Positions 1 to 64,000 of a stretch of 64,000 bases of DNA are shown one piece after another; the first letter of the stretch is position 1, and every line of letters begins with the position of its first letter. The position numbers were made by a program, and so were the translations under genes. A model generated the notes under the pieces. The model had not been told where the DNA came from. It saw only the letters and a program-made list of their open reading frames with translations, and ran no database searches. The DNA is taken from assembly GCA_963678705.1 (NCBI GenBank), contig OY783208.1, positions 6,882,001 through 6,946,000 of the forward strand. The letters are read 5' to 3'. Origin of the DNA: Panorpa germanica (taxonomy: Eukaryota > Arthropoda > Insecta > Mecoptera > Panorpidae).

Positions 1-141
1 AGATAAATAAATTGAGATGTAAGCTATCCTATCTTTCAAGTTGGGTCAAACTGCACACGGTGTACAAATTTCATTAAAATCGGTTAAGTAGTTTAGGAGT
101 CCATAGGGGACAACACAGTGACACGTAATTTATATATATTA
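1..141. repeat. Possible 3' tail of a non-LTR retrotransposon
   Basis: This stretch has a phrase about cost of 'TTTCATTAAAATCGGTTAAG' followed by a block ending in short TA repeats, a layout I associate with the 3' ends of RTE-like LINEs and derived SINEs in insects. There is no coding sequence and the 5' part lies outside the window. The family assignment is a guess from memory of such tails. Confidence 0.3.
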
Positions 142-369
142 AGATTATATATAACAAAACATTACTAATAAAATATGTGTATCTTATTTTATATGGATGT
201 ATTAAAACATTAAATCTTATAATAATAAAACTCAATGGTTTGTGTTTATATATTATTATTTATTTATAAATATGCTATTTTTCAATTGTTATATAAATAT
301 ACATTTTAATTATCTTAACTAAAACAGATATAAATTTATACAAAACTTAAACTTAACTTAAAATTAGTA

Positions 370-723
370 CTAAATTTTATAATGTCCATGTGCTAAAGTA
401 CTTATACCATCAGTTAATACATATCTTTTATTATCATTTCCACTAAGACCTACTTTACTTATCATTTGAGTATAAATTGTATGCTTAATAGATTTAAAGG
501 TATTCATTGTGATCAATAATATGTTATCCTGAGATAAACAATTTACATAATCTTTAATATTGAATTTGTTTACAATATTTTTCTTAATTCCTTTTGCTTT
601 AGCTGTGCATAAACCCTCAATATCAATTGCATACATTTTTGACCTTAACCTAACAAACTCCCAAATTATACTACTCGCGCATTCATCTTTCATTAAGCCT
701 AAAATTAATACATTTCTGTTACT
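370..723 (-). pseudogene. PolB C-terminal tail, array copy 1
   Basis: About 118 codons are open up to an upstream in-frame stop. The reading shows the LGLMKDE phrase followed by EFVRLRSKMYA, a KAKGIKKNIV block, and a tail with NDNKRYVLTDGISTLAHGH. I recognise this as the extreme C-terminus of the protein-primed family B DNA polymerases of Polinton/Maverick-type elements and related insect virus-derived loci. There are no catalytic motifs here because the palm lies upstream in an intact polymerase. It is a fragment, not a functional gene. Confidence 0.72.
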
Positions 724-1111
724 TTAAAATACATCGTTTAAGTTACGTTGAATTATGTTCAAGTTGGGTACTGCTCCTGCATATAACGTATACAATTGTC
801 ATCCACTTTATGTATGCATACTCATACATTAATATGTCTATGCATATATATTAGAGCTCTTATGACCAGTGTTAATTATATAAGAATTATATATAACAAA
901 ACATTACTAATAAAATATGTGTATCTTATTTTATATGGATGTATTAAAACATTAAATTTTATAATAATAAAACTCAATGGTTTGTGTTTATATATTATTA
1001 TTTATTTACAAATATGCTATTTTTCAATTGTTATATAAATATACATTTTAATTATCTTAACTAAAACAGATATAAATTTATACAAAACTTAAACTTAACT
1101 TAAAATTAGTA

Positions 1112-1465
1112 CTAAATTTTATAATGTCCATGTGCTAAAGTACTTATACCATCAGTTAATACATATCTTTTATTATCATTTCCACTAAGACCTACTTTAC
1201 TTATCATTTGAGTATAAATTGTATGCTTAATAGATTTAAAGGTATTCATTGTGATCAATAATATGTTATCCTGAGATAAACAATTTACATAATCTTTAAT
1301 ATTGAATTTGTTTACAATATTTTTCTTAATTCCTTTTGCTTTAGCTGTGCATGAACCCTCAATATCAATTGCATACATTTTTGACCTTAACCTAACAAAC
1401 TCCCAAATTATACTACTCGCGCATTCATCTTTCATTAAGCCTAAAATTAATACATTTCTGTTACT
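1112..1465 (-). pseudogene. PolB C-terminal tail, array copy 2
   Basis: This is the same polymerase tail as at 370-723, one 742-bp period to the right, again starting after an in-frame stop and reading into the LGLMKDE phrase. It differs from copy 1 by one visible amino acid (Ser for Leu in the IEGSCTAK segment). It has no palm or exonuclease motif, so it cannot act as a polymerase alone. Confidence 0.72.
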
Positions 1466-1853
1466 TTAAAATACATCGTTTAAGTTACGTTGAATTATGT
1501 TCAAGTTGGGTACTGCTCCTGCATATAACGTATACAATTGTCATCCACTTTATGTATGCATACTCATACATTAATATGTCTATGCATATATATTAGAGCT
1601 CTTATGACCAGTGTTAATTATATAAGAATTATATATAACAAAACATTACTAATAAAATATGTGTATCTTATTTTATATGGATGTATTAAAACATTAAATT
1701 TTATAATAATAAAACTCAATGGTTTGTGTTTATATATTATTATTTATTTACAAATATGCTATTTTTCAATTGTTATATAAATATACATTTTAATTATCTT
1801 AACTAAAACAGATATAAATTTATACAAAACTTAAACTTAACTTAAAATTAGTA

Positions 1854-2372
1854 CTAAATTTTATAATGTCCATGTGCTAAAGTACTTATACCATCAGTTA
1901 ATACATATCTTTTATTATCATTTCCACTAAGACCTACTTTACTTATCATTTGAGTATAAATTGTATGCTTAATAGATTTAAAGGTATTCATTTTGATCAA
2001 TAATATGTTATCCTGAGATAAACAATTTACATAATCTTTAATATTGAATTTGTTTACAATATTTTTCTTAATTCCTTTTGCTTTAGCTGTGCATGAACCC
2101 TCAATATCAATTGCATACATTTTTGACCTTAACCTAACAAACTCCCAAATTATACTACTCGCGCTGATTATAATTTCATCAAAGAATTTAAATTGATTAA
2201 ACATATTTAAATCTATTAACAAATGACACTGTAATCCACAATTTAACTTTAAATCAATGCCTAAATTAAATTTATTTGGTATATATATTATGTTTAAATA
2301 TATCTTACTTATATTATCAATTAATATCAATAATAACAATTCTTTTCTATCTAAATGTTTTATAGCACACAT
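1854..2372 (-). pseudogene. PolB C-terminal tail fused to a foreign segment, array copy 3
   Basis: The last 108 codons repeat the polymerase tail of the other two copies. The LGLMKDE part is replaced at about 2163 by the segment LLLILIDNISKIYLN...NQFKFFDEIII, which is also present in an otherwise unrelated reading frame at 5522-5935. The 172-codon fusion therefore arose by rearrangement at a short GCGC junction, and is unlikely to be a designed protein. The polymerase palm (YxDTD-type motif) that should lie between the exonuclease part (2384-3115) and this tail is absent. Confidence 0.7.
2165..2355 (-). repeat. 191-bp dispersed duplicate (partner at 5632-5822)
   Basis: Positions 2165-2355 match 5632-5822 at a constant offset of 3467 bp with no difference that I can see, and diverge at once on both sides. 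It is a direct duplication of an internal part of the reading frame at 5522-5935. Confidence 0.9.
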
Positions 2373-2383
2373 CTCGAAAATTT

Positions 2384-3115
2384 TTAAAAATATCTGTTAA
2401 CAACAGAACATCGATCTTTAAATATCTTTAAATATAAATCTGAATATTCCCCCAATGTTTTCATTTCAAATGCATACCAAACCATTTTATCATGATTGTA
2501 ATCATCGTCAGATATATTACAGCAATTAAGTGAGCTATAAAAATTATTTTGAGATGGCAAGTCAGATTCATTAAGCATATCCCTACTATTTACATATTCA
2601 TAAGGAAATACACCTTTACGTTTTAATAAATTGAAATGATTTTCATTCGGATAGAATTTTTTTAATTCGAAAAATTGTTCTGATAATAAATTTTTTGCAA
2701 GTGTTTCTAAACTAGAATGCATAAATCGTAAAGAATCAATAAATCTAAGTTTAATATAGCAGTTATGAACTTTATCATTTTTATCGGCTTTTGATTCCAC
2801 CAAAATATGTTTCGTAAAAGATATATACTTTTCCTTATTTTCTGGAATAACTTCAATTTTTCCACTATCATTACCTAATTCTTTTACAATTATATGGCTA
2901 TCGTAATTACTTAAGTTATGGAATATTACAGGTATAAACTTTGGAATTGTAAATTTTAAATTGCAATGATTATGAGCAGCTCCTCGGTAATTACCAGTTA
3001 AATGACAATGATCTAACACTTTATCACCATTGAGGATACCTTCACAAATATGGCAAATAGAAGCTTCATCATATTCCTGTTTTTGCCAATCAGATAATTT
3101 ATTTAAAGGCTTCAC
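2384..3115 (-). pseudogene. PolB middle part: zinc/EndoVII-like segment and exonuclease motif
   Basis: The 243 codons begin inside a polymerase and carry CHICEGIL...DHCHLTGNYRGAAHNHCN at residues 21-52. This is the endonuclease VII-like zinc-binding pattern found in this polymerase family. It is followed by FHNLSNYDSH at about residues 65-74, the Exo II motif of the 3'-5' proofreading domain. The reading frame joins 3234-4058 only through a frameshift and an in-frame stop (3115-3234). It ends at a stop just where the catalytic palm should follow. The gene is therefore dead. Assignment to Polinton/Maverick or a related virus-derived element is from family knowledge. Confidence 0.78.
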
Positions 3116-3233
3116 TTTATTTAAGACTTTATAAATTTGTTTAGCGTCTTCAGTTATTTATTCAATAAATACTTTAACGCAATTAATACCTCTGTACGTA
3201 ACAAACTTACTTAAGGAATCATTAAAGGAACAT

Positions 3234-4058
3234 TTAATATGGTTCATGAATTTGAATATTATTTGAAAATGATGTATTAGTTTCAGGATAACAAGTACTA
3301 ATGGGTTTTAATAATGTTTCAAAATCTCCATATATCACAAATGGAACGCGTAATTGATTCTTATGATTATCGAATTTTAAAATGTTTTGAGATATCATAT
3401 TACCCAATTTATCTTTAGCGTTATACTTAGAAGGAAGGATTGTATATATCTTATTGCAATCATATTCTAAATGTCTATTTAACTGATCTTCTGTGTTAAA
3501 AAATGAAAAGCATCCATCACACAAAAATTGTTTGCTAGTATGCTTAGTAAATTGACTTTTTATTAATCTTGATATATTTTTAATCCAACAATAATGTCCA
3601 TTACTCAAATCTTCAATATACAATAAATTAACATGTTGTTTCTTCTTTTTAGATGTATAATGCAACGGTCCCACAATGAAATTATTTTCAAGTCCATAAA
3701 CATTCACACTTATATCATTATTCTTCTCAAATGTTCTAATATCTTTTAATTTCATCGGTAATTCTATACCATTTGAATTAAGTACTTTTGAATAATGTGG
3801 ATATGATGTAACTCTATCCATACTTTTTGATGCTGGATACAATGCTGAAGTTATAGCCCACATAAAGCAAGCTTGATCATTATTTACTACATTTACTATA
3901 GCCTTTTTATCTTTAACTTTCTTTGGTAAATCAATATAAGATGATCCCCGCAAAGGATTATATCTGTTAATATTTATTTCCAAATGCATTATTTCCTTAA
4001 GACTATATGGAATCACCTTATGGTAAAACCGGCCCTGTTTTAAACACAAAAGCACCAC
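3234..4058 (-). pseudogene. PolB N-terminal part
   Basis: The 274 codons contain the N-terminal hallmarks of the same polymerase type: GSSYIDLPKKVKDKKAIVNV at about 40-59, QACFMWAITSALYP, a KHVNLLYIED-like stretch (here with QHVN), a C2H2-type zinc finger FLCDGCFSFFNTEDQLNRHLEYDC at about 178-201, and VPFVIYGDFETLLKPI, the Exo I motif with its catalytic D-x-E, near 240-255. Downstream the frame is lost, with a small internal deletion plus frameshift. The original start codon is not certain; the first residues may not belong to the ancestral protein. This is an old protein-primed polymerase relic. Confidence 0.78.
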
Positions 4059-5521
4059 GCAATATTGTTTAAGTATTTTTTGACAAAAGAATGTTAATTA
4101 TTAGGTATTATTATACTTTTGCTGTATATGAACATGAATTTCAAAAATAAACAATTACACAAAATAATATTTCGATTTTCTTTTTATCTAAACTAGAAAC
4201 ACTTTAAAGACTGCGTTCATTAACAATGTATAGTGGATTTTATTATTTCTGCAGGATGTCATCTCACTTGCTGACACTTAAGGTTATATTTGATAACCAT
4301 GACTTAAAAGGCTCCTATTTTGTAACTGCTTACCTGACAGCTGATAACTTCTGACAATTTTTCAAAGGCCTATATTTTACAAATTACGCTACTCATACCA
4401 GTTCCAAGGTATAGAATCCGTGTTGCTTTTTATTTAACGTCTTCTGATAGTTTTGTCTTAACTTACATAGCTTAATTTAGAAAATATATAGACGTCCGGT
4501 AAACAGTTAGAAAATAGGAGCCTCATTTCTGTAAAAGTATGTTTATAAAGTTGGCTACCAGAACCTCAAATATTTAGTTATTTTTTAATATATTGCAATA
4601 CAATAAGAGATATTTACACATCTATCGTAACTATTTCAATAATTTATAAAAATTCATTATATATTTGTTATTTTACTATCTCTTTTATATAAGTGTCTAA
4701 AGCAAAAGATTGTACACTACAGTACACTATGCAGAGAATCTATAGAATATTGACATCTCAACATTGTATATGATGTAGAGTAATGTATTAGAAACAAAAA
4801 GTGTGTAGCAAAAAAGGTTAACTACAAACGTGGTTTATAGTTAATAATAATTACAAACAAAGGTTTAAGTGATACAATACAGTTTATTATATAAATAAGA
4901 CAGTTTTATAAGAACATCCTGTGAATATATAGGGTTAGTTATTGATACCCTTAAATGTATTATTTGAGTGCGTATGAGAAACATGTATGAAGCTGTATAA
5001 AGTGCTGCATTATATCAGGCGTAATGTAGAGCCTTTTTAAGTTTTTAAATATAGCTAAGAAATCATAATATGCATTAACCTACTAACGGTATTGCTCAAA
5101 ATACTCGTCGCTCAGACAAGAATATAATATTTTATTATATATATTTATTATTTAAATATAACTTGAGATAAAAGAATGTATCTAAAACTATTTTTTATAA
5201 GTGTATGGAACGAAACAATGTAACAACTGTCAAATGAAATAGCAAATGGCGAGAATCGACGAACTTGACCGAATCAAACCGAGACCGAGTTAAACTGTTT
5301 GGTAATGGGTTTATGTACTATGTCTTAATTTCTATAAAAGTGTACTATAAAAATTTTGTGCCCATATTTGGTTAAGTCATGCAATTTTGTATTCATATTG
5401 TTCAAGTCATGTAAATTCAATGGATGAATTAGCACCCTTATACTTTATGAATTATCCTTATTTGGATATATTTTCTATGTACAACAAAATTTACAATCTA
5501 TTAGTAATTAGTGCAATAAAA
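4059..5521. other. Non-coding AT-rich stretch with MITE remains
   Basis: I see no gene in this 1.46 kb. It contains a palindromic MITE (4310-4522). Two decayed MITE fragments contain phrases such as ATAAAGTTGGCTACCAGAACC (about 4549-4570) and TATGTCTTAATTTC (about 5321), which recur in the large MITE family found elsewhere in the window. Confidence 0.5.
4310..4522. mobile_element. Short TIR element (MITE), GGCTCCTATTTT family
   Basis: The ends are inverted repeats: GGCTCCTATTTTGTAACTG at the left and CAGTTAGAAAATAGGAGCC at the right. A truncated relative starts at 18283 inside a prolyl hydroxylase intron. No target duplication is clear and there is no coding capacity. Confidence 0.65.
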
Positions 5522-5935
5522 TTAATCATTAAGAATCCAATCAAGTGAGTCTTGGCTCTCATATCCAGGGTCTCCAAATTCAGATATAAAAAGTAACCCG
5601 GCTCTAAAAGTTTCACAGAAATTATTCTGATTGATTATAATTTCATCAAAGAATTTAAATTGATTAAACATATTTAAATCTATTAACAAATGACACTGTA
5701 ATCCACAATTTAACTTTAAATCAATGCCTAAATTAAATTTATTTGGTATATATATTATGTTTAAATATATCTTACTTATATTATCAATTAATATCAATAA
5801 TAACAATTCTTTTCTATCTAAAAATAAATTAAAATTTACTTCAATATTTAATAGTCTAGGTAAAATAAACATATGTTCACCTTCATTTATTTCAAATAAT
5901 AAACGTGGAGAAAAATTTTTAATATACATTTTCAT
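5522..5935 (-). CDS. Unidentified 137-codon reading frame in the polymerase-relic region
   Basis: I do not recognise the product. The frame starts at an ATG, has a basic start (MKMYIKNFSPR), a middle rich in Leu, Ile and Asn, and an acidic C-terminus (ESQDSLDWILND). Its centre (5632-5822) was copied into the polymerase-tail fusion at 2165-2355. It has the same strand and same AT-rich base use as the polymerase fragments and an acidic frame just upstream (6006-6380). It may thus be a gene of the same large element, but no structural or packaging motif is visible. It could also be decayed sequence that is open by chance. Confidence 0.35.
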   Translation of the reverse strand: MKMYIKNFSPRLLFEINEGEHMFILPRLLNIEVNFNLFLDRKELLLLILIDNISKIYLNIIYIPNKFNLGIDLKLNCGLQCHLLIDLNMFNQFKFFDEIIINQNNFCETFRAGLLFISEFGDPGYESQDSLDWILND

Positions 5936-6005
5936 AAAAATACGCTTAACTTAATCTTAATACAATCAATCACTTCCAATTTTAGTACTTTTCTATAATC
6001 ACTGA

Positions 6006-6380
6006 CTAACCTTCTTCTTCAGAGTCAACGATTTCTATGATTTCGTTGTTATCGTCAGATATATCGACAGTTTCTTCAATCAATTCACAATCTGAATCTA
6101 AATTTGAAATATTTTCACAGTCAGATATATAAATTTCCTCATGACCAATGGCGATTTCTTCACAGACAGAGTCTGAAATATAACTACACACAGTTTCTTC
6201 AGTACCATTTATAAACTCTATTTCATCGTTGGACCCAGTAATATCACTTTCAAAATCACTGCACTCATCATCAGAACTTATATTTTGAATACAGTAGTTC
6301 CCCGCTTTGCATAAGAATAATTTATGAACACAAATACCCCGAGCTATGTTCAATTTGCGATGTGGGTAGCAATACAACAA
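6006..6380 (-). CDS. Unidentified acidic 124-codon reading frame
   Basis: After about 35 ordinary residues the product becomes extremely acidic (SSDDECSDFESD, later DSEEEG at the end), with long Asp/Glu runs typical of disordered tails. No family is recognised. It lies 70 bp upstream of the 5522-5935 frame on the same strand. The acidic block could be the tail of a longer protein whose front part has decayed or lies in another exon. A basic-partner or DNA-mimic role would be pure speculation. Confidence 0.35.
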   Translation of the reverse strand: MLYCYPHRKLNIARGICVHKLFLCKAGNYCIQNISSDDECSDFESDITGSNDEIEFINGTEETVCSYISDSVCEEIAIGHEEIYISDCENISNLDSDCELIEETVDISDDNNEIIEIVDSEEEG

Positions 6381-7443
6381 AACTTGATAACAATCAATGC
6401 TTTTACAACTTCAATGACGTCTCTCGGGCTGATGTTGGTTTCTAAATTTAACAGGGTAGCACTTTACTTATTTAATACTATAATATATTTACCATCAGAC
6501 TATCAATTCTTAATTCTATCATCCCCGCGCATTCAAAATAAATAAAATTCTCGGGGGCCCCGACCCTTCAAACAGTTTTATTTTAAAAAGTTCATTTCAA
6601 CTTAAGTTAGAGCTTTTGGTTTAGCTAATTGTGATTCTACTATTATCCACAACCTATATAGCCTCATACATATGGATCAAACCGCTACCTAATAAATTTG
6701 TATAATAAAATATCCTCCTACTATTTTAACAGTTACTGTGGTGTTATAACCTCATATATGTAAAACAACACCATTCTCTGACTGATAAAAAAATAACTGT
6801 ATGCTTTGAGAATCATCAATGATATAATGTACGTATATTATAACTTTTAGTATACTTAAATAAATAATCTAATACAACAATACCCAATCCGGCCCTCTAC
6901 ATTTAACTAAAACATGAAATGTATAACAAAAAAATTTGTCGACGTTTGGAAAATATTCCCACCATGTGTAATATAACGTCATTATAACATATAACTAACA
7001 CTTTTGCATCTACAACGTCATAATCTTATAACCAATAACAAATCAAACATAAGAATTAATATCGGTATCTCACTCTTTACCACTATTGCTTTCTCACTCA
7101 TAACCTTGGGTATTGTAGAGAATGTACCAACAGATAAAAGCTGTAATGACGTCATCATCTTCTACTAGGACACGAACATAAACAATTGGTTTCCGGAAAT
7201 TGACGAAGAATGCAATAATTACGCCAATACTAACACACACACGTAATACTTATTATCGCTATCTCACTCTTTCATATTACCCCACTATTACCCCCAACAT
7301 TGTCTAGCCACGCCCCCCTAACTCCTTACCCCACCCTTACCCCCTTTTACATTCTTCCAAGTCTAGCCACGCCCCCTCTGCATATCGTGACCTATATGCA
7401 TCCCCACCACAATACTTTACATCTCAATTTCAAATTTAAGCCA
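6381..7443. other. Non-coding stretch with short direct repeats
   Basis: No gene is visible. Two near-identical phrases, GTCTAGCCACGCCCCC (about 7302 and 7362), and two TATCTCACTCTTT phrases (about 7065 and 7260) show local duplication. The C-rich stretch 7275-7400 is unlike the surrounding AT-rich DNA. It may be leader or LTR-derived sequence of the retroelement that carries the envelope relic just downstream, but I cannot define LTR ends here. Confidence 0.4.
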
Positions 7444-8007
7444 GAACCAGCTCTCCTCATCTACTACTGATAACCCAGGATTATATCCTGTGCAACTAAG
7501 AACCATTGAAACTGACATAACATTCGCTAAACTGAACACGCTTAGTGGTTCAATCCTAGAACCTGATCACCTATTAGCAGAATTACAAGCAATAAAAGAA
7601 CATGTTGATACAACCAAACATATCAAACCGCCTTATGATATTACAACAGAGAACATTCAACAATATGAAACTATTAGCAAAGTCAAAGCATAAACCAATA
7701 AAAACCTAATCGTTTTTGTAATAAATATACCACCAGTAAACCCTAATATATTTACATATTATAAACTATATCCAATCCCCATACCCTATAACAATAAATT
7801 CCAAATGATTATTCCCAGAACCCAATACAACATTGTGAATGAGTATAAACATGTAGATTTTAATGCACCCTGCAAAGAAATATATAGCAATCAATTCCTA
7901 TGCAAGCTTAGCGAACCACTCAACATCGAGGAAACCACCTGCGAAATAGAACTAATTCAAAACCAGCCAACCAGCAAATGTCAACCCTTAGTGATTCCTC
8001 TAACCTG
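7444..8007 (+). pseudogene. Envelope (F-like) gene relic, copy 1, truncated
   Basis: The frame reads DNPGLYPVQLRTIETDITFAK, then a helical heptad-like stretch, and is stopped by TAA at 7691 where copy 2 has TAC. After the stop the same protein continues (CKEIYSNQFLCKL...EETTCEIELIQ), with the spaced cysteines typical of insect errantivirus and baculovirus F-type envelope proteins. It ends at 8007, where homology with copy 2 stops abruptly. No fusion-peptide or furin site is seen because the front half is missing. Assignment rests on the cysteine pattern plus the position of copy 2 next to a polypurine tract and LTR. Confidence 0.55.
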
Positions 8008-9661
8008 GTACAGTGCGCTATTATTTTATTTTTTTAGGTTTCTCAACTTAATTTAGGTTGTCGAGATTTACAAAGTAGCCCCCAGTATCAACCCCCAATG
8101 GGCCCCAAGAAGCTTTTTATTTCCTTTATTTTTAGGTTTTGCCAAATTGTATCTGGTTTTTAGAATTGCAATTTATGATTTAAATATGTGAATATAACAT
8201 ATTGTGTTATCTGTTGTATTTATTTAAATATGTGTGAAAAAATGTGTTATTAAAAAACATTTTAGGAACTGAACTGAAATTTTCTGTCACTTGAATTTTT
8301 ACTTGCTCCTTTGCAGGAAATCTTCATTTCAGGAGGTGTATAAGATGATGTATTTTAAGAATTTATTGTACGCTTATTTAGAATTGTAACAATAAAGAAT
8401 TCAATAGATTGTAGAAGTGTATAGCTTAAGTGATAAAGGACGAAAATGGACAGGACATAGGAATCTGAGGTAAAAAAATTGAATACGGCGGAAATAGAAT
8501 TATGTTTTATAAATGTATGTTTACTTTTAGTTGTGTGGTATGTTTTGTGATTTCGTGATGAAATAAATTAGGGATTAAGATTGATTTGTGGGATGAAAAG
8601 AACAGCGACTCCCAACATAATGAATTAAGCGCATGTGGAAGACAAATAAAATTAACATAGAAGGTGGAGCAATACTATGATGGAATATTATAGAAGAAAG
8701 TGACTCCCAGGAAAATGTAAACTCCTAAAATGAGAAATTAAGAGAACAACTATTCATAGTTGAAAATGTGTTGAACCGGAAGTAGACTGCAACAGCTCTA
8801 GTATTTAAATAAGTCATTGATGAGAAGAAGAACAAGTTGAAGATGAAATAAGAAACAAAAGAATTGTTAGCGTCAAAGGACTACCATTGTCGTCTACTTC
8901 ACATGGATATAACAACTCATGGCAAAAGCAATCTCGTACTACAAGAGGAGGATCTGAAGATCAGGCTTATTGGACAACATGGAGAAAAGTAACATGATGG
9001 CAGTAGTAGAAATATTTAATAAGAAAAGAATACGAAAACCAAAATGATGTTCGAAAGGAGAATTTTTCTATACTCTCCCCTCAGATGAAGGAAGATTGTG
9101 GAATTCCCATCCCATTCGACAACAAATTAGTTCATAAATCAACCGACCCTGCAAAGTCGTTTTAAATGCTGGATAAACGTATTTAACAGGATTTTTGTAT
9201 CGACGTATTCCACTGATAAAACTTAGTTGTAAAATTGTTCAATTGCAATAAGGAAACAGTAAAACAGGGCCAGCAAAAAACAGACTTCCTTCGAAGAGTG
9301 CTACGTATTGTTACTGAATGGGCAGAAGATTCCATGTCCTCAGACTTCATCCATTGACGTTCGATCTATTTGACCACGCATCAAGTTCTGCAGATCTAGT
9401 TGACCTAGGCGACCTTCTTCTTTTTGGAGGGAAAGCATTTTTAACCATAGTTCTCGTGAATTCCTGGATCGCTTGGAGAACAACTACTGTACTTAGTGGG
9501 TTAAGGGCATTAGGACATCTTAATTTTACGTTGACTTTCGTATATTGATAAATACATGAAAAGTAAATAACAAAATACGAATTACAAGAAATAATTTCTG
9601 AAGAAATATTTTGAAGTGGATTAAAACCCCAAATACACATCATAAATAAATTGCTGGCGCG
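8008..9661. other. Unassigned sequence between the two envelope relics
   Basis: This 1.65 kb separates the two duplicated envelope segments. No gene is recognised. Short frames on both strands at 9318-9676 are mutually antisense and neither resembles a known protein. The central part (8400-9060) is purine-rich on the plus strand. It may be internal sequence of the same retroelement or another insertion that came with the duplication. Confidence 0.4.
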
Positions 9662-10593
9662 GATACAACCAAACATATCAAACTGCCTTACGATATTACA
9701 TCAGAGAACATTCAACGATATGAAACTATTAGCAAAGTCAAAGCATACACCAATAAAAACGTAATCGTTTTTGTAATAAATATACCACTAGTAAACCCTA
9801 ATATATTTACGTATTATAAACTATATCCAATCCCCATACCCTATAACAATAAATTCCAAATGATTATTCCCAGAACCCAATACACCATTGTGAATGAGTA
9901 TAAACATGTAGATTTTAATGCACCCTGCAAAGAAATATATAACAATCAATTCCTATGCAAGCTTAGCGAACCACTCAACATCGAGGAAACCACCTGCGAG
10001 ATAGAACTAATTCAAAAACAGCCAACCAGCAACCCTTAGTGATTCCTCTAACCGGCATCAAGATCCAGAACGTCGAATTCAACACCTGGATGTTATTCAC
10101 AAATGACGAAACCTGTGGCACCTTAACATGCAGCAGCCAGCGTGACATACGTCTACAAGAAACATATATAATACACCTTGCACGAGATTGTCAATTTTCT
10201 GTTTCAGATAATACTGTTCAGTACATAGATATAGAAGAGAAAGTCGAAGCTTGGAACAAAAATTTCCCTGCCAAAAATACCAGAGATCCAAAACAAACAC
10301 CTAAACATCTCTACCGTGACCAACCTAAAACACCTGGACCTAGGCAACGTAGACAAGCTACAGACCACCCTAGCCCTACTACCTGAAGACTTCGATGACA
10401 GAAGATACTCAGACCATGTTCACATAATTAATTATACACTATTACCTATATTATTCATAATAATTACTATTGTAGAATATAAGTTAATCAAATATTTTAG
10501 AAAAATAAAAATAATAAAAAATGAAAATGCACAAGAAATAAAGAGCAAAAATATTGAAGAGTTGCAAAAATCTTTTGCTACATTAGAAGCATA
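9662..10593 (+). pseudogene. Envelope (F-like) gene relic, copy 2, with membrane anchor
   Basis: From 9662 this repeats copy 1 (offset 2055 bp) and then runs further. The frame is broken by a 7-bp loss near 10033 relative to copy 1, and by a second frameshift near 10280-10300. The last part (10316-10593) has an extended hydrophobic membrane span, LLPILFIIITIVEYKLIKYF, then a basic cytoplasmic tail. Immediately after it come a polypurine tract and an LTR start. A transmembrane glycoprotein as the last gene before the 3' LTR is the layout of insect errantiviruses. The copy is dead. Confidence 0.6.
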
Positions 10594-10605
10594 AGATTTT
10601 ATCTT

Positions 10606-10850
10606 AGAGGGGAGGTGTTATAACTCACATTCCATAAGAGTACAAACTAACAATGTCTCTTCAGTATCTTTGCTGATCATGCACTTTATAGATAATAAAA
10701 TAGTATATAAGTAATATGTTAATCTTAATCTAGTTAGTTCAAGTTCATGTATAATCTGCATCGTGCAGATAGTAATTGGCTGGCTCACCATTTGAGACTA
10801 GGCATAAGCTGTATCGCACAGTGATTATTAGTCCAAATAAATATTATTTA
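10606..10850 (+). repeat. Polypurine tract and 3' LTR start of the envelope-bearing element
   Basis: AGAGGGGAGG (from about 10605) directly precedes TGTTATAAC, a plausible polypurine tract and LTR edge. Inside follow a TATATAAG box near 10704 and an AATAAA at about 10836, in the order promoter then polyadenylation signal. The right edge of the LTR is not defined, because no second copy is visible in the window. Confidence 0.45.
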
Positions 10851-11189
10851 AGTAAAACTAAAATAAATTGTTTTTTTTTATTAAAGTCTAAATTACTCAA
10901 ACTTTAATTATATATATAATCTAAGAAATAAAATATTAAATTACATAAAACATTTATTTTAACCCAAAAAAACTGTAAAGAAAACTGCAAAAAAGTGCAT
11001 TTACTAACATTGGAAAATACTAACGTCGTTTGTACACTGACCCTTTTAGGACTGAACCTTAAGTCCCTACCACTACCTAGATTTTTTAGAGGGCATAGGT
11101 GAAGCTCGCTCTGTACTCACGAGAGAAAAATAGGATTTTGATATTTCAACTGTTCCTAAAAAGACCCAGTGTACACACGCAGGGCTAAT
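10851..11189. other. Intergenic stretch, nothing recognised
   Basis: Between the LTR remnant and the next MITE I see AT-rich sequence without an open frame, repeat end or RNA gene. Upstream prolyl hydroxylase exons were looked for here and not found. Confidence 0.4.
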
Positions 11190-11804
11190 AGGCTTGTGTC
11201 CTAATTTTTTAGTGGTCGATTTTTCAATTATTGATTGAAATTGATATTAATAAATGTGTATTGGCGTGTCTATTTTATTAAATATCTAAATGTTGACGAA
11301 GATATAGCAATTAAAAATTTGAATTGTAGTTTTAGCGCTAGAAATGGTCGGCCATATTTGTATGACGTGAAATGCATTTTAACGTCAGTTATTTGTTGAG
11401 TAGGTCAGTGCTGTGGTAATGTTTTGTAGCTGTTGGTAGTCAAATAATCAAGTCAAATCAAAGAATAATAAGTTTTTATTTTATTTAATCCTGGTAAGGC
11501 AGACATAATATTGAAATTTTGTTGTTCCTTGAAATAGCTGTAAATAATATTTGATAATTTGATATATATATACATATAGCAGAGATTTATGAGCTGTAAG
11601 GTTGGTAACCTTACACAAGGATTATGATGTCACATGCACTTGGAATGTGTACAACATTGAATACCTTTAATAATTAAAAAGACAAAATGACTTTTCTAAT
11701 TGTTAATATCTCCTAACAAATAATTGAACATTTGAAGTTCTAGTAACCCACTTTATAAATATGTAGTACACTTTTATAGAAATTAAGACATAGGACACAA
11801 GCCC
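11190..11804. mobile_element. MITE family 1, full copy
   Basis: It has terminal inverted repeats of the form GGCTTGTGTCC / GGACACAAGCC and an internal sequence that recurs at least nine times in the window. Hallmarks are AGTGGTCGATTTTTCAAT near one end and ATAGAAATTAAGACATAGGACA at the other. There is no coding capacity. It lies just upstream of the first visible prolyl hydroxylase exon. Confidence 0.85.
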
Positions 11805-11839
11805 ATTTATTGATTTTGTGTCTTTCGTATTATTTTCAG

Positions 11840-12018
11840 TACCCAACTTTCGGCCAGTGATTGTGCAGAAATTGGAATTCGATCTATAGACGAAGTCGAT
11901 GGCAGATTTTCCATTTCCTGGATGCAGGAAGCATTGAAACGTTATGAAGAAGAAGAAATTAAATCCTGCTCTTTGCAGTACATCCTGGAAAATTTAGTAC
12001 CAATTGCCAGTAGCCTAG
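11840..12018 (+). CDS. Prolyl hydroxylase exon 1 of window: start of substrate-binding region
   Basis: The exon follows the acceptor TATTTTCAG and ends before GTAAAC. It reads LSASDCAEIG...FSISWMQEALKRYEEEE. This matches the family pattern LSxxDCxxLG...WMxxAL at the start of the TPR-like peptide-substrate-binding domain. It ends in phase 1. An earlier coding exon must exist but is not seen. Confidence 0.85.
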
Positions 12019-12109
12019 GTAAACAAATATCTCAAATAAATATACGTTTACGTAATAATTATAGTAAGTACAGTTAAGTACATTACCGAATTTACTAAAA
12101 ACAGCAACT

Positions 12110-12505
12110 GGATTTAGGATAGACAGTAATTGATAAAGTTGCCTGTCAAAACTTCAAATATCCAATTTTTTTTATTCAATTCGCAATATTATAGAAGTTA
12201 TAAACGATTGAAATAGTCATTGCTTCTTCACCATCTTCCCCACTACCATTTGCCAACCTTTACCATCACTCTTAAACAAGAGAAGTGCAAAAGAGATGCA
12301 GAATTAAACGTCAAAGCTATAGCAGCTGTAAAGTCGACCCATAATGTTTCAATATAATGTCGTGATATAAAACGAAAAATAAATAACATTACTTCAGGAA
12401 TATTTCGCAGTAAAACTTTAAATAGATATATCTGCGTCAATTTTTGGATACTTAATAAATTAAAAACGTCAATATACGTTTATTAACCAAATATTTCAAT
12501 AAAGA
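12110..12505. mobile_element. MITE family 2 in prolyl hydroxylase intron
   Basis: About 390 bp here recur at 16640-17008 in another intron of the same gene. Shared phrases include AGCTATAGCAGCTGT and ATGTCGTGATATAAAACG. Its edges resemble those of MITE family 1 (CTTCAAATATCCAA, GTTTATTAAC), so it is probably a diverged relative. No coding capacity. Confidence 0.7.
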
Positions 12506-13721
12506 TTAAAATACAGACCCATAAAAATCAATTTAAATTTATATTAAAGTTAAGAGGATCCTAGTACCACCGTATTGTAAATAATTTCCGTAACAATATT
12601 ATATACTTATTACTTTTATGATCTACTTTGCGGTTACTCATGCGTCGACTAACTGCACAAGCGACGTTGCCAAATCTTTCATCGTGTTTTGAACAGCGGA
12701 AGTAACAGATAATTGTGATGATATTTTTTATGTCAATGTCAATTATTTTAGTTATTTCTTCGTTCCACATACTATTTGTATTATTTGAATCGAAAGCTTG
12801 ATGTTTTCTGAACCATATTCAATTGAAATAATAATTTTCTCCATTAGATATTTACATTAAATTTTCAATCAAATGCACAAGTTAATGAAATTAGTTTTTA
12901 AAACAAATTAATTATTTCTTAAATTTAAAAAGGTTAAATATATTAATTTTGAATTTTTTTGATTTTGATTTTGAATTTGGCGCCTATATGTCTTCCGTGC
13001 CCCTTCATCCTTTTTGCACTACAAGCATCCACCCACCACCCACACACCTAACATGTTTCAACAAGTTTCAACTTGCAAACGAATCAAATATTTTGTTTAA
13101 ATTCAAATACATGTCTAGTCGCTAGTTATTTTGTTAGATTGATCTGGAAACTATATCCATCTCTTTCCTTCAACAGGCAATCACGCTGTCGAACGCAATG
13201 TCTCAAGCTCGTCTTTATCTGTAACACATCCACCGACATAACCCTAACACTAAATTCAATTGTTTGCTTTATAAATATTTTTAAAACAATATTGCTGTCT
13301 CTTTCTGTTACATATAAAAATCTTATGCACTGCTCTAACACATTGTAATAATTTTTCTCTAAAATGAAACATTGCAAAATAATGAACATAACTTGTGATG
13401 ACTTACCGGTCATTGATTTCGGTGCAGGTGTGCAAACATAAACAAAACACGATGCGTTGTTGTCATATTTACATAATTAAAATTAAAGTAATGTTTTAAT
13501 AAATTTACAATGTTGCACGATCGAAATATTTAAAGACAAATAATTTATTAAATCCCCATATTCTTGTTCATTTTTTAGAACTAATTATTTCTTTAAAAGT
13601 TTCGGAAACCTACCCTTATTTAATTTTTCGTAGAACAAAATTGTAAAGTTTTAGCAAGTTCTCCATTATTTATTACTTCACGAGGATCTCTTAAATTAAG
13701 TACTTATTTATCTATTTTTAG
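12506..13721. other. Rest of intron after exon 1, nothing recognised
   Basis: About 1.2 kb of AT-rich intron. Short frames on both strands (for example at 12561-12770 and 13073-13413) overlap antisense and show no conserved motif. No splice-flanked extra exon was found. Confidence 0.4.
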
Positions 13722-13852
13722 GGGAGTACGCAATGGCTTTGGAATACGCAGATAAGTTGTTAGAAGTTGACAATAATGAAGAAAATGTCGAACTGAAAAA
13801 AGAAGTTGAAGAAGATATGTTAGAATCTGAAAAAAACAACTCCACAAACGAG
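13722..13852 (+). CDS. Prolyl hydroxylase exon 2 of window: TPR helix
   Basis: The acceptor is CTATTTTTAG and the donor GTAAAA. It reads GEYAMALEYADKLLEVD followed by an acidic linker, equivalent to the second TPR helix pair of the substrate-binding domain. The phase matches exon 1 exactly. It ends in phase 0. Confidence 0.85.
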
Positions 13853-14218
13853 GTAAAAATTCTTGAGCATATAAGTTAAAAATATACCATTTAAGTGCCA
13901 TTATTCGATAAGTGAACCTCTGTAAAATATGGCAATTATTAAACACCCAAATATTAGTCTAAACCTTTAACTCATTCGTTTAAATAACATAAAAGTGAGG
14001 TTATAAACGTTCTGAGCATTGTAGGTTATGTTTCAATGTCATATTCATCAACGCATGTGTGTACGGTACCACGAACATTCGGACGCTTTGATGTGTTCTA
14101 TTTACCGATACTATATCGGAAATGCTCTAAATGTTTCTAAGGTATGTAAATGTTTGTTGAATGAGCACAAACTATGTCGTGATACATACATACATACGTG
14201 TTACGTACAAAATGTGTC

Positions 14219-14636
14219 TGCAAATTATTCGATATAGCTACACCTTTTGTTTTAGGTGTTATTAAAAAGCTACTCCACTGTCGTACATTTTCTGGCGCTT
14301 TTGTTATAGTGAAAACATGTACAAATCACTGTGTAATATTCATTATACTACTTCTGGTTAAGAAATAGACAGTATTTATGGTTAAAATTGAACAATAAAT
14401 GTGACATTTGACGCCATTTATAAAGCAACAATGTCATATTATTTCTAACCTCAAATTTGGAATTTTTAATTTAAACCATTAATATTGTTTTTTCCTAAAT
14501 AAAATATGGTATAATGTATATCACGTAAGATTTGTACATGTTTTGAGTATAAAACAAATGCTATAAAACATGCAAAAATGCAGTAGTTTATTTATAGGAT
14601 TTAAAACAAAAGGTGTAGCTCTACCGAACAATTACC
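14219..14636. mobile_element. TIR element with CTACACCTTTTGTTTTA ends, copy A
   Basis: Inverted ends read ATTCGATATAGCTACACC at the left and GGTGTAGCT with a decayed flank at the right. The interior contains ACATGTACAAATCAC and its complement, so it is largely palindromic. A second copy starts about 200 bp to the right, and diverged relatives lie at about 26440-26830 and 51820-52210. The long TIRs with TA-type flanks would fit a Tc1/mariner-type MITE, which is an inference. Confidence 0.7.
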
Positions 14637-14960
14637 GGGCCTTTTAACAATAGCGATGTTTTTAAATAAATAGTGTTGATATGTGATACAGTGTTGATAT
14701 TATTATTTTAATTTAAAGTAAAAACACTGAGGTTAGTAATGAAACACAATATCTGTCAAATGTCACCGAAATATTACGTTTTTCAATTGATTTATTACGA
14801 CCGCTCTTATTTAAAGATCTATTATTATTTTATGTATTTTTTGTAATTATTCGATATAGCTACACCTTTTGTTTTGAATCCCAATAAAAAACTACTACAT
14901 TTTTGTATGTTTATGGCGATTGTTGTATACTAAAAACATGTACAAATCTTACGAGATATA

Positions 14961-16146
14961 GGGATTGAGAAAGAACTGTAGAGGCAGCACTACTGCTGAA
15001 AGTGGAGCGCTCTGGTGTTATAAATGTAAAGGATAGTGATGTAAACAGCGTAGAAATGGTATTAATTGAAATAAATAATGCAAAAAATAATTAAATTCGG
15101 GTTCTTGATAATCTTGAACCTTGATAATCAGATTTAATAGGATCTGGAGTAATTGGATCACACCCAACATCTTCAACATTCTTTCGTAAAAGCGGCAAAT
15201 TAACATCACACATTTTTTCGGCTGTCCTTTTAATTGGAATGTTTACTTGCACTTCTGCAGTAGTTACACCATCACGGGAATTTATGTTACAAAAAAAATA
15301 CTTATGTTCATCTAAAACACTTTCATCAACAATTTCATCAGTTTGACATGTTATACTACGAGTTGTTTTTTGTGGAGTAGCATCAGAAGCATAATGATCT
15401 TCAACGCTCTGTGTTTCAATATCTACATAATTATCCTCTTGAATTTCAATTTCATTATTATTATTATTATTATTATTAATGATATTCATTTCACTTCGTA
15501 CATTCCGTTGCCGTAATCGTTCGAAACGTTCAAATGACTGAGTGGATTTTTTGGTATTTACTTTACCAGGAAAAATTGTTGGTGTGTATGAAGGATGCCG
15601 AGGATGTTCTGACTTTTGATTATTCACAAAATGATCACTACAAATGCGTATATTTTTAGTTAGTTCCCAATCCTTTGGATATTTTCTGAAACACAAATTT
15701 TTTAAATTTTACTTTTACTAATTACTATTTTATTTATTTCATAAAATAATTATTATATAGTTTAATATTCTATTTTATAATACTTAGCTTTTCAAATTTG
15801 ATTGTGATTAATTAATTTTTTTTATTAAAATAATTTACTTACACATAGTTTTTCACTGCATTTATCCATTGTTGACGTTTAAGGGTTATCCATTCTGAAT
15901 TCAGAGTACTCGCAGGGAAACGATAAAATTTCACACTTGTATTTTGGTTTTTATTTTTATATGGCATATTGAAACAGCCACGGATACAGCACGATACTTT
16001 TGAAGAAGACATTACTTAAAATTATTTCGATTAGATTAGAAAAATTATTAATTTAACAAATTCGTCATTGTTTTGTATACCACTTGCCATCACTTTGCTT
16101 TACATTTTTCTCGGCAGTTGGCGTCAATGTCATCTTTCTCAATCCC
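14961..16146 (-). mobile_element. Short DNA transposon with GGGATTGAGAAAGA ends and a THAP gene
   Basis: The TIR is GGGATTGAGAAAGA at the left and TCTTTCTCAATCCC at the right, flanked by TATA on both sides (target duplication TATA or TA). It is 1186 bp and encodes one spliced THAP-domain protein on the minus strand. It is too short for a full transposase. A THAP finger on a transposase with a 2-bp duplication recalls the ISL2EU group, of which this could be an internally deleted member. Other THAP transposons such as P elements have 8-bp duplications and do not fit. Confidence 0.7.
15091..16012 (-). CDS. THAP-domain protein, two exons
   Basis: Exon 1 runs 16012-15843 from an ATG and ends before GTAAGT; exon 2 runs 15685-15091 after TGTGTTTCAG. 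The joined frame is about 254 residues. The THAP zinc-binding C2CH module is visible: CCIRGCFNMPY at the start, FYRFP, two W residues (EWI, QQWINAV), then CSDHF and YTPTIFPGK, the AVPTIF-box equivalent. The rest is a polar linker with a run of eight Asn, then a conserved-looking end (KRTAEKMCDVNLPLLRK). There is no DDE catalytic core before the stop. It probably binds the ends of its own transposon family. It could act as a repressor or have been a transposase N-terminus. Confidence 0.8.
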
Positions 16147-16364
16147 TATATATATATATATTTCACATTTATTAGTCAAATTTAAGCATAAATACTGTCT
16201 ATTTTATTATAAAAAATTGTATAATGTGTATTACGTGTGATTTGTACATGTTTCTACTATATTAAAAGCGCCAGAAAACACAAAAATACAGTGGTTTTTT
16301 AATGAGATTTAAAACAAAAGGTGTAGCTATATCGAATAATTACCTTAATTATTATTTCTTACAG

Positions 16365-16607
16365 AACAGTCAGCCAGAAGAGCAAGCAAAGTTCACAATC
16401 TACAGAAGCTTAAGTCTTGATCATGTTTTACAAAAAACTCCCAAAAACTCTCAATTGGTTTGTCACTACGAATTCAGTAAGAGTCCATTTTTGACCACAG
16501 CCCCACTCAAATGTGAAGAGATCTGCAAATCGCCGCTGATAGTAATGTACCATGATGTCATTTACGATTCAGAAATAGAAATTATCAAAAATTTAACTTC
16601 TAATGAG
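16365..16607 (+). CDS. Prolyl hydroxylase exon 3 of window: entry into catalytic domain
   Basis: It is 81 codons with a TTTCTTACAG acceptor and a GTAAAT donor. It contains CHYEFSKSPFLTTAPLK and then SPLIVMYHDVIYDSEIEIIK, the conserved approach and first strand-helix of the dioxygenase domain. The acceptor lies only about 20 bp downstream of the right end of an intronic TIR element. Confidence 0.9.
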
Positions 16608-16639
16608 GTAAATAATCACTATTTTACAACTGGGATGTT

Positions 16640-17008
16640 AACTACACTGTATATTGATAAAGTTGGCTATCATAATCTTAAATTTACAATTATTTTTATT
16701 GAATTTACAATATTATAGAAGTTATTAACGATTGCAATAGTCATTGCTTCCTCACTACATTTGCCAATCTCTACCATCACTGTTAAACAAAAGAAGTGCA
16801 AAAGAGATGCATAATTAAACGTCAAAGCTATAGCAGCTGTTGCGTCGACCTATAATGTTTCAATATAATGTCGTGATATAAAACGAAAAATAAATAACAT
16901 TACTTCAGGAATATTACGCAGTAAAACTTTAAATAGATATATCTCCGTCAATTTTTGAATATTTAATAAATTAAAAACGTCAATATACGTTTATTAACAA
17001 ATATTTCA
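16640..17008. mobile_element. MITE family 2, second copy
   Basis: This copy of the 12110-12505 element lies in the intron after exon 3. It is joined at its right end to a truncated MITE family 1 copy (from about 17006). Confidence 0.7.
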
Positions 17009-17556
17009 ATGTGTCTATTTTCTTAAATATCTAAATGTTGACGGAGCACTAGAGATGTCGGCCATATTTATGACGTAACATGTAGTGGGATAGGTCAGTT
17101 ATTTGTTGATTCGGTCAGTGCTATGGTAATGTTTTGTAGCTGTTGGTAGTCCTGTGTATCTAGTATACAAAGAATAATAAGCTTTCATTTTATTTAACCT
17201 TGCTAAGGCAGACATAATATTGAAACTTTATTGTTCCTCAAAACAGCTGTAAATAATATTTGATATTTTGATATATAAATGCATATAGCAGAGATTTATG
17301 ATGTATAAGGTTGGTAACTTGTAAACTTGTCAGAGTTCTGTCATGAATATGTTATCTCTTTTACTCTCTGTTGTATAAAAGAGTCTTTCTCCCTCTTTAA
17401 TAATATAAAGAGAGAGAATGACTTTTTGAATTGTTAATATCTCTTAACATATAAGGAGTTATTAAAAAATAATTGAACATTTGAGGTTCTAGTAACACAC
17501 TTTATCAATATATAGTACACTTTTATAGAAATTAAGACATAGGACACAAGACCACT
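17006..17556. mobile_element. MITE family 1, left-truncated copy
   Basis: It starts inside the family at TGTCTATTTTCTTAAATATC and runs to the terminal GACATAGGACACAAG near 17551. Internal drift is larger than in the other copies, including a short CTCTCTTT-rich insertion around 17375-17410. It ends just upstream of exon 4. Confidence 0.75.
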
Positions 17557-17608
17557 TCTGTTTTAGTTGATGTGTTCAGCCACATTATAAAAAGATATTT
17601 TGTTTCAG

Positions 17609-17824
17609 TTACAGAACGCAAAAGTCATTGCTAGCAAGGACGACATAGTGTCGTTTCGCATCACGAAAACTGCGTGGCTCTTTGGATGGGAGCACCCAGT
17701 GATTAATCGGATCACGCAGAGAGTTGCTCATATGACTGGACTAAATACGAACACTTCGGAGGCCTACCAAGTTGGAAACTACGGGGTGGGGGGCCATTAC
17801 CGCCCACATTATGATTTCGTACAT
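17609..17824 (+). CDS. Prolyl hydroxylase exon 4 of window: first two iron ligands
   Basis: It is 72 codons between TTGTTTCAG and GTAAGT. It carries the conserved ITKTAWLFGWEHPVINRI helix and YGVGGHYRPHYDF, where the His and Asp of PHYDF are the first two iron ligands (HxD). The exon is phase 0 at both ends. Confidence 0.93.
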
Positions 17825-18013
17825 GTAAGTAGAGGTTAGGTGTCTATAAAAAGTATTTCGACTTGGAAAGCACCTTGTTTTTAAAATATGACAAATATTC
17901 AACATCAAACATTTGTCTAAACTTTTGATAAATTCGTTTAAATAAAATAAAAGTGAGGTTATGACAGTGACTTGTTTACTATAACACAAATACATGACAA
18001 AAATTGTTAATTG

Positions 18014-18046
18014 GCTTGTGTCCCATGTCTTAATTTCTATAAAGCT
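18014..18046. mobile_element. MITE family 1, end fragment only
   Basis: Only the inverted terminal part GGCTTGTGTCCCATGTCTTA plus a few bases is present, followed by unrelated sequence. It is a terminal stub. Confidence 0.55.
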
Positions 18047-18282
18047 AAATTTAAATACTAAATATTCCTTGAAATTAAATTCTGAATTAATAATGGTGCA
18101 TAAAATGACTGCGCATATTCCCTAATACTATACAATTTAAATTAAAAACTATTATTCAAAAGTTTAGTCTAGTAATGATTTGAACCACACAATTTGAATC
18201 CTAGCTAAACAAGTGTTTCAGTTTTATTGTTAAAGTACGTTCATTTTAAATTTTATGTTCATATCTTTAAATTATATGTTTA

Positions 18283-18460
18283 GGCTCCTATTTTGTAACT
18301 GTTAAACTTGCGTGCGTTACCTTTAGACGATTTTTCAAAGGTCTATGTTTTATAAATTAGGCTATGGAACTTAATTTGCTGTTTACTTAAGGTCGGTCAA
18401 TAGTTTGGAGTAACTTTTCATAGCCTAATTTAGAAAATATATAAGTTTATCTATATATCT
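18283..18460. mobile_element. Truncated GGCTCCTATTTT MITE
   Basis: It begins with GGCTCCTATTTTGTAACTG as in the 4310-4522 element and shares the interior TTTTTCAAAGGTCTATGTTTT and TAGCCTAATTTAGAAAATATAT. The right terminus is missing. Confidence 0.6.
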
Positions 18461-18519
18461 TAGCTAATATTTGAACCACAATGTTTGAGTTCTAGGTAAG
18501 CAAATACTGCGCCTGAAAT

Positions 18520-18684
18520 AATAATAATATAAAGAGACAAAATGACTTTTTTAATTGTTAATATCTCTTAACATATAAGGAGTTATTAAAAAATAATTGA
18601 ACATTTGAGGTTCTAGTAGCCAGTTTTATCAATCAATATATAGTGCACTTTTATAGAAATTAAGACATAGGACACAAACCCATT
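18520..18684. mobile_element. MITE family 1, right-end fragment
   Basis: From AATATAAAGAGACAAAATGAC to GACATAGGACACAAACCCA this is the terminal 160 bp of the family, lying 160 bp before prolyl hydroxylase exon 5. Confidence 0.75.
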
Positions 18685-18847
18685 AGAAAATGGCGCGAAT
18701 CGCAAGAGAGTAGAAGGTTCTCACAGGTCGATACTGACAATCGATTTTACTCGGTCAACTAAAATCGCCCCGTGAGAACAAGTTATTTTTAGATCACTTT
18801 GTTAGTTTTAGTTCACTGATTCATCATTTGTATTTTTTTTACTATAG

Positions 18848-18919
18848 GGCGGAGAACTGTCAAACGCCAAAGGAATTTGGGCCGAACTCGGAAACAGAAT
18901 TGCAACAGTTTTATTTTAT
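18848..18919 (+). CDS. Prolyl hydroxylase exon 5 of window: GNRIATVLFY
   Basis: A 24-codon exon with acceptor CTATAG and donor GTAAGT. It reads GGELSNAKGIWAELGNRIAT plus VLFY. GNRIAT-x-LFY is an invariant strand of the catalytic jelly roll in this family. Phase 0 at both ends. Confidence 0.92.
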
Positions 18920-18971
18920 GTAAGTTCAACAGTTTCTAATCGTAACAGTAAACGAAGAGTTTAAAACGACT

Positions 18972-20122
18972 TTAAAGGGGGTTTTATACGATCAGTTTTG
19001 ATTCCGATTCCTATTAATAGTCTGTTTAAGAAAAGTTGAATACAAAAATTACTTGTCTGTGTTTCACAATACACATAAGATCCCTGTCTGTCTTGTTGAT
19101 CCGAGTTGCGATGTCAAAGAGTTCTGGTGTTTGACATTAAGTGTTCGGTGTAAATATGGATGACGACTCTCTAATTGCACTAGGTTTAGCTTTGATGCTA
19201 AATAAGTCAAGAAGTAAATGGATGAAATCATGGTATCTTAAGAGAATCTTTATCACATGTGAATTTAATGAAAGAAATTGGATTAAAACCGTGCGACTGA
19301 CTAAATTTCTTAAAATAATTATTTAGGTTAACTTTTTGTCTTGAAAGTTATAAAGATGCTACTGCTTTTTTATAAGTTTAATGGCGTTTGTTCTATACTC
19401 AAAACTTTTTTAAGAATAAATGAGGAGCTGTATCTGGAATTATTAAGACTTGTGACTCCTCCAATACAAAAAAGGACACTAACATCAAGGAGGGAATAAA
19501 TCCTAATGAAAGATTAAGTGCCACATTAAGATTTTTAGCTAGTGGAAGCACTTACATTACATTATTTCATATTAACTAATCATCACCACTAAAATCATCA
19601 AATTCACATTAATTTTTACATTATTTCATTTAAAGCTATTAGTCTTATCAGTATATTTTGTCTGCCATATTACAGTCATTATTTCAATTGTAATTAAAAA
19701 TAATGGAGTCTTGTGTTGTAGCAGTTGTTGTCAAAGATAATGTTATGGCTGTAATCAGCTGTGACGTCATGTGTATTTTGCATGTGCAGTGATAAACGTA
19801 TTGACTACGTTGGTCAAATTGTGCAAGTCAAGTCATGAATCAACAGTCCTAGTTCTGACTAGCGTCGTTGATTTAATTGCGGTTATTTCAAACAGTTCGC
19901 ACAATATCGAATGGAACAGTATGGTCTTCCCATACTCCTTTGCGATTCCTCTGTCAAATTTTTAGTGTTTCCACTTACGATAATCGGACTGTTCGTCACA
20001 GTGTAACTGGCCACATGTAACACGTAACACATTTCATTAATGTAAAACACAGATTCAAGTAATATCAACTTCTTTATGAACAGACTATTTATCGGAATCG
20101 GAACTAATCGGGAAAACCCCCT
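18972..20122 (+). mobile_element. Decayed PIF/Harbinger element with long inverted ends
   Basis: The two ends are inverted copies over more than 150 bp, with AAGGGGGTTTT near the left tip and AAAACCCCCTT near the right. Between them lie two fragments of a Harbinger-type transposase (see 19156-19560). It sits in the intron after exon 5. Confidence 0.7.
19156..19560 (+). pseudogene. PIF/Harbinger transposase N-terminal fragments
   Basis: The first fragment reads MDDDSLIALGLALMLNKSRS then KWMKSWYLKR, the usual N-terminus of HARBI1-like transposases. After an 80-bp unrelated insertion (about 19326-19405) the frame resumes as EELYLELLRLVTPPIQKRTL. After one more frameshift it reads NPNERLSATLRFLASGST. 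These are successive conserved blocks upstream of the DDE core. The catalytic half is missing. Confidence 0.72.
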
Positions 20123-20201
20123 TGACAACAGCACGACTAATCAATTTTGACAATAAGTTCCATCAAAACACTTAATCGTGCTTATAGTTCTTAGTTTACC
20201 A

Positions 20202-20962
20202 TTAAGGAGGTACAGGACGTAACGTCAATGCAAAAAGTTAATCTCTCGGTAATACGAAATGCAAAATACGAAGTACATGAGGGACGAGCAAATATTGGGA
20301 CTGTATCTTTGAAAATGAATTTTTCAATTCCCTATTAAACTGCTTTTTGCTTGTTAAAATGATTTTTTATGCATATAATAGTTTAATAAATGAAAAATTA
20401 CCTATAATTAATATCAAATTTATATTAATTCAATTTAAATACAAATTAAATATTTTGAAATAGGAATAATAAATTTGGCAACGCTGTAAATTTACGTGTG
20501 TTGACGCATGCGTGATTTGGTTCTTTGACCAATAAATTGTTATATTTTATAAAATATTTATTCCGATTTTGAATTTCCCGCTTAAATTGGCATTTGCTAC
20601 GTTGCCGGCTTATAACCTACATTTACTGTTTCTTAAAGGTTTTATTTAAATATTTTCGTAAATAGGTATCCTTTTGATAATTTTCTTTTTGCAATAGTTA
20701 TAGAAAAGATTATTTTATATACACCTAGTTTTTGAAAGCCGTGTCACCATTTTTTTATAGTTAAAAGTTATATTATGTGGTGAAATTGAGCTAAAAATTA
20801 TGATTTGTATGGAAAATGACTATTTTTAATCATGTATAAAAAGAAAACTATGAACCCTAGGTCTCTAAAATTTTGAGACAGCATGTATTTTAACTATTTG
20901 TATCGACCCTCCAAATTTCACAACGTTTTTATTATTTACGTTAACGTCCTTTACCTCCTTAA
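20202..20962. mobile_element. MITE with TTAAGGAGGTA..CAGGACGT ends
   Basis: The left end AAGGAGGTACAGGACGTAACG is mirrored by CGTTAACGTCCTTTACCTCC at the right. TTA/TTAA stands at both borders, a possible target duplication. The 760-bp interior is AT-rich without an open frame. Confidence 0.6.
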
Positions 20963-21202
20963 TCTTATTCAAAAGAGTGTTATATTATTTTTCATTCCTC
21001 TTGTACTTTTCTTGCATAGCGTGCTTTAATATTAAAACAAGAAAGCTATTATTACAGCCGATGACAAACAATGACGTCAGAATCTGGCGATGTATTTTTA
21101 GATAGCCACATTTATGTCAGTTTGAGCATAGTTACATCCAGTATAACTTTGTAAATTGAGAGAAAAGCATCGTAATTAACATTGAATTTCTGTATCATTT
21201 AG

Positions 21203-21368
21203 TTAAGCGATTGCGACCAAGGGGGCTTCACAGTGTTCCCCAATATTAATGTGACGGTTCCAGCTAAAAAAGGAGCCGCAGCTGTTTGGTTTAACCTGTA
21301 CACAGATGGTTCAGGCGACTTTCGTACCATGCATGGTTCCTGCCCGGTCCTGGGGGGCGAGAAATGGA
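21203..21368 (+). CDS. Prolyl hydroxylase exon 6 of window: distal His and 2OG lysine
   Basis: It reads GGFTVFPNINVTVPAKKGAA, then AVWFNLY, then TMHGSCPVLGGEKW. The His of TMHG is the third iron ligand and the Lys of GEKW is the residue that binds the C5 carboxylate of 2-oxoglutarate. It ends in phase 1 before GTAAGC. Confidence 0.93.
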
Positions 21369-21451
21369 GTAAGCATTATTTACTGACGAATTAAATTCAA
21401 TTGTTCTTTATACCTACCTTTGCACAGTCCGTCTCTCGAAGTGTTACCAAC

Positions 21452-22038
21452 TAAAAGTGTACTACATATTGATGAAGTGGGTTACTAGAACCTCAAATGT
21501 TCAATTATTTGTTAATAACTCCTTATATGTTAAGAGATATTAACAATTAAAAAAGTCATTTTGTCTCTTTAGTTATTAAAGGGATTATACACATTCCAAA
21601 TGCATGTGACATCACAGTCGCTGCCAACCTTACAGCTCATAAATCTCTGCTATGTGTATTTATATATCAAAATATCAAATATTATTTACAGCTATTTCAA
21701 GGAACAATAAAATTTCAATATTATGTCTGCCTCCGCAGGGTTAAATAAAATAAAAACTTATTATTCTTTGACTTGACTTGATTATTTGACTACCAACAGC
21801 TACAGAACATTACCACAGCACTGACCTACTCAACAAATAACTGACGTTAAAATGCATTTCACGTCATAAAAATATGGCCGACCATTTCTAGCGCTAAAAC
21901 TACAATTTAAACTTTTAATTGCTATATCTCCGTCAACATTTAGATATTTAATAAAACAGACACGCCAATACACATTTATTAACATCAATTTCAATCAACA
22001 ATTGAAAAATCGACCACTAAATGAGGACACAAGCCCAT
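21452..22038. mobile_element. MITE family 1, full copy in inverse orientation
   Basis: It runs from AAAAGTGTACTACATATTGATG to GACCACTAAATGAGGACACAAGCCC, the reverse complement of the 11190-11804 copy. Its right end abuts a coding-like fragment on the minus strand. Confidence 0.82.
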
Positions 22039-22052
22039 TCCTTTAAAAACAT

Positions 22053-22412
22053 GTCTCTGGTCGATCAAGACGCTGCACGAATGTTTGCACTGCACAAATT
22101 CGTTGTTTTCAAGTACGTCGTACAACGATATGTTTTCCAACGCTAGTAAAATACTTGATAGACTTACACTTGTCAAAACATGAAGACGCTGGCTTCCATT
22201 GATATTAGCACGAAGTTTGTAACAGTTCGAGTGACGTTCCACAAGTTCTTCCAAGCGAATTCCACATGATCACATTCGTTGTAAGAGAGATACCAATTTT
22301 TATAAAAAGGGAACACTGTACTTGTATATCATATGGAATCGTATGAATAACTTGTGGTGAAGTCGGAATTAATTCTGACTGCCCCTGAAGTGTATGTGAT
22401 CCATCTAACACT
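22053..22412 (-). pseudogene. Unidentified coding-like fragment in intron 6
   Basis: A reading frame with ordinary amino-acid composition runs from LDGSHTLQGQSELIPTSPQV to SLTTNVIMWNSL. After one extra base near 22250 it continues as EELVERHSNCYKLRANINGS, on to CKHSCSVLIDQRHVFKG. There it is cut by a MITE. The two halves join smoothly at the frameshift, which suggests a real ancestral protein exon. I do not recognise the family. It may be a captured gene fragment or a retrocopy piece. Confidence 0.4.
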
Positions 22413-22491
22413 TACTCGTAACAATTTCTTTCATCAAATTGTTAACTGCGTTACCAGCGCAAAGACTTCTTCATTGTGTTGCAATCATTAA

Positions 22492-23302
22492 GGGCCTTAT
22501 TCTGTAAAGTATTTCCACCGGTGAAAAAATTACATCGCTGTAAAATGACGTCACAAAAGCGATGATTTTTTTATTTAGTGTTCTGTAAGAAATTTCCATC
22601 GATTTTATTTTTGTCGCTGGAAAAAAATCGACAAAATTACAAGGTCGCCTTTAGCGGTGACTTTAAAATATTTCATCACTGTATTTTTGAGAACTGTCAA
22701 ACAATTTGAACTATAATTTGCTGTAGTTGGAAGATTCTATGAAAAAATAGAAAATAAGTTAGTATTTATATGTATACATATATTTTTTATTTGACATCCC
22801 AGAATATTACAATCTATCCATAGATATAATAATATGTATACTTATGAATATATAAATATATCAGCAAGTGAGGTTATGTTGTTTGTCAATTATAGCTTCA
22901 GGTGAATGCTTTTTTACATAAATTGTGCATGGCCATTAAAAATTCTATTTATAATAATTTTTTCCCCACTGATTTTCCCGTTTTCCTTTTAGTAGATGCC
23001 AAATTAACTTTTTTAATAGATTTTGACATGTAGGAATTATATAAACTGTCATTCTTCTATTTAATACTTTGTCGTGATTGGTCAAATATTATATAATTGA
23101 TGACGTCGGAGAATACGTCATCTATACCAGTTTATACTTTTTCACCGCTGTACATTATAAGGGCGGTGGAAAATTTTGCATACAGAATACCACTTTAGAT
23201 ATTTTAAATACAGCGACCTTATTCTATCGTTGAAAAAATTAAATATTTTCACCGCTGAAAAAATACGGTCGATTTTTTTGAAAAGTTACAGAATAAGGCG
23301 CT
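22492..23302. mobile_element. Non-autonomous Harbinger element (GGGCCTTATTCTGTA ends)
   Basis: The TIR is GGGCCTTATTCTGTA at the left and the complement TACAGAATAAGGCGC at the right, flanked by TAA on both sides (22489-22491 and 23303-23305). That is the 3-bp target duplication of PIF/Harbinger elements. The ends match those of the larger copies at 27441-29457 and 33501-41053, while the coding part has been lost. Confidence 0.82.
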
Positions 23303-23350
23303 AAGTTTAGTTAATCTTCTTCCATTAAAAATAATCTTCCTATTTTCTAG

Positions 23351-23418
23351 TTATGACAAAATGAATCCACGAACGCGGGCAGGAGTTCACTAGACCCTGT
23401 CTGGAGGATTGGGAATAA
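23351..23418 (+). pseudogene. Prolyl hydroxylase last exon with in-frame TGA
   Basis: After the acceptor TTTTCTAG the frame continues as ATG ACA AAA TGA ATC CAC, with TGA at 23362-23364. It then reads IHERGQEFTRPCLEDWE and a TAA at 23416-23418. Family members have NKW(I/L)HERGQEF here, so the stop replaces the conserved Trp (one base, TGG to TGA). The remaining codons still match well, which means the lesion is recent or an error. An AATAAA lies about 50 bp downstream (about 23468). Confidence 0.9.
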
Positions 23419-24841
23419 TTTTAGAAACGTATTGCTTTATTCTAAATTATAAAATAATGAAAATATAAATAAATATACAGAGAACCAATTATAAAATTAA
23501 TTAAATGAACGAAATTTCTGTACAATATCAACATTTTTGTAAAACATGTGTTTATTTATTGTTTTTCTTGTAAAACACAAATTCAAAATAACTGGTAAAA
23601 AATCCGTTCGTTCCGTAATTAAAGACTAATGGGGAACGTGCCTTAAACCTAAAAACCGGAGGACAATATAGTGCATAATATTGTAAAATACTTGTCCTCA
23701 TTGAAATCTTCACGGGCTAGTAATAATCCATGTTTGAAAATGTAAATGAATTCAAATTTAACCACGAGCATGAAACGCCTGAACAATATGCAACACTTGT
23801 GGCTTACTTTAAAATGAGCAAATGAACCATGCCTTCATTTTATGAAATTTCAATATATTGATAAAGTTGGAACAACCTGGACCTCAAATATCCAACTTTT
23901 TATTAATAACTGGTATATTTTAGGAGATATTAACAATTAAATATAGTCCAAATCAGGATAGTTCGGCTGCATATTCTTATAATCTTAAATGTTTGGTAGT
24001 GAATTTTGTATGGTGGCTCGAAAACGGCTCATAGGAAGTTTTTGAAAATTTAGTAGAAATAAAAACCCGGATTTTCCCCTGAATTTCCTGGAAACCCGTA
24101 ATTTTGGAAAAAAAATTGCGCTTTTTTGCTATATAACTTTGTATTCGTAAAAGATAGAAATGTGAAATTTGCACGTGTATATAAAATGCGTGCACTATAA
24201 AATACGAACATATTTCAAAACATAGAAATTCAAAATTTAATAAAAGGCGCCCTGAGAATATTAGGGGGCCCGTTAGAAAACTTTGGAGAAATTCCAAATT
24301 TTGGATTGTGTAATAATTGAATATATTATTTAAAAAAAAAAAAAAAAAAATTATTTGGGGGCACCCAAACTGGACGCATAAAAACCGGATTTTTAATTTC
24401 ATGTTAAGATCTTAGTAAATTATTTAAGACAGTTTATTCTTTTTGCTTCAACTTTCTCAGAAGAAGAACATCTGTTTTGTTCTTCATTGTAACGTGATAA
24501 ATTTGAATTAATCAAAATTATATTAGAAATTAAACATTGCATTTAAAAAATCGATAAATTCTTTATACCAATTACTTGACTGAGCAGGTCCATATGTCAG
24601 TGTCATGTCAAAACTCTTTGCCTCATCTAATAACATTAAAGAAACTGAAGACAACTACGCCTTAACTTAAAGATCAGGAGGAACACCTTTTTTGTTGTTA
24701 ATATAGTTTATATTATTTTCTTTTCTTAAATGACCAATTATTAAAATCTTAAAGAGTACTTATTTTAATAGTATATTTACCAATATTAGTAGGATAGAAG
24801 AATTTACAAACAAAATTTATGAGTTCATCACCATGTCTAAT
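23419..24841. other. 3' flank of prolyl hydroxylase and intergenic DNA
   Basis: It contains an AATAAA at about 23468 that could end the prolyl hydroxylase transcript, a MITE remnant (about 23850-23975, with ATTGATAAAGTTGGAACAACC), and a run of 19 A at 24332-24350. The last part (about 24370-24841) begins the zinc-finger-gene duplication and is repeated at 31016-31485 and 49846-50312. No other gene is seen. Confidence 0.5.
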
Positions 24842-26101
24842 CTATTTATATTCTTTGCTATGTTTATTTTTATGTTGTTTTAAGTTAGATGCTTGACTAA
24901 ACGATTTGTTACATACATCACAAGAAAATGGTTTTAAACCTAAATGTATGTTTTTATGTCGTTTTAAAGTAGATGACTGACTAAACGTTTTGTTACATAC
25001 ATCACAAGAAAATGGCTTTAAACCTAAATGTGTGTTTTTATGTTTTATTAAATTGCTTGAATAACTAAACGTTTTATTACATACATCACAAGAAAATGGT
25101 GTCAAACCTAAATGTATGATTTTATGTTGTTTTAAAGTAAATGAATGACTAAACGTTTTATTACATACATCACAAGAAAATGGTTTCAAACCTAAATGTA
25201 TATTTTTATGTCGGTTTAAAGTAGATGATTGACAAAACGTTTTATTACATACATCACAAGAAAAAGGTTTCAAACCTAAATGTATGTTTTTATGTTGTTT
25301 CAAAGTAGATGACTGACGAAACGTTTTATTACATACATCACAAGAAAATGGCTTCAAACCTAAATGTGTGTTTTTATGTTGCTTCAAATTTGATAATTGT
25401 CTATATGTTATATTACATACATCACAAGAAAATGGCTTCAAACCTAAATGTATGTTTTTATGTTGTTTCAAAGCAGATGACTGACTAAACGTTTTATTAC
25501 AGACATCACAAGAAAAACGTTTTAAACCTAAATGTATGTTTCTATGTCGTTTTAAATCAGATGGGCATTTAAACGTTTTATTACACTCGATACAAGAATG
25601 TAGTTTCATTGTTGAATGCATTTGCAAATGTTTTATAATTTCTGCCTTATTCTCAAACGATTTGCTACATACTTCACAGATGTAAGGATTCAGTTTTGTT
25701 TTTACTTTGTCAGTCTGTAGTCGTTCACTATTCAGCGAAGCGTCGGGTTTTTCAACGATGACATCCACATTTTCCTTACAACCAGGAGAATGTTTTAGGT
25801 GGTCTTGCAATTTAGTAGCGTCTGGAAATTCGTCCTTACAATAATCACAAACTAAAACTGATGAATCATCCATGGGCTCTAATTTGATAAAATGACTTCC
25901 AGTAGTAGTTTCCACTGAACTATTGGCTGGTTCTTCTTTAATTTCTGTTTTTATTACAGGACATTGCTCTGCATCTTTAACAACGCGGCGATCTTCGTTT
26001 ATTTCTATTTTGATATCTTCGTTTACTTCTGCTGTTTCCGTAGGTCCATTTAACCCTACATCAATTTCTAGTTTTATTTGCTTGGATTTGTAATCCTCCA
26101 T
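24842..26101 (-). CDS. C2H2 zinc-finger protein, 419 aa
   Basis: This is a single-exon frame from ATG at 26101. The N-terminus (1-70) has four psi-K-x-E sites (IKLEID, IKIEIN, IKTEIK, IKLEPM), the sumoylation consensus. A variant finger follows (CDYCKDEF..., about 84-105), then ten regular C2H2 fingers from about residue 142 to the end (CEVCSKSF first, CDVCNKSFSQASNLKQHKNKH last). Most linkers are LGLKPFS instead of the usual TGEKPFx. Fingers 4-11 are nearly identical, so they have been homogenised or duplicated recently. It probably binds DNA in the nucleus. There is no KRAB, BTB or ZAD domain. A paralogue lies at 50313-51488. Confidence 0.9.
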   Translation of the reverse strand: MEDYKSKQIKLEIDVGLNGPTETAEVNEDIKIEINEDRRVVKDAEQCPVIKTEIKEEPANSSVETTTGSHFIKLEPMDDSSVLVCDYCKDEFPDATKLQDHLKHSPGCKENVDVIVEKPDASLNSERLQTDKVKTKLNPYICEVCSKSFENKAEIIKHLQMHSTMKLHSCIECNKTFKCPSDLKRHRNIHLGLKRFSCDVCNKTFSQSSALKQHKNIHLGLKPFSCDVCNITYRQLSNLKQHKNTHLGLKPFSCDVCNKTFRQSSTLKQHKNIHLGLKPFSCDVCNKTFCQSSTLNRHKNIHLGLKPFSCDVCNKTFSHSFTLKQHKIIHLGLTPFSCDVCNKTFSYSSNLIKHKNTHLGLKPFSCDVCNKTFSQSSTLKRHKNIHLGLKPFSCDVCNKSFSQASNLKQHKNKHSKEYK

Positions 26102-27440
26102 TGTAGTACAATAATTTTAGAGTTTACTAAAAAACAAAGAAATCAATTTATTACCACCATAAAGAGTATAATCTCAAAGGCGAAAGAAACCGCATGACAT
26201 AATTAAGAAAACTAAGTAAGATTAAGTTAATTTAATGTAAAACTGTATTATAAGGAATTATTCCTTTGTAAAACATAACAAAAATAAGTAAATGTGATTA
26301 GTGATAATGTTATAGCATGATTTTAGCAATTTCAATGATATTATAATAATTAGTTTGTTTCGAATTAACTGACGTTTGTATCCATTATAATTAAAAATAT
26401 TAAAGAAATGAAGTAATTAATTAAATCGGCCTTTATTTAGTTAGGCTACATTTTTTGTTTTGAAAGTTGTAAAATGAACTATTGCCCTTTTGTACGTTTA
26501 ACGCCCTTTTAATATAGTCAAGAGACGTACAAATGATTACGTAATACTCATTATACCACTATAAATTTAGAAATATGGAATATTCATAATTAAAGTTGAC
26601 TAATGAATGTAAAATAGATGTCATTTATGTGGAACAACGTCGTATTATTTCTAACATCATATTATAAATTTCACCTTTAAATCTAAAAGTCTATTTTTTA
26701 ATTGGTATAATGACTATTAAGTAATGTTTTGTAATGGTAAAGTACATGTTTTGAGTACAGAACAAGCACAAAAAAACATAAAGTGCAATTGTCTTTTTAC
26801 AAGTTTCAAAACATTTAATAAAGCTGAACTAAATAATTATCATTAAATCTATAATAAAATACAATTAAAAATACCTTTGTATATTAATTAACACACTATA
26901 TTACTCGAATGTCCACTGCAGTTTCTTTTCGTGAAATATTACTTACAGTAATAAACAAATAGCCGTATTGTTTTACTTGTACTTATGATAGAACTGTCAA
27001 AAGCAAAGTAGGTATTTCAGTACCCGCCATCTTAAATACATCGGGTCTAGGGATATAGTTGTGTCCTTGAAATATGTTTTACTTCTTAGGAATGCAGCAC
27101 TTTTAATAAATATTCCAAATATATTTAATAATTTTAGACAAGTACTGTATATATTTTCGTATTAAGAAATAGCGAATTTGTTCAACGCGTACATTCATGC
27201 AGCGTGCCAGAAATAGCTATATCGACCAGAGACACGTTCTTAAAAGAATGGGAATGATAGAAATATAGATAGAATATGGGAAGAATAGTTATATACTAAA
27301 ATATAAATGTATTTATTACACAATTCACGGCTGCAAGTATGTACAGCTTTGACAGTTGCAAACAGAGAGAGAAATAAAAGCTGGTACAGAGATCTGTTTT
27401 TAACAAAAGAAATAGTGCGAGTCTAGGGTGAATAATAGAA
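26102..27440. other. 5' flank of the zinc-finger gene, shared with paralogue
   Basis: This flank is closely matched by 51489-52840, so the duplication includes the presumed promoter. It holds a diverged TIR element at about 26440-26830 (CTACATTTTTTGTTTTGAAAG at one end, ACAAGTTTCAAAACATTTAA at the other). No additional gene is visible. Confidence 0.55.
26440..26830. mobile_element. Diverged TIR element, relative of the 14219 family
   Basis: Inverted ends with TTTTTTGTTTTGAAAGTTGTAA and an interior ACGTACAAATGATTACGTAAT mirror the layout of the CTACACCTTTTGTTTTA elements. The same element is present at about 51820-52210 in the duplicated zinc-finger locus. Confidence 0.6.
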
Positions 27441-27862
27441 GGGCCTTATTCTGTACACTATTTCCACCGGTGAAAAAATTTCATCGCTGTAAAATGACGT
27501 CACAAAAGCGATGGTTTTTTAGTTGGTATTCTGTAAGCAATTTCCATCGATTTTATTTTTGTCGCTGGAAAAAAATCGACCAAATTATAAGGTCACCGTT
27601 TGCGGTGACTTTAAAATATTTCATCGCTGTATTTGGCTGTATCTTTGATAAGGGCCTTATTCTGTACACTATTTCCATCGGTGAAAAAATTTCATCGCTG
27701 TAAAATGACGTCACAAAAGCGATGGTTTTTTATTTGGTATTCTGTAAGCAATTTCCATCGATTTTATTTTTGTCGCTGGAAAAAAGTCGACCAAATTATA
27801 AGGTCGCCATTTGCGGTGACTTTAAAATATTTCATCGCTGTATTTGGCTGTATCTTTGATAA
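27441..27862 (+). repeat. Tandem duplication of the Harbinger 5' end (211-bp period)
   Basis: GGGCCTTATTCTGTACACTA starts at 27441 and again at 27652, and the following sequence matches through GGCTGTATCTTTGATAAG. The second copy is again preceded by TAA. It could result from a nearby second insertion followed by deletion, or from unequal crossing over. Confidence 0.85.
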
Positions 27863-28153
27863 GTGTCAAACAATTTTAATACACAGTATTCAAGTGAAAG
27901 TGTATTTTATAAATATATGTTTATAAATCATTTCATATTTACTGTAGTTGGAGGATTCTACAAAAAAAGTAGAAAAGAAGTTAGTATTTATATGTTTACA
28001 TATGAATATATAAATATATCAGAAAGTGAGATTAGCTTGTTTGTCAATTATTACTTCAGGTGAATTAGGGTAAGTTAATTATTCTTCAAATTTATTGTTT
28101 ATAATTGGTAATTTTTAATGACAATACTTTATTATAAATCTTTATTTAGCTCT

Positions 28154-28315
28154 ATGAAAAATTTGAAGTTCCTGGAGATATTGGGGGTCATAGACTGCGT
28201 ACACGTTAGAATTGTTTTGTCAATGGTTTACGATCAGCATTATTCTGCATTTGCTTATCCTGGGAGTAATGTTAGCACAAAGTTTAAAGCTGTAAGTATG
28301 CTTGGAGATAATAAT
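28154..28315 (+). pseudogene. Harbinger transposase (DDE) fragment, copy A
   Basis: The fragment reads MKNLKFLEILGVIDCVHVRI and continues to HYSAFAYPGSNVSTKFKAV. GVIDC(T/V)HVRI is the block around the first catalytic Asp of HARBI1-like (DDE_Tnp_4) transposases. Only about 50 residues remain; the later Asp and Glu are missing. Confidence 0.7.
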
Positions 28316-28318
28316 TGA

Positions 28319-28952
28319 TGTACAGTTGTTGCTTTATATTATAAATGAAGCACATTATCATTACAGGTATGCGATTCAAATCTGATATTGTTGGCAGTAA
28401 AGGCAAGGTACCCAGGATCAATGCGTGACTATGGAATTTGGAATCTAAAAATTATAATAGCATAGAATTTATATGCTTAATAAAGAATAAGATAGACACA
28501 AAACACAGGACATGGATGTTACCTTACATGTAATATTTTGCTTCAGCAAAATCTAGTAATATTTCATTATAATGAGTAAATTTTGTTATGTTAGATAACC
28601 TTTGACACATGTAACTGTGTTTAGCGGGTACAATAATTACTTATTTTAATGAAATGAATTTGTAAAATATATTTTAAGTAATTACAATATTTGTATTCCA
28701 TATTTTAATATACTTTGTATAATATATTATAGTCAATATAAATGAACAACTCTGATTTTCTTTAGCAACACACTTCTAATTATTGTACTTCATATTCTAA
28801 CATGTAAATGAATTGGCAATTAATACAGTACAAAGTATAATTCATATTTGTATAATTTATTTAATTTGATGTAATGCTGTTAATTGCTTGAGAACTAAAA
28901 TAAGAGTGAACCCTTACGACATTGAGACACAACAAAGAACCAAATTAAATAA
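28319..28952. other. Harbinger interior containing the empty Helitron site
   Basis: This AT-rich interior has no gene. Around 28472-28482 it reads (complement) TTATTCTTTATTAAGCATAT. In copy B a complete Helitron sits exactly after TTATTCTTTA. It is therefore the empty paralogous site of that insertion. Confidence 0.8.
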
Positions 28953-29177
28953 TTACAGTATAGTATAGTTGCTGTAAGAGTATTGACGAGATTTCAATCC
29001 ACTACAATTAAGCAATTCTGCTAATTCCTTCCACATATCTTTTAAATATGATGTATTAGAAGGAATAACTTTATTTTGTCTGAACTCCGGATGCTCAGAC
29101 AAAAAATCAACATATAAATTATATTGTATATTTCTTGAAAAATTTTTGACAAGTGTACACCGTGTATTCGTGTACAC
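28953..29177 (-). pseudogene. Harbinger accessory trihelix/MADF-like protein, fragment A
   Basis: It contains LYVDFLSEHPEFRQNKV...SYLKDMWKELAELLNCSG, a Myb/SANT or MADF-type helix pattern typical of the DNA-binding partner protein of Harbinger elements. The same protein occurs as a longer copy at 33816-34091. This copy is truncated at its C-terminus by a stop. Confidence 0.65.
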
Positions 29178-29457
29178 CGTGTACTTGTCTAGTGTTTGGA
29201 TTTTTAAATATTTGAATATTTTGAATGTCGTGATTGGTCAAATATTTTTAAAATTGATGACGTCTTAAAATACGTCATCAATACCAGTTTTTACTGTTTC
29301 ACCGCTAAATATTATAAGGGCGATGGAAAATTTTACATACAGAATACCACTTTAGATATTTTAAATACAGCGACCTTATTCTATCGATGAAAAAATTAAA
29401 TATTTCCACCGCTGAAATAATAAGGTCGATTTTTTGAAAAGATACAGAATAAGGCCC

Positions 29458-31015
29458 TAAATGACGTTTTCTATTTTAGCTTCATGACATGACATTACCG
29501 ACTTTTCATCTCAGCCCAAAACCTTGTATTCACACCTATCAATCCTGCCTTAAAAGTGATATTTGTTAATAACTCCTTATATATGATAGGAGATATTAGC
29601 AATGGGCTTGTGTCCTTTGTCTTAGGGCCTTATTCTGTACGTTATTTTCAGCGGTGATAAAATTTCATCGCTGAATAATGACGTAACATGACTCTTATGA
29701 CAGGAATGCATAAGTGTCATATGACGTCACTATTTACTGATGAAATTTTATCACCGCTGAAAATAACAATTAATTTCTATAATTAATTATTATTTCTTGA
29801 AATAACCCTTAATTTCTATAGAAGTGTACTATATATTGATAAAGTGAGTTACTAGAACCTCAAATGTTCAATTATTTTTTAATAACTCCTTATATGTTAA
29901 GAGATATTAACAAATAACAAAGTCATTTTGTCTCTTTAATTATTAAAGGATTCAACGTTGTACACATTCCAAGTGCATGTGACATCACAATCCTTGTGTA
30001 AGGTTACCAACCTTACAGCTCATAAATCTCTGCTATGTGTATTTATATATCAAAATATCAAATATTATTTACAGCTATTTCAAGGAACACTCAAATTCCA
30101 ATATTATATCTGCCGTAACAGTGTTAAATGAAATAAAAACTTATTATTCTTTGACTTGACTTGATTATTTGACTACCAACAGTTACAAAATATTACCACA
30201 GCACTGACCTACTCAACAAATAACTGACGTTAAAATGCATTTCACGTCATACAAATAAACAACTACAATTCATACTTTTAATTACTATATCTCCGTCAAC
30301 ATTTGAATATTTAATAAAATAGACACGCCATTAAACATTTATTAACATCAATTTCAATTAAGGAAACTAGAAAAACAATGAAGAAAAAATCTAACCATAA
30401 ATAAATGATTCACAACACAACTTTCACAAAACATTTCATAACTCACGTCAAAATAAACGAAACATTTGAAGATATACAATTTTTACTTTTATTACAGGAC
30501 ACCTAAGTGAATATTATAATGCTGTTTTAAATACGTTAATGTTGCAAATGTTTTTAGATATTAAAATTTAAGGAGATATTAACAATTAAAATATAGTCCA
30601 AATCACGATAGTTTGGCGGCGACTTATAATTAAAAGAGGTTATAAGAGCGGTATAAATCTATAATACGATAATGAATTTCATCTTATAATAATAATAAAT
30701 ATAGAAAAATAAGTGAGGCAGTGCCTTTCAGTTATATCACCGCCGAACTCTCGTAATTTCAACTATAATCATTTGTTCACTTTAATTATTAGGCACATGT
30801 AATTTTGTACATCCACTAACTTGCCATCTCATTTATACAACAGAGCGTAAAAGAGATGGCATACTTAACACAGAACTCTTATCCATATAACAAATAACTG
30901 ACCTACTCCTAAATAGTGCGACATGTTACGTCATAAATATGGCCGACCATTTCTAGCGCTAAAAGTACAATTCAAATTTTTAATGGCTAAATCTCCGTCA
31001 ACATTTAGATATTTA
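29458..31015. other. Duplicated inter-gene block with MITEs
   Basis: From AAATGACGTTTTCTATTTTAG onwards this block is repeated at 52841-53568 and 43470-44114/49152-49845. It contains a MITE family 1 copy with a nested small Harbinger MITE, then 30380-31015, which has remnants of a further MITE type (AATATAGTCCAAATCACGATAG). No gene. Confidence 0.7.
29602..30350. mobile_element. MITE family 1 with nested small MITE
   Basis: GGGCTTGTGTCC at 29604 begins the element in inverse orientation. A palindromic Harbinger-type MITE (29625 to about 29768, decayed right tip) is inserted near that end. The main body resumes at CTTAATTTCTATAGAAGTG and runs through GACACGCCATTAAAC near 30328-30342. That is the target in which the BEL/Pao element sits in the other duplicate, and it is uninterrupted here. 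Confidence 0.8.
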
Positions 31016-31485
31016 AACAGGACGCATGAAAACCGGATTTTTAATTTCATGCTAAGATCTTAGTAAATTATTTAAGACAGTTTATTCTTTTTGCTTCAAC
31101 TTTCTAAGAAGAAGAACATTTGTTTTGTTCTTCATTGTAACGTGATAAATTTGAATTAATAAAAATTATATTAGAAATTAAACATTGAACTTAAAAAATC
31201 GATAAATTCTTTTATACGAGTACTAATTACTTGACTGAGCAGGTCCATATGTCAGTGTCATGTCAACACTCTTTGCCTCATCTAATAACATTAAAGAAAC
31301 TGAAGACAACTACGCCCCAACTTAAAGATCAGGAGGAACATCCTTTTTGTTGTTAATATAGTTTATATTATTTTCTTTTCTTAAATGACCAATTATTAAA
31401 ATCTTAAAGAGTACTTATTTTAATAGATATACATATTAGCAGGATAGAAGAATTTACAAACAAAATCTATTCAAAATCTATTTAT

Positions 31486-31630
31486 ATTCTTTGCTATGTT
31501 TATTTTTATGTCGTTTTAAGTTAGATGCTGTACTAAACGTTTTATTACATACATCACAAGAAAATGGTTTCAAACCTAAATGTATGTTTTTATGTTTTAT
31601 TAAAGAGCTTGAATAACTAAACGTTTTATT
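31486..31630 (-). pseudogene. 3' fragment of a C2H2 zinc-finger gene
   Basis: Two finger remnants are left, with the ending KHKNKHSKEYK identical to the C-termini of the two intact genes. The upstream part is replaced at about 31631 by an unrelated MITE-like block. The flank 31016-31485 matches the 3' flanks of the intact genes, so this is a third member of the family, truncated. Confidence 0.8.
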
Positions 31631-31639
31631 GTTTTATTA

Positions 31640-31888
31640 ACCATGTCCTTCATTTCTATAAAACTGTGCAATATATTGATAAAGTTGGCCAACAGGACCT
31701 CAAATGTCTAAATGTCTATTCTTTAATAACTCGCTATATTTTAGGAGATATTAACAAACAAAATAACCATTTTTTATCTTTTATTATTAAAGGGATCCAT
31801 CGGCAGAATATTCCAAGCCATGTAACGTCATGACCTTTAAGTAGCCATCTCTTTTATACAACAGATATTAGATATTTACGTGTTCAAT
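31640..31888. repeat. Duplicated MITE-like block (partner 41795-42050)
   Basis: The phrases ACCATGTCCTT and ATTGATAAAGTTGGCCAACAGG recur at 41800 onwards. It is the start of a segmental duplication that continues to about 33236 (partner to about 43460). Confidence 0.75.
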
Positions 31889-32522
31889 GGGCTGGTGTCC
31901 TCCTTTTTTAGTGGTCGATTTTTCAATTGTTGATTGAACTTGATGTTAATAAATACGTATTGGCGTGTCTATTTTATTAAATATCTAAATATTGACGGAG
32001 ATACAGCAATTAAAAATTTGAATTGTAGTTTTAGGGCTAGAAATGGTCGACCATATTTGTATGACGTGAAATGCATTTTAACGTCAGTTATTTGTTGAGT
32101 AGGTCAGTGCTGTGGTAATGTTTTGTAGCTGTTGGTAGTCAAATAATCAAGTCAAATCAAAGGTTAATAAGTTTTTTATTTTATTTAACCCTGCTAAGAC
32201 AGACATAATATTGAAATTTTATTGTTCCTTGAAATAGTTGTAAATAATATTTGATATTTTGATATATAAATACATATAGCAGAGATTTATGAGCTGTAAG
32301 GTTGGTAGCCTTACACAAGGATTGTGATGTCACATGCACTTGGAATGTATACAACGTTGAATCCCTTTAATAATTAAAGAGACAAAATGACTTTTTTAAT
32401 TATTAATATCTCTTAACATATAAGGAGTTATTAACAAATAATTGGACATTTGAGGTTCTAGTAACCCACTTTATCAATATGTAGTACACTTTTATAGAAT
32501 TTAAGACATAGGACACAAGCCT
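31889..32522. mobile_element. MITE family 1, complete copy
   Basis: It runs from GGGCTGGTGTCCTCC to GACATAGGACACAAGCC, in the same orientation as the copies at 11190 and 42147. It is one of the best-preserved members. Confidence 0.83.
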
Positions 32523-33155
32523 ATTTCTGCAAATGTTAACGTCGGTACATTAACGCGAAATCACTAAATGTTAATTTCTAATAATGAATATTAAGTTTCA
32601 ATTTGTATTTTATTATATTTATTGTTTTTGCCATTAACATTACATTCTTTTACATTAATTCTACCAGTTCATTGCATTTATTAAATTTAACGACTGTGAA
32701 ACTAAGGTTAACTTATTTTCAGCTTTCCAAAACTGTACTGCCAAGTTTGCTACATTTTGAACTCCGTGTTTTTCTTTCTTCCAGCAGCTGTTTCCACTGC
32801 TATGCTAAATTTCTTTACTGCCCCTCTCCTTTTCTGCTATTTTCTTTCTCTGTACTTCCGCCATTCACTATTCTTCTTCTTTTTACTGTTTATTTTACAT
32901 TTCCATGTCTATTTCAGATGCTCCAACGTCTCCAAAATAGTAGATTCGATGCAATTTGTATTTAAGCATACCTTAATAAATTACTGATGCTTAAAACAAG
33001 AGTTAATAAGAAATTCTTGAAAAACCTGTTTCCCTCTTTTGTGTGATTTAAATACTATATTGTTATTTAAAAAAATTTATATCAATTTGCTTGTATTTGA
33101 GTATAAGCATGTAAGACTGATTCATGCTATTATTGTGAGGATACGCCTAGACACT
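32523..33155. other. Non-coding 3' flank of a zinc-finger gene (duplicated at 42739-43372)
   Basis: The two copies are nearly identical. A pyrimidine-rich stretch (about 32757-32920) makes long open frames on the plus strand with Phe, Leu and Ser-rich translations. I treat them as composition artefacts and not genes. It lies directly downstream (minus strand) of finger coding sequence. Confidence 0.55.
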
Positions 33156-33500
33156 TTAAACTAAATGCGTTTTTTGATGTCGCTTTAAAGTATCTGCACG
33201 TGAAAAAGATTTAGTACATAAAGTGCAAGAAAACGGTGTTAAACTTAAATGTGTGTTTTTATGTCGTTTTAAATAAACTGAATGGCTAAATGTTTGACTA
33301 CATTCACCGCAAGAAAATAGTTTAATATCTAAATGTGTGCTCTTATGTAGTTTTAAAGTAGTCGATTGGCTAAACGTTTTGTCACATTCGTTACAAGCAA
33401 ATGGCTTCACACTTAAATGTGTACTATTATGCTGTTTTAAAGAATATGAACTACTAAACGTTTTGCTACATTCATCGCAAGAAAATGGGTTTAGAGCTAA
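33156..33500 (-). pseudogene. C-terminal fingers of a zinc-finger gene split by a transposon
   Basis: Four C2H2 fingers (CDECSKTF, CNECDKTF, CGECSQTF, CTLCTKSF) end in KTHLV and a stop. The linkers are HLSVKPF-type. Upstream the frame runs into a Harbinger TIR at 33501. The N-terminus of what is plausibly the same gene lies on the other side of that element at 41057-41183. The fingers are more diverged than those of the two intact genes. Confidence 0.85.
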
Positions 33501-33815
33501 GAGCCTTATTCTGTATCTTTTCAAAAAATCGACCATATTATTTCAGCGGTGGAAATATTTAATTTTTTCATCGATAGAATAAGGTCGCTGTATTTAAAAT
33601 ATCTAAAGTGGTATTCTGTATGCAAAATATTCCATCGCCCTTATAATATACAGCGGTGAAACTGTATAAACTGGTATTGATGACGTATTTTAAGACGTCA
33701 TCAATTTTAAAAATATTTGACCAATCACGACATTCAAAATATTCAAATATTTTAAAATTCAAACTTGACAAGTACGAATACACGGTGTACACTTATCAAA
33801 TTTTTTTCAAAAAAT

Positions 33816-34091
33816 ATGGAGGTCACAAGAAAAATAAAAACTTCAAACGTTCAATTTAATTTATATGTTGATTTTTTATCTAAACATCCGGAGTTCAGAC
33901 AAAATAAAGTCAATCCTTCTAATCCTTCATATTTAAAGGATATGTGGAAGGAATTAGCAGAATTGCTTAATTGTAGTGGATTGAAATCTCATCAATACTC
34001 TTACAGCAACTATACTGAAAGTAACACTGCTGATGTACAAGAAGTAAAAGCATCTTTAATTTTAGAGCCCCAGACATGTTATATTGTTTGA
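33816..34091 (+). pseudogene. Harbinger accessory trihelix/MADF-like protein, copy B
   Basis: The frame starts at an ATG (MEVTRKIKTSNVQFNLYVDF) and carries the helix pattern FLSKHPEFRQNKV...DMWKELAELLNCSG, then SYSNYTESNTADV. It is about 92 codons and ends at a TGA after LEPQTCYIV. It is longer than fragment A, but Harbinger partner proteins are usually longer still, so it is likely incomplete. Such proteins normally bring the transposase to the element ends. Confidence 0.65.
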
Positions 34092-34960
34092 ATAATCATC
34101 TATTTTATTTACATAGTTTGCAATTATTTAATTTGGTTCTTTGTTGTGTCTCAATGTCGTAAGGGTTCACTCTTATTTTAGTTCTCAAGCAATTAACAGC
34201 ATAACATCAAATTAAATAAATTATACAAATATGAATTATACTTTGTACTGTATTAATTGCCAATTCATTTACATGTTAGAATATGTTGTATAATAATTAG
34301 AAGTGTGTTGCTAAAGATAACCAGAGTTGTTCATTTATAGTGACTATAATATATTATACAAAGTATATTAAAATATGGAATACAAATATTGTAATTACTT
34401 AAAATATATTTTACAAATTCATTTCATTAAAATAAGTAATTATTGTACCCGCTAAACACAGTTACATGTGTCAAAGGTTATCTAACATAACAAAATTTAC
34501 TCATTATAATTAAATATTACTAGATTTTGCTGAAGCAAAATATTACATGTAAGGTAACATCCATGTCCTGTGTTTTGTGTCTATCTTATTCTTTATCTAT
34601 ATATATAAAAATCAATTGCTGTTCGTTAGTCTCGCTAAAACTCGAGAACGGCTGAACGGATTTATCTTATCTTGGTCTTGAATTATTCGTGGAGGTCTAG
34701 GGAAGGTTTAAAAGGTGAGAAAAATTCGAATAATTGCCGGGAAAATCCTCAAAACAGCATTTTTCTATTTCCCATACAAACGTTTTCTAAATAAAATGGA
34801 GAGTCAATTTGTAATTTATTACCGCTGCATAAAGTTCAAATTCGCGTGCGCGTTGGAGGACCTAATATCGCGTTCTGAAACTCAACAAAAGTGAAAGTGA
34901 ATCGCGAACGCGACAAAATTGCATAGTCTCAAAATACATAGTACATAAATAAACACAATT

Positions 34961-35046
34961 TTAGCTAACTTCAGTTGTTACTCTGTCCGATTATTTTTTT
35001 ATTTTAGCTAACTTAAGTTGTTACTCTGTCCGATTATTTTTTTAAT
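34961..35046 (+). repeat. 43-bp direct repeat in the Helitron 5' region
   Basis: TTAGCTAACTTCAGTTGTTA starts at 34961 and the near-identical TTAGCTAACTTAAGTTGTTA at 35004, each followed by CTCTGTCCGATTATTTTTTT. It lies upstream of the gene in the presumed promoter or leader. Confidence 0.85.
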
Positions 35047-35379
35047 AAGACTATATAGAAATCGAAAGATAAATCAATAATAATAAAGACAAATTAAATT
35101 ATAAATCTTAAGTTAAATTCTGAACGCAATCTCAATATGTATTTGACATTAGATTTGACAACCAACTGATATGTCATTCCATCCTGTCGCATTTCAGAGC
35201 ACGGAAAAAATTATATTATCGTTATATCTATCTTTGTGGCTACGTGCGCGAGAACTTTCTTTACTTTGGTGATCCTTTGTGATAGTGACATTCCAAGTAA
35301 TGTGTTCTTTTTTGTGATAGTGACACTTTACTGCTAAATGAGCGGGAAATTTTCTCACTTTGATTAATTACAATTTACG

Positions 35380-38300
35380 ATGCCGAGGAGAAGACGACCT
35401 AACTTAGGTCGTCGTAGTCAATCAAATGTGCGAAGAGCTACCTCACGTGCTAACCGCACTGATGACCAGAGACAGACAGATCAAGAAAATAGTCGTATTG
35501 CTATGTCAGAATTGCGTTCTTTGGTGAGTGACAATGTAGGAGATAGGCTTAGAATGCAACGAGTTCGTGCACATCAAACACAACAACAGCAAGCTAGACA
35601 TAATGAAATTGAGCGAATCCGCAGACGCAGTGCTCCTGTGATTCTTGAACGAGCTGCATTCCACTATGATCCGGCAATTGATTATTGTGCCGACAAATCG
35701 GTAACAATTGGGGAAATGAAAACAATTTGTAAATATTGTAAGGCGTTAAAATACACTGGTGAATCTACTGGATTATGTTGTGCTGAAGGCAAAGTAAAAT
35801 TGCCACAATTGGTCCCACCACCAGATCCTTTACGCTCTTTGGTTTCTGGGATTGGAAATGATTCTAAGCACTTCTTGACCAACATTCAGAAATATAACAA
35901 CTGTTTCCAGATGACATCATTCGGTGCTACACATATTATACAAGACAATTTCATGCCCACTTTCAAGGTATTATATAAGAATATTTTTTTATATTATTCA
36001 AGTTTGTACTAAAATATATATATCGGAAATTATTAATGGACAAATTTTTAAAAATTACAGATTCAAGGACAAATTTATCACTTACTGGGAACTCTGTTAC
36101 CACTAACTGATGCAGATCATCAATTTTTACAAATTTATTTTATGGGCAATTCAGATGCGGAAATTAATAATCGTTGTGCTCACAATCCAACAGTGAAGAG
36201 AACCATTGTCCAACAATTACAAATATTTCTTCATCAGAATAACAATTTAGTAAACATGTTCAAAATAGCATTGGATCGGATGCCATCTGATAGCCATAAT
36301 ATTATTATTCGAGCTGACAAAACACCTGCCGGTGAACACACAAGGAGGTTCAATTCACCTACCATTGATGAAGTGGCTGTTGTCATTGTGGGCGAAAATT
36401 TACAATCTAGAGATATTGTGCTTCATCGTCGGAATAGTGAGTTAAAACGTGTATCTGAAACACACAGGAGTTATGATGCACTACAATATCCTTTGATCTT
36501 CTGGCAAGGGGAAGATGGATACCATTTTAATATCAAAATGGTAAATCAAGTAACAGGTAAATGAATTGAACAAGATTAAATAATATTTTTAAATTCAATA
36601 CATCTAAGTAACAATTTAAACATTTATCATTTTTGATCGCAGGTGCTGAAACCAACAAAAAAGTTAGTGCTATGAATTTCTATTCATACAGACTCATGAT
36701 CCGTCAAGGTGAAGTAAATCATATTTTGATGTGTCAACGACTTTTTCATCAGTTTGCAGTTGACATGTATGTCAAAATTGAGACTGAACGATTGACATAC
36801 ATCCGTTTGAACCAACGACGGCTACGGTCAGAGGAATACATCCATCTCCGCGATGCTATAAATGCTGATGGCAATGTGAATAATGTAGGAAGAATGACAA
36901 TTTTGCCAGCTACTTATATAGGAAGCCCACGTCACATGCATGAATATGCTCAGGATGCTATGTCATATGTTAGGCATTATGGCCGCCCAGATTTATTTGT
37001 TACATTCACATGTAACCCAAAATGGTCCGAAATCGAGAAGGAATTACTACATAGCCAAACACCAGTTGATAGACATGACATAACTGCCAGAGTTTTTAAA
37101 CAAAAATTAAAATCTCTCATGAATTTTTTAATAAAGCATTGTGTGTATGGCCGAGTCCGTTGTTGGATGTACTCTGTAGAATGGCAAAAGCGTGGATTGC
37201 CACATGCGCACATTTTAGTCTGGTTAGTGGACAAAATAAGGCCAGATGAGATTGATTCTATAATTTCAGCTGAAATTCCAGATGAAATAGTTGACCCAAA
37301 ATTGCATGCAGTAGTAACCAAACACATGATACATGGACCTTGCGGACATTTCAACTACAATTCACCCTGTATGGTCGACGGTAGGTGTTCCAAACGATAC
37401 CCAAGAGACCTGCTTGCTCAAACCATAACGGGAAATGATGGATACCCATTGTATCGTCGGCGATCAGTTGCGGACAGTGGGCGATCGGTAGTTGTGAAGG
37501 TAAGAGGACAAAATGTTGATGTAGACAATCGTTGGATTGTGCCATACTCGCCAATATTGTCCAAAGCTTTTGAGACTCACATCAATGTGGAATATTGTAA
37601 TTCTGTGAAGTCGATAAAGTACATATGTAAATATGTTAATAAAGGTAGTGATATGGCTGTCTTCGGTGTAACCAATGCAAATGATGAAATATCACAGTAC
37701 CAGATGGGTCGCTATGTAAGTAGCAACGAAGCTATTTGGCGTATCTTTTCATTTGCGATCCATGAAAGACACCCTACAGTAGTCCATTTGGCAGTCCATT
37801 TAGAAAATGGTCAACGAGTTTATTTTAATGAATCTAACGCGGCAGACAGGGCGGCACATCCACCGTCGACAACATTAACAAGTTTCTTCACAGTTTGTCA
37901 AACTGATGATTTTGCTCGCACTTTGCTGTATGCTGACATGCCACGCTATTACACATGGAACGCATCATCGAAATCGTTTCAGCGTCGAAAACAAGGAACA
38001 CCAGTTGAAGGACATCCAAATGTATTTGCTTCAGATGCTCTGGGTCGCATCTACACAGTACATCCAAATAACGATGAATGTTATTATTTGCGGTTGTTGT
38101 TGGTGAATGTTCGTGGTCCGACATCGTTTAAACAACTGAGAACAGTTAATGGACAGCTGTGTGCGACTTACCGTGAGGCATGTCAACTATTACATTTACT
38201 TGAGAACGATTCGCACTGGGATGATACGCTCAAGGATTCCGTAATATCTTCGTCGCCGCATCAAATTCGTACATTGTTTGCGATTATCATATCGACATGT

Positions 38301-39968
38301 TTCCCCTCGAATCCAAAAGATTTGTGGGTTAAGTATAGAGATGACATGTCTGAGGATGTTTTGTATCGTGTGCGCCGTCAAACTTTGAATCCTACACTAC
38401 AAATGACTGAAGAAATTTACAATGACACATTGATCATGATAGAAGATATGTGTTTATTGATGGCAAATAAAGTATTGTCGTGTTTGGGAATGACAGCACC
38501 CAATCGTCATATGCACGATGCATTAAACCACGAGTTGCAAAGAGAACATCAGTACGACATTGAAGCATTGGCCGAAACAGTTCGTACAAATGTTCCACAA
38601 TTAAATCAACAACAAAGAATTGCGTACGACACTTTGATAGAAGCTGTGAACAGTGGATCTGGTGGAATTTATTTCCTTGATGCTCCCGGAGGAACCGGAA
38701 AAACGTTTTTAATTTCATTGCTTTTGGCGAGGATCAGATCGCGAAATGATGTTGCTCTAGCGTTGGCTTCATCTGGAATAGCTGCAACTCTGCTCGAAGG
38801 CGGGCGAACTGCACATTCTGCCTTGAAATTACCACTAAACATGCAAATCACCGAAACACCAATTTGCAACATCGCCAAAAATAGCGCAATGGCCAAGATC
38901 CTACAGGTATGCAAATTAATTGTTTGGGATGAATGCACAATGGCCCATAAGAGGTCACTGGAGGCACTGAACAGAACGTTGAAAGATCTTCGTGACAACC
39001 AAAATATTTTCGGTGGGGCCATGATTCTGTTGTCAGGTGATTTTCGTCAGACTCTTCCAGTTATTCCCCGATCAACTGTTGCTGATGAACTAAATGCATG
39101 CCTAAAATCATCAAATTTGTGGCAGTACGTAAAGACACTCCACTTAACAACTAACATGCGAGTATTTTTGCAACAAGATGAAACTGCTAATGTGTTTGCG
39201 AAGCAGTTGTTAGACATTGGAAATAATAAAGTTGCAGTGGACACCTCGACCGGATTCATCACATTACCTACAGATTTCTGTCACATCACAGACTCAAAAG
39301 TGGAGCTTATTCAGCGAGTTTTCCCAGATATAGCGCAAAAGTTCAATAACCATAATTGGCTGGGTGAACGAGCAATATTAGCAGCGAAAAATAATGATGT
39401 AGAGGATCTTAATGCGACCATTCAGAATTTTCTTCCAGGACAGTTGGTTTCCTTCAAATCAGTCGACACCGTAATGAACCAGGATGACGTAATCAACTAT
39501 CCCACTGAGTTTTTAAATTCACTGGAATTGCCTGGATTACCACCTCACAATTTGCAGTTAAAAGTAGGATCAGTTGTCATCATGCTGCGTAACATTAATC
39601 AACCTCGACTATGCAATGGAACAAGACTGGCTGTGAAAAGACTGATGAATAACGTCATTGAGGCGACAATCATAAAAGGAAAATACAAAGGAGAGGATGT
39701 CTTGATCCCGCGGATACCGATGATTCCAACGGACATACCATTCGATTTTAAACGCTTACAATTTCCAGTACGTCTGGCCTTTGCGATGACCATAAATAAA
39801 TCGCAAGGACAGTCTTTAGAAGTTTGTGGAATCAACTTGGAGTTTCCCTGTTTCGCGCATGGACAATTATACGTCGCGTGTTCGCGCGTCGGAAAACCGT
39901 CTTCTTTGTTTATTTACGCACCACAAAACAAAACAAAAAATATAGTTTATGAGAAAGCTTTAAATTAA
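35380..39968 (+). CDS. Helitron Rep-helicase (RepHel), three exons, about 1469 aa
   Basis: The exons are 35380-35967, 36061-36556 and 36643-39968. GT-AG introns of about 90 bp lie between them, and the phases fit (FMPTFK/IQGQIYH and VNQVTG/AETNKK). The product nicks, strand-transfers and unwinds DNA for rolling-circle transposition. The N-terminus is basic with a zinc-like CKYCKALKY...GLCC. The HUH nuclease shows RGLPHAHILVWL (HxH) and the two-tyrosine motif YICKYVNKG. The PIF1-type helicase shows APGGTGKTF (Walker A), IVWDECTMAH (motif II) and VACSRVGKPSSLFIYAP near the end. All key residues are present. The third exon opened as a frame from 36633, but its first three codons are intron. Confidence 0.93.
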
Positions 39969-40192
39969 TTAACAGACTGTATTTTCACAGTGTGTGTCTG
40001 TGAATATCAAATTTAAACCTTATAAATAGCCAGTATTTCAGGAAAACTCTGATTTCTAAGTAAGCAACATGATGTATCGAAAATAATAATAAAACTTCAT
40101 GCTTTATTCAATAAATGCTTTTTCATTAATAATTATTTTGTTTGTTTTAAAATCATTTTATACAAAAGATTAGGTCTTTTATTTATCGATGA

Positions 40193-40221
40193 GGCAGTAC
40201 GAAGTCTGCCGGGTCAGCTAG
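40193..40221 (+). terminator. Helitron 3' terminal hairpin and CTAG end
   Basis: GGCAG-TACGAAGT-CTGCC forms a 5-bp stem with an 8-base loop, and GGGTCAGCTAG follows. In Helitrons this hairpin marks the end of the transferred strand. Confidence 0.88.
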
Positions 40222-40398
40222 TTTAGCATATAAATTCTATGCTATTATAATTTTTAGATTCCAAATTCCATAGTCACGCATTGATCCTGGGTACCTTGCC
40301 TTTACTGCCAACAATATCAGGCTTGAATCGCATACCTATAATGATAATGTGCTTCATTTATAATATAAAGCAACAACTGTACATCAATTATTATCTCC

Positions 40399-40550
40399 AA
40401 GCATATACTTACAGCTTTAAACTTTGTGCTAACATTACTGCCAGGATAAGCAAATGCAGAATAATCCTTATCGTAAACCATTGACAAAACAATTCTAACG
40501 TGTACGCAGTCTATGACTCCCAAGATCACCAGCAACTTCAAATTTTTCAT
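40399..40550 (-). pseudogene. Harbinger transposase (DDE) fragment, copy B
   Basis: It reads MKNLKLLVILGVIDCVHVRI then DYSAFAYPGSNVSTKFKAV, the same fragment as in copy A with a few substitutions. The remaining catalytic residues are missing here too. The loss therefore predates the two copies, and both were moved by a transposase from elsewhere. Confidence 0.7.
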
Positions 40551-41056
40551 AGAAGCTAAATAAAGATTTATAATAAAGTATTGTCATTAAAAATTACCAA
40601 TTATAAAACAATAAATTTGAAGAATAATTAACTTACCCCAATTCACTTGAAGCAATAATTGACATACAAGATAACCTCACTTTCTGATATATTTATATAT
40701 TCATATGTAAACATATATATACTAACTTCTTTTCTACTTTTTTGTAGAATCCTCCAACTACAGCAAATATGAAATGATTTATAAACATATATTTATAAAA
40801 TACACTTTCACTTGAATACTGTGTATTAAAATTGTTTGACACTTATCAAAGATACAGCCAAATACAGCGATGAAATATTTTAAAGTCAACGCAAACGGTG
40901 ACCTTATAATTTGGTCGATTTTTTTCCAGCGACAAAAATAAAATCGATGGAAATTGCTTACAGAATACCAAATAGAAAACCATCGGTTTTGTGGCGTCAT
41001 TTTACAGCGATGAAATTTTTTCACCGGTGGAAATAGTGTACAGAATAAGGCCCTTA

Positions 41057-41183
41057 GTGGTGCTTCGTTTATAACTTGGTTGTTTTCTAATTGAACACCT
41101 ACGTTTACATTTGCTGTTTCTAGTGGCTCATTAAGCCCTGCATTTATTTCTACTTTCATTTGTTCAGTTTTACAATCCTCCAT
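41057..41183 (-). pseudogene. N-terminal piece of a split zinc-finger gene
   Basis: From an ATG at 41183 the frame reads MEDCKTEQMKVEINAGLNEP then a short stretch to NEAPL, closely like the N-terminus of the intact zinc-finger genes (MEDYKSKQIKLEIDVGLNGP). It is cut at 41056 by the Harbinger TIR. The middle of the gene (psi-K-x-E sites 2-4 and the first fingers) is not on either side, so it was deleted as well as interrupted. A nearby in-frame upstream ATG at about 41201 adds six residues. Confidence 0.8.
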
Positions 41184-41201
41184 TATAGATGGGTAGTACA
41201 A

Positions 41202-42146
41202 CGATATTAGAATATACTAAAAACAAACGAATAAATGAGGTTAAAATAATTAACTAGCGACTTACTTAATAAAATTACTTACTAAATTAGATAAGCATTT
41301 AATAATTTATGATTTTTACTCAAAAGAACATGAAATAACAAATTAAATTCTACAAATGTATTCATAATGAAAAATAATATACAAAATAGTTTATGTAATA
41401 ATTTATACTTTTCTTAATTATCTGTTATTGTTTTTATTCGTAAAATATTAACTAAATAAGATGCAAATAAAATTAATTCTGTAGACTTTAGTGTCAACCT
41501 TTTTAATGAGAGCTGTCAAAATGAATGTTCAGTTGCTGACGAGAGTTAATAGACTGGATTTACACCTATTGTTTTAAAGCCTAGAAGTTCTTATCAAATA
41601 ATAGGACCTTAGCGCCCTAAATAGGGGTCACGTCTTACAAATCATAAAGGAAATATATATATTTAAATATATATATACAAAAATGATATATATTGTTAGG
41701 ACTTATTGAACACTTAACACAAAATATTAAACTACAATCACAGATTCAAACCTGAATGGAGTCTGATTGTCTCAGATTCCAACCAATGGGCTTGTGAACC
41801 ATGTCCTTTATTTCTATAAAACTGTGCAATATATTGATAAAGTTGGCAAACAGGACCTCAAATGTCTAAATGTCTATTCTTTAATAACTCGCTATATTTT
41901 AGGAGATATTAACAATCAAAATAACCATTTTTTATCTTTTATTATTAAAGGGATCCATCGGCAGAATATTCCAAGCCATGTAACGTCATGACCGTTAAGT
42001 AGCCATTTTTTTTATACAACAGAACGTAAAAGAGATAGTATACTTACACAGAACCTTTATACCTATAACAAATATCTGACCTATCCCTTAAGAGTGCGAC
42101 ATGTTACGCCATAAATATCGCCGAATCTCTGGCGGTAAAACTGCAA
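41202..42146. other. Upstream flank of the split gene and duplicated MITE-like block
   Basis: 41202-41786 holds AT-rich DNA with a palindromic TATATATTTAAATATATATA (about 41656), but no gene. From about 41795 it is the partner of 31640-31888, followed by extra MITE-like sequence (GTAGCCATTTTTTTTATACA, CGACATGTTACGCC). Confidence 0.5.
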
Positions 42147-42738
42147 TGGGGTTGTGTCCTCATTTTTTAGTGGCCGATTTTTCAACTGTTGATTAAAATT
42201 GATATTAATAAATGTGTATTAGCGTATCTATTTTATTAAATATCTAAATATTGACGGAGATATAGCAATTAAAAGTTTGAATTGTAGTTTTAGCGCTAGA
42301 AATGGTCGGCCATATTTGTATGACGTGAAATGCATTTTAACGTCAGTTATTTGTTGAGTAGGTCAGTGCTGTGGTAATGTTTTGTAGCTGTTGGTAGTCA
42401 AATAATCAAGTCAAGTCAAAGAATAATAGGTTTTTATTTTATTTGCCCTGTTACGGCAGACATAATATTGAAATTTTATTGTTCCTTGATATAGCTGTAA
42501 ATAATATTTTGATATATAAATACATATAGCAGAGATTTATGAGCTGTAAGGTTGGTAACCTTACACAAGGATTGTGTAGTTACATGCACTTGGAATGTGT
42601 ACAATGACTTTTTTAATTGTTAATATCTCTTAACATATAAGGAGTTATTAAAAATAATTGAACACTTGAGGTTCTAGTAACCCACTTTATCAATATATAG
42701 TACACTTTTATAGAAATTAAGACAAAGGACACAAGCCC
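42147..42738. mobile_element. MITE family 1, copy in duplicated block
   Basis: It begins GGGGTTGTGTCCTC and ends AAGGACACAAGCCC, the partner of the 31889-32522 copy within the segmental duplication. It has a small internal deletion near 42605. Confidence 0.82.
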
Positions 42739-43372
42739 ATTTCTGCAAATGTTAACGTCGGTACATTAACGCGAAATCACTAAATGTTAATTTCTAATAA
42801 TGAATATTAAGTTTCAATTTGTATTTTATTATATTTATTGTTTTTGCCATTAGGCATTACATTCTTTTACATTAATTCTACCAGTTCATTGCATTTATTA
42901 AATTTAACGACTGTGAAACTAAGGTTAACTTATTTTCAGCTTTCCAAAACTGTACTGCCAAGTTTGCTACATTTTGAACTCCGTGTTTTTCTTTCTTCCA
43001 GCAGCTGTTTCCACTGCTATGCTAAATTTCTTTACTGCCCCTCTCCTTTTCTGCTATTTTCTTTCTCTGTACTTCCGCCATTCACTATTCTTCTTCTTTT
43101 TACTGTTTATTTTACATTTCCATGTCTATTTTAGATGCTCCAACGTTTCCAAAATAGTAGATTCAATGCAATTTGTATTTAAGCATACCTTAATAAATTA
43201 CTGATGCTTAAAACAAGAGTTAATAAGAAATTCTTGAAAAAACTGTTTCCCTCTTCTGTGTGATTTAAATATTATATTGTTATTTAAAAAAATTAATATC
43301 AATTTGCTTGTATTTGAGTATAAGCATGTAAGACTGATTCATGCTATTATTGTGAGGATACGCCTAGACACT

Positions 43373-43457
43373 TTAAACTAAATGCGTTTTTTGATGTCGC
43401 TTTAAAGTATCTGCACGAGAAAAAGATTTAGTACATAAAATGCAAGAAAAAGGTTTT
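43373..43457 (-). pseudogene. Last finger of a further zinc-finger gene copy
   Basis: Only the final finger with SFSRADTLKRHQKTHLV and the stop codon remain, matching the end of the split gene at 33156. A MITE fragment replaces the rest at about 43460. Confidence 0.78.
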
Positions 43458-43469
43458 AAAATTGATAAA

Positions 43470-43578
43470 TGATAAAATTTCATCGCTGAATAATGACGTA
43501 ACATGACTCTTATGACAGGAATGCATAAGTGTCATATGACGTCACTATTTTTGAAATTTTATCACCGCTGAAAATAAC
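43470..43578. mobile_element. Small Harbinger-type MITE, left-truncated
   Basis: It contains GATAAAATTTCATCGCTGAA and the palindromic partner ATTTTATCACCGCTGAAAAT, and ends ATACAGAATATGACCC followed by TTA. It is the same small MITE as at 53008-53166. Confidence 0.75.
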
Positions 43579-44114
43579 ATACAGAATATGACCCTTAATT
43601 TCTATTGAAGTGTACTATATATTGATAAAGGCGGTTACTAGAACCTCAAATGTTCAATTATTTTTTAATAACTCCTTATATGTTAAGAGATATTAAAAAA
43701 TAACAAAGTCATTTTGTCTCTTTAATTATTAAAGGATTCAACGTTGTACACATTTCAAGTGCATGTGACATCACAATCCTTGTGTAAGTTTACCAACCTT
43801 ACAGCTCATAAATCTCTGCTATATGTATTTATATATCTAAATATCAAATATTATTTACAGCTATTTCAAGGAACACTCAAATTCCAATGTTATATCTGCC
43901 GTAACAGTGTTAAATGAAATAAAAACTTATTATTCTTTGACTTGACTTGATTATTTGACTACCAACAGTTACAAAATATTACCACAGCACTGACCTACTC
44001 AACAAATAACTGACGTTAAAATGCATTTCACGTCATACAAATAAACAACTACAATTCAAACTTTTAATTACTATATCTCCGTCAACATTTAGATATTTAA
44101 TAAAATAGACACGC
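43579..44114. mobile_element. MITE family 1, split by the BEL/Pao insertion
   Basis: The inverse-orientation copy runs up to AATAGACACGC at 44114, where the BEL LTR begins. It resumes after the second LTR at 49152 with CACGCCATTAAACATTTATT. The uninterrupted form is at about 30320-30345. Confidence 0.85.
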
Positions 44115-44594
44115 TGGACGAAATCCAACAGTAATATCTTATATGTTAAAAATCATTGTAAATTGTTTGATGTAAATAATTGTACTTGTCAGTTATTTCC
44201 CCTCTATTCCCTCACCTTAAGACATCGCACCAACCAAATCCTTTCATTTCAATCCAATTCAAATACGCATTTCTTTATCTAGTCGAACGACCTTCAAATA
44301 TTTTCATTCCTTTATTCTTTACAAACCCGTTCCATTTCTGTTATAAACAAAATACATTGTTTTAGATTTAACAAGTAAAATAAAATACTAAATTTTATTC
44401 TGTATCAAAAATATAACCAGAGCTGTAACACATAAAACTTGTAGTTGTAATTATAATTTGTAGAAATATATAAAGATATTAAGTTAAACGAAGTGTGCTG
44501 TTTCATTTAAATAATCGGTCCAAATTGGCTTACACCCAATTGAAAAGAACGTTGTACCAAGATCATCAGCGAATCGACTCTTGACAACGTTACA
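44115..44594 (+). repeat. BEL/Pao 5' LTR
   Basis: It starts TGGACGAAATCC and ends GACAACGTTACA. A TATATAAAG box at about 44467 can serve as promoter. Confidence 0.92.
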
Positions 44595-44610
44595 TGGTCC
44601 TTCGAGCCGG
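44595..44610 (+). promoter_or_regulatory. BEL/Pao primer binding site
   Basis: TGGTCCTTCGAGCCGG follows the 5' LTR without a gap. Its complement, CCGGCTCGAAGGACCA, matches the 3' end I know for eukaryotic tRNA-Tyr. Confidence 0.8.
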
Positions 44611-44938
44611 ATAATTGTGAAACCAGGTCCTTCGAAATTATATATCACGATACCGCTGAACTATCGAAGAAGAAACATTGCACTGAAGATTAGCTAGCTG
44701 CCATATAAGTCTACAATCTAGACAATCAGGTACGTGTCCAGCTTATCTTATTCAACATCCATTCATTTAATTTAATATCGATATACTATCATACATTTTG
44801 GATTTTTCATTACGTTTCTCTCAAAATAAAACTCATACATTTATATAAATTTATATACACTATAATACCTTTAAATAAAATTCTAAAAACTGCCATTTTA
44901 AACTCCACTTATCTCATTTTCTAATAACCGATTACAAC

Positions 44939-47900
44939 ATGTCACTACTAAAAAGATTAAAAATTAAGAGCGCTGCAATAAAGGAAGACTTATTATCACA
45001 TGATAGGTATTGCGAAACCATTGACATACACAGCAATACCTACGATTACTGTGAGATTAAGATAAGAAAGACTTCTTTTGCACCGCTTTTAGAGCAATTT
45101 AAGGATATTTCAATAGACTTAAAATTGAACAGTACTAATGAGGATAAAAGCGACGAAAAGCAAAGTGAAGTGTTAGAATTTCAAGATAAATATTTTAAAA
45201 TAATGGCCAAATATGACAAAATAATTGCTCTTGAAGAATCATCTTCACTTGTTAAGGTTAACAGCCAATCAATTGTCTCCTTGCCAAATATAGAAATACC
45301 TTCCTTCCACGGGGATATAGGGCAATGGGAGTCCTTTAAAGAAACCTTCACGAGTCTGGTGCATAACGAACCCAGTTTTGATATAATGAAAAAATTCCAC
45401 CACTTGAAGAATTCTTTAAAGGGCGATGCAGCATCGGTGCTCTATTCCTTGCAACTTATTCCGTCAAATTACGAAATTGCTTGGCAAATGTTGGTCAGGC
45501 GATTTGAAAATAAGAAATTAATAACAATACACCACCTCAAGTTCTTTATGGAAACGCCAGCAATCAGTTATCAATCAAGCTCAAAGCTAAGAAACCTAAC
45601 GGACAGTCTCACAAAGCACATTAGAGCTTTACAAACTCTAATTCCCCAAGAAATGCTTTTTGATACCCTTATAAATTATATTGCACTAAACAAATTAGAC
45701 AAAATTACTCAGACTGAATGGCACAAGTCACCCGAAGCCGCAATAGACAATCCGACCTTCACCTCACTACTAAACTTTTTATCTGACAGAGCTACATTGC
45801 TTGAAACCATGTCAGGCAATATGAAAGGACTGTCAGGTGTAAATACAAGGCAAACTTTTGTAGCCAGTCAAGCGCGAAAATGTTCTATCTGTAAAAACGA
45901 CCACCAAACTTTTAAATGCCCTGATCTATTAAAATTATCTATCTCAAATCGATACGCAGAAATAAGTGAAAGGCAATTATGTTTCAATTGCTTAAGGACT
46001 GGACACACAAAGAATGAATGCTCCTCTATTTTTCGCTGTCGGCTTTGTGATAAAAAACACCACACTATTTTGCATCAGCAACAGGATGCTGATTTTGATT
46101 CAACAACTGACCCCAACATTACATTATCAAACACCAGCCGGCTAAGTAACCATAACCCTGTTTTGTTATCAACAGCTGTTGTGCAAGTAGTTGACGCCAA
46201 TAATAAGCTGTGTACTGCTAGAGCTTTACTTGATAGTGGTAGTCAGAGTAGTTTTATATCGGAATCGCTCGCAAGGAAATTAAAAATACCACCTAACAAA
46301 AGTAACATATCAGTTCTGGGTATAAGCAGTGCAAAAACTCAAATTACTAAATCACTAACAATAAATATAAAATCCGTGCACACTCATTTTGCAACAAAAT
46401 TACACTGCCTCATTTTAAAAAAAATCACCGGAAACATTTCTTCAACAAATCAAGATCTTACCGACATTACTATACCGAAAAACGTTAGTTTGGCTGATCC
46501 ATCATTCCACAAATCTGAAAAAATTGATTTATTACTAGGCGCGGATATATTTTGGGATTTGCTGCGTGTCGGGCGCATGAGCTTGGGAAAGAACAAACCC
46601 ACGATTCAAAAGACCACCCTGGGCTGGATTGTCACAGGTTCTTACTGTAACAAAAGCAGCAGGCAACGACACTGTTACTTTTCTCAACAGCAAGAAATTC
46701 AAAATCAATTAAAATTATTTTGGGAGTTAGAATCGGTTAATAACGTAACATCACAATCAGAGGAGGAGATTGCATGTGAAACTCACTTTAAAAAGACTAC
46801 CTGTCGAAATCAAGATGGCCGTTTTGTTTGCAAAATACCATTTAAAGAACCCATTCATTTACTCGGTGAATCAAACAAAATGGCTATCAAACGATTTTAT
46901 TCACTGGAGAAAAAACTTCAGACTAACCCACAATTAAATGAGTTATATTCCACTTTTATGAAGGAGTATTTAAGCAATAAACATATGTCCTTAAACAATA
47001 ACCAAAACACCACTTCACAATCCTATTTTTTACCCCATCACGGGGTGTTAAAACCTACTAGCACTACCACCAAATTGCGGGTGGTATTTGATGGCTCTAT
47101 GAAAACCACTTCCGGATATTCCCTCAATAAATTGCAAGCAGTCGGACCTACGATACAAAATGATTTGGTATCCATCTTATTAAGATTTAGACAATTCACA
47201 TACGTTGTAGGCGCCGACATCGCAATGATGTACCGGCAAGTGCTAGTTCACGAATCCCAAAGAGACCTTCAACAAATACTTTGGAGATTCAGCCCCAAAG
47301 ACCCTTTATTATCATATAGGTTAAACACAGTCACCTACGGCACTGCTTCAGCTTCCTTTCTGGCTATTAGAAGTTTGTGTCAACTTGGGTATGATAATGA
47401 AATATCAAATCCTAGCGCTTCCAAGGCCATTTTAGAGGATTTTTATGTTGACGATCTCTTGACGGGATCCGATACTATTAACAACTTAAACATACCTCGT
47501 CACTCATTAATTATAAACCACGTAAACGTGCTATTACATAGATTTTGTGATGCCTCCGAAAAAGCATACGGAGCTTGTATATATCTAAGAAGCACTAATG
47601 TTCTCGGCAACGTTAAAATTTCACTATCGTGTGCAAAGTCAAAGGTCGCTCCTTTAAAAACTATAACCATTCCAATACTTGAGCTGTGCGCTGCCGTCAT
47701 CTTGACTAAACTGTCAACAAAAATTATCAACACACTCTCCATCAATCTATCAGACATATATCTGTGGTCTGACTCCACCATAGTACCATCATGGTCACAA
47801 CACACTCCGAACACTTTAAAGACCTTTGCGTCAAACCGTACATCAGAAATTCTATATAACATGACTTCCAATCATCATTGGCGTCATGTGAATTCTAACT

Positions 47901-48691
47901 CAAATCCGACAGATTTAGTATCACGAGGTGTAGAACCTCAAAACTTAATAGAGAATTCGCTTTGGAGGTCAGGGCCTTCTTGGCTACACAATGTAGAAGA
48001 AGCTTGGCCTACCAGCGAATTCACAATAAATCATATACCAGACATGCGTAAATGTACTACTATCAGCACTCATACCAAATTAGAAACCGATATATTTTCT
48101 TTGTATTCATCATTAAGAACACTGATGAAAACGCACATGAAGAGAGTTTTGAAAAATTCAAATTTAACGTGTTATAGTGTATTGGTACAAATTGAAGCCA
48201 AACTAAATTCACGTCCATTATACCCTATGTCCACCGATCCTTCAGACCTCCGTCCCATCACACCTGGACACTACCTGGTTGGTGGACTGTTGACAGCCCT
48301 CCCAGATGTTGATTACACAAACACTAAAATGAACAACTTACCGCGCTTCCATTTTATTCAGCAGCTTCTGCAGCACTATTGGAAACGCTGGTCAGCCGAC
48401 TACGTTAACCATCAACAACAACGACAAAAATGGAAAAGAGCCACTGGACCCAACATCACACCTGGAATGCTGGTTCTCATCAAAGAAGACAACGTTCCAC
48501 CTCTGCAATCGATACTAGGTCGTGTTGTTCATTCAATTGTTGGCTCTGACGATCAAGGTCGGGTCGTGGTCATAGCCATCCAAGGAGGACAAATTAAAAG
48601 GGCTGTAAGAAAACTAGCACCCCTGCCCGAGCAGACAAATTGGAATTCGAGCGAATCCAACGCCGGGACCATGGACGAAATCCAACAGTAA
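44939..48691 (+). CDS. BEL/Pao Gag-Pol polyprotein, 1250 aa, lacking RT thumb and integrase core
   Basis: One unbroken frame from ATG. Gag spans about 1-300; zinc knuckles follow (CSICKNDHQTFKC, CFNCLRTGHTKNEC, CRLCDKKHHTILH at 314-379). The aspartic protease has LLDSGSQSSFI (about 430-440). The reverse transcriptase has VVFDGSMKTTSGYSLN, GADIAMMYRQV and FYVDDLLTGSD (YVDD at 836-839). Only 14 residues later comes IPRHSLI and then RFCDASEKAYGACIY, the RNase H start, so the thumb/connection is gone. RNase H continues to DLVSRGVEP. After WPTSEF the zinc H2C2 and catalytic DD-E core of the integrase are absent, and the frame resumes at THMKRVLKNSN...QIEAKLNSRPL and the C-terminal domain. The stop codon lies inside the 3' LTR. 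The product cannot integrate by itself. Confidence 0.9.
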   Translation: MSLLKRLKIKSAAIKEDLLSHDRYCETIDIHSNTYDYCEIKIRKTSFAPLLEQFKDISIDLKLNSTNEDKSDEKQSEVLEFQDKYFKIMAKYDKIIALEESSSLVKVNSQSIVSLPNIEIPSFHGDIGQWESFKETFTSLVHNEPSFDIMKKFHHLKNSLKGDAASVLYSLQLIPSNYEIAWQMLVRRFENKKLITIHHLKFFMETPAISYQSSSKLRNLTDSLTKHIRALQTLIPQEMLFDTLINYIALNKLDKITQTEWHKSPEAAIDNPTFTSLLNFLSDRATLLETMSGNMKGLSGVNTRQTFVASQARKCSICKNDHQTFKCPDLLKLSISNRYAEISERQLCFNCLRTGHTKNECSSIFRCRLCDKKHHTILHQQQDADFDSTTDPNITLSNTSRLSNHNPVLLSTAVVQVVDANNKLCTARALLDSGSQSSFISESLARKLKIPPNKSNISVLGISSAKTQITKSLTINIKSVHTHFATKLHCLILKKITGNISSTNQDLTDITIPKNVSLADPSFHKSEKIDLLLGADIFWDLLRVGRMSLGKNKPTIQKTTLGWIVTGSYCNKSSRQRHCYFSQQQEIQNQLKLFWELESVNNVTSQSEEEIACETHFKKTTCRNQDGRFVCKIPFKEPIHLLGESNKMAIKRFYSLEKKLQTNPQLNELYSTFMKEYLSNKHMSLNNNQNTTSQSYFLPHHGVLKPTSTTTKLRVVFDGSMKTTSGYSLNKLQAVGPTIQNDLVSILLRFRQFTYVVGADIAMMYRQVLVHESQRDLQQILWRFSPKDPLLSYRLNTVTYGTASASFLAIRSLCQLGYDNEISNPSASKAILEDFYVDDLLTGSDTINNLNIPRHSLIINHVNVLLHRFCDASEKAYGACIYLRSTNVLGNVKISLSCAKSKVAPLKTITIPILELCAAVILTKLSTKIINTLSINLSDIYLWSDSTIVPSWSQHTPNTLKTFASNRTSEILYNMTSNHHWRHVNSNSNPTDLVSRGVEPQNLIENSLWRSGPSWLHNVEEAWPTSEFTINHIPDMRKCTTISTHTKLETDIFSLYSSLRTLMKTHMKRVLKNSNLTCYSVLVQIEAKLNSRPLYPMSTDPSDLRPITPGHYLVGGLLTALPDVDYTNTKMNNLPRFHFIQQLLQHYWKRWSADYVNHQQQRQKWKRATGPNITPGMLVLIKEDNVPPLQSILGRVVHSIVGSDDQGRVVVIAIQGGQIKRAVRKLAPLPEQTNWNSSESNAGTMDEIQQ

Positions 48692-49151
48692 TATCTTATA
48701 TGTTAAAAATCATTGTAAATTGTTTGATGTAAATAATTGTACTTGTCAGTTATTTCCCCTCTATTCCCTCACCTTAAGACATCGCACCAACCAAATCCTT
48801 TCATTTCAATCCAATTCAAATACGCATTTCTTTATCTAGTCGAACGACCTTCAAATATTTTCATTCCTTTATTCTTTACAAACCCGTTCCATTTCTGTTA
48901 TAAACAAAATACATTGTTTTAGATTTAACAAGTAAAATAAAATACTAAATTTTATTCTGTATCAAAAATATAACCAGAGCTGTAACACATAAAACTTGTA
49001 GTTGTAATTATAATTTGTAGAAATATATAAAGATATTAAGTTAAACGAAGTGTGCTGTTTCATTTAAATAATCGGTCCAAATTGGCTTACACCCAATTGA
49101 AAAGAACGTTGTACCAAGATCATCAGCGAATCGACTCTTGACAACGTTACA
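48672..49151 (+). repeat. BEL/Pao 3' LTR
   Basis: It is the same length and apparently the same sequence as the 5' LTR. The last eight sense codons of Gag-Pol (through GAAATCCAACAGTAA) overlap its first 20 bases. Confidence 0.92.
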
Positions 49152-50312
49152 CACGCCATTAAACATTTATTAACATCAATTTCAATTAAGGAAACTAGAA
49201 AAACAATGAAGAAAAAATCTAACCATAAATAAATGATTCACAACACAACTTTCACAAAACATTTCATAACTCACGTCAAAATAAACGAAACATTTGAAGA
49301 TATACAATTTTTACTTTTATTACAGGACACCTAAGTGAATATTATAATGCTGTTTTAAATACGTTAATGTTGCAAATGTTTTTAGATATTAAAATTTAAG
49401 GAGATATTAACAATTAAAATATAGTCCAAATCACGATAGTTTGGCGGCGACTTATACTTAAAAGAGGTTATAAGAGCGGTATAAATCTATAATACGATAA
49501 TGAATTTCATCTTATAATAATAATAAATATAGAAAAATAAGTGAGTCAGTGCTTTTCAGTTATATCACCGCCAAACTCTCCTAATTTCAACTATAATCAT
49601 TTGTTCACTTTAATTATTAAGCACATCTAACTTTGTACATCCACTAAGTTGCCATCTCATTTATACAACAGAGCGTAAAAGAGATGGCATACTTAACACA
49701 AAACTGTTATCCATATTACAAATAACTGACCTACTCCTGAATAGTGCGACATGTTACGTCATAAATATGGCCGACCATTTCTAGCGCTAAAAGTACAATT
49801 CAAATTTTTAATGGCTAAATGTCCGTCAACATTTAGATATTTAAACTGGACGCATGAAAACCGGACTTTTAATTTCATGTTAAGATCTTAGTTAATTATT
49901 TAAGACACTTTATTCTTTTTGCTTCAACTTTCTAAGAAGAACATCTGTTTTGTTCTTCATTGTAACGTAATAAATTCGAAATAATAAAAATTATATTAGA
50001 AATTAAACATTGAACTTAAAAAATCGATAAATTTGTTTATACTAATTACTTGACTGAGCCGGTCCATATGTCTGTGTCATGTCAACACTCTTTGCCTCAT
50101 CTAATAACATTAAAGAAATTGAAGACAACTACGCCCCAACTTAAAGATCAGGAGGAACATCTTTTTTGTTGTTAATATAGTTTATATTATTTTCTTTTCA
50201 TAAATGACCAATTATTAAAATCTTAAAGAGTACTTATTTTGATAGATATACATATTAGTAGGATAGAAGAATTTACAAACCAAAAATTTATGAGTTCATC
50301 ACCATGTCAAAT
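49152..50312. other. Rest of split MITE and 3' flank of zinc-finger gene
   Basis: 49152-49190 completes the interrupted MITE. 49190-49845 matches 30360-31015, and 49846-50312 matches the 3' flanks at 24370-24841 and 31016-31485. No separate gene. Confidence 0.65.
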
Positions 50313-51488
50313 CTATTTATATTCTTTGCTATGTTTATTTTTATGTTGTTTTAAGTAAGATGCTTGACTAAACAATTTGTTACATACATCACAAGAAAAT
50401 GGTTTCAAACCCAAATGTATGTTTTTATGTTCTTTCAAAGTAGATGACCGACGAAACGTTTTATTACATACATCACAAGAAAATGGTTTCAAACCTAAAT
50501 GTATGTTTTTATGTCGTTTTAAAGTAGATGATTGACAAAACGTTTTATTACATACATTACAAGAAAATGGCTTTAAAACTGAATGTATGTTTTTATGTTG
50601 TTTCAAAGTAGATGACTGACTAAACGTTTTATTACAGACATCACAAGAAAATGGTTTCAAACCTAAATGTATGTTTTTATGTTGTTTCAAAGTAGATGAC
50701 TGACTAAATGTTTTATTACAGACATCACAAGAAAATGGTTTCAAACCTAAATGTCTGCTTTTATGTACTTTTAAATTTGATGAATGACTAAACGTTTTAT
50801 AACATACGTTGCAAGAAAATGGTTTTAAACCTAAATGTGTGTTTTTATGTTGTTTCAAAGTAGATGACTGACTAAACGTTTTATTACAGACAACACAAGA
50901 AAAAGGTTTCAAACCTAAATGTATGTTTTTATGTTGTTTTAAATCAGATGGCCATTTAAACGTTTTATTACACTCGTTACAAGAATGTAGTTTCATTGTT
51001 GAATGCATTTGCAAATGTTTTATAATTTCTGCTTTATTCTTAAACGATTTGCTACATACTTCACAGATGTAAGGATTCAGTTTCGTTTTTACTTTGTCAG
51101 TCTGTAGTCGTTCACTATTCAGCGAAGCGTTGGGTTTTTCAAAGGTGACCTCCACATTTTCCTTACATACAGGAGAGTGTTTTAGGTGGTCTTGCAATTT
51201 GGTAGCGTCTGGAAATTCGTCCTTACAATAATCACAAACTAAAACTGATGAATCATCCATGGGCTCTAATTTGATAAAATAACTTCCAGTAGTAGTTTCC
51301 ACTGAACTATTGCCGAGTTCTTCTTTAATTTCTGTTTTTATTACAGGACATTGCTCTGCATCTTTGACAACGCGTCGTCCTTCGTTTATTTCTATTTTGA
51401 TATCTTCGTTTACTTCGGCTGGTTCCATAGGTCCATTTAACCCTACATCAATTTCTAGTTTTATTTGCTTGGATTTGTAATCCTCCAT
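50313..51488 (-). CDS. C2H2 zinc-finger protein, 391 aa, paralogue
   Basis: The start ATG at 51488, the N-terminal psi-K-x-E sites (IKLEID, IKIEIN, IKTEIK, IKLEPM), the variant finger CDYCKDEF and the first regular finger CEVCSKSF correspond to the 419-aa gene at 24842-26101. It has nine regular fingers, one fewer. Fingers differ in recognition helices: here CYKTFSHSSNLKVHKSRH and FRRSSTLKEH occur, not found in the other. Linkers are LGLKPFS, with one SVLKPFS. The frame is intact. It is probably a nuclear DNA-binding protein with partly different target preference. Confidence 0.9.
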   Translation of the reverse strand: MEDYKSKQIKLEIDVGLNGPMEPAEVNEDIKIEINEGRRVVKDAEQCPVIKTEIKEELGNSSVETTTGSYFIKLEPMDDSSVLVCDYCKDEFPDATKLQDHLKHSPVCKENVEVTFEKPNASLNSERLQTDKVKTKLNPYICEVCSKSFKNKAEIIKHLQMHSTMKLHSCNECNKTFKWPSDLKQHKNIHLGLKPFSCVVCNKTFSQSSTLKQHKNTHLGLKPFSCNVCYKTFSHSSNLKVHKSRHLGLKPFSCDVCNKTFSQSSTLKQHKNIHLGLKPFSCDVCNKTFSQSSTLKQHKNIHSVLKPFSCNVCNKTFCQSSTLKRHKNIHLGLKPFSCDVCNKTFRRSSTLKEHKNIHLGLKPFSCDVCNKLFSQASYLKQHKNKHSKEYK

Positions 51489-52840
51489 TGTAGTACAATG
51501 ATTTTAGAGTTTACTAAAAATAAAGAAATCAATTTATTACCACCATAAAGAGTATAATCTTAAAAGCGAAAGAAACCGCATGCCATAATTAAGAAAACTA
51601 AGTAGGATTAAGTTAATTTAATGTAAAACTGTATTATAAGGAATTATTCCTTCGTAAAACATTACAAAAACAAGTAAATGTGATTAGTGATAATGTTATA
51701 GCATGATTTTAGCAATTTCAATGATGTTGTTAATAATTAGTTTGTTTCGAATTAACTGACGTTTGTATCCATTATAATTAAGAAAATGAAGTAATTAATT
51801 AAATCGGTCTTTATTTAGTTAGGCTACATTTTTTGTTTTGAAAGTTGTAAAATGAACTATTGCCCTTTTGTACGTTTAATGTCCTTTTAATATAGTCAAG
51901 AGACGTACAAATGATTACGTAATAATCATTATACCACGATAAATTAAGAAATAGAGAATATTCATAATTAAAGTTGACTAATGAATGTAAAATAGATGTC
52001 ATTTATGTGGAACAACGTCGTATTATTTCTAACCTCATATTATAAATTTCACCTTTAAATCTAAAAGACTATTTTTTAATTGAAATTGAAAATTTAATTG
52101 AAATGACTATTAAGTAATGTTTTGTAATGGTAAAGTACATGTTTTGAGTACAGAACAAGCTCCATAAAACATAAAGTGCAATTGTCTTTTTACAAGTTTC
52201 AAAACATTTAATAAAGCTGAACTAAATAATTATCATTAAATCTATAATAAAATACAATTAAAAATACCTTTGTATATTAATTAACACACTATATTATTCG
52301 AATGTCCACTGCAGTTTCTTTTCGTGAAATATTACTTACAGTAATAAACAAATAGCCGTAGTGTTTTACTTGTACTTATGATAGAACTGTCAAAAGCAAA
52401 GTAGGTATTTCAGTACCCGCCATCTTAAATACATTGGGTCCAGGGATATAGTTGTGTCCTTGAAATATGTTTTACTTCTTAGGAATGCAGCACTTTTAAT
52501 AAATATTTTAAATATATTTAATAATTTAAGACAAGTACTGTATATATTTTCGTATTAAGAAATAGCGAATTTGTTCAACGCGTACATACATGCAGCTTCT
52601 TTATCAGTGCCAGAAATAGCTATATCGACCAGAGACACGTTCTTAAAAGAAAGGGAATGATAGAAATATAGATAGAATATGGGAAGAATAATTATATACT
52701 AAAATATATATGTATTTATTACACAATTCACGGCTGCAAGTATGTACAGCTTTGACAGTTGCAAACAGAGAGAGAAATAAAAGCTGATACAGAGATCTGT
52801 TTTTAACAAAAGAAATGATGCGAGTCTAGGGTGAATAATA
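51489..52840. other. 5' flank of the zinc-finger paralogue
   Basis: It is the partner of 26102-27440, including the diverged TIR element at about 51820-52210. It ends with GAATAATATAAATGACG, the uninterrupted target of Harbinger copy A. No gene. Confidence 0.65.
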
Positions 52841-52985
52841 TAAATGACGTTTTCTATTTTAGCTTCATGACATGACATTACCGACTTTTCATCTCAGCCC
52901 AAAACCTTGTATTCACACCTATCAATCCTGCCTTAAAAGTGATATTTGTTAATAACTCCTTATATATGATAGGAGATATTAGCAA

Positions 52986-53568
52986 TGGGCTTGTGTCCTT
53001 TGTCTTAGGGCCTTATTCTGTATGTTATTTTCAGCGGTGATAAAATTTCATCGCTGAATAATGACGTAACATGACTCTTATGACAGGAATGCATAAGTGT
53101 CATATGACGTCACTATTTACTCATGAAATTTTATCACCGCTGAAAATAACATACAGAATATGACCCTTAATTTCTATAGAAGTGTACTATATATTGATAA
53201 AGTGAGTTACTAGAACCTCAAATGTTCAATTATTTTTAAATAACTCCTTATATGTTAAGAGATATTAACAAATAACAAAGTCATTTTGTCTCTTTAATTA
53301 TTAAAGGATTCAACGTTGTACACATTCCAAGTGCATGTGACATCACAATCCTTGTGTAAGGTTACCAACCTTATAGATCATAAATCTCTGCCATGTGTAT
53401 TTATATATCAAAATATCAAATATTATTTACAGCTATTTCAAGGAACAATCAATTTTCAATATTATGTCTGCCTTAGCAGGGTTAAATAAAATAAAAACTT
53501 ATTATTCTTTGACTTGACTTGATTATTTGACTACCAACAGCTACAAAACATTACCACAGCATTGACCT
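52986..53568. mobile_element. MITE family 1, truncated by the Gypsy insertion
   Basis: It begins GGGCTTGTGTCC at 52987 in inverse orientation and proceeds to ACCACAGCATTGACCT at 53568, where the Gypsy LTR starts. In the full copy at 21452-22038 the sequence continues ACTCAACAAATAACTGACG. Confidence 0.85.
53008..53166. mobile_element. Small Harbinger-type MITE, complete, 159 bp
   Basis: GGGCCTTATTCTGTATG at the left and CATACAGAATATGACCC at the right, with TTA on both sides (53005-53007 and 53167-53169). The whole element is nearly palindromic (TTTTCAGCGGTGATAAAATT and its complement). It is nested in MITE family 1 and also occurs at 29625 and 43470. Confidence 0.88.
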
Positions 53569-54408
53569 TGTAACCCTACCCCCTTATATCTACTATCTAT
53601 ATATGGTGGTAGTTACTTATTTTATGAGAACGATTTTACAATCGTCTCATGCGAAGAGTTCGTTTAGAGATCTGGATCTCCTTGAGTCGGATGACCTAAG
53701 CTAATTGTGGAGGTATATATAACTATCAGGACTTATTACCTCATCTAATCATATTACATAAATATATTAGGTTTTACTTACTTTTTGTACTTTCTGCAGG
53801 CAGCTTCCTCTGCTTTGGACAATCACTTTATTTAACGCGATGCGACCGTTAACTCTAAGTACTTTTACAATTAAAACAAGGGAATCATTAACACTTAATT
53901 CTTTATTATTCAAACAATTACTTAATACAAATCTTAGTAACTTTAATAATCTTTGGGACGACTATGGCGACTAACTTAAAACCGACTGACTCTCTGGGGA
54001 TGATCTGATGGTCTGACCCCCTCTCCTTTCTTAAACTCGGTTTATATAGATTCAAACTCTTTGTTTCAAAAGATGACCTCATTTAAACTTATTCCGTCAT
54101 CATAGCTTTGGTTTTTGAGTTTGGTTTTAATATAAACATTATTTGTATCTGCACGTGCCTATGCACCAAGGAAGTTAGTTAATATTTCTCTTAAAAGTTA
54201 TTGTAAATACTAAGTCAGCATTTCTGAATATAATACTAATATGAGACATGGTCCTATCGATAAAGCTATACTTAATGTAAACAAAGTTCCCGCCAGTTAG
54301 GAGCCTAAAACTATTAAAAATACTTTGTATGTGAACCTACCAATGGTTCCTAAATAGTTAGTTAAAATATATTATCAATAATTAATGAATCTATATGGGA
54401 CTGTTACA
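53569..54408 (-). repeat. Gypsy 3' LTR (840 bp)
   Basis: In element orientation it begins TGTAACAGTCCCATATAG and ends GGGGGTAGGGTTACA. A TATATAAA box lies at 54041-54048 on the element strand, followed by a purine-rich AGAAAGGAGAGGGGG leader start. Confidence 0.9.
54041..54048 (-). promoter_or_regulatory. TATA box of the Gypsy LTR
   Basis: TATATAAA on the element strand about 360 bp into the LTR, in the usual U3 position for RNA polymerase II initiation. Confidence 0.6.
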
Positions 54409-54424
54409 TTGTTTCCCGTTTTTA
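54409..54424 (-). promoter_or_regulatory. Gypsy polypurine tract
   Basis: AAAAACGGGAAACAA on the element strand adjoins the 3' LTR. It is the expected primer for plus-strand synthesis. Confidence 0.7.
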
Positions 54425-56517
54425 AATTAAAATCTATAATCCAATGATTATAATTTTATTAGTCTTTCCCGTATTTCTAGATTCATTCATAATTGAAACC
54501 TTAATAAAATAAATGTAATATAAAATTTAAATCAATAAATCAATCATATATAGTCGTTGGTAATTAAAATAATTCTTCTTTATCTGCTTTATGTAGGTGA
54601 TTTTGTTCTCATAATTTCATTTCAAAATGCGACAAACTTTGATAAATAAGTGAACACTTTCTTCGTTTCGAATACGCTCTGCCTCGCTTTGTTTTCGAAT
54701 GCGTCCTTGTCCTACTGCTTTGCATCTGGCTTCATATTCCGTATAAACAATACTGATAGTTTTTTAATGGTCCATTACATTTGTAAATTCTCGTTCTGTA
54801 CAATACTTGTAGATTAATACACATGATATATGTTTTCTTCTTAAGTGGTTACTGCTTCACTTAGACCCTTAATTTCTTCTCGATTATTCACGGACTTCGT
54901 CATTTCGTATTGTTTTCTTCATCTTTCAATTTGCATCGATTTCATCGGAATCTTCATCTCATAACGACTTGCATTCTGGTAGTTTCTCTCGTACATTCGA
55001 TCATTGACTCGTTCAAGTATTCACACTTATTACCTTAGTCTTACGCATTATGAAAATCAACTATTTGTCTCATCCTTCAGTTCTTCGTTGTGGTAAATGC
55101 TGCAATTTATACCCTTACGTAATTATCTTAATTATAAATTCATTTTCTGTCTTCTTTTCTATAATTTCTTACAATTGACATAACAAATTTGGCTCCTATA
55201 TAGCTCTTTTACTAATAATTCGATTACCTTAACTTAGAAGTTATAGTCATTACAAAATATGAATTTATTTCATAGCATATCTTAATTTCTAGTTATTTTA
55301 ATTATATTTTAAACATAACATGTAAATATCTTACGGCATGTGTTTCTTTTTTAAATATCATCTTATTACTTTTTTTTCTTTGATTGTATATATGTTTTCC
55401 AATTTTGCAATATTTATGCCATAAATTATTTTCATATCTCTTGCAAACTACTGTTAATTCTACATAATAATAAAATTTAATGTAAACATATTTTTTTTCC
55501 TTAATTCAAATACAAATTTAACTTTTCTCTTAAATTTAGAATTAATATTTCATACTTTAGATTATACTTTTATTAACGAATATTTTAATGAACTTATTCT
55601 CATTTACTGTATTTTTTCCATTTAACAAATTTATTATATTTATTTCTTTCAAATCAAAACGTTATTCTAACATGGTTATATCAAAAATTATTTTTAAATC
55701 TATTTATTATTTTTAAACAACAAAATCTTACTTTATAGATACTTTACTCAAATACTATAATCAAGGTAAACATAATTATTAAACTTCAACACTTGTTACT
55801 TGAATTTAAAACAACTTTTTATATTCGCATGTAGTAATACATGTGTTTCACAAAATAAAATTTCTTTTCTCTATATTATATTATATCTCAATGCAATTTT
55901 ACATTACAAGTGTTCAAATTTTCAATGAATACCTCTTATCAATTTTAAAATCTTCTTCTTTCTCTATTAAAGTTTTCAAAACAATCTGTGAACAGAAAAC
56001 ATTTTAATTTATTCAATATTTATGATATAAAATCTTCAATTAAGTCATCTCATCCTATTTGCTGCATTTATTATGTATCTTGTCCATCTGAAATTATATA
56101 GCATTAGTATATCTCAATAAAACATAAAAATAATTATTCTTTAAACGTTATTGTTACTCATGTTTCGTACATCTGTAACTTCTGGTCTAATTTGTATATT
56201 ATTGTACCCTTATCTAATTTATGTTCTCCAACCCCCTGTTAGAAATCTTATTTATGTTCACTTATATTCTCAAGTGTTAATTTCTTCTATGACCTTTCTG
56301 ACTCGAATTTCAATACATCTGTTACAAATAACTTTAGTCTCTAATTATATGTTTATTTTCTTAACTCATGACCTTTCTGTTTTTATGTTTATTTTACTCG
56401 TAAAATATTAAAGTACAATATTAGTTCCACTTAACTATTTTAACGATTAAATAATCCCTTTTTTAAATTGACCTTAACTAATTTATATCCTATTGAAACT
56501 CTGACAGTTATAATTAG
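54425..56517. other. Gene-free 2.1 kb between integrase and 3' LTR
   Basis: In envelope-carrying Gypsy elements an env gene would be here. On the element strand I find no long frame, no signal peptide and no cysteine-rich ectodomain. An 86-codon hydrophobic frame on the opposite strand (56151-56411) is a by-product of AT-rich composition. It is probably a long 3' untranslated region or a fully decayed env. Confidence 0.5.
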
Positions 56518-57570
56518 TTATATTCTACTATTCGATATCCACGGTTGTTTTGGTGCAACGCATCGGCTGCGCAAAGAGTAACTATGCCCAATTGTATCTT
56601 CAACTGGATTTTCTATCTCAATATCAATATTCTCTATATTGTCATTATTATCAATATTCGTGTCTATCTCGATTATTTCTTCTATCTCATCTGATATCTC
56701 ATTATTCGTATCACTAGTATAACCCAAATTCAATAAATTACCGAAACCTGTATTTAGATTCGTACCATTTTCTTCATCTTCAGATTCACTTTCTGAATGA
56801 ACTTCATTATTTTCTGAAAATACCTCAGCTGTATTACCTTTAAATTTCTTGAGGCGATTAACATGCACTCGTTCTTCTCGTTTACCATAAATTTCTTTTA
56901 TTAAAAAATTTACTTCGCTGGTTCTATCAATAATTCTATAAGGTCCTCGCCATACTTTTCCAAGCTTTCTACTTAATCCTGGTGTGTGCGTCATATGTTT
57001 CAATAGCACATGATCACCTATTTTAAATTTGACCGGTTCCGACTTTTTATTATATTGTTTAGCTTGTCTATCTTTTGCTGTTTCTAACCTTTCTGTACAT
57101 AACTTAAAAGCGTTCTTTAATCTTAAAATTAATTCGGCGGCATAATTATTATCGAGGTCGTATCTAACTCTTTCTGGTTTTAATACTTCACCATATGGTA
57201 ATACCATATCACGACCATGCATTAGAAAAAATGGTGTTTCTTGTGTCGAACTATGTATAGCTGCATTGTATGCCATGACAGCGTAGTTTAAACAGGAATC
57301 CCAATTCCTTTGATCAGAATCCACGAAATGTGACAAATAGTCTTTTAATATACGATGACAACGCTCTAAACTTCCGTTTGTCGAAGGAGAATACGCTGAT
57401 GTTGAAAGTTGCGTAATGTCTAGTCTTTTACAAACGTTTCTAAATAATTCGGACAAAAAGTTAGTACCTCTATCTGTCAATAAAGCTTTAGGAGTACCAT
57501 AACGTGCTATAACTTGTTCACAAAATACCTTTGCTACCGTTTCTGCAGACTGATCAGGTATTGAAAAACG
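56518..57570 (-). pseudogene. Gypsy integrase, second half (after a frameshift)
   Basis: Coding resumes one frame away from the main Pol frame at about 57570 with PDQSAETVAKVFCEQVIARY. It contains LTDRGTNFLSELF (second catalytic Asp) and STNGSLERCHRILKDYL (catalytic Glu), then the GPY/F module GPYRIIDRTSEVNFLIKEI and an acidic tail. The two halves would join with one base change near 57565-57590, where GCGTTT occurs twice 13 bp apart. The long acidic tail after the GPY/F module (SESESEDEEN, then many Glu/Asp/Ile repeats) is unusual. There is no ATG; the frame depends on the part above. Confidence 0.85.
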
Positions 57571-60500
57571 CTTTTACAAACGCTTGCAAGTATTTTGAGA
57601 ATGCACATTGAACTGTTAAAATGTACTTCATTCCTGAATTACTGAGTACTAATGGTCCTACAATATCTAGTGAAATTCTTTCAAATGGATAAGTAAGCGG
57701 TTTAAATTTCTGTAACGGTGCTCGTTTTAAATGAGGTGACGTTTTTCTCATTTGACAGCTTAAACATTCTTCACAATATCTTTTTATGTCTTGTCTCATT
57801 GCTGGCCATACAAAATGTTTCTTTATTATCTGTAGTGTCCCTTCAAATGCCCTATGCCCTGCTGAAGGCGTATTGTGAAACATATATAATATATTCGGTA
57901 CCATTCGTGTTGGTGCTACTACACAGTCATTTCTATCTGTTTTTTCATTACTTTTCTTATATAGTATACCCCTATCATCTAAATAATAATCATTTTTCTC
58001 CCCATACTTAGTTTGTGTTATTAATTGTTTAATATGGGAATCACTAGCTTGTTCATTTTTAATTTGACACCAATCCCAATATGGAACTTCTTCAGCTGCT
58101 ACGGCTGCAATACTTTCTGTTTCTATTCTACTTAATGCATCGACATTACCGTGTTTTACCCCTGGTCTATAAATAATTTCAAAATCGTAATCTGCTAAAG
58201 TTAAAGCCCACCGTGCTAATCTACTTTTCATTGGATCTTTCATAGTCATTAACCAACGTAATGATCTGTGATTTGTTTGAATCTTAAATTTCTTACCATA
58301 TAAGTACGTACGAAAATGTGATAAACTCCATAAAATCGCTAAACATTCCCTTTCTGTGGTTGAGTAATTTTTCTCACATTTATTTAATTTACGAGAAGCG
58401 TATGCTACAGGACGTTCTACTCCATCCTGAACTTGGTTTAGGATTGCACCTAATGCGATTCCTGATGCATCTGTACCTAATATAAATTCTTGACTAAAAT
58501 CTGGGTAAGCTAAGACTGGCTCAGAACATAACGCGTTTTTTAATGCTTCAAAACTTTTCTCTTGTTCAGGTCCCCAAATAAATGACTCATTTTTGCATGT
58601 TAGTTTTGTTAGGCTTGATGATAATTCTGAAAAATTCTTTATAAATCGTCTATAAAATGAAGCTAACCCTATAAAAGATCGGATTTGTTTAACTGTTTTC
58701 GGACGCGGATAGTTTCTAATTACTTCCGTTTTTTCTGGATCTGCCTTTACACCATCACTAGAAATAATATGACCAAGATATTGCGTTTCTTTATTCATAA
58801 ATTCACATTTACTAGGCTTCAATGTCAAACTTGCTTCTCTCAAGCGATCGAAAACCTCTTTAATTCTCTGGATATGTGAATCTACATCATCGTTACTAAA
58901 TATTATAATATCATCTAGGTAAACTAAACAATGTACTCCGGTTAAACCCGCTAACACTGCATACATAAGTCTCTGAAATGTAGCAGGAGCTGATACTAAC
59001 CCAAACGGCATAACATTAAATTGAAGGTGTAAATCAGGTGTTGAAAATGCTGTTAATTCTTTAGATTTTTCGTCCATTTCAATTTGCCAAAATCCCGATG
59101 CTAAATCTAATTTGGTAAATAAACTTGCTTTGCCTAATTTATTAAGAGTGTCTACTAAGTGTGGTAATGGAAAGTAATCTCTTTTTGTTATTGCGTTAAG
59201 ACCCCTGTAATCTATGCAAACTCTAACCTTGTTTTCCCCATTTGCTGCTTTCTTATTTACAAGAACAACATTACTGGACCACGGTGACATTGATGGTTCT
59301 ACTATGCCATCTTCAAGCATTTGATCTATCTGTTCTCTCAGTACCTGTAACTGTGCATGCGGAACTCTATATGGTTGTTTAGTTATAGGAGGAACATCTT
59401 GAATTATTATCTTATGTTTAACTATCGAGGTAGTCTTCAATTCTTGACCCTCTGTTAAGAATATGTCGCGATATTCGTAAATTAAATTTTCCATTTTACT
59501 TTGGTCTCTAGCACTTAAATGATTTAACTTTATTTTACTAAAAAGTTCCGTTATTCTCTGTGTTTTATTTATATCATCATTCTTATGACTTTTTTGCTTC
59601 CACTGATTGGTAACTTCATGTATAATTTTATCTTCTTTAGCTGTTAAATTATTATAACCTATTTCATCAAATAACTGTATATTTTCAAACCCTGCGTTTA
59701 ATTCTGCTGATCGTACAGCACCAATTAAAATATTTTTATTACGTTGCCGGACGTGTTCTCTTAATAATTCAACTGTTTCAGTATATTCGTTATCATATGG
59801 CTCTATTATACCTATCTTAGTATTTATTGGTATATTAATATTCTTCTGCGTAACATTGGTTATTCTACATATTAACCTACCCTTACATATTGAATTTACA
59901 CTTCTTGCTACTAATACTCCATCTATACTCAATTCTGGGTTAAAAATCCCATGACCTTCCTTAATGTCTTTTTGAAATGCATGAACATTTATTGTACATC
60001 GGGGCGGTAACGTTTCTTGACCTAGTAACCTAACACTATACCGATTACTACTACACGTGTGTGCGTCTGTTCGCTTTCGAGTGGTCTCAGATTTCTTACT
60101 CATATTATTTATGTTTATTTTTTCTACTCGCTCAGCTGTGTGTATTCTTTTTAACCACTTTGTTTGTAAATTCTTCCATTTCTTTATCTGTTCTTCGGCT
60201 TTAACATTCTTTCCGTCAATGTTATCTTTTAAATCATTATCATTTTTATTTATTACACAGTTCATATACCTTTTTTCATCTTTTTCCGATTCGCCATCAT
60301 AGAATGCTATCTTTATTTTACATTCCGAAAATATATATTCAATCATTTTACTCACTATTGTAAAATCTAATTTATCTAGCCCACATGCTATGTATGGTAA
60401 TGCAATAAATTTCACTTTATTTTCTAACATATGATCCCGTAATTTAATTATTGACGAATATAAATCTGCGTAGAGAGGTTTCTCGTTACTCCTCTTCTTT

Positions 60501-61377
60501 GTCACTAAATAATATATAAAACGATTTTCATCTTTTAATATAGCTAATCCACCCTTTTCCTGTTTCTGTTTCAAAAGCTGCTCAACTCTACCAAATCTTT
60601 CTTTAAATTCAACTGCTATTCCTTGTGACATACGTAAATCTGAGGCTACACAATGACCCAATGCATACTTGCTAGATGCATTAAACAAATCTCCCTTATT
60701 AAAATTTATACTGCACAACGTCTCTATCGTTGGAAATCTACTATTTTTCCATTTTAGAAAATCATCAAAACTTTTATAATCGTGCCCTATCTTATCAATT
60801 CGCTGATTATTTACTTCTCTTTTTACGTCAATATTTTCTGTTTCAGTACAACCTATATTTCTACCTTTTCTATTCTTTTCTACGATTTTCCCTGACTTTG
60901 ATATAATACGCTTTTGCTTTCTAATGATACCATTTACATTTTCTCTAATCATATTATTTATATTTAAATTATCTCTCTGAAAATCATGTACAGTATTACG
61001 ATTAATGTCGTAAATAACGTTTCTGTATATTAAAATACCCTTTCCAAAATCTACAATTATCCCAAATTTACGAAGAAAGTCTAACCCAATTATACCTGTC
61101 CAATTTTCCATTACATTATCCCCAAATAAATCTAACTTTAATCTGCTTTTACCAAGTGTATGTATTTTATTATTTTGTGCATTTCGCAAAATATTTTGCG
61201 ATTCTGTAATTTTTTCTGTTTTTAAACATTCTCTAGTTAGTAGGCTGGCGCCTGCACCACTATCTATAAGAACGTTGCAATTTTGACCATTAATTACTAA
61301 ATTAAGAAACCATTGATTATCATGAAATGCCGGTACATACAACTCTGTAAGATTACCCTTTTTACTTATTGAATGGC
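57554..61377 (-). CDS. Gypsy Pol: protease, macro domain, RT, RNase H, integrase start
   Basis: The frame overlaps the end of gag in the -1 frame and is open upstream to about 61377; residue 1 is counted from 61342. Protease: LIDSGAGASLL at 25-35 and IIGLDFL at 84-90. Macro domain: about 210-350. A linker and a conserved pre-RT segment (LPPRCTINV...GVLVARSV) follow. RT: VRVCIDYRGLN (707-717), MPFGLVSAPATFQ, YLDD at 809-812. RNase H: TDAS at 957-960, TTERE, then TNH at 1023-1025 where TDH is expected, and NVDALSR. Integrase zinc finger: HNTPSAGH with C1193/C1196, first catalytic Asp in ERISLDIVGPL. The frame ends at 57554 through a frameshift, so integrase is split. Confidence 0.92.
60293..60715 (-). 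other. Macro domain (TARG1/OARD1-like ADP-ribose glycohydrolase) inside Gypsy Pol
   Basis: Residues 210-350 of Pol match the fold landmarks of the human terminal ADP-ribose glycohydrolase TARG1 (OARD1): FNKGDLFNASSKYALGHCVA, then DLRMSQGIAVEFKERFG, YYLVTKKRSNEKP, and LPYIACGLDKLDF. TARG1 uses a Lys (K84) and an Asp (D125) to remove ADP-ribose from Asp/Glu side chains. The equivalents here are K282 in LVTKK and D323 in CGLD, both present. It is in the same uninterrupted frame as protease and RT, so it is part of the polyprotein. Its substrate in the element's life cycle is unknown. A role against host ADP-ribosylation is an inference. Confidence 0.9.
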
Positions 61378-62487
61378 TTCTACGTCTCGGGTAGTGAGTG
61401 AAGCCATCAATCCGTTTAAATTACCCTCATAATTATTGGACGCGCGTAAATTTCTTTCTTCTACTTCGCTTGGCTTATTTTCGATGCTGCGAATATTTCT
61501 ATTACTTTGGAAAGTCACTTGTCTCTGATTTCTCGCAGGACTACGGCTATCATTATATTCTTGGAGGACTCTAACTCTCCCTAATCGGTCATTACTTTGA
61601 CTACGGTTTCCATACCTATTTGAACTGCGATTTCTTTGAAATCGATCTCTTACGTCTCTTATCTCCCGTTGAGGACGACTACGACAATCTCTCTGAAAAT
61701 GTCCTACTCTGTTACAATTATAACACCTTGCACCATCTCTTTGCCTATTATTAAACCTACGGCCTTGTGAACCGCTACGCGTGTTGCTAGGTCGCATAGA
61801 CGATTGATTATTTTGAGATATGCGATTTACATAATAGTGGTCGGTTCTATTTACTCGGTTTGTACCCCCTGTAGCAATCTCTGCTACGTAGCCTTGCTTC
61901 GATGAGACTAAATCATCGGTTTCTACCCTTTCCGCAATTTCAACGGCACTATTAAAACTCTTGGGATCCGCGGCCCAAATAAACTTAGAATATCTCGGCG
62001 ATATCCCTTCTTTAAATCTTTTTAAAACGGCTACTTGCAACTCAACTGTAAGCTTCTTTTCTTGCTCTTTATCAATTGCTTCTGGTACACATTTTGACCC
62101 TAATGCCCATAACCTTTGTGAAAATTCATAAACAGTCTCGCCATGTCTTTGTTTACAACCCCCGAACTCAATTTCTGCTTGTCTCAGAGCAGATGGCCCT
62201 TTTCTGCTATATCTAGACAATAATGCATTACGAATACTCATATAACTACGGTTCTCGCTTTGAACCTCCGAATTAGACAAAAGATATTCAGCTACATCAG
62301 GCGACACTTTCGCAAATACGGTAACTGATTGCACCTTATCGGTCCAATCCAACAACTCTGCCATTTGATCCACCGCATTTAAAAATGTTGCTATGCTACC
62401 TGTACCGTCAAAGAATGGTATATAATTCAATCCTTTTAATTTAGGAATTTCTGGGGCAATAACTGCGTTTGTTTCATTAGCCGTCAT
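61366..62487 (-). CDS. Gypsy Gag, 373 aa
   Basis: The frame starts at ATG 62487. Residues 20-200 form the helical retrotransposon gag region (FFDGTGSIATFLNAVDQMAE, then SYMSIRNALLSRYS and ETVYEFSQRLWALG). A basic Arg/Asn/Ser-rich stretch precedes one CCHC zinc knuckle, CYNCNRVGHFQRDC at 255-268, followed by more Arg-rich sequence that binds RNA. It assembles the cytoplasmic particle. The pol frame overlaps the last codons in -1, so Pol is made by ribosomal frameshifting. No classical slippery heptamer was identified before the stop. Confidence 0.92.
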   Translation of the reverse strand: MTANETNAVIAPEIPKLKGLNYIPFFDGTGSIATFLNAVDQMAELLDWTDKVQSVTVFAKVSPDVAEYLLSNSEVQSENRSYMSIRNALLSRYSRKGPSALRQAEIEFGGCKQRHGETVYEFSQRLWALGSKCVPEAIDKEQEKKLTVELQVAVLKRFKEGISPRYSKFIWAADPKSFNSAVEIAERVETDDLVSSKQGYVAEIATGGTNRVNRTDHYYVNRISQNNQSSMRPSNTRSGSQGRRFNNRQRDGARCYNCNRVGHFQRDCRSRPQREIRDVRDRFQRNRSSNRYGNRSQSNDRLGRVRVLQEYNDSRSPARNQRQVTFQSNRNIRSIENKPSEVEERNLRASNNYEGNLNGLMASLTTRDVEAIQ

Positions 62488-63730
62488 TTTAACTATTTGG
62501 AATAAACTTTAAATCAAATAAAAACCTTTAGTAAGCTTCAATAAACTACTCCAAATATTTTAAAATCTATTTTTTTTTAAAAGTAAACAATATCTTACAC
62601 GGCCTTAGTTATTTTAACAAAACTGTACGCTTGTGATTTACTTTTTGAAACGAAATGGAACGTCTAGTTGTTTATATCTACATAAAAATAAACAAACAAA
62701 TTATTTTTAAGTAGGTCAAACAAAATGCTAGTATATTTAATATAGACTGTTTTTAGAACAATAAAAACCCAAATAAAAATTATGACAAACAGTATTTATG
62801 ACAAAAGTATATTAACGAATTGTAAATTGATAAAATAATTTTTAATTATTAGTGAAATAAAATCAAATAAACTATTTTATGTAATACTCAATATTTTCTC
62901 ATATAATCTAAAAATAAATTCAAAATAATTTCAAATAAGTTGTGTTACAAATTTTTTAATCGTTCCAATCACTTAATAAAATTACGACAAAACAAAAACT
63001 ACTTATTTTTTCAATTCCTGTTACAATGACTCTAAACTTTATACTTTATAAAAACGTGCCACTTTACTTGTGAATTACAAAAACTATTTTAAAAAATATT
63101 CCTTATTTAGTTACGGTTAAAACAAAATATTCAACTTTAACAAGTTATGGTTTAGAAAAATTATCTACTGTTTAGTTCCTTAAATTTATTCCCTTTTACA
63201 AAAACTTAAAATACCCCACTCTTTGATTATTTAAATATTCCCTTTTCTTGAATTATGCTGATATCTTTTCTTTTTCTAACTATTAATCTGCAGTTGCTAG
63301 TTGCAATTAATAAACTATATTCCTTTTTTCCAATTAATCCTTTTTATCCGTTTTTCCCAGTTATTACAATTTATTCCTTTTTTCACAACTAATAAAACTT
63401 ATTTTTATTTCTTTTTCACAGTTACTAAGATTATCCCTTTATTTTCTCAAATTAAATTTTCCACTTAATGCCTTTTTTCCAAATTACTCAAATTTCTGCC
63501 TTTTTTAATATCCCACAATTTTAATACCTTTTTTAACGTATCTCTCTTTTAAAATACCTTACAAGTTCTATACCCTTTTTCTTTTAAATGACCCCACAAT
63601 TTCAATACCTCTCTTTTAACATATTTCTCTTTTAATACACCTCTTTTCAATACACCCCACAAATTTCGTATCTCACGTATTTTCGTATTTTAACGTATCT
63701 CTCTTTTAATGCACCTCTTTTTAAATGACC
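62488..63730 (-). other. Gypsy leader with irregular purine/pyrimidine repeats
   Basis: The 1.24 kb leader has no gene. Between about 63170 and 63720 the plus strand carries many loosely spaced CCTTTTTTC and CTCTTTTAA blocks, so the RNA has A/G-rich blocks (GAAAAAAGG, TTAAAAGAG). This is a degenerate array, possibly a packaging or dimerisation region. Confidence 0.6.
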
Positions 63731-63745
63731 CCACACCTGACACCA
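63731..63745 (-). promoter_or_regulatory. Gypsy primer binding site
   Basis: On the element strand TTACA-TTT-TGGTGTCAGGTGTGG follows the LTR with a 3-base gap. Its complement CCACACCTGACACCA resembles the 3' end of tRNA-Leu. The assignment is from memory and tentative. Confidence 0.7.
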
Positions 63746-63748
63746 AAA

Positions 63749-64000
63749 TGTAACCCTACCCCCTTATATCTACTATCTATATATGGTGGTAGTTACTTAT
63801 TTTATGAGAACGATTTTACAATCGTCTCATGCGAAGAGTTCGTTTAGAGATCTGGATCTCCTTGAGTCGGATGACCTAAGCTAATTGTGGAGGTATATAT
63901 AACTATCAGGACTTATTACCTCATCTAATCATATTACATAAATATATTAGGTTTTACTTACTTTTTGTACTTTCTGCAGGCAGCTTCCTCTGCTTTGGAC
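63749..64000 (-). repeat. Gypsy 5' LTR, partial
   Basis: It matches 53569-53820 without a difference I can see and continues past the window end. About 590 bp of this LTR are missing. Confidence 0.92.

Follow-up and report, generated by a model that had tools for sequence, protein, structure and literature searches.

A Ty3/Gypsy LTR retrotransposon on the minus strand of a 64-kb stretch of Panorpa germanica DNA (the whole stretch is called the window here) carries a TARG1/OARD1-like macrodomain between the protease and the reverse transcriptase (RT) of its Pol protein. This arrangement, proposed earlier in a sequence-only reading of the same DNA, is borne out by a match to TARG1 sequences in the PDB, by a predicted fold that resembles TARG1, and by the Pfam context. 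The best explanation, to which we assign a probability of about 0.6, is that a Ty3/Gypsy lineage captured a TARG1-type mono-ADP-ribosylhydrolase into pol, that the domain would act there as an ADP-ribose eraser, and that the element is a recent insertion. This explanation is built on sequence comparison and a modeled structure.

The macrodomain is located at positions 60296..60724 of the minus strand (Pol residues 233-375, limits that come from HMM placement with a profile that included the window's own row). It is complete and lies inside a single open pol frame, with the protease upstream and RT downstream. The frame (57554..61420, minus strand) spans 1288 amino acids from stop to stop and encodes the protease, macrodomain, linker, RT, RNase H, integrase zinc domain, and the start of the integrase core. 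All four amino acid blocks that had been quoted as signatures of the domain are present within this frame, on the minus strand, for which the earlier claim had named no strand. The one plus-strand frame translated over 60293-60715 contains several stops.

The other components of the element are arranged on the same strand. A gag open frame (61366..62508, minus strand) encodes 380 amino acids with a CCHC zinc knuckle and overlaps pol by ∼55 bases in a different frame. The aspartic protease region (60971..61300, minus strand, approximate limits) was placed by alignment with nine Pol proteins and carries an LIDSGA motif at Pol residues 51-56; its Pfam matches to retroviral-type proteases are weak and below cut-off. 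A conserved linker precedes RT (59786..60058, minus strand, approximate limits from alignment with relatives). This linker is also present in relatives that have no macrodomain, and the macrodomain sits between it and the protease; a PDB search with the linker gave no match. RT (58763..59254, minus strand; PF00078, E 7.5e-38) has YLDD at Pol residues 834-837, and is followed by RNase H (58187..58501, minus strand; PF17917, E 5.7e-40) and the zinc-binding domain of the integrase (57737..57913, minus strand; PF17921, E 4.5e-18). The pol frame stops within the integrase core, and open reading frames and Pfam place the core remainder and a p58-type C-terminal domain in another frame (56518..57573, minus strand; PF00665, E 1.6e-6 and 28.7 bits, below the cut-off of 32.6; PF22938, E 2.6e-8). 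Thus, the integrase is interrupted in this copy. The order protease-RT-RNase H-integrase, the LTRs, and a Gag with a zinc knuckle place the element in Ty3/Gypsy (Metaviridae), with the integrase split over two frames.

The window end cuts the 5′ LTR, and its inner part (63749..64000, minus strand) was recovered by blastn against the 3′ LTR, whose 3′ part lies at 53569..53820 (minus strand; the last base of the element is 53569). The two LTRs are 100% identical over the 252 comparable bases, by both blastn and string identity, and the insertion is therefore young. Directly after the 5′ LTR, a primer-binding-site-like stretch can be read from the sequence (63729..63748, minus strand), putatively of the tRNA-Leu type; no tRNA gene for comparison is present in the 64-kb window. 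No env is visible in the ∼2.7 kb between pol and the 3′ LTR, where the longest minus-strand ORF has 67 amino acids, although a degraded env that is too short or too diverged to see may be present. The window itself is AT-rich and contains other mobile elements, including a Helitron, a BEL/Pao element, and a piece of a viral-type DNA polymerase B.

The protease of the window element is ∼11 residues shorter, before its second motif, than in all nine aligned Pol proteins. Both this deficit and the integrase break were absent from the sequence-only reading. Because the integrase frame is broken and the protease looks shortened, the window copy is probably non-autonomous, as judged from its sequence.

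The identity of the macrodomain is supported by several lines of evidence. A phmmer comparison with PDB sequences matched TARG1 at E 3.3e-37 over 137 residues (TARG1 residues 22-158 of 171). Five PDB sequences were found at E ≤ 1e-3, and all are TARG1 (labeled O-acetyl-ADP-ribose deacetylase 1 or C6orf130), with no other family represented. An HMM check had been suggested earlier, and its outcome depends on the model: TARG1 is matched at the E value given above, whereas the general Macro model of Pfam scores the correct region poorly (E 0.017; 15.5 bits versus a cut-off of 22). A test with Pfam Macro alone would thus fail its own cut-off. Structure prediction, which had also been suggested, supports the assignment. 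The AlphaFold2 model of the macrodomain, made from an alignment of 12 stand-alone TARG1-like relatives, has a pLDDT of 90.8. When this model was submitted to Foldseek, the first eight rows were TARG1 structures (TMq 0.87-0.91), with DarG next. The best predicted superposition, to the TARG1-ADP-ribose complex 4j5s, has a TM score of 0.91 and an rmsd of 1.4. Chance similarity to TARG1 is ruled out by the phmmer E value, the fold match, and controls with 726 shuffled or reversed Pol sequences, none of which scored as well as E 1e-3 for either of the two profiles.

Human TARG1 has the catalytic residues K84 and D125, and H32, C33, S35, T83, K84, and D125 are the site residues named for it in the matching passages of PMC6397177. 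The catalytic Lys and Asp claimed for the window domain are both present with TARG1 spacing, but their numbering (K282 and D323) was off by 26; in stop-to-stop numbering they are K308 and D349, and their spacing of 41 equals that of K84 and D125. The domain retains the equivalents of all seven key residues (H32, C33, G43, T83, K84, G123, and D125, with the numbers of G43 and G123 counted along human TARG1 from the residues in PMC6397177). Ser35 of TARG1, a distal-ribose contact, is replaced by Ala. A search pattern for TARG1 given in passages of the same paper, TKx(30,35)Px[IL]GxGxD, is not strictly matched; the spacing of 33 fits and one Gly is Ala. By eye, the same Gly position deviates in 5 of the 12 stand-alone relatives, and the pattern is therefore narrower than the family.

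Sequence identity between the window domain and the 12 stand-alone relatives is 36-45%, and reaches 49% in local alignments. Among these relatives 26 columns are invariant, and the window domain keeps 24 of them despite averaging only 33% identity in the other full columns. Such retention is what would be expected if the domain were constrained as an enzyme, and not if it were a passenger.

To find other Gypsy Pol proteins with the domain, Pol residues 450-1000 were used as the query, which gave 4364 Pol matches, and the best 120 were examined. The TARG1 profile gave a match at E ≤ 1e-3 in 24 of the 120 proteins. With an iterated profile, and with the window's own Pol added to the set, the count rose to 36 of 121. 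Because the set is drawn from the best 120 of 4364 matches, this proportion gives no frequency for Gypsy at large. The 36 carriers include partial domains of P0044 and P0051, both of which were omitted from the macrodomain tree. A separate search with Pol residues 200-420 under a full-length limit returned nothing at E ≤ 1e-3 among 460 candidates. This null result is probably due to the word prefilter, since the same database holds the carriers that were found via RT.

Carriers hold the domain at three sites in Pol, and domain order was checked by Pfam in six of them. The protease-RT site is used by the window element and P0020. The RNase H-integrase site is used by P0037, P0044, and P0048 and, within an errantivirus-like clade, by 30 rows (the sequence of one of these 30, P0051, ends before the integrase), and P0076 has the domain after the integrase. 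Sources of carriers include Uroleucon formosanum (P0095 and P0051), Photinus pyralis (P0114), and Plutella xylostella (P0096), and one carrier, P0063, is filed under a Flavobacterium MAG. Seven Gypsy loci were found in bacterial or archaeal records, and the domain was detected at E ≤ 1 in none of the seven. Scans of viral contigs gave no relative.

A Gypsy Pol with the same domain order had been proposed as a check, and P0020 provides one among the best 120 of 4364 matches. It is the nearest Pol by RT among the matches listed (57% identical), and its domain is at the same place as that of the window element. This bears on the explanation that the arrangement is a chimeric assembly or a chance fusion limited to the window copy. 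The broken frame of this copy would fit such an origin, yet protease to integrase form one open frame, P0020 has the same arrangement, and the same kind of domain occurs in 34 further Pol proteins. Because other Pol proteins also have the domain, whether at this site or elsewhere in Pol, we regard a chimeric assembly or a chance fusion in one copy as very improbable.

A distinct explanation is that a transcript of host TARG1, or a fragment of the gene, entered the element by accident, stays in frame, and does nothing. Several close relatives have no domain (P0018, P0021-P0024, P0026, and P0028), which shows that it is dispensable, and LTR elements are known to take up extra genes (for example in bdelloid rotifers, PMC5408684). 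However, the invariant columns are kept at an identity of only 36-45% to the stand-alone relatives, a domain is found at the same place in P0020, and uptake recurs. An inert passenger is therefore improbable.

Loss of site residues is common among the carriers. All seven key residues are present in only three of the 36 (window, P0037, and P0125) among the best 120 of 4364 plus the window, and at least one is missing in the other 33, two of which are partial (P0044 and P0051). In P0020 the catalytic Asp and other site residues are gone and 17 of the 26 invariant columns are kept, and conservation of activity thus does not extend even to the nearest carrier. These losses would also fit a structural or ligand-binding spacer, in which the TARG1 fold serves the architecture of Pol, the assembly of the particle, or attachment to ADP-ribosylated chromatin, and catalysis is irrelevant. 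On the other hand, 24 of the 26 invariant columns are kept by the window domain and 25 by P0037, which is beyond the need of a pure scaffold. We consider a spacer role unlikely for the window domain, though it is the strongest competitor of the eraser explanation.

The errantivirus-like clade holds the domain in 30 of its 39 rows, as counted among the best 120 of 4364 matches. A profile built from seven decayed domains still retrieves TARG1 (E 4.6e-15), and this value and the shuffle results are not wholly independent of the TARG1-derived profile, because the seven segments were chosen through a prior match to it (two by the iterated profile only). P0095 from U. formosanum has a Baculo_F envelope, and hence the clade includes an errantivirus. 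The window element falls outside the 39-row RT clade and has no visible env, and it is not classed as an errantivirus. Key site residues are mostly lost in the errantivirus-like domain, which probably serves a structural or binding role in the stretch that separates RNase H from integrase. This loss in most members suggests that the pressure for erasing was lifted, or that the domain found another use in binding or spacing next to the integrase. The TARG1 ancestry gives an evolutionary identity to a segment of Pol that Pfam does not recognize, and this clade is potentially the larger finding.

The number of gains was examined with a tree of RT plus RNase H, which contained 41 rows hand-picked from the 120 after a first tree. 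Seventeen carriers were inside, the tested groups were defined by domain presence, and P0108 was omitted because its match is short. Placement of the 17 carriers in one clade was rejected (AU p 1.9e-12), as was a grouping of the window element with P0020, P0037, P0044, and P0048 (AU p 3.6e-7). The pairing of the window element with P0020 was not rejected (AU p 0.41). This result, the shared place, and local motifs suggest that these two elements share one capture. The RT tree thus disfavors descent of these carriers from one ancestor that had the domain at a single site. By place alone, three insertion events are required, unless the domain moved within Pol. Because the carriers are not one clade and occupy three places, the domain appears to have been acquired or relocated more than once, and this recurrence suggests that it is of use.

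The macrodomain trees are less decisive. In the smaller tree, which had 140 columns and included 11 of the 36 Pol domains alongside 13 stand-alone proteins, a single origin of the 11 tested Pol domains was not rejected (p 0.31), and so one captured domain moving between elements is still compatible with the data. A tree of this length is too short to separate one moving domain from several cellular donations. In the larger macrodomain tree, P0076 and two stand-alone proteins group with the window domain (starred support, 97/80), and the smaller tree gives the same grouping with unstarred support of 90/76.

Cellular TARG1 removes ADP-ribose from Glu/Asp side chains and from nucleic-acid ends. 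In the eraser explanation, the captured domain would derive from a cellular gene that was inserted between the protease and the linker before RT in the lineage of the window element. Translated within Gag-Pol, it would enter the particle along with RT and integrase and also be found in the pre-integration complex. There it may remove ADP-ribose from Glu/Asp side chains or nucleic-acid ends during reverse transcription and integration. Candidate targets are Pol, Gag, the cDNA ends, or chromatin at the integration site, and PARP-type marking by the host would thereby be undone.

More broadly, we find it fairly probable that a TARG1-type ADP-ribosylhydrolase was recruited into Ty3/Gypsy Pol at least three times, counted by place, and that what the errantivirus-like clade has between RNase H and integrase is an unrecognized TARG1 macrodomain, mostly a pseudoenzyme. 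If true, retrotransposons and animal hosts would generally contend over ADP-ribosylation, in an arms race in which capture is followed by the loss of catalysis. A nearly intact domain here, gains elsewhere, and errantivirus-like relics suggest that ADP-ribosylation restrains retrotransposons too. The window element, P0037, and P0125, with all seven key residues, are three directly testable examples.

The sequence-only reading knew of no described LTR retrotransposon with a macro domain, which needs to be narrowed. Some fish epsilon-like endogenous retroviruses encode macro-domain proteins (passages of PMC4977317, citing Basta et al. 2009). For Ty3/Gypsy Pol, no paper on such a macrodomain was found among the best-ranked literature matches, and the matching passages of PMC12992720, PMC12993057, PMC13172572, and PMC11952523 hold nothing on one. 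Macro-domain uptake by retroviruses has thus already been reported.

Several known systems resemble the window element in part. The window domain shares with TARG1/OARD1/C6orf130 its fold, length, catalytic Lys and Asp at a spacing of 41, and most binding-loop residues. In contrast, TARG1 is a small stand-alone cellular protein, whereas the window version is a domain within retrotransposon Pol in which Ser35 is Ala. Among viral structures, the top match of the window domain is VP8 of Kadipiro virus (47% identical). Alphavirus and coronavirus macrodomains have only 12-16% identity to the window domain, and presumably belong to another macrodomain type. None of the virus-borne macrodomains compared, from Kadipiro virus, thrips virga-like viruses, alphaviruses, and coronaviruses, belongs to a reverse-transcribing virus. 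RNA virus macrodomains are known as counter-defenses against host PARPs (for example, PMC5156301 and PMC10499221). The fish epsilon-like retroviruses are, like the window element, reverse-transcribing and have taken up a macro-domain gene, but according to the passages of PMC4977317 they are vertebrate retroviruses with additional ORFs, whereas the window element is Ty3/Gypsy with a TARG1-type domain in the Pol frame. Insect errantiviruses, such as the one represented by P0095, likewise have a Ty3/Gypsy Pol with a TARG1-derived domain. Their domain, however, is mostly decayed and follows RNase H, ahead of the integrase, whereas that of the window element occupies the protease-RT site of an element with no visible env.

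The integrase of the Ty3/Gypsy element is divided between two reading frames, with the break located at 57554–57573 on the minus strand. The LTR pair of this copy is 100% identical across 252 bases. A split integrase despite identical LTRs could be explained by a very recent lesion, by an assembly error, or by mobilization in trans. In the ∼2.7 kb that separate pol from the 3′ LTR (53821–56517, minus strand), no frame longer than 67 aa is present on the element's strand. The env gene of this element either has been lost or was never present.

The first profile derived from TARG1 gave no match in the RNase H–integrase segment of P0036, P0043, P0061, P0071, and P0083, a subclade of related Gypsy Pol proteins. 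This profile is blind to the subclade because the macro relic, a decayed TARG1-type domain, is so far changed there. Within the subclade, the same segment appears to be well conserved. This apparent conservation suggests that the relic has a new use.

Other mobile elements are present in the window. A long open frame on the plus strand (36612–39968) encodes a Helitron replication helicase (Pfam Helitron_like_N and PIF1). A BEL/Pao polyprotein of 1270 aa, also open (44879–48691, plus strand), matches Peptidase_A17, and neither RVT nor rve gave a Pfam match in it at E ≤ 1e-3. Viral-type DNA polymerase B fragments, possibly Polinton-like, occupy 370–4097 (minus strand), with Pfam matches to DNA_pol_B_2 and Endonuclease_7 at 2387–3157. 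Within these fragments, a 117-aa frame occurs twice in near-identical form (370–723 and 1112–1465), and its end part recurs inside 1854–2396. The window also encodes two single-frame C2H2 zinc-finger proteins on the minus strand, at 24842–26116 (translation and Pfam scan) and 50313–51503 (translation); they are alike, and their N-terminal halves are largely common to both.

Kadipiro virus VP8 (BFVD A0A8E0KJF2) is a viral protein whose TARG1-like macrodomain is 47% identical to that of the Panorpa element and apparently represents another capture.
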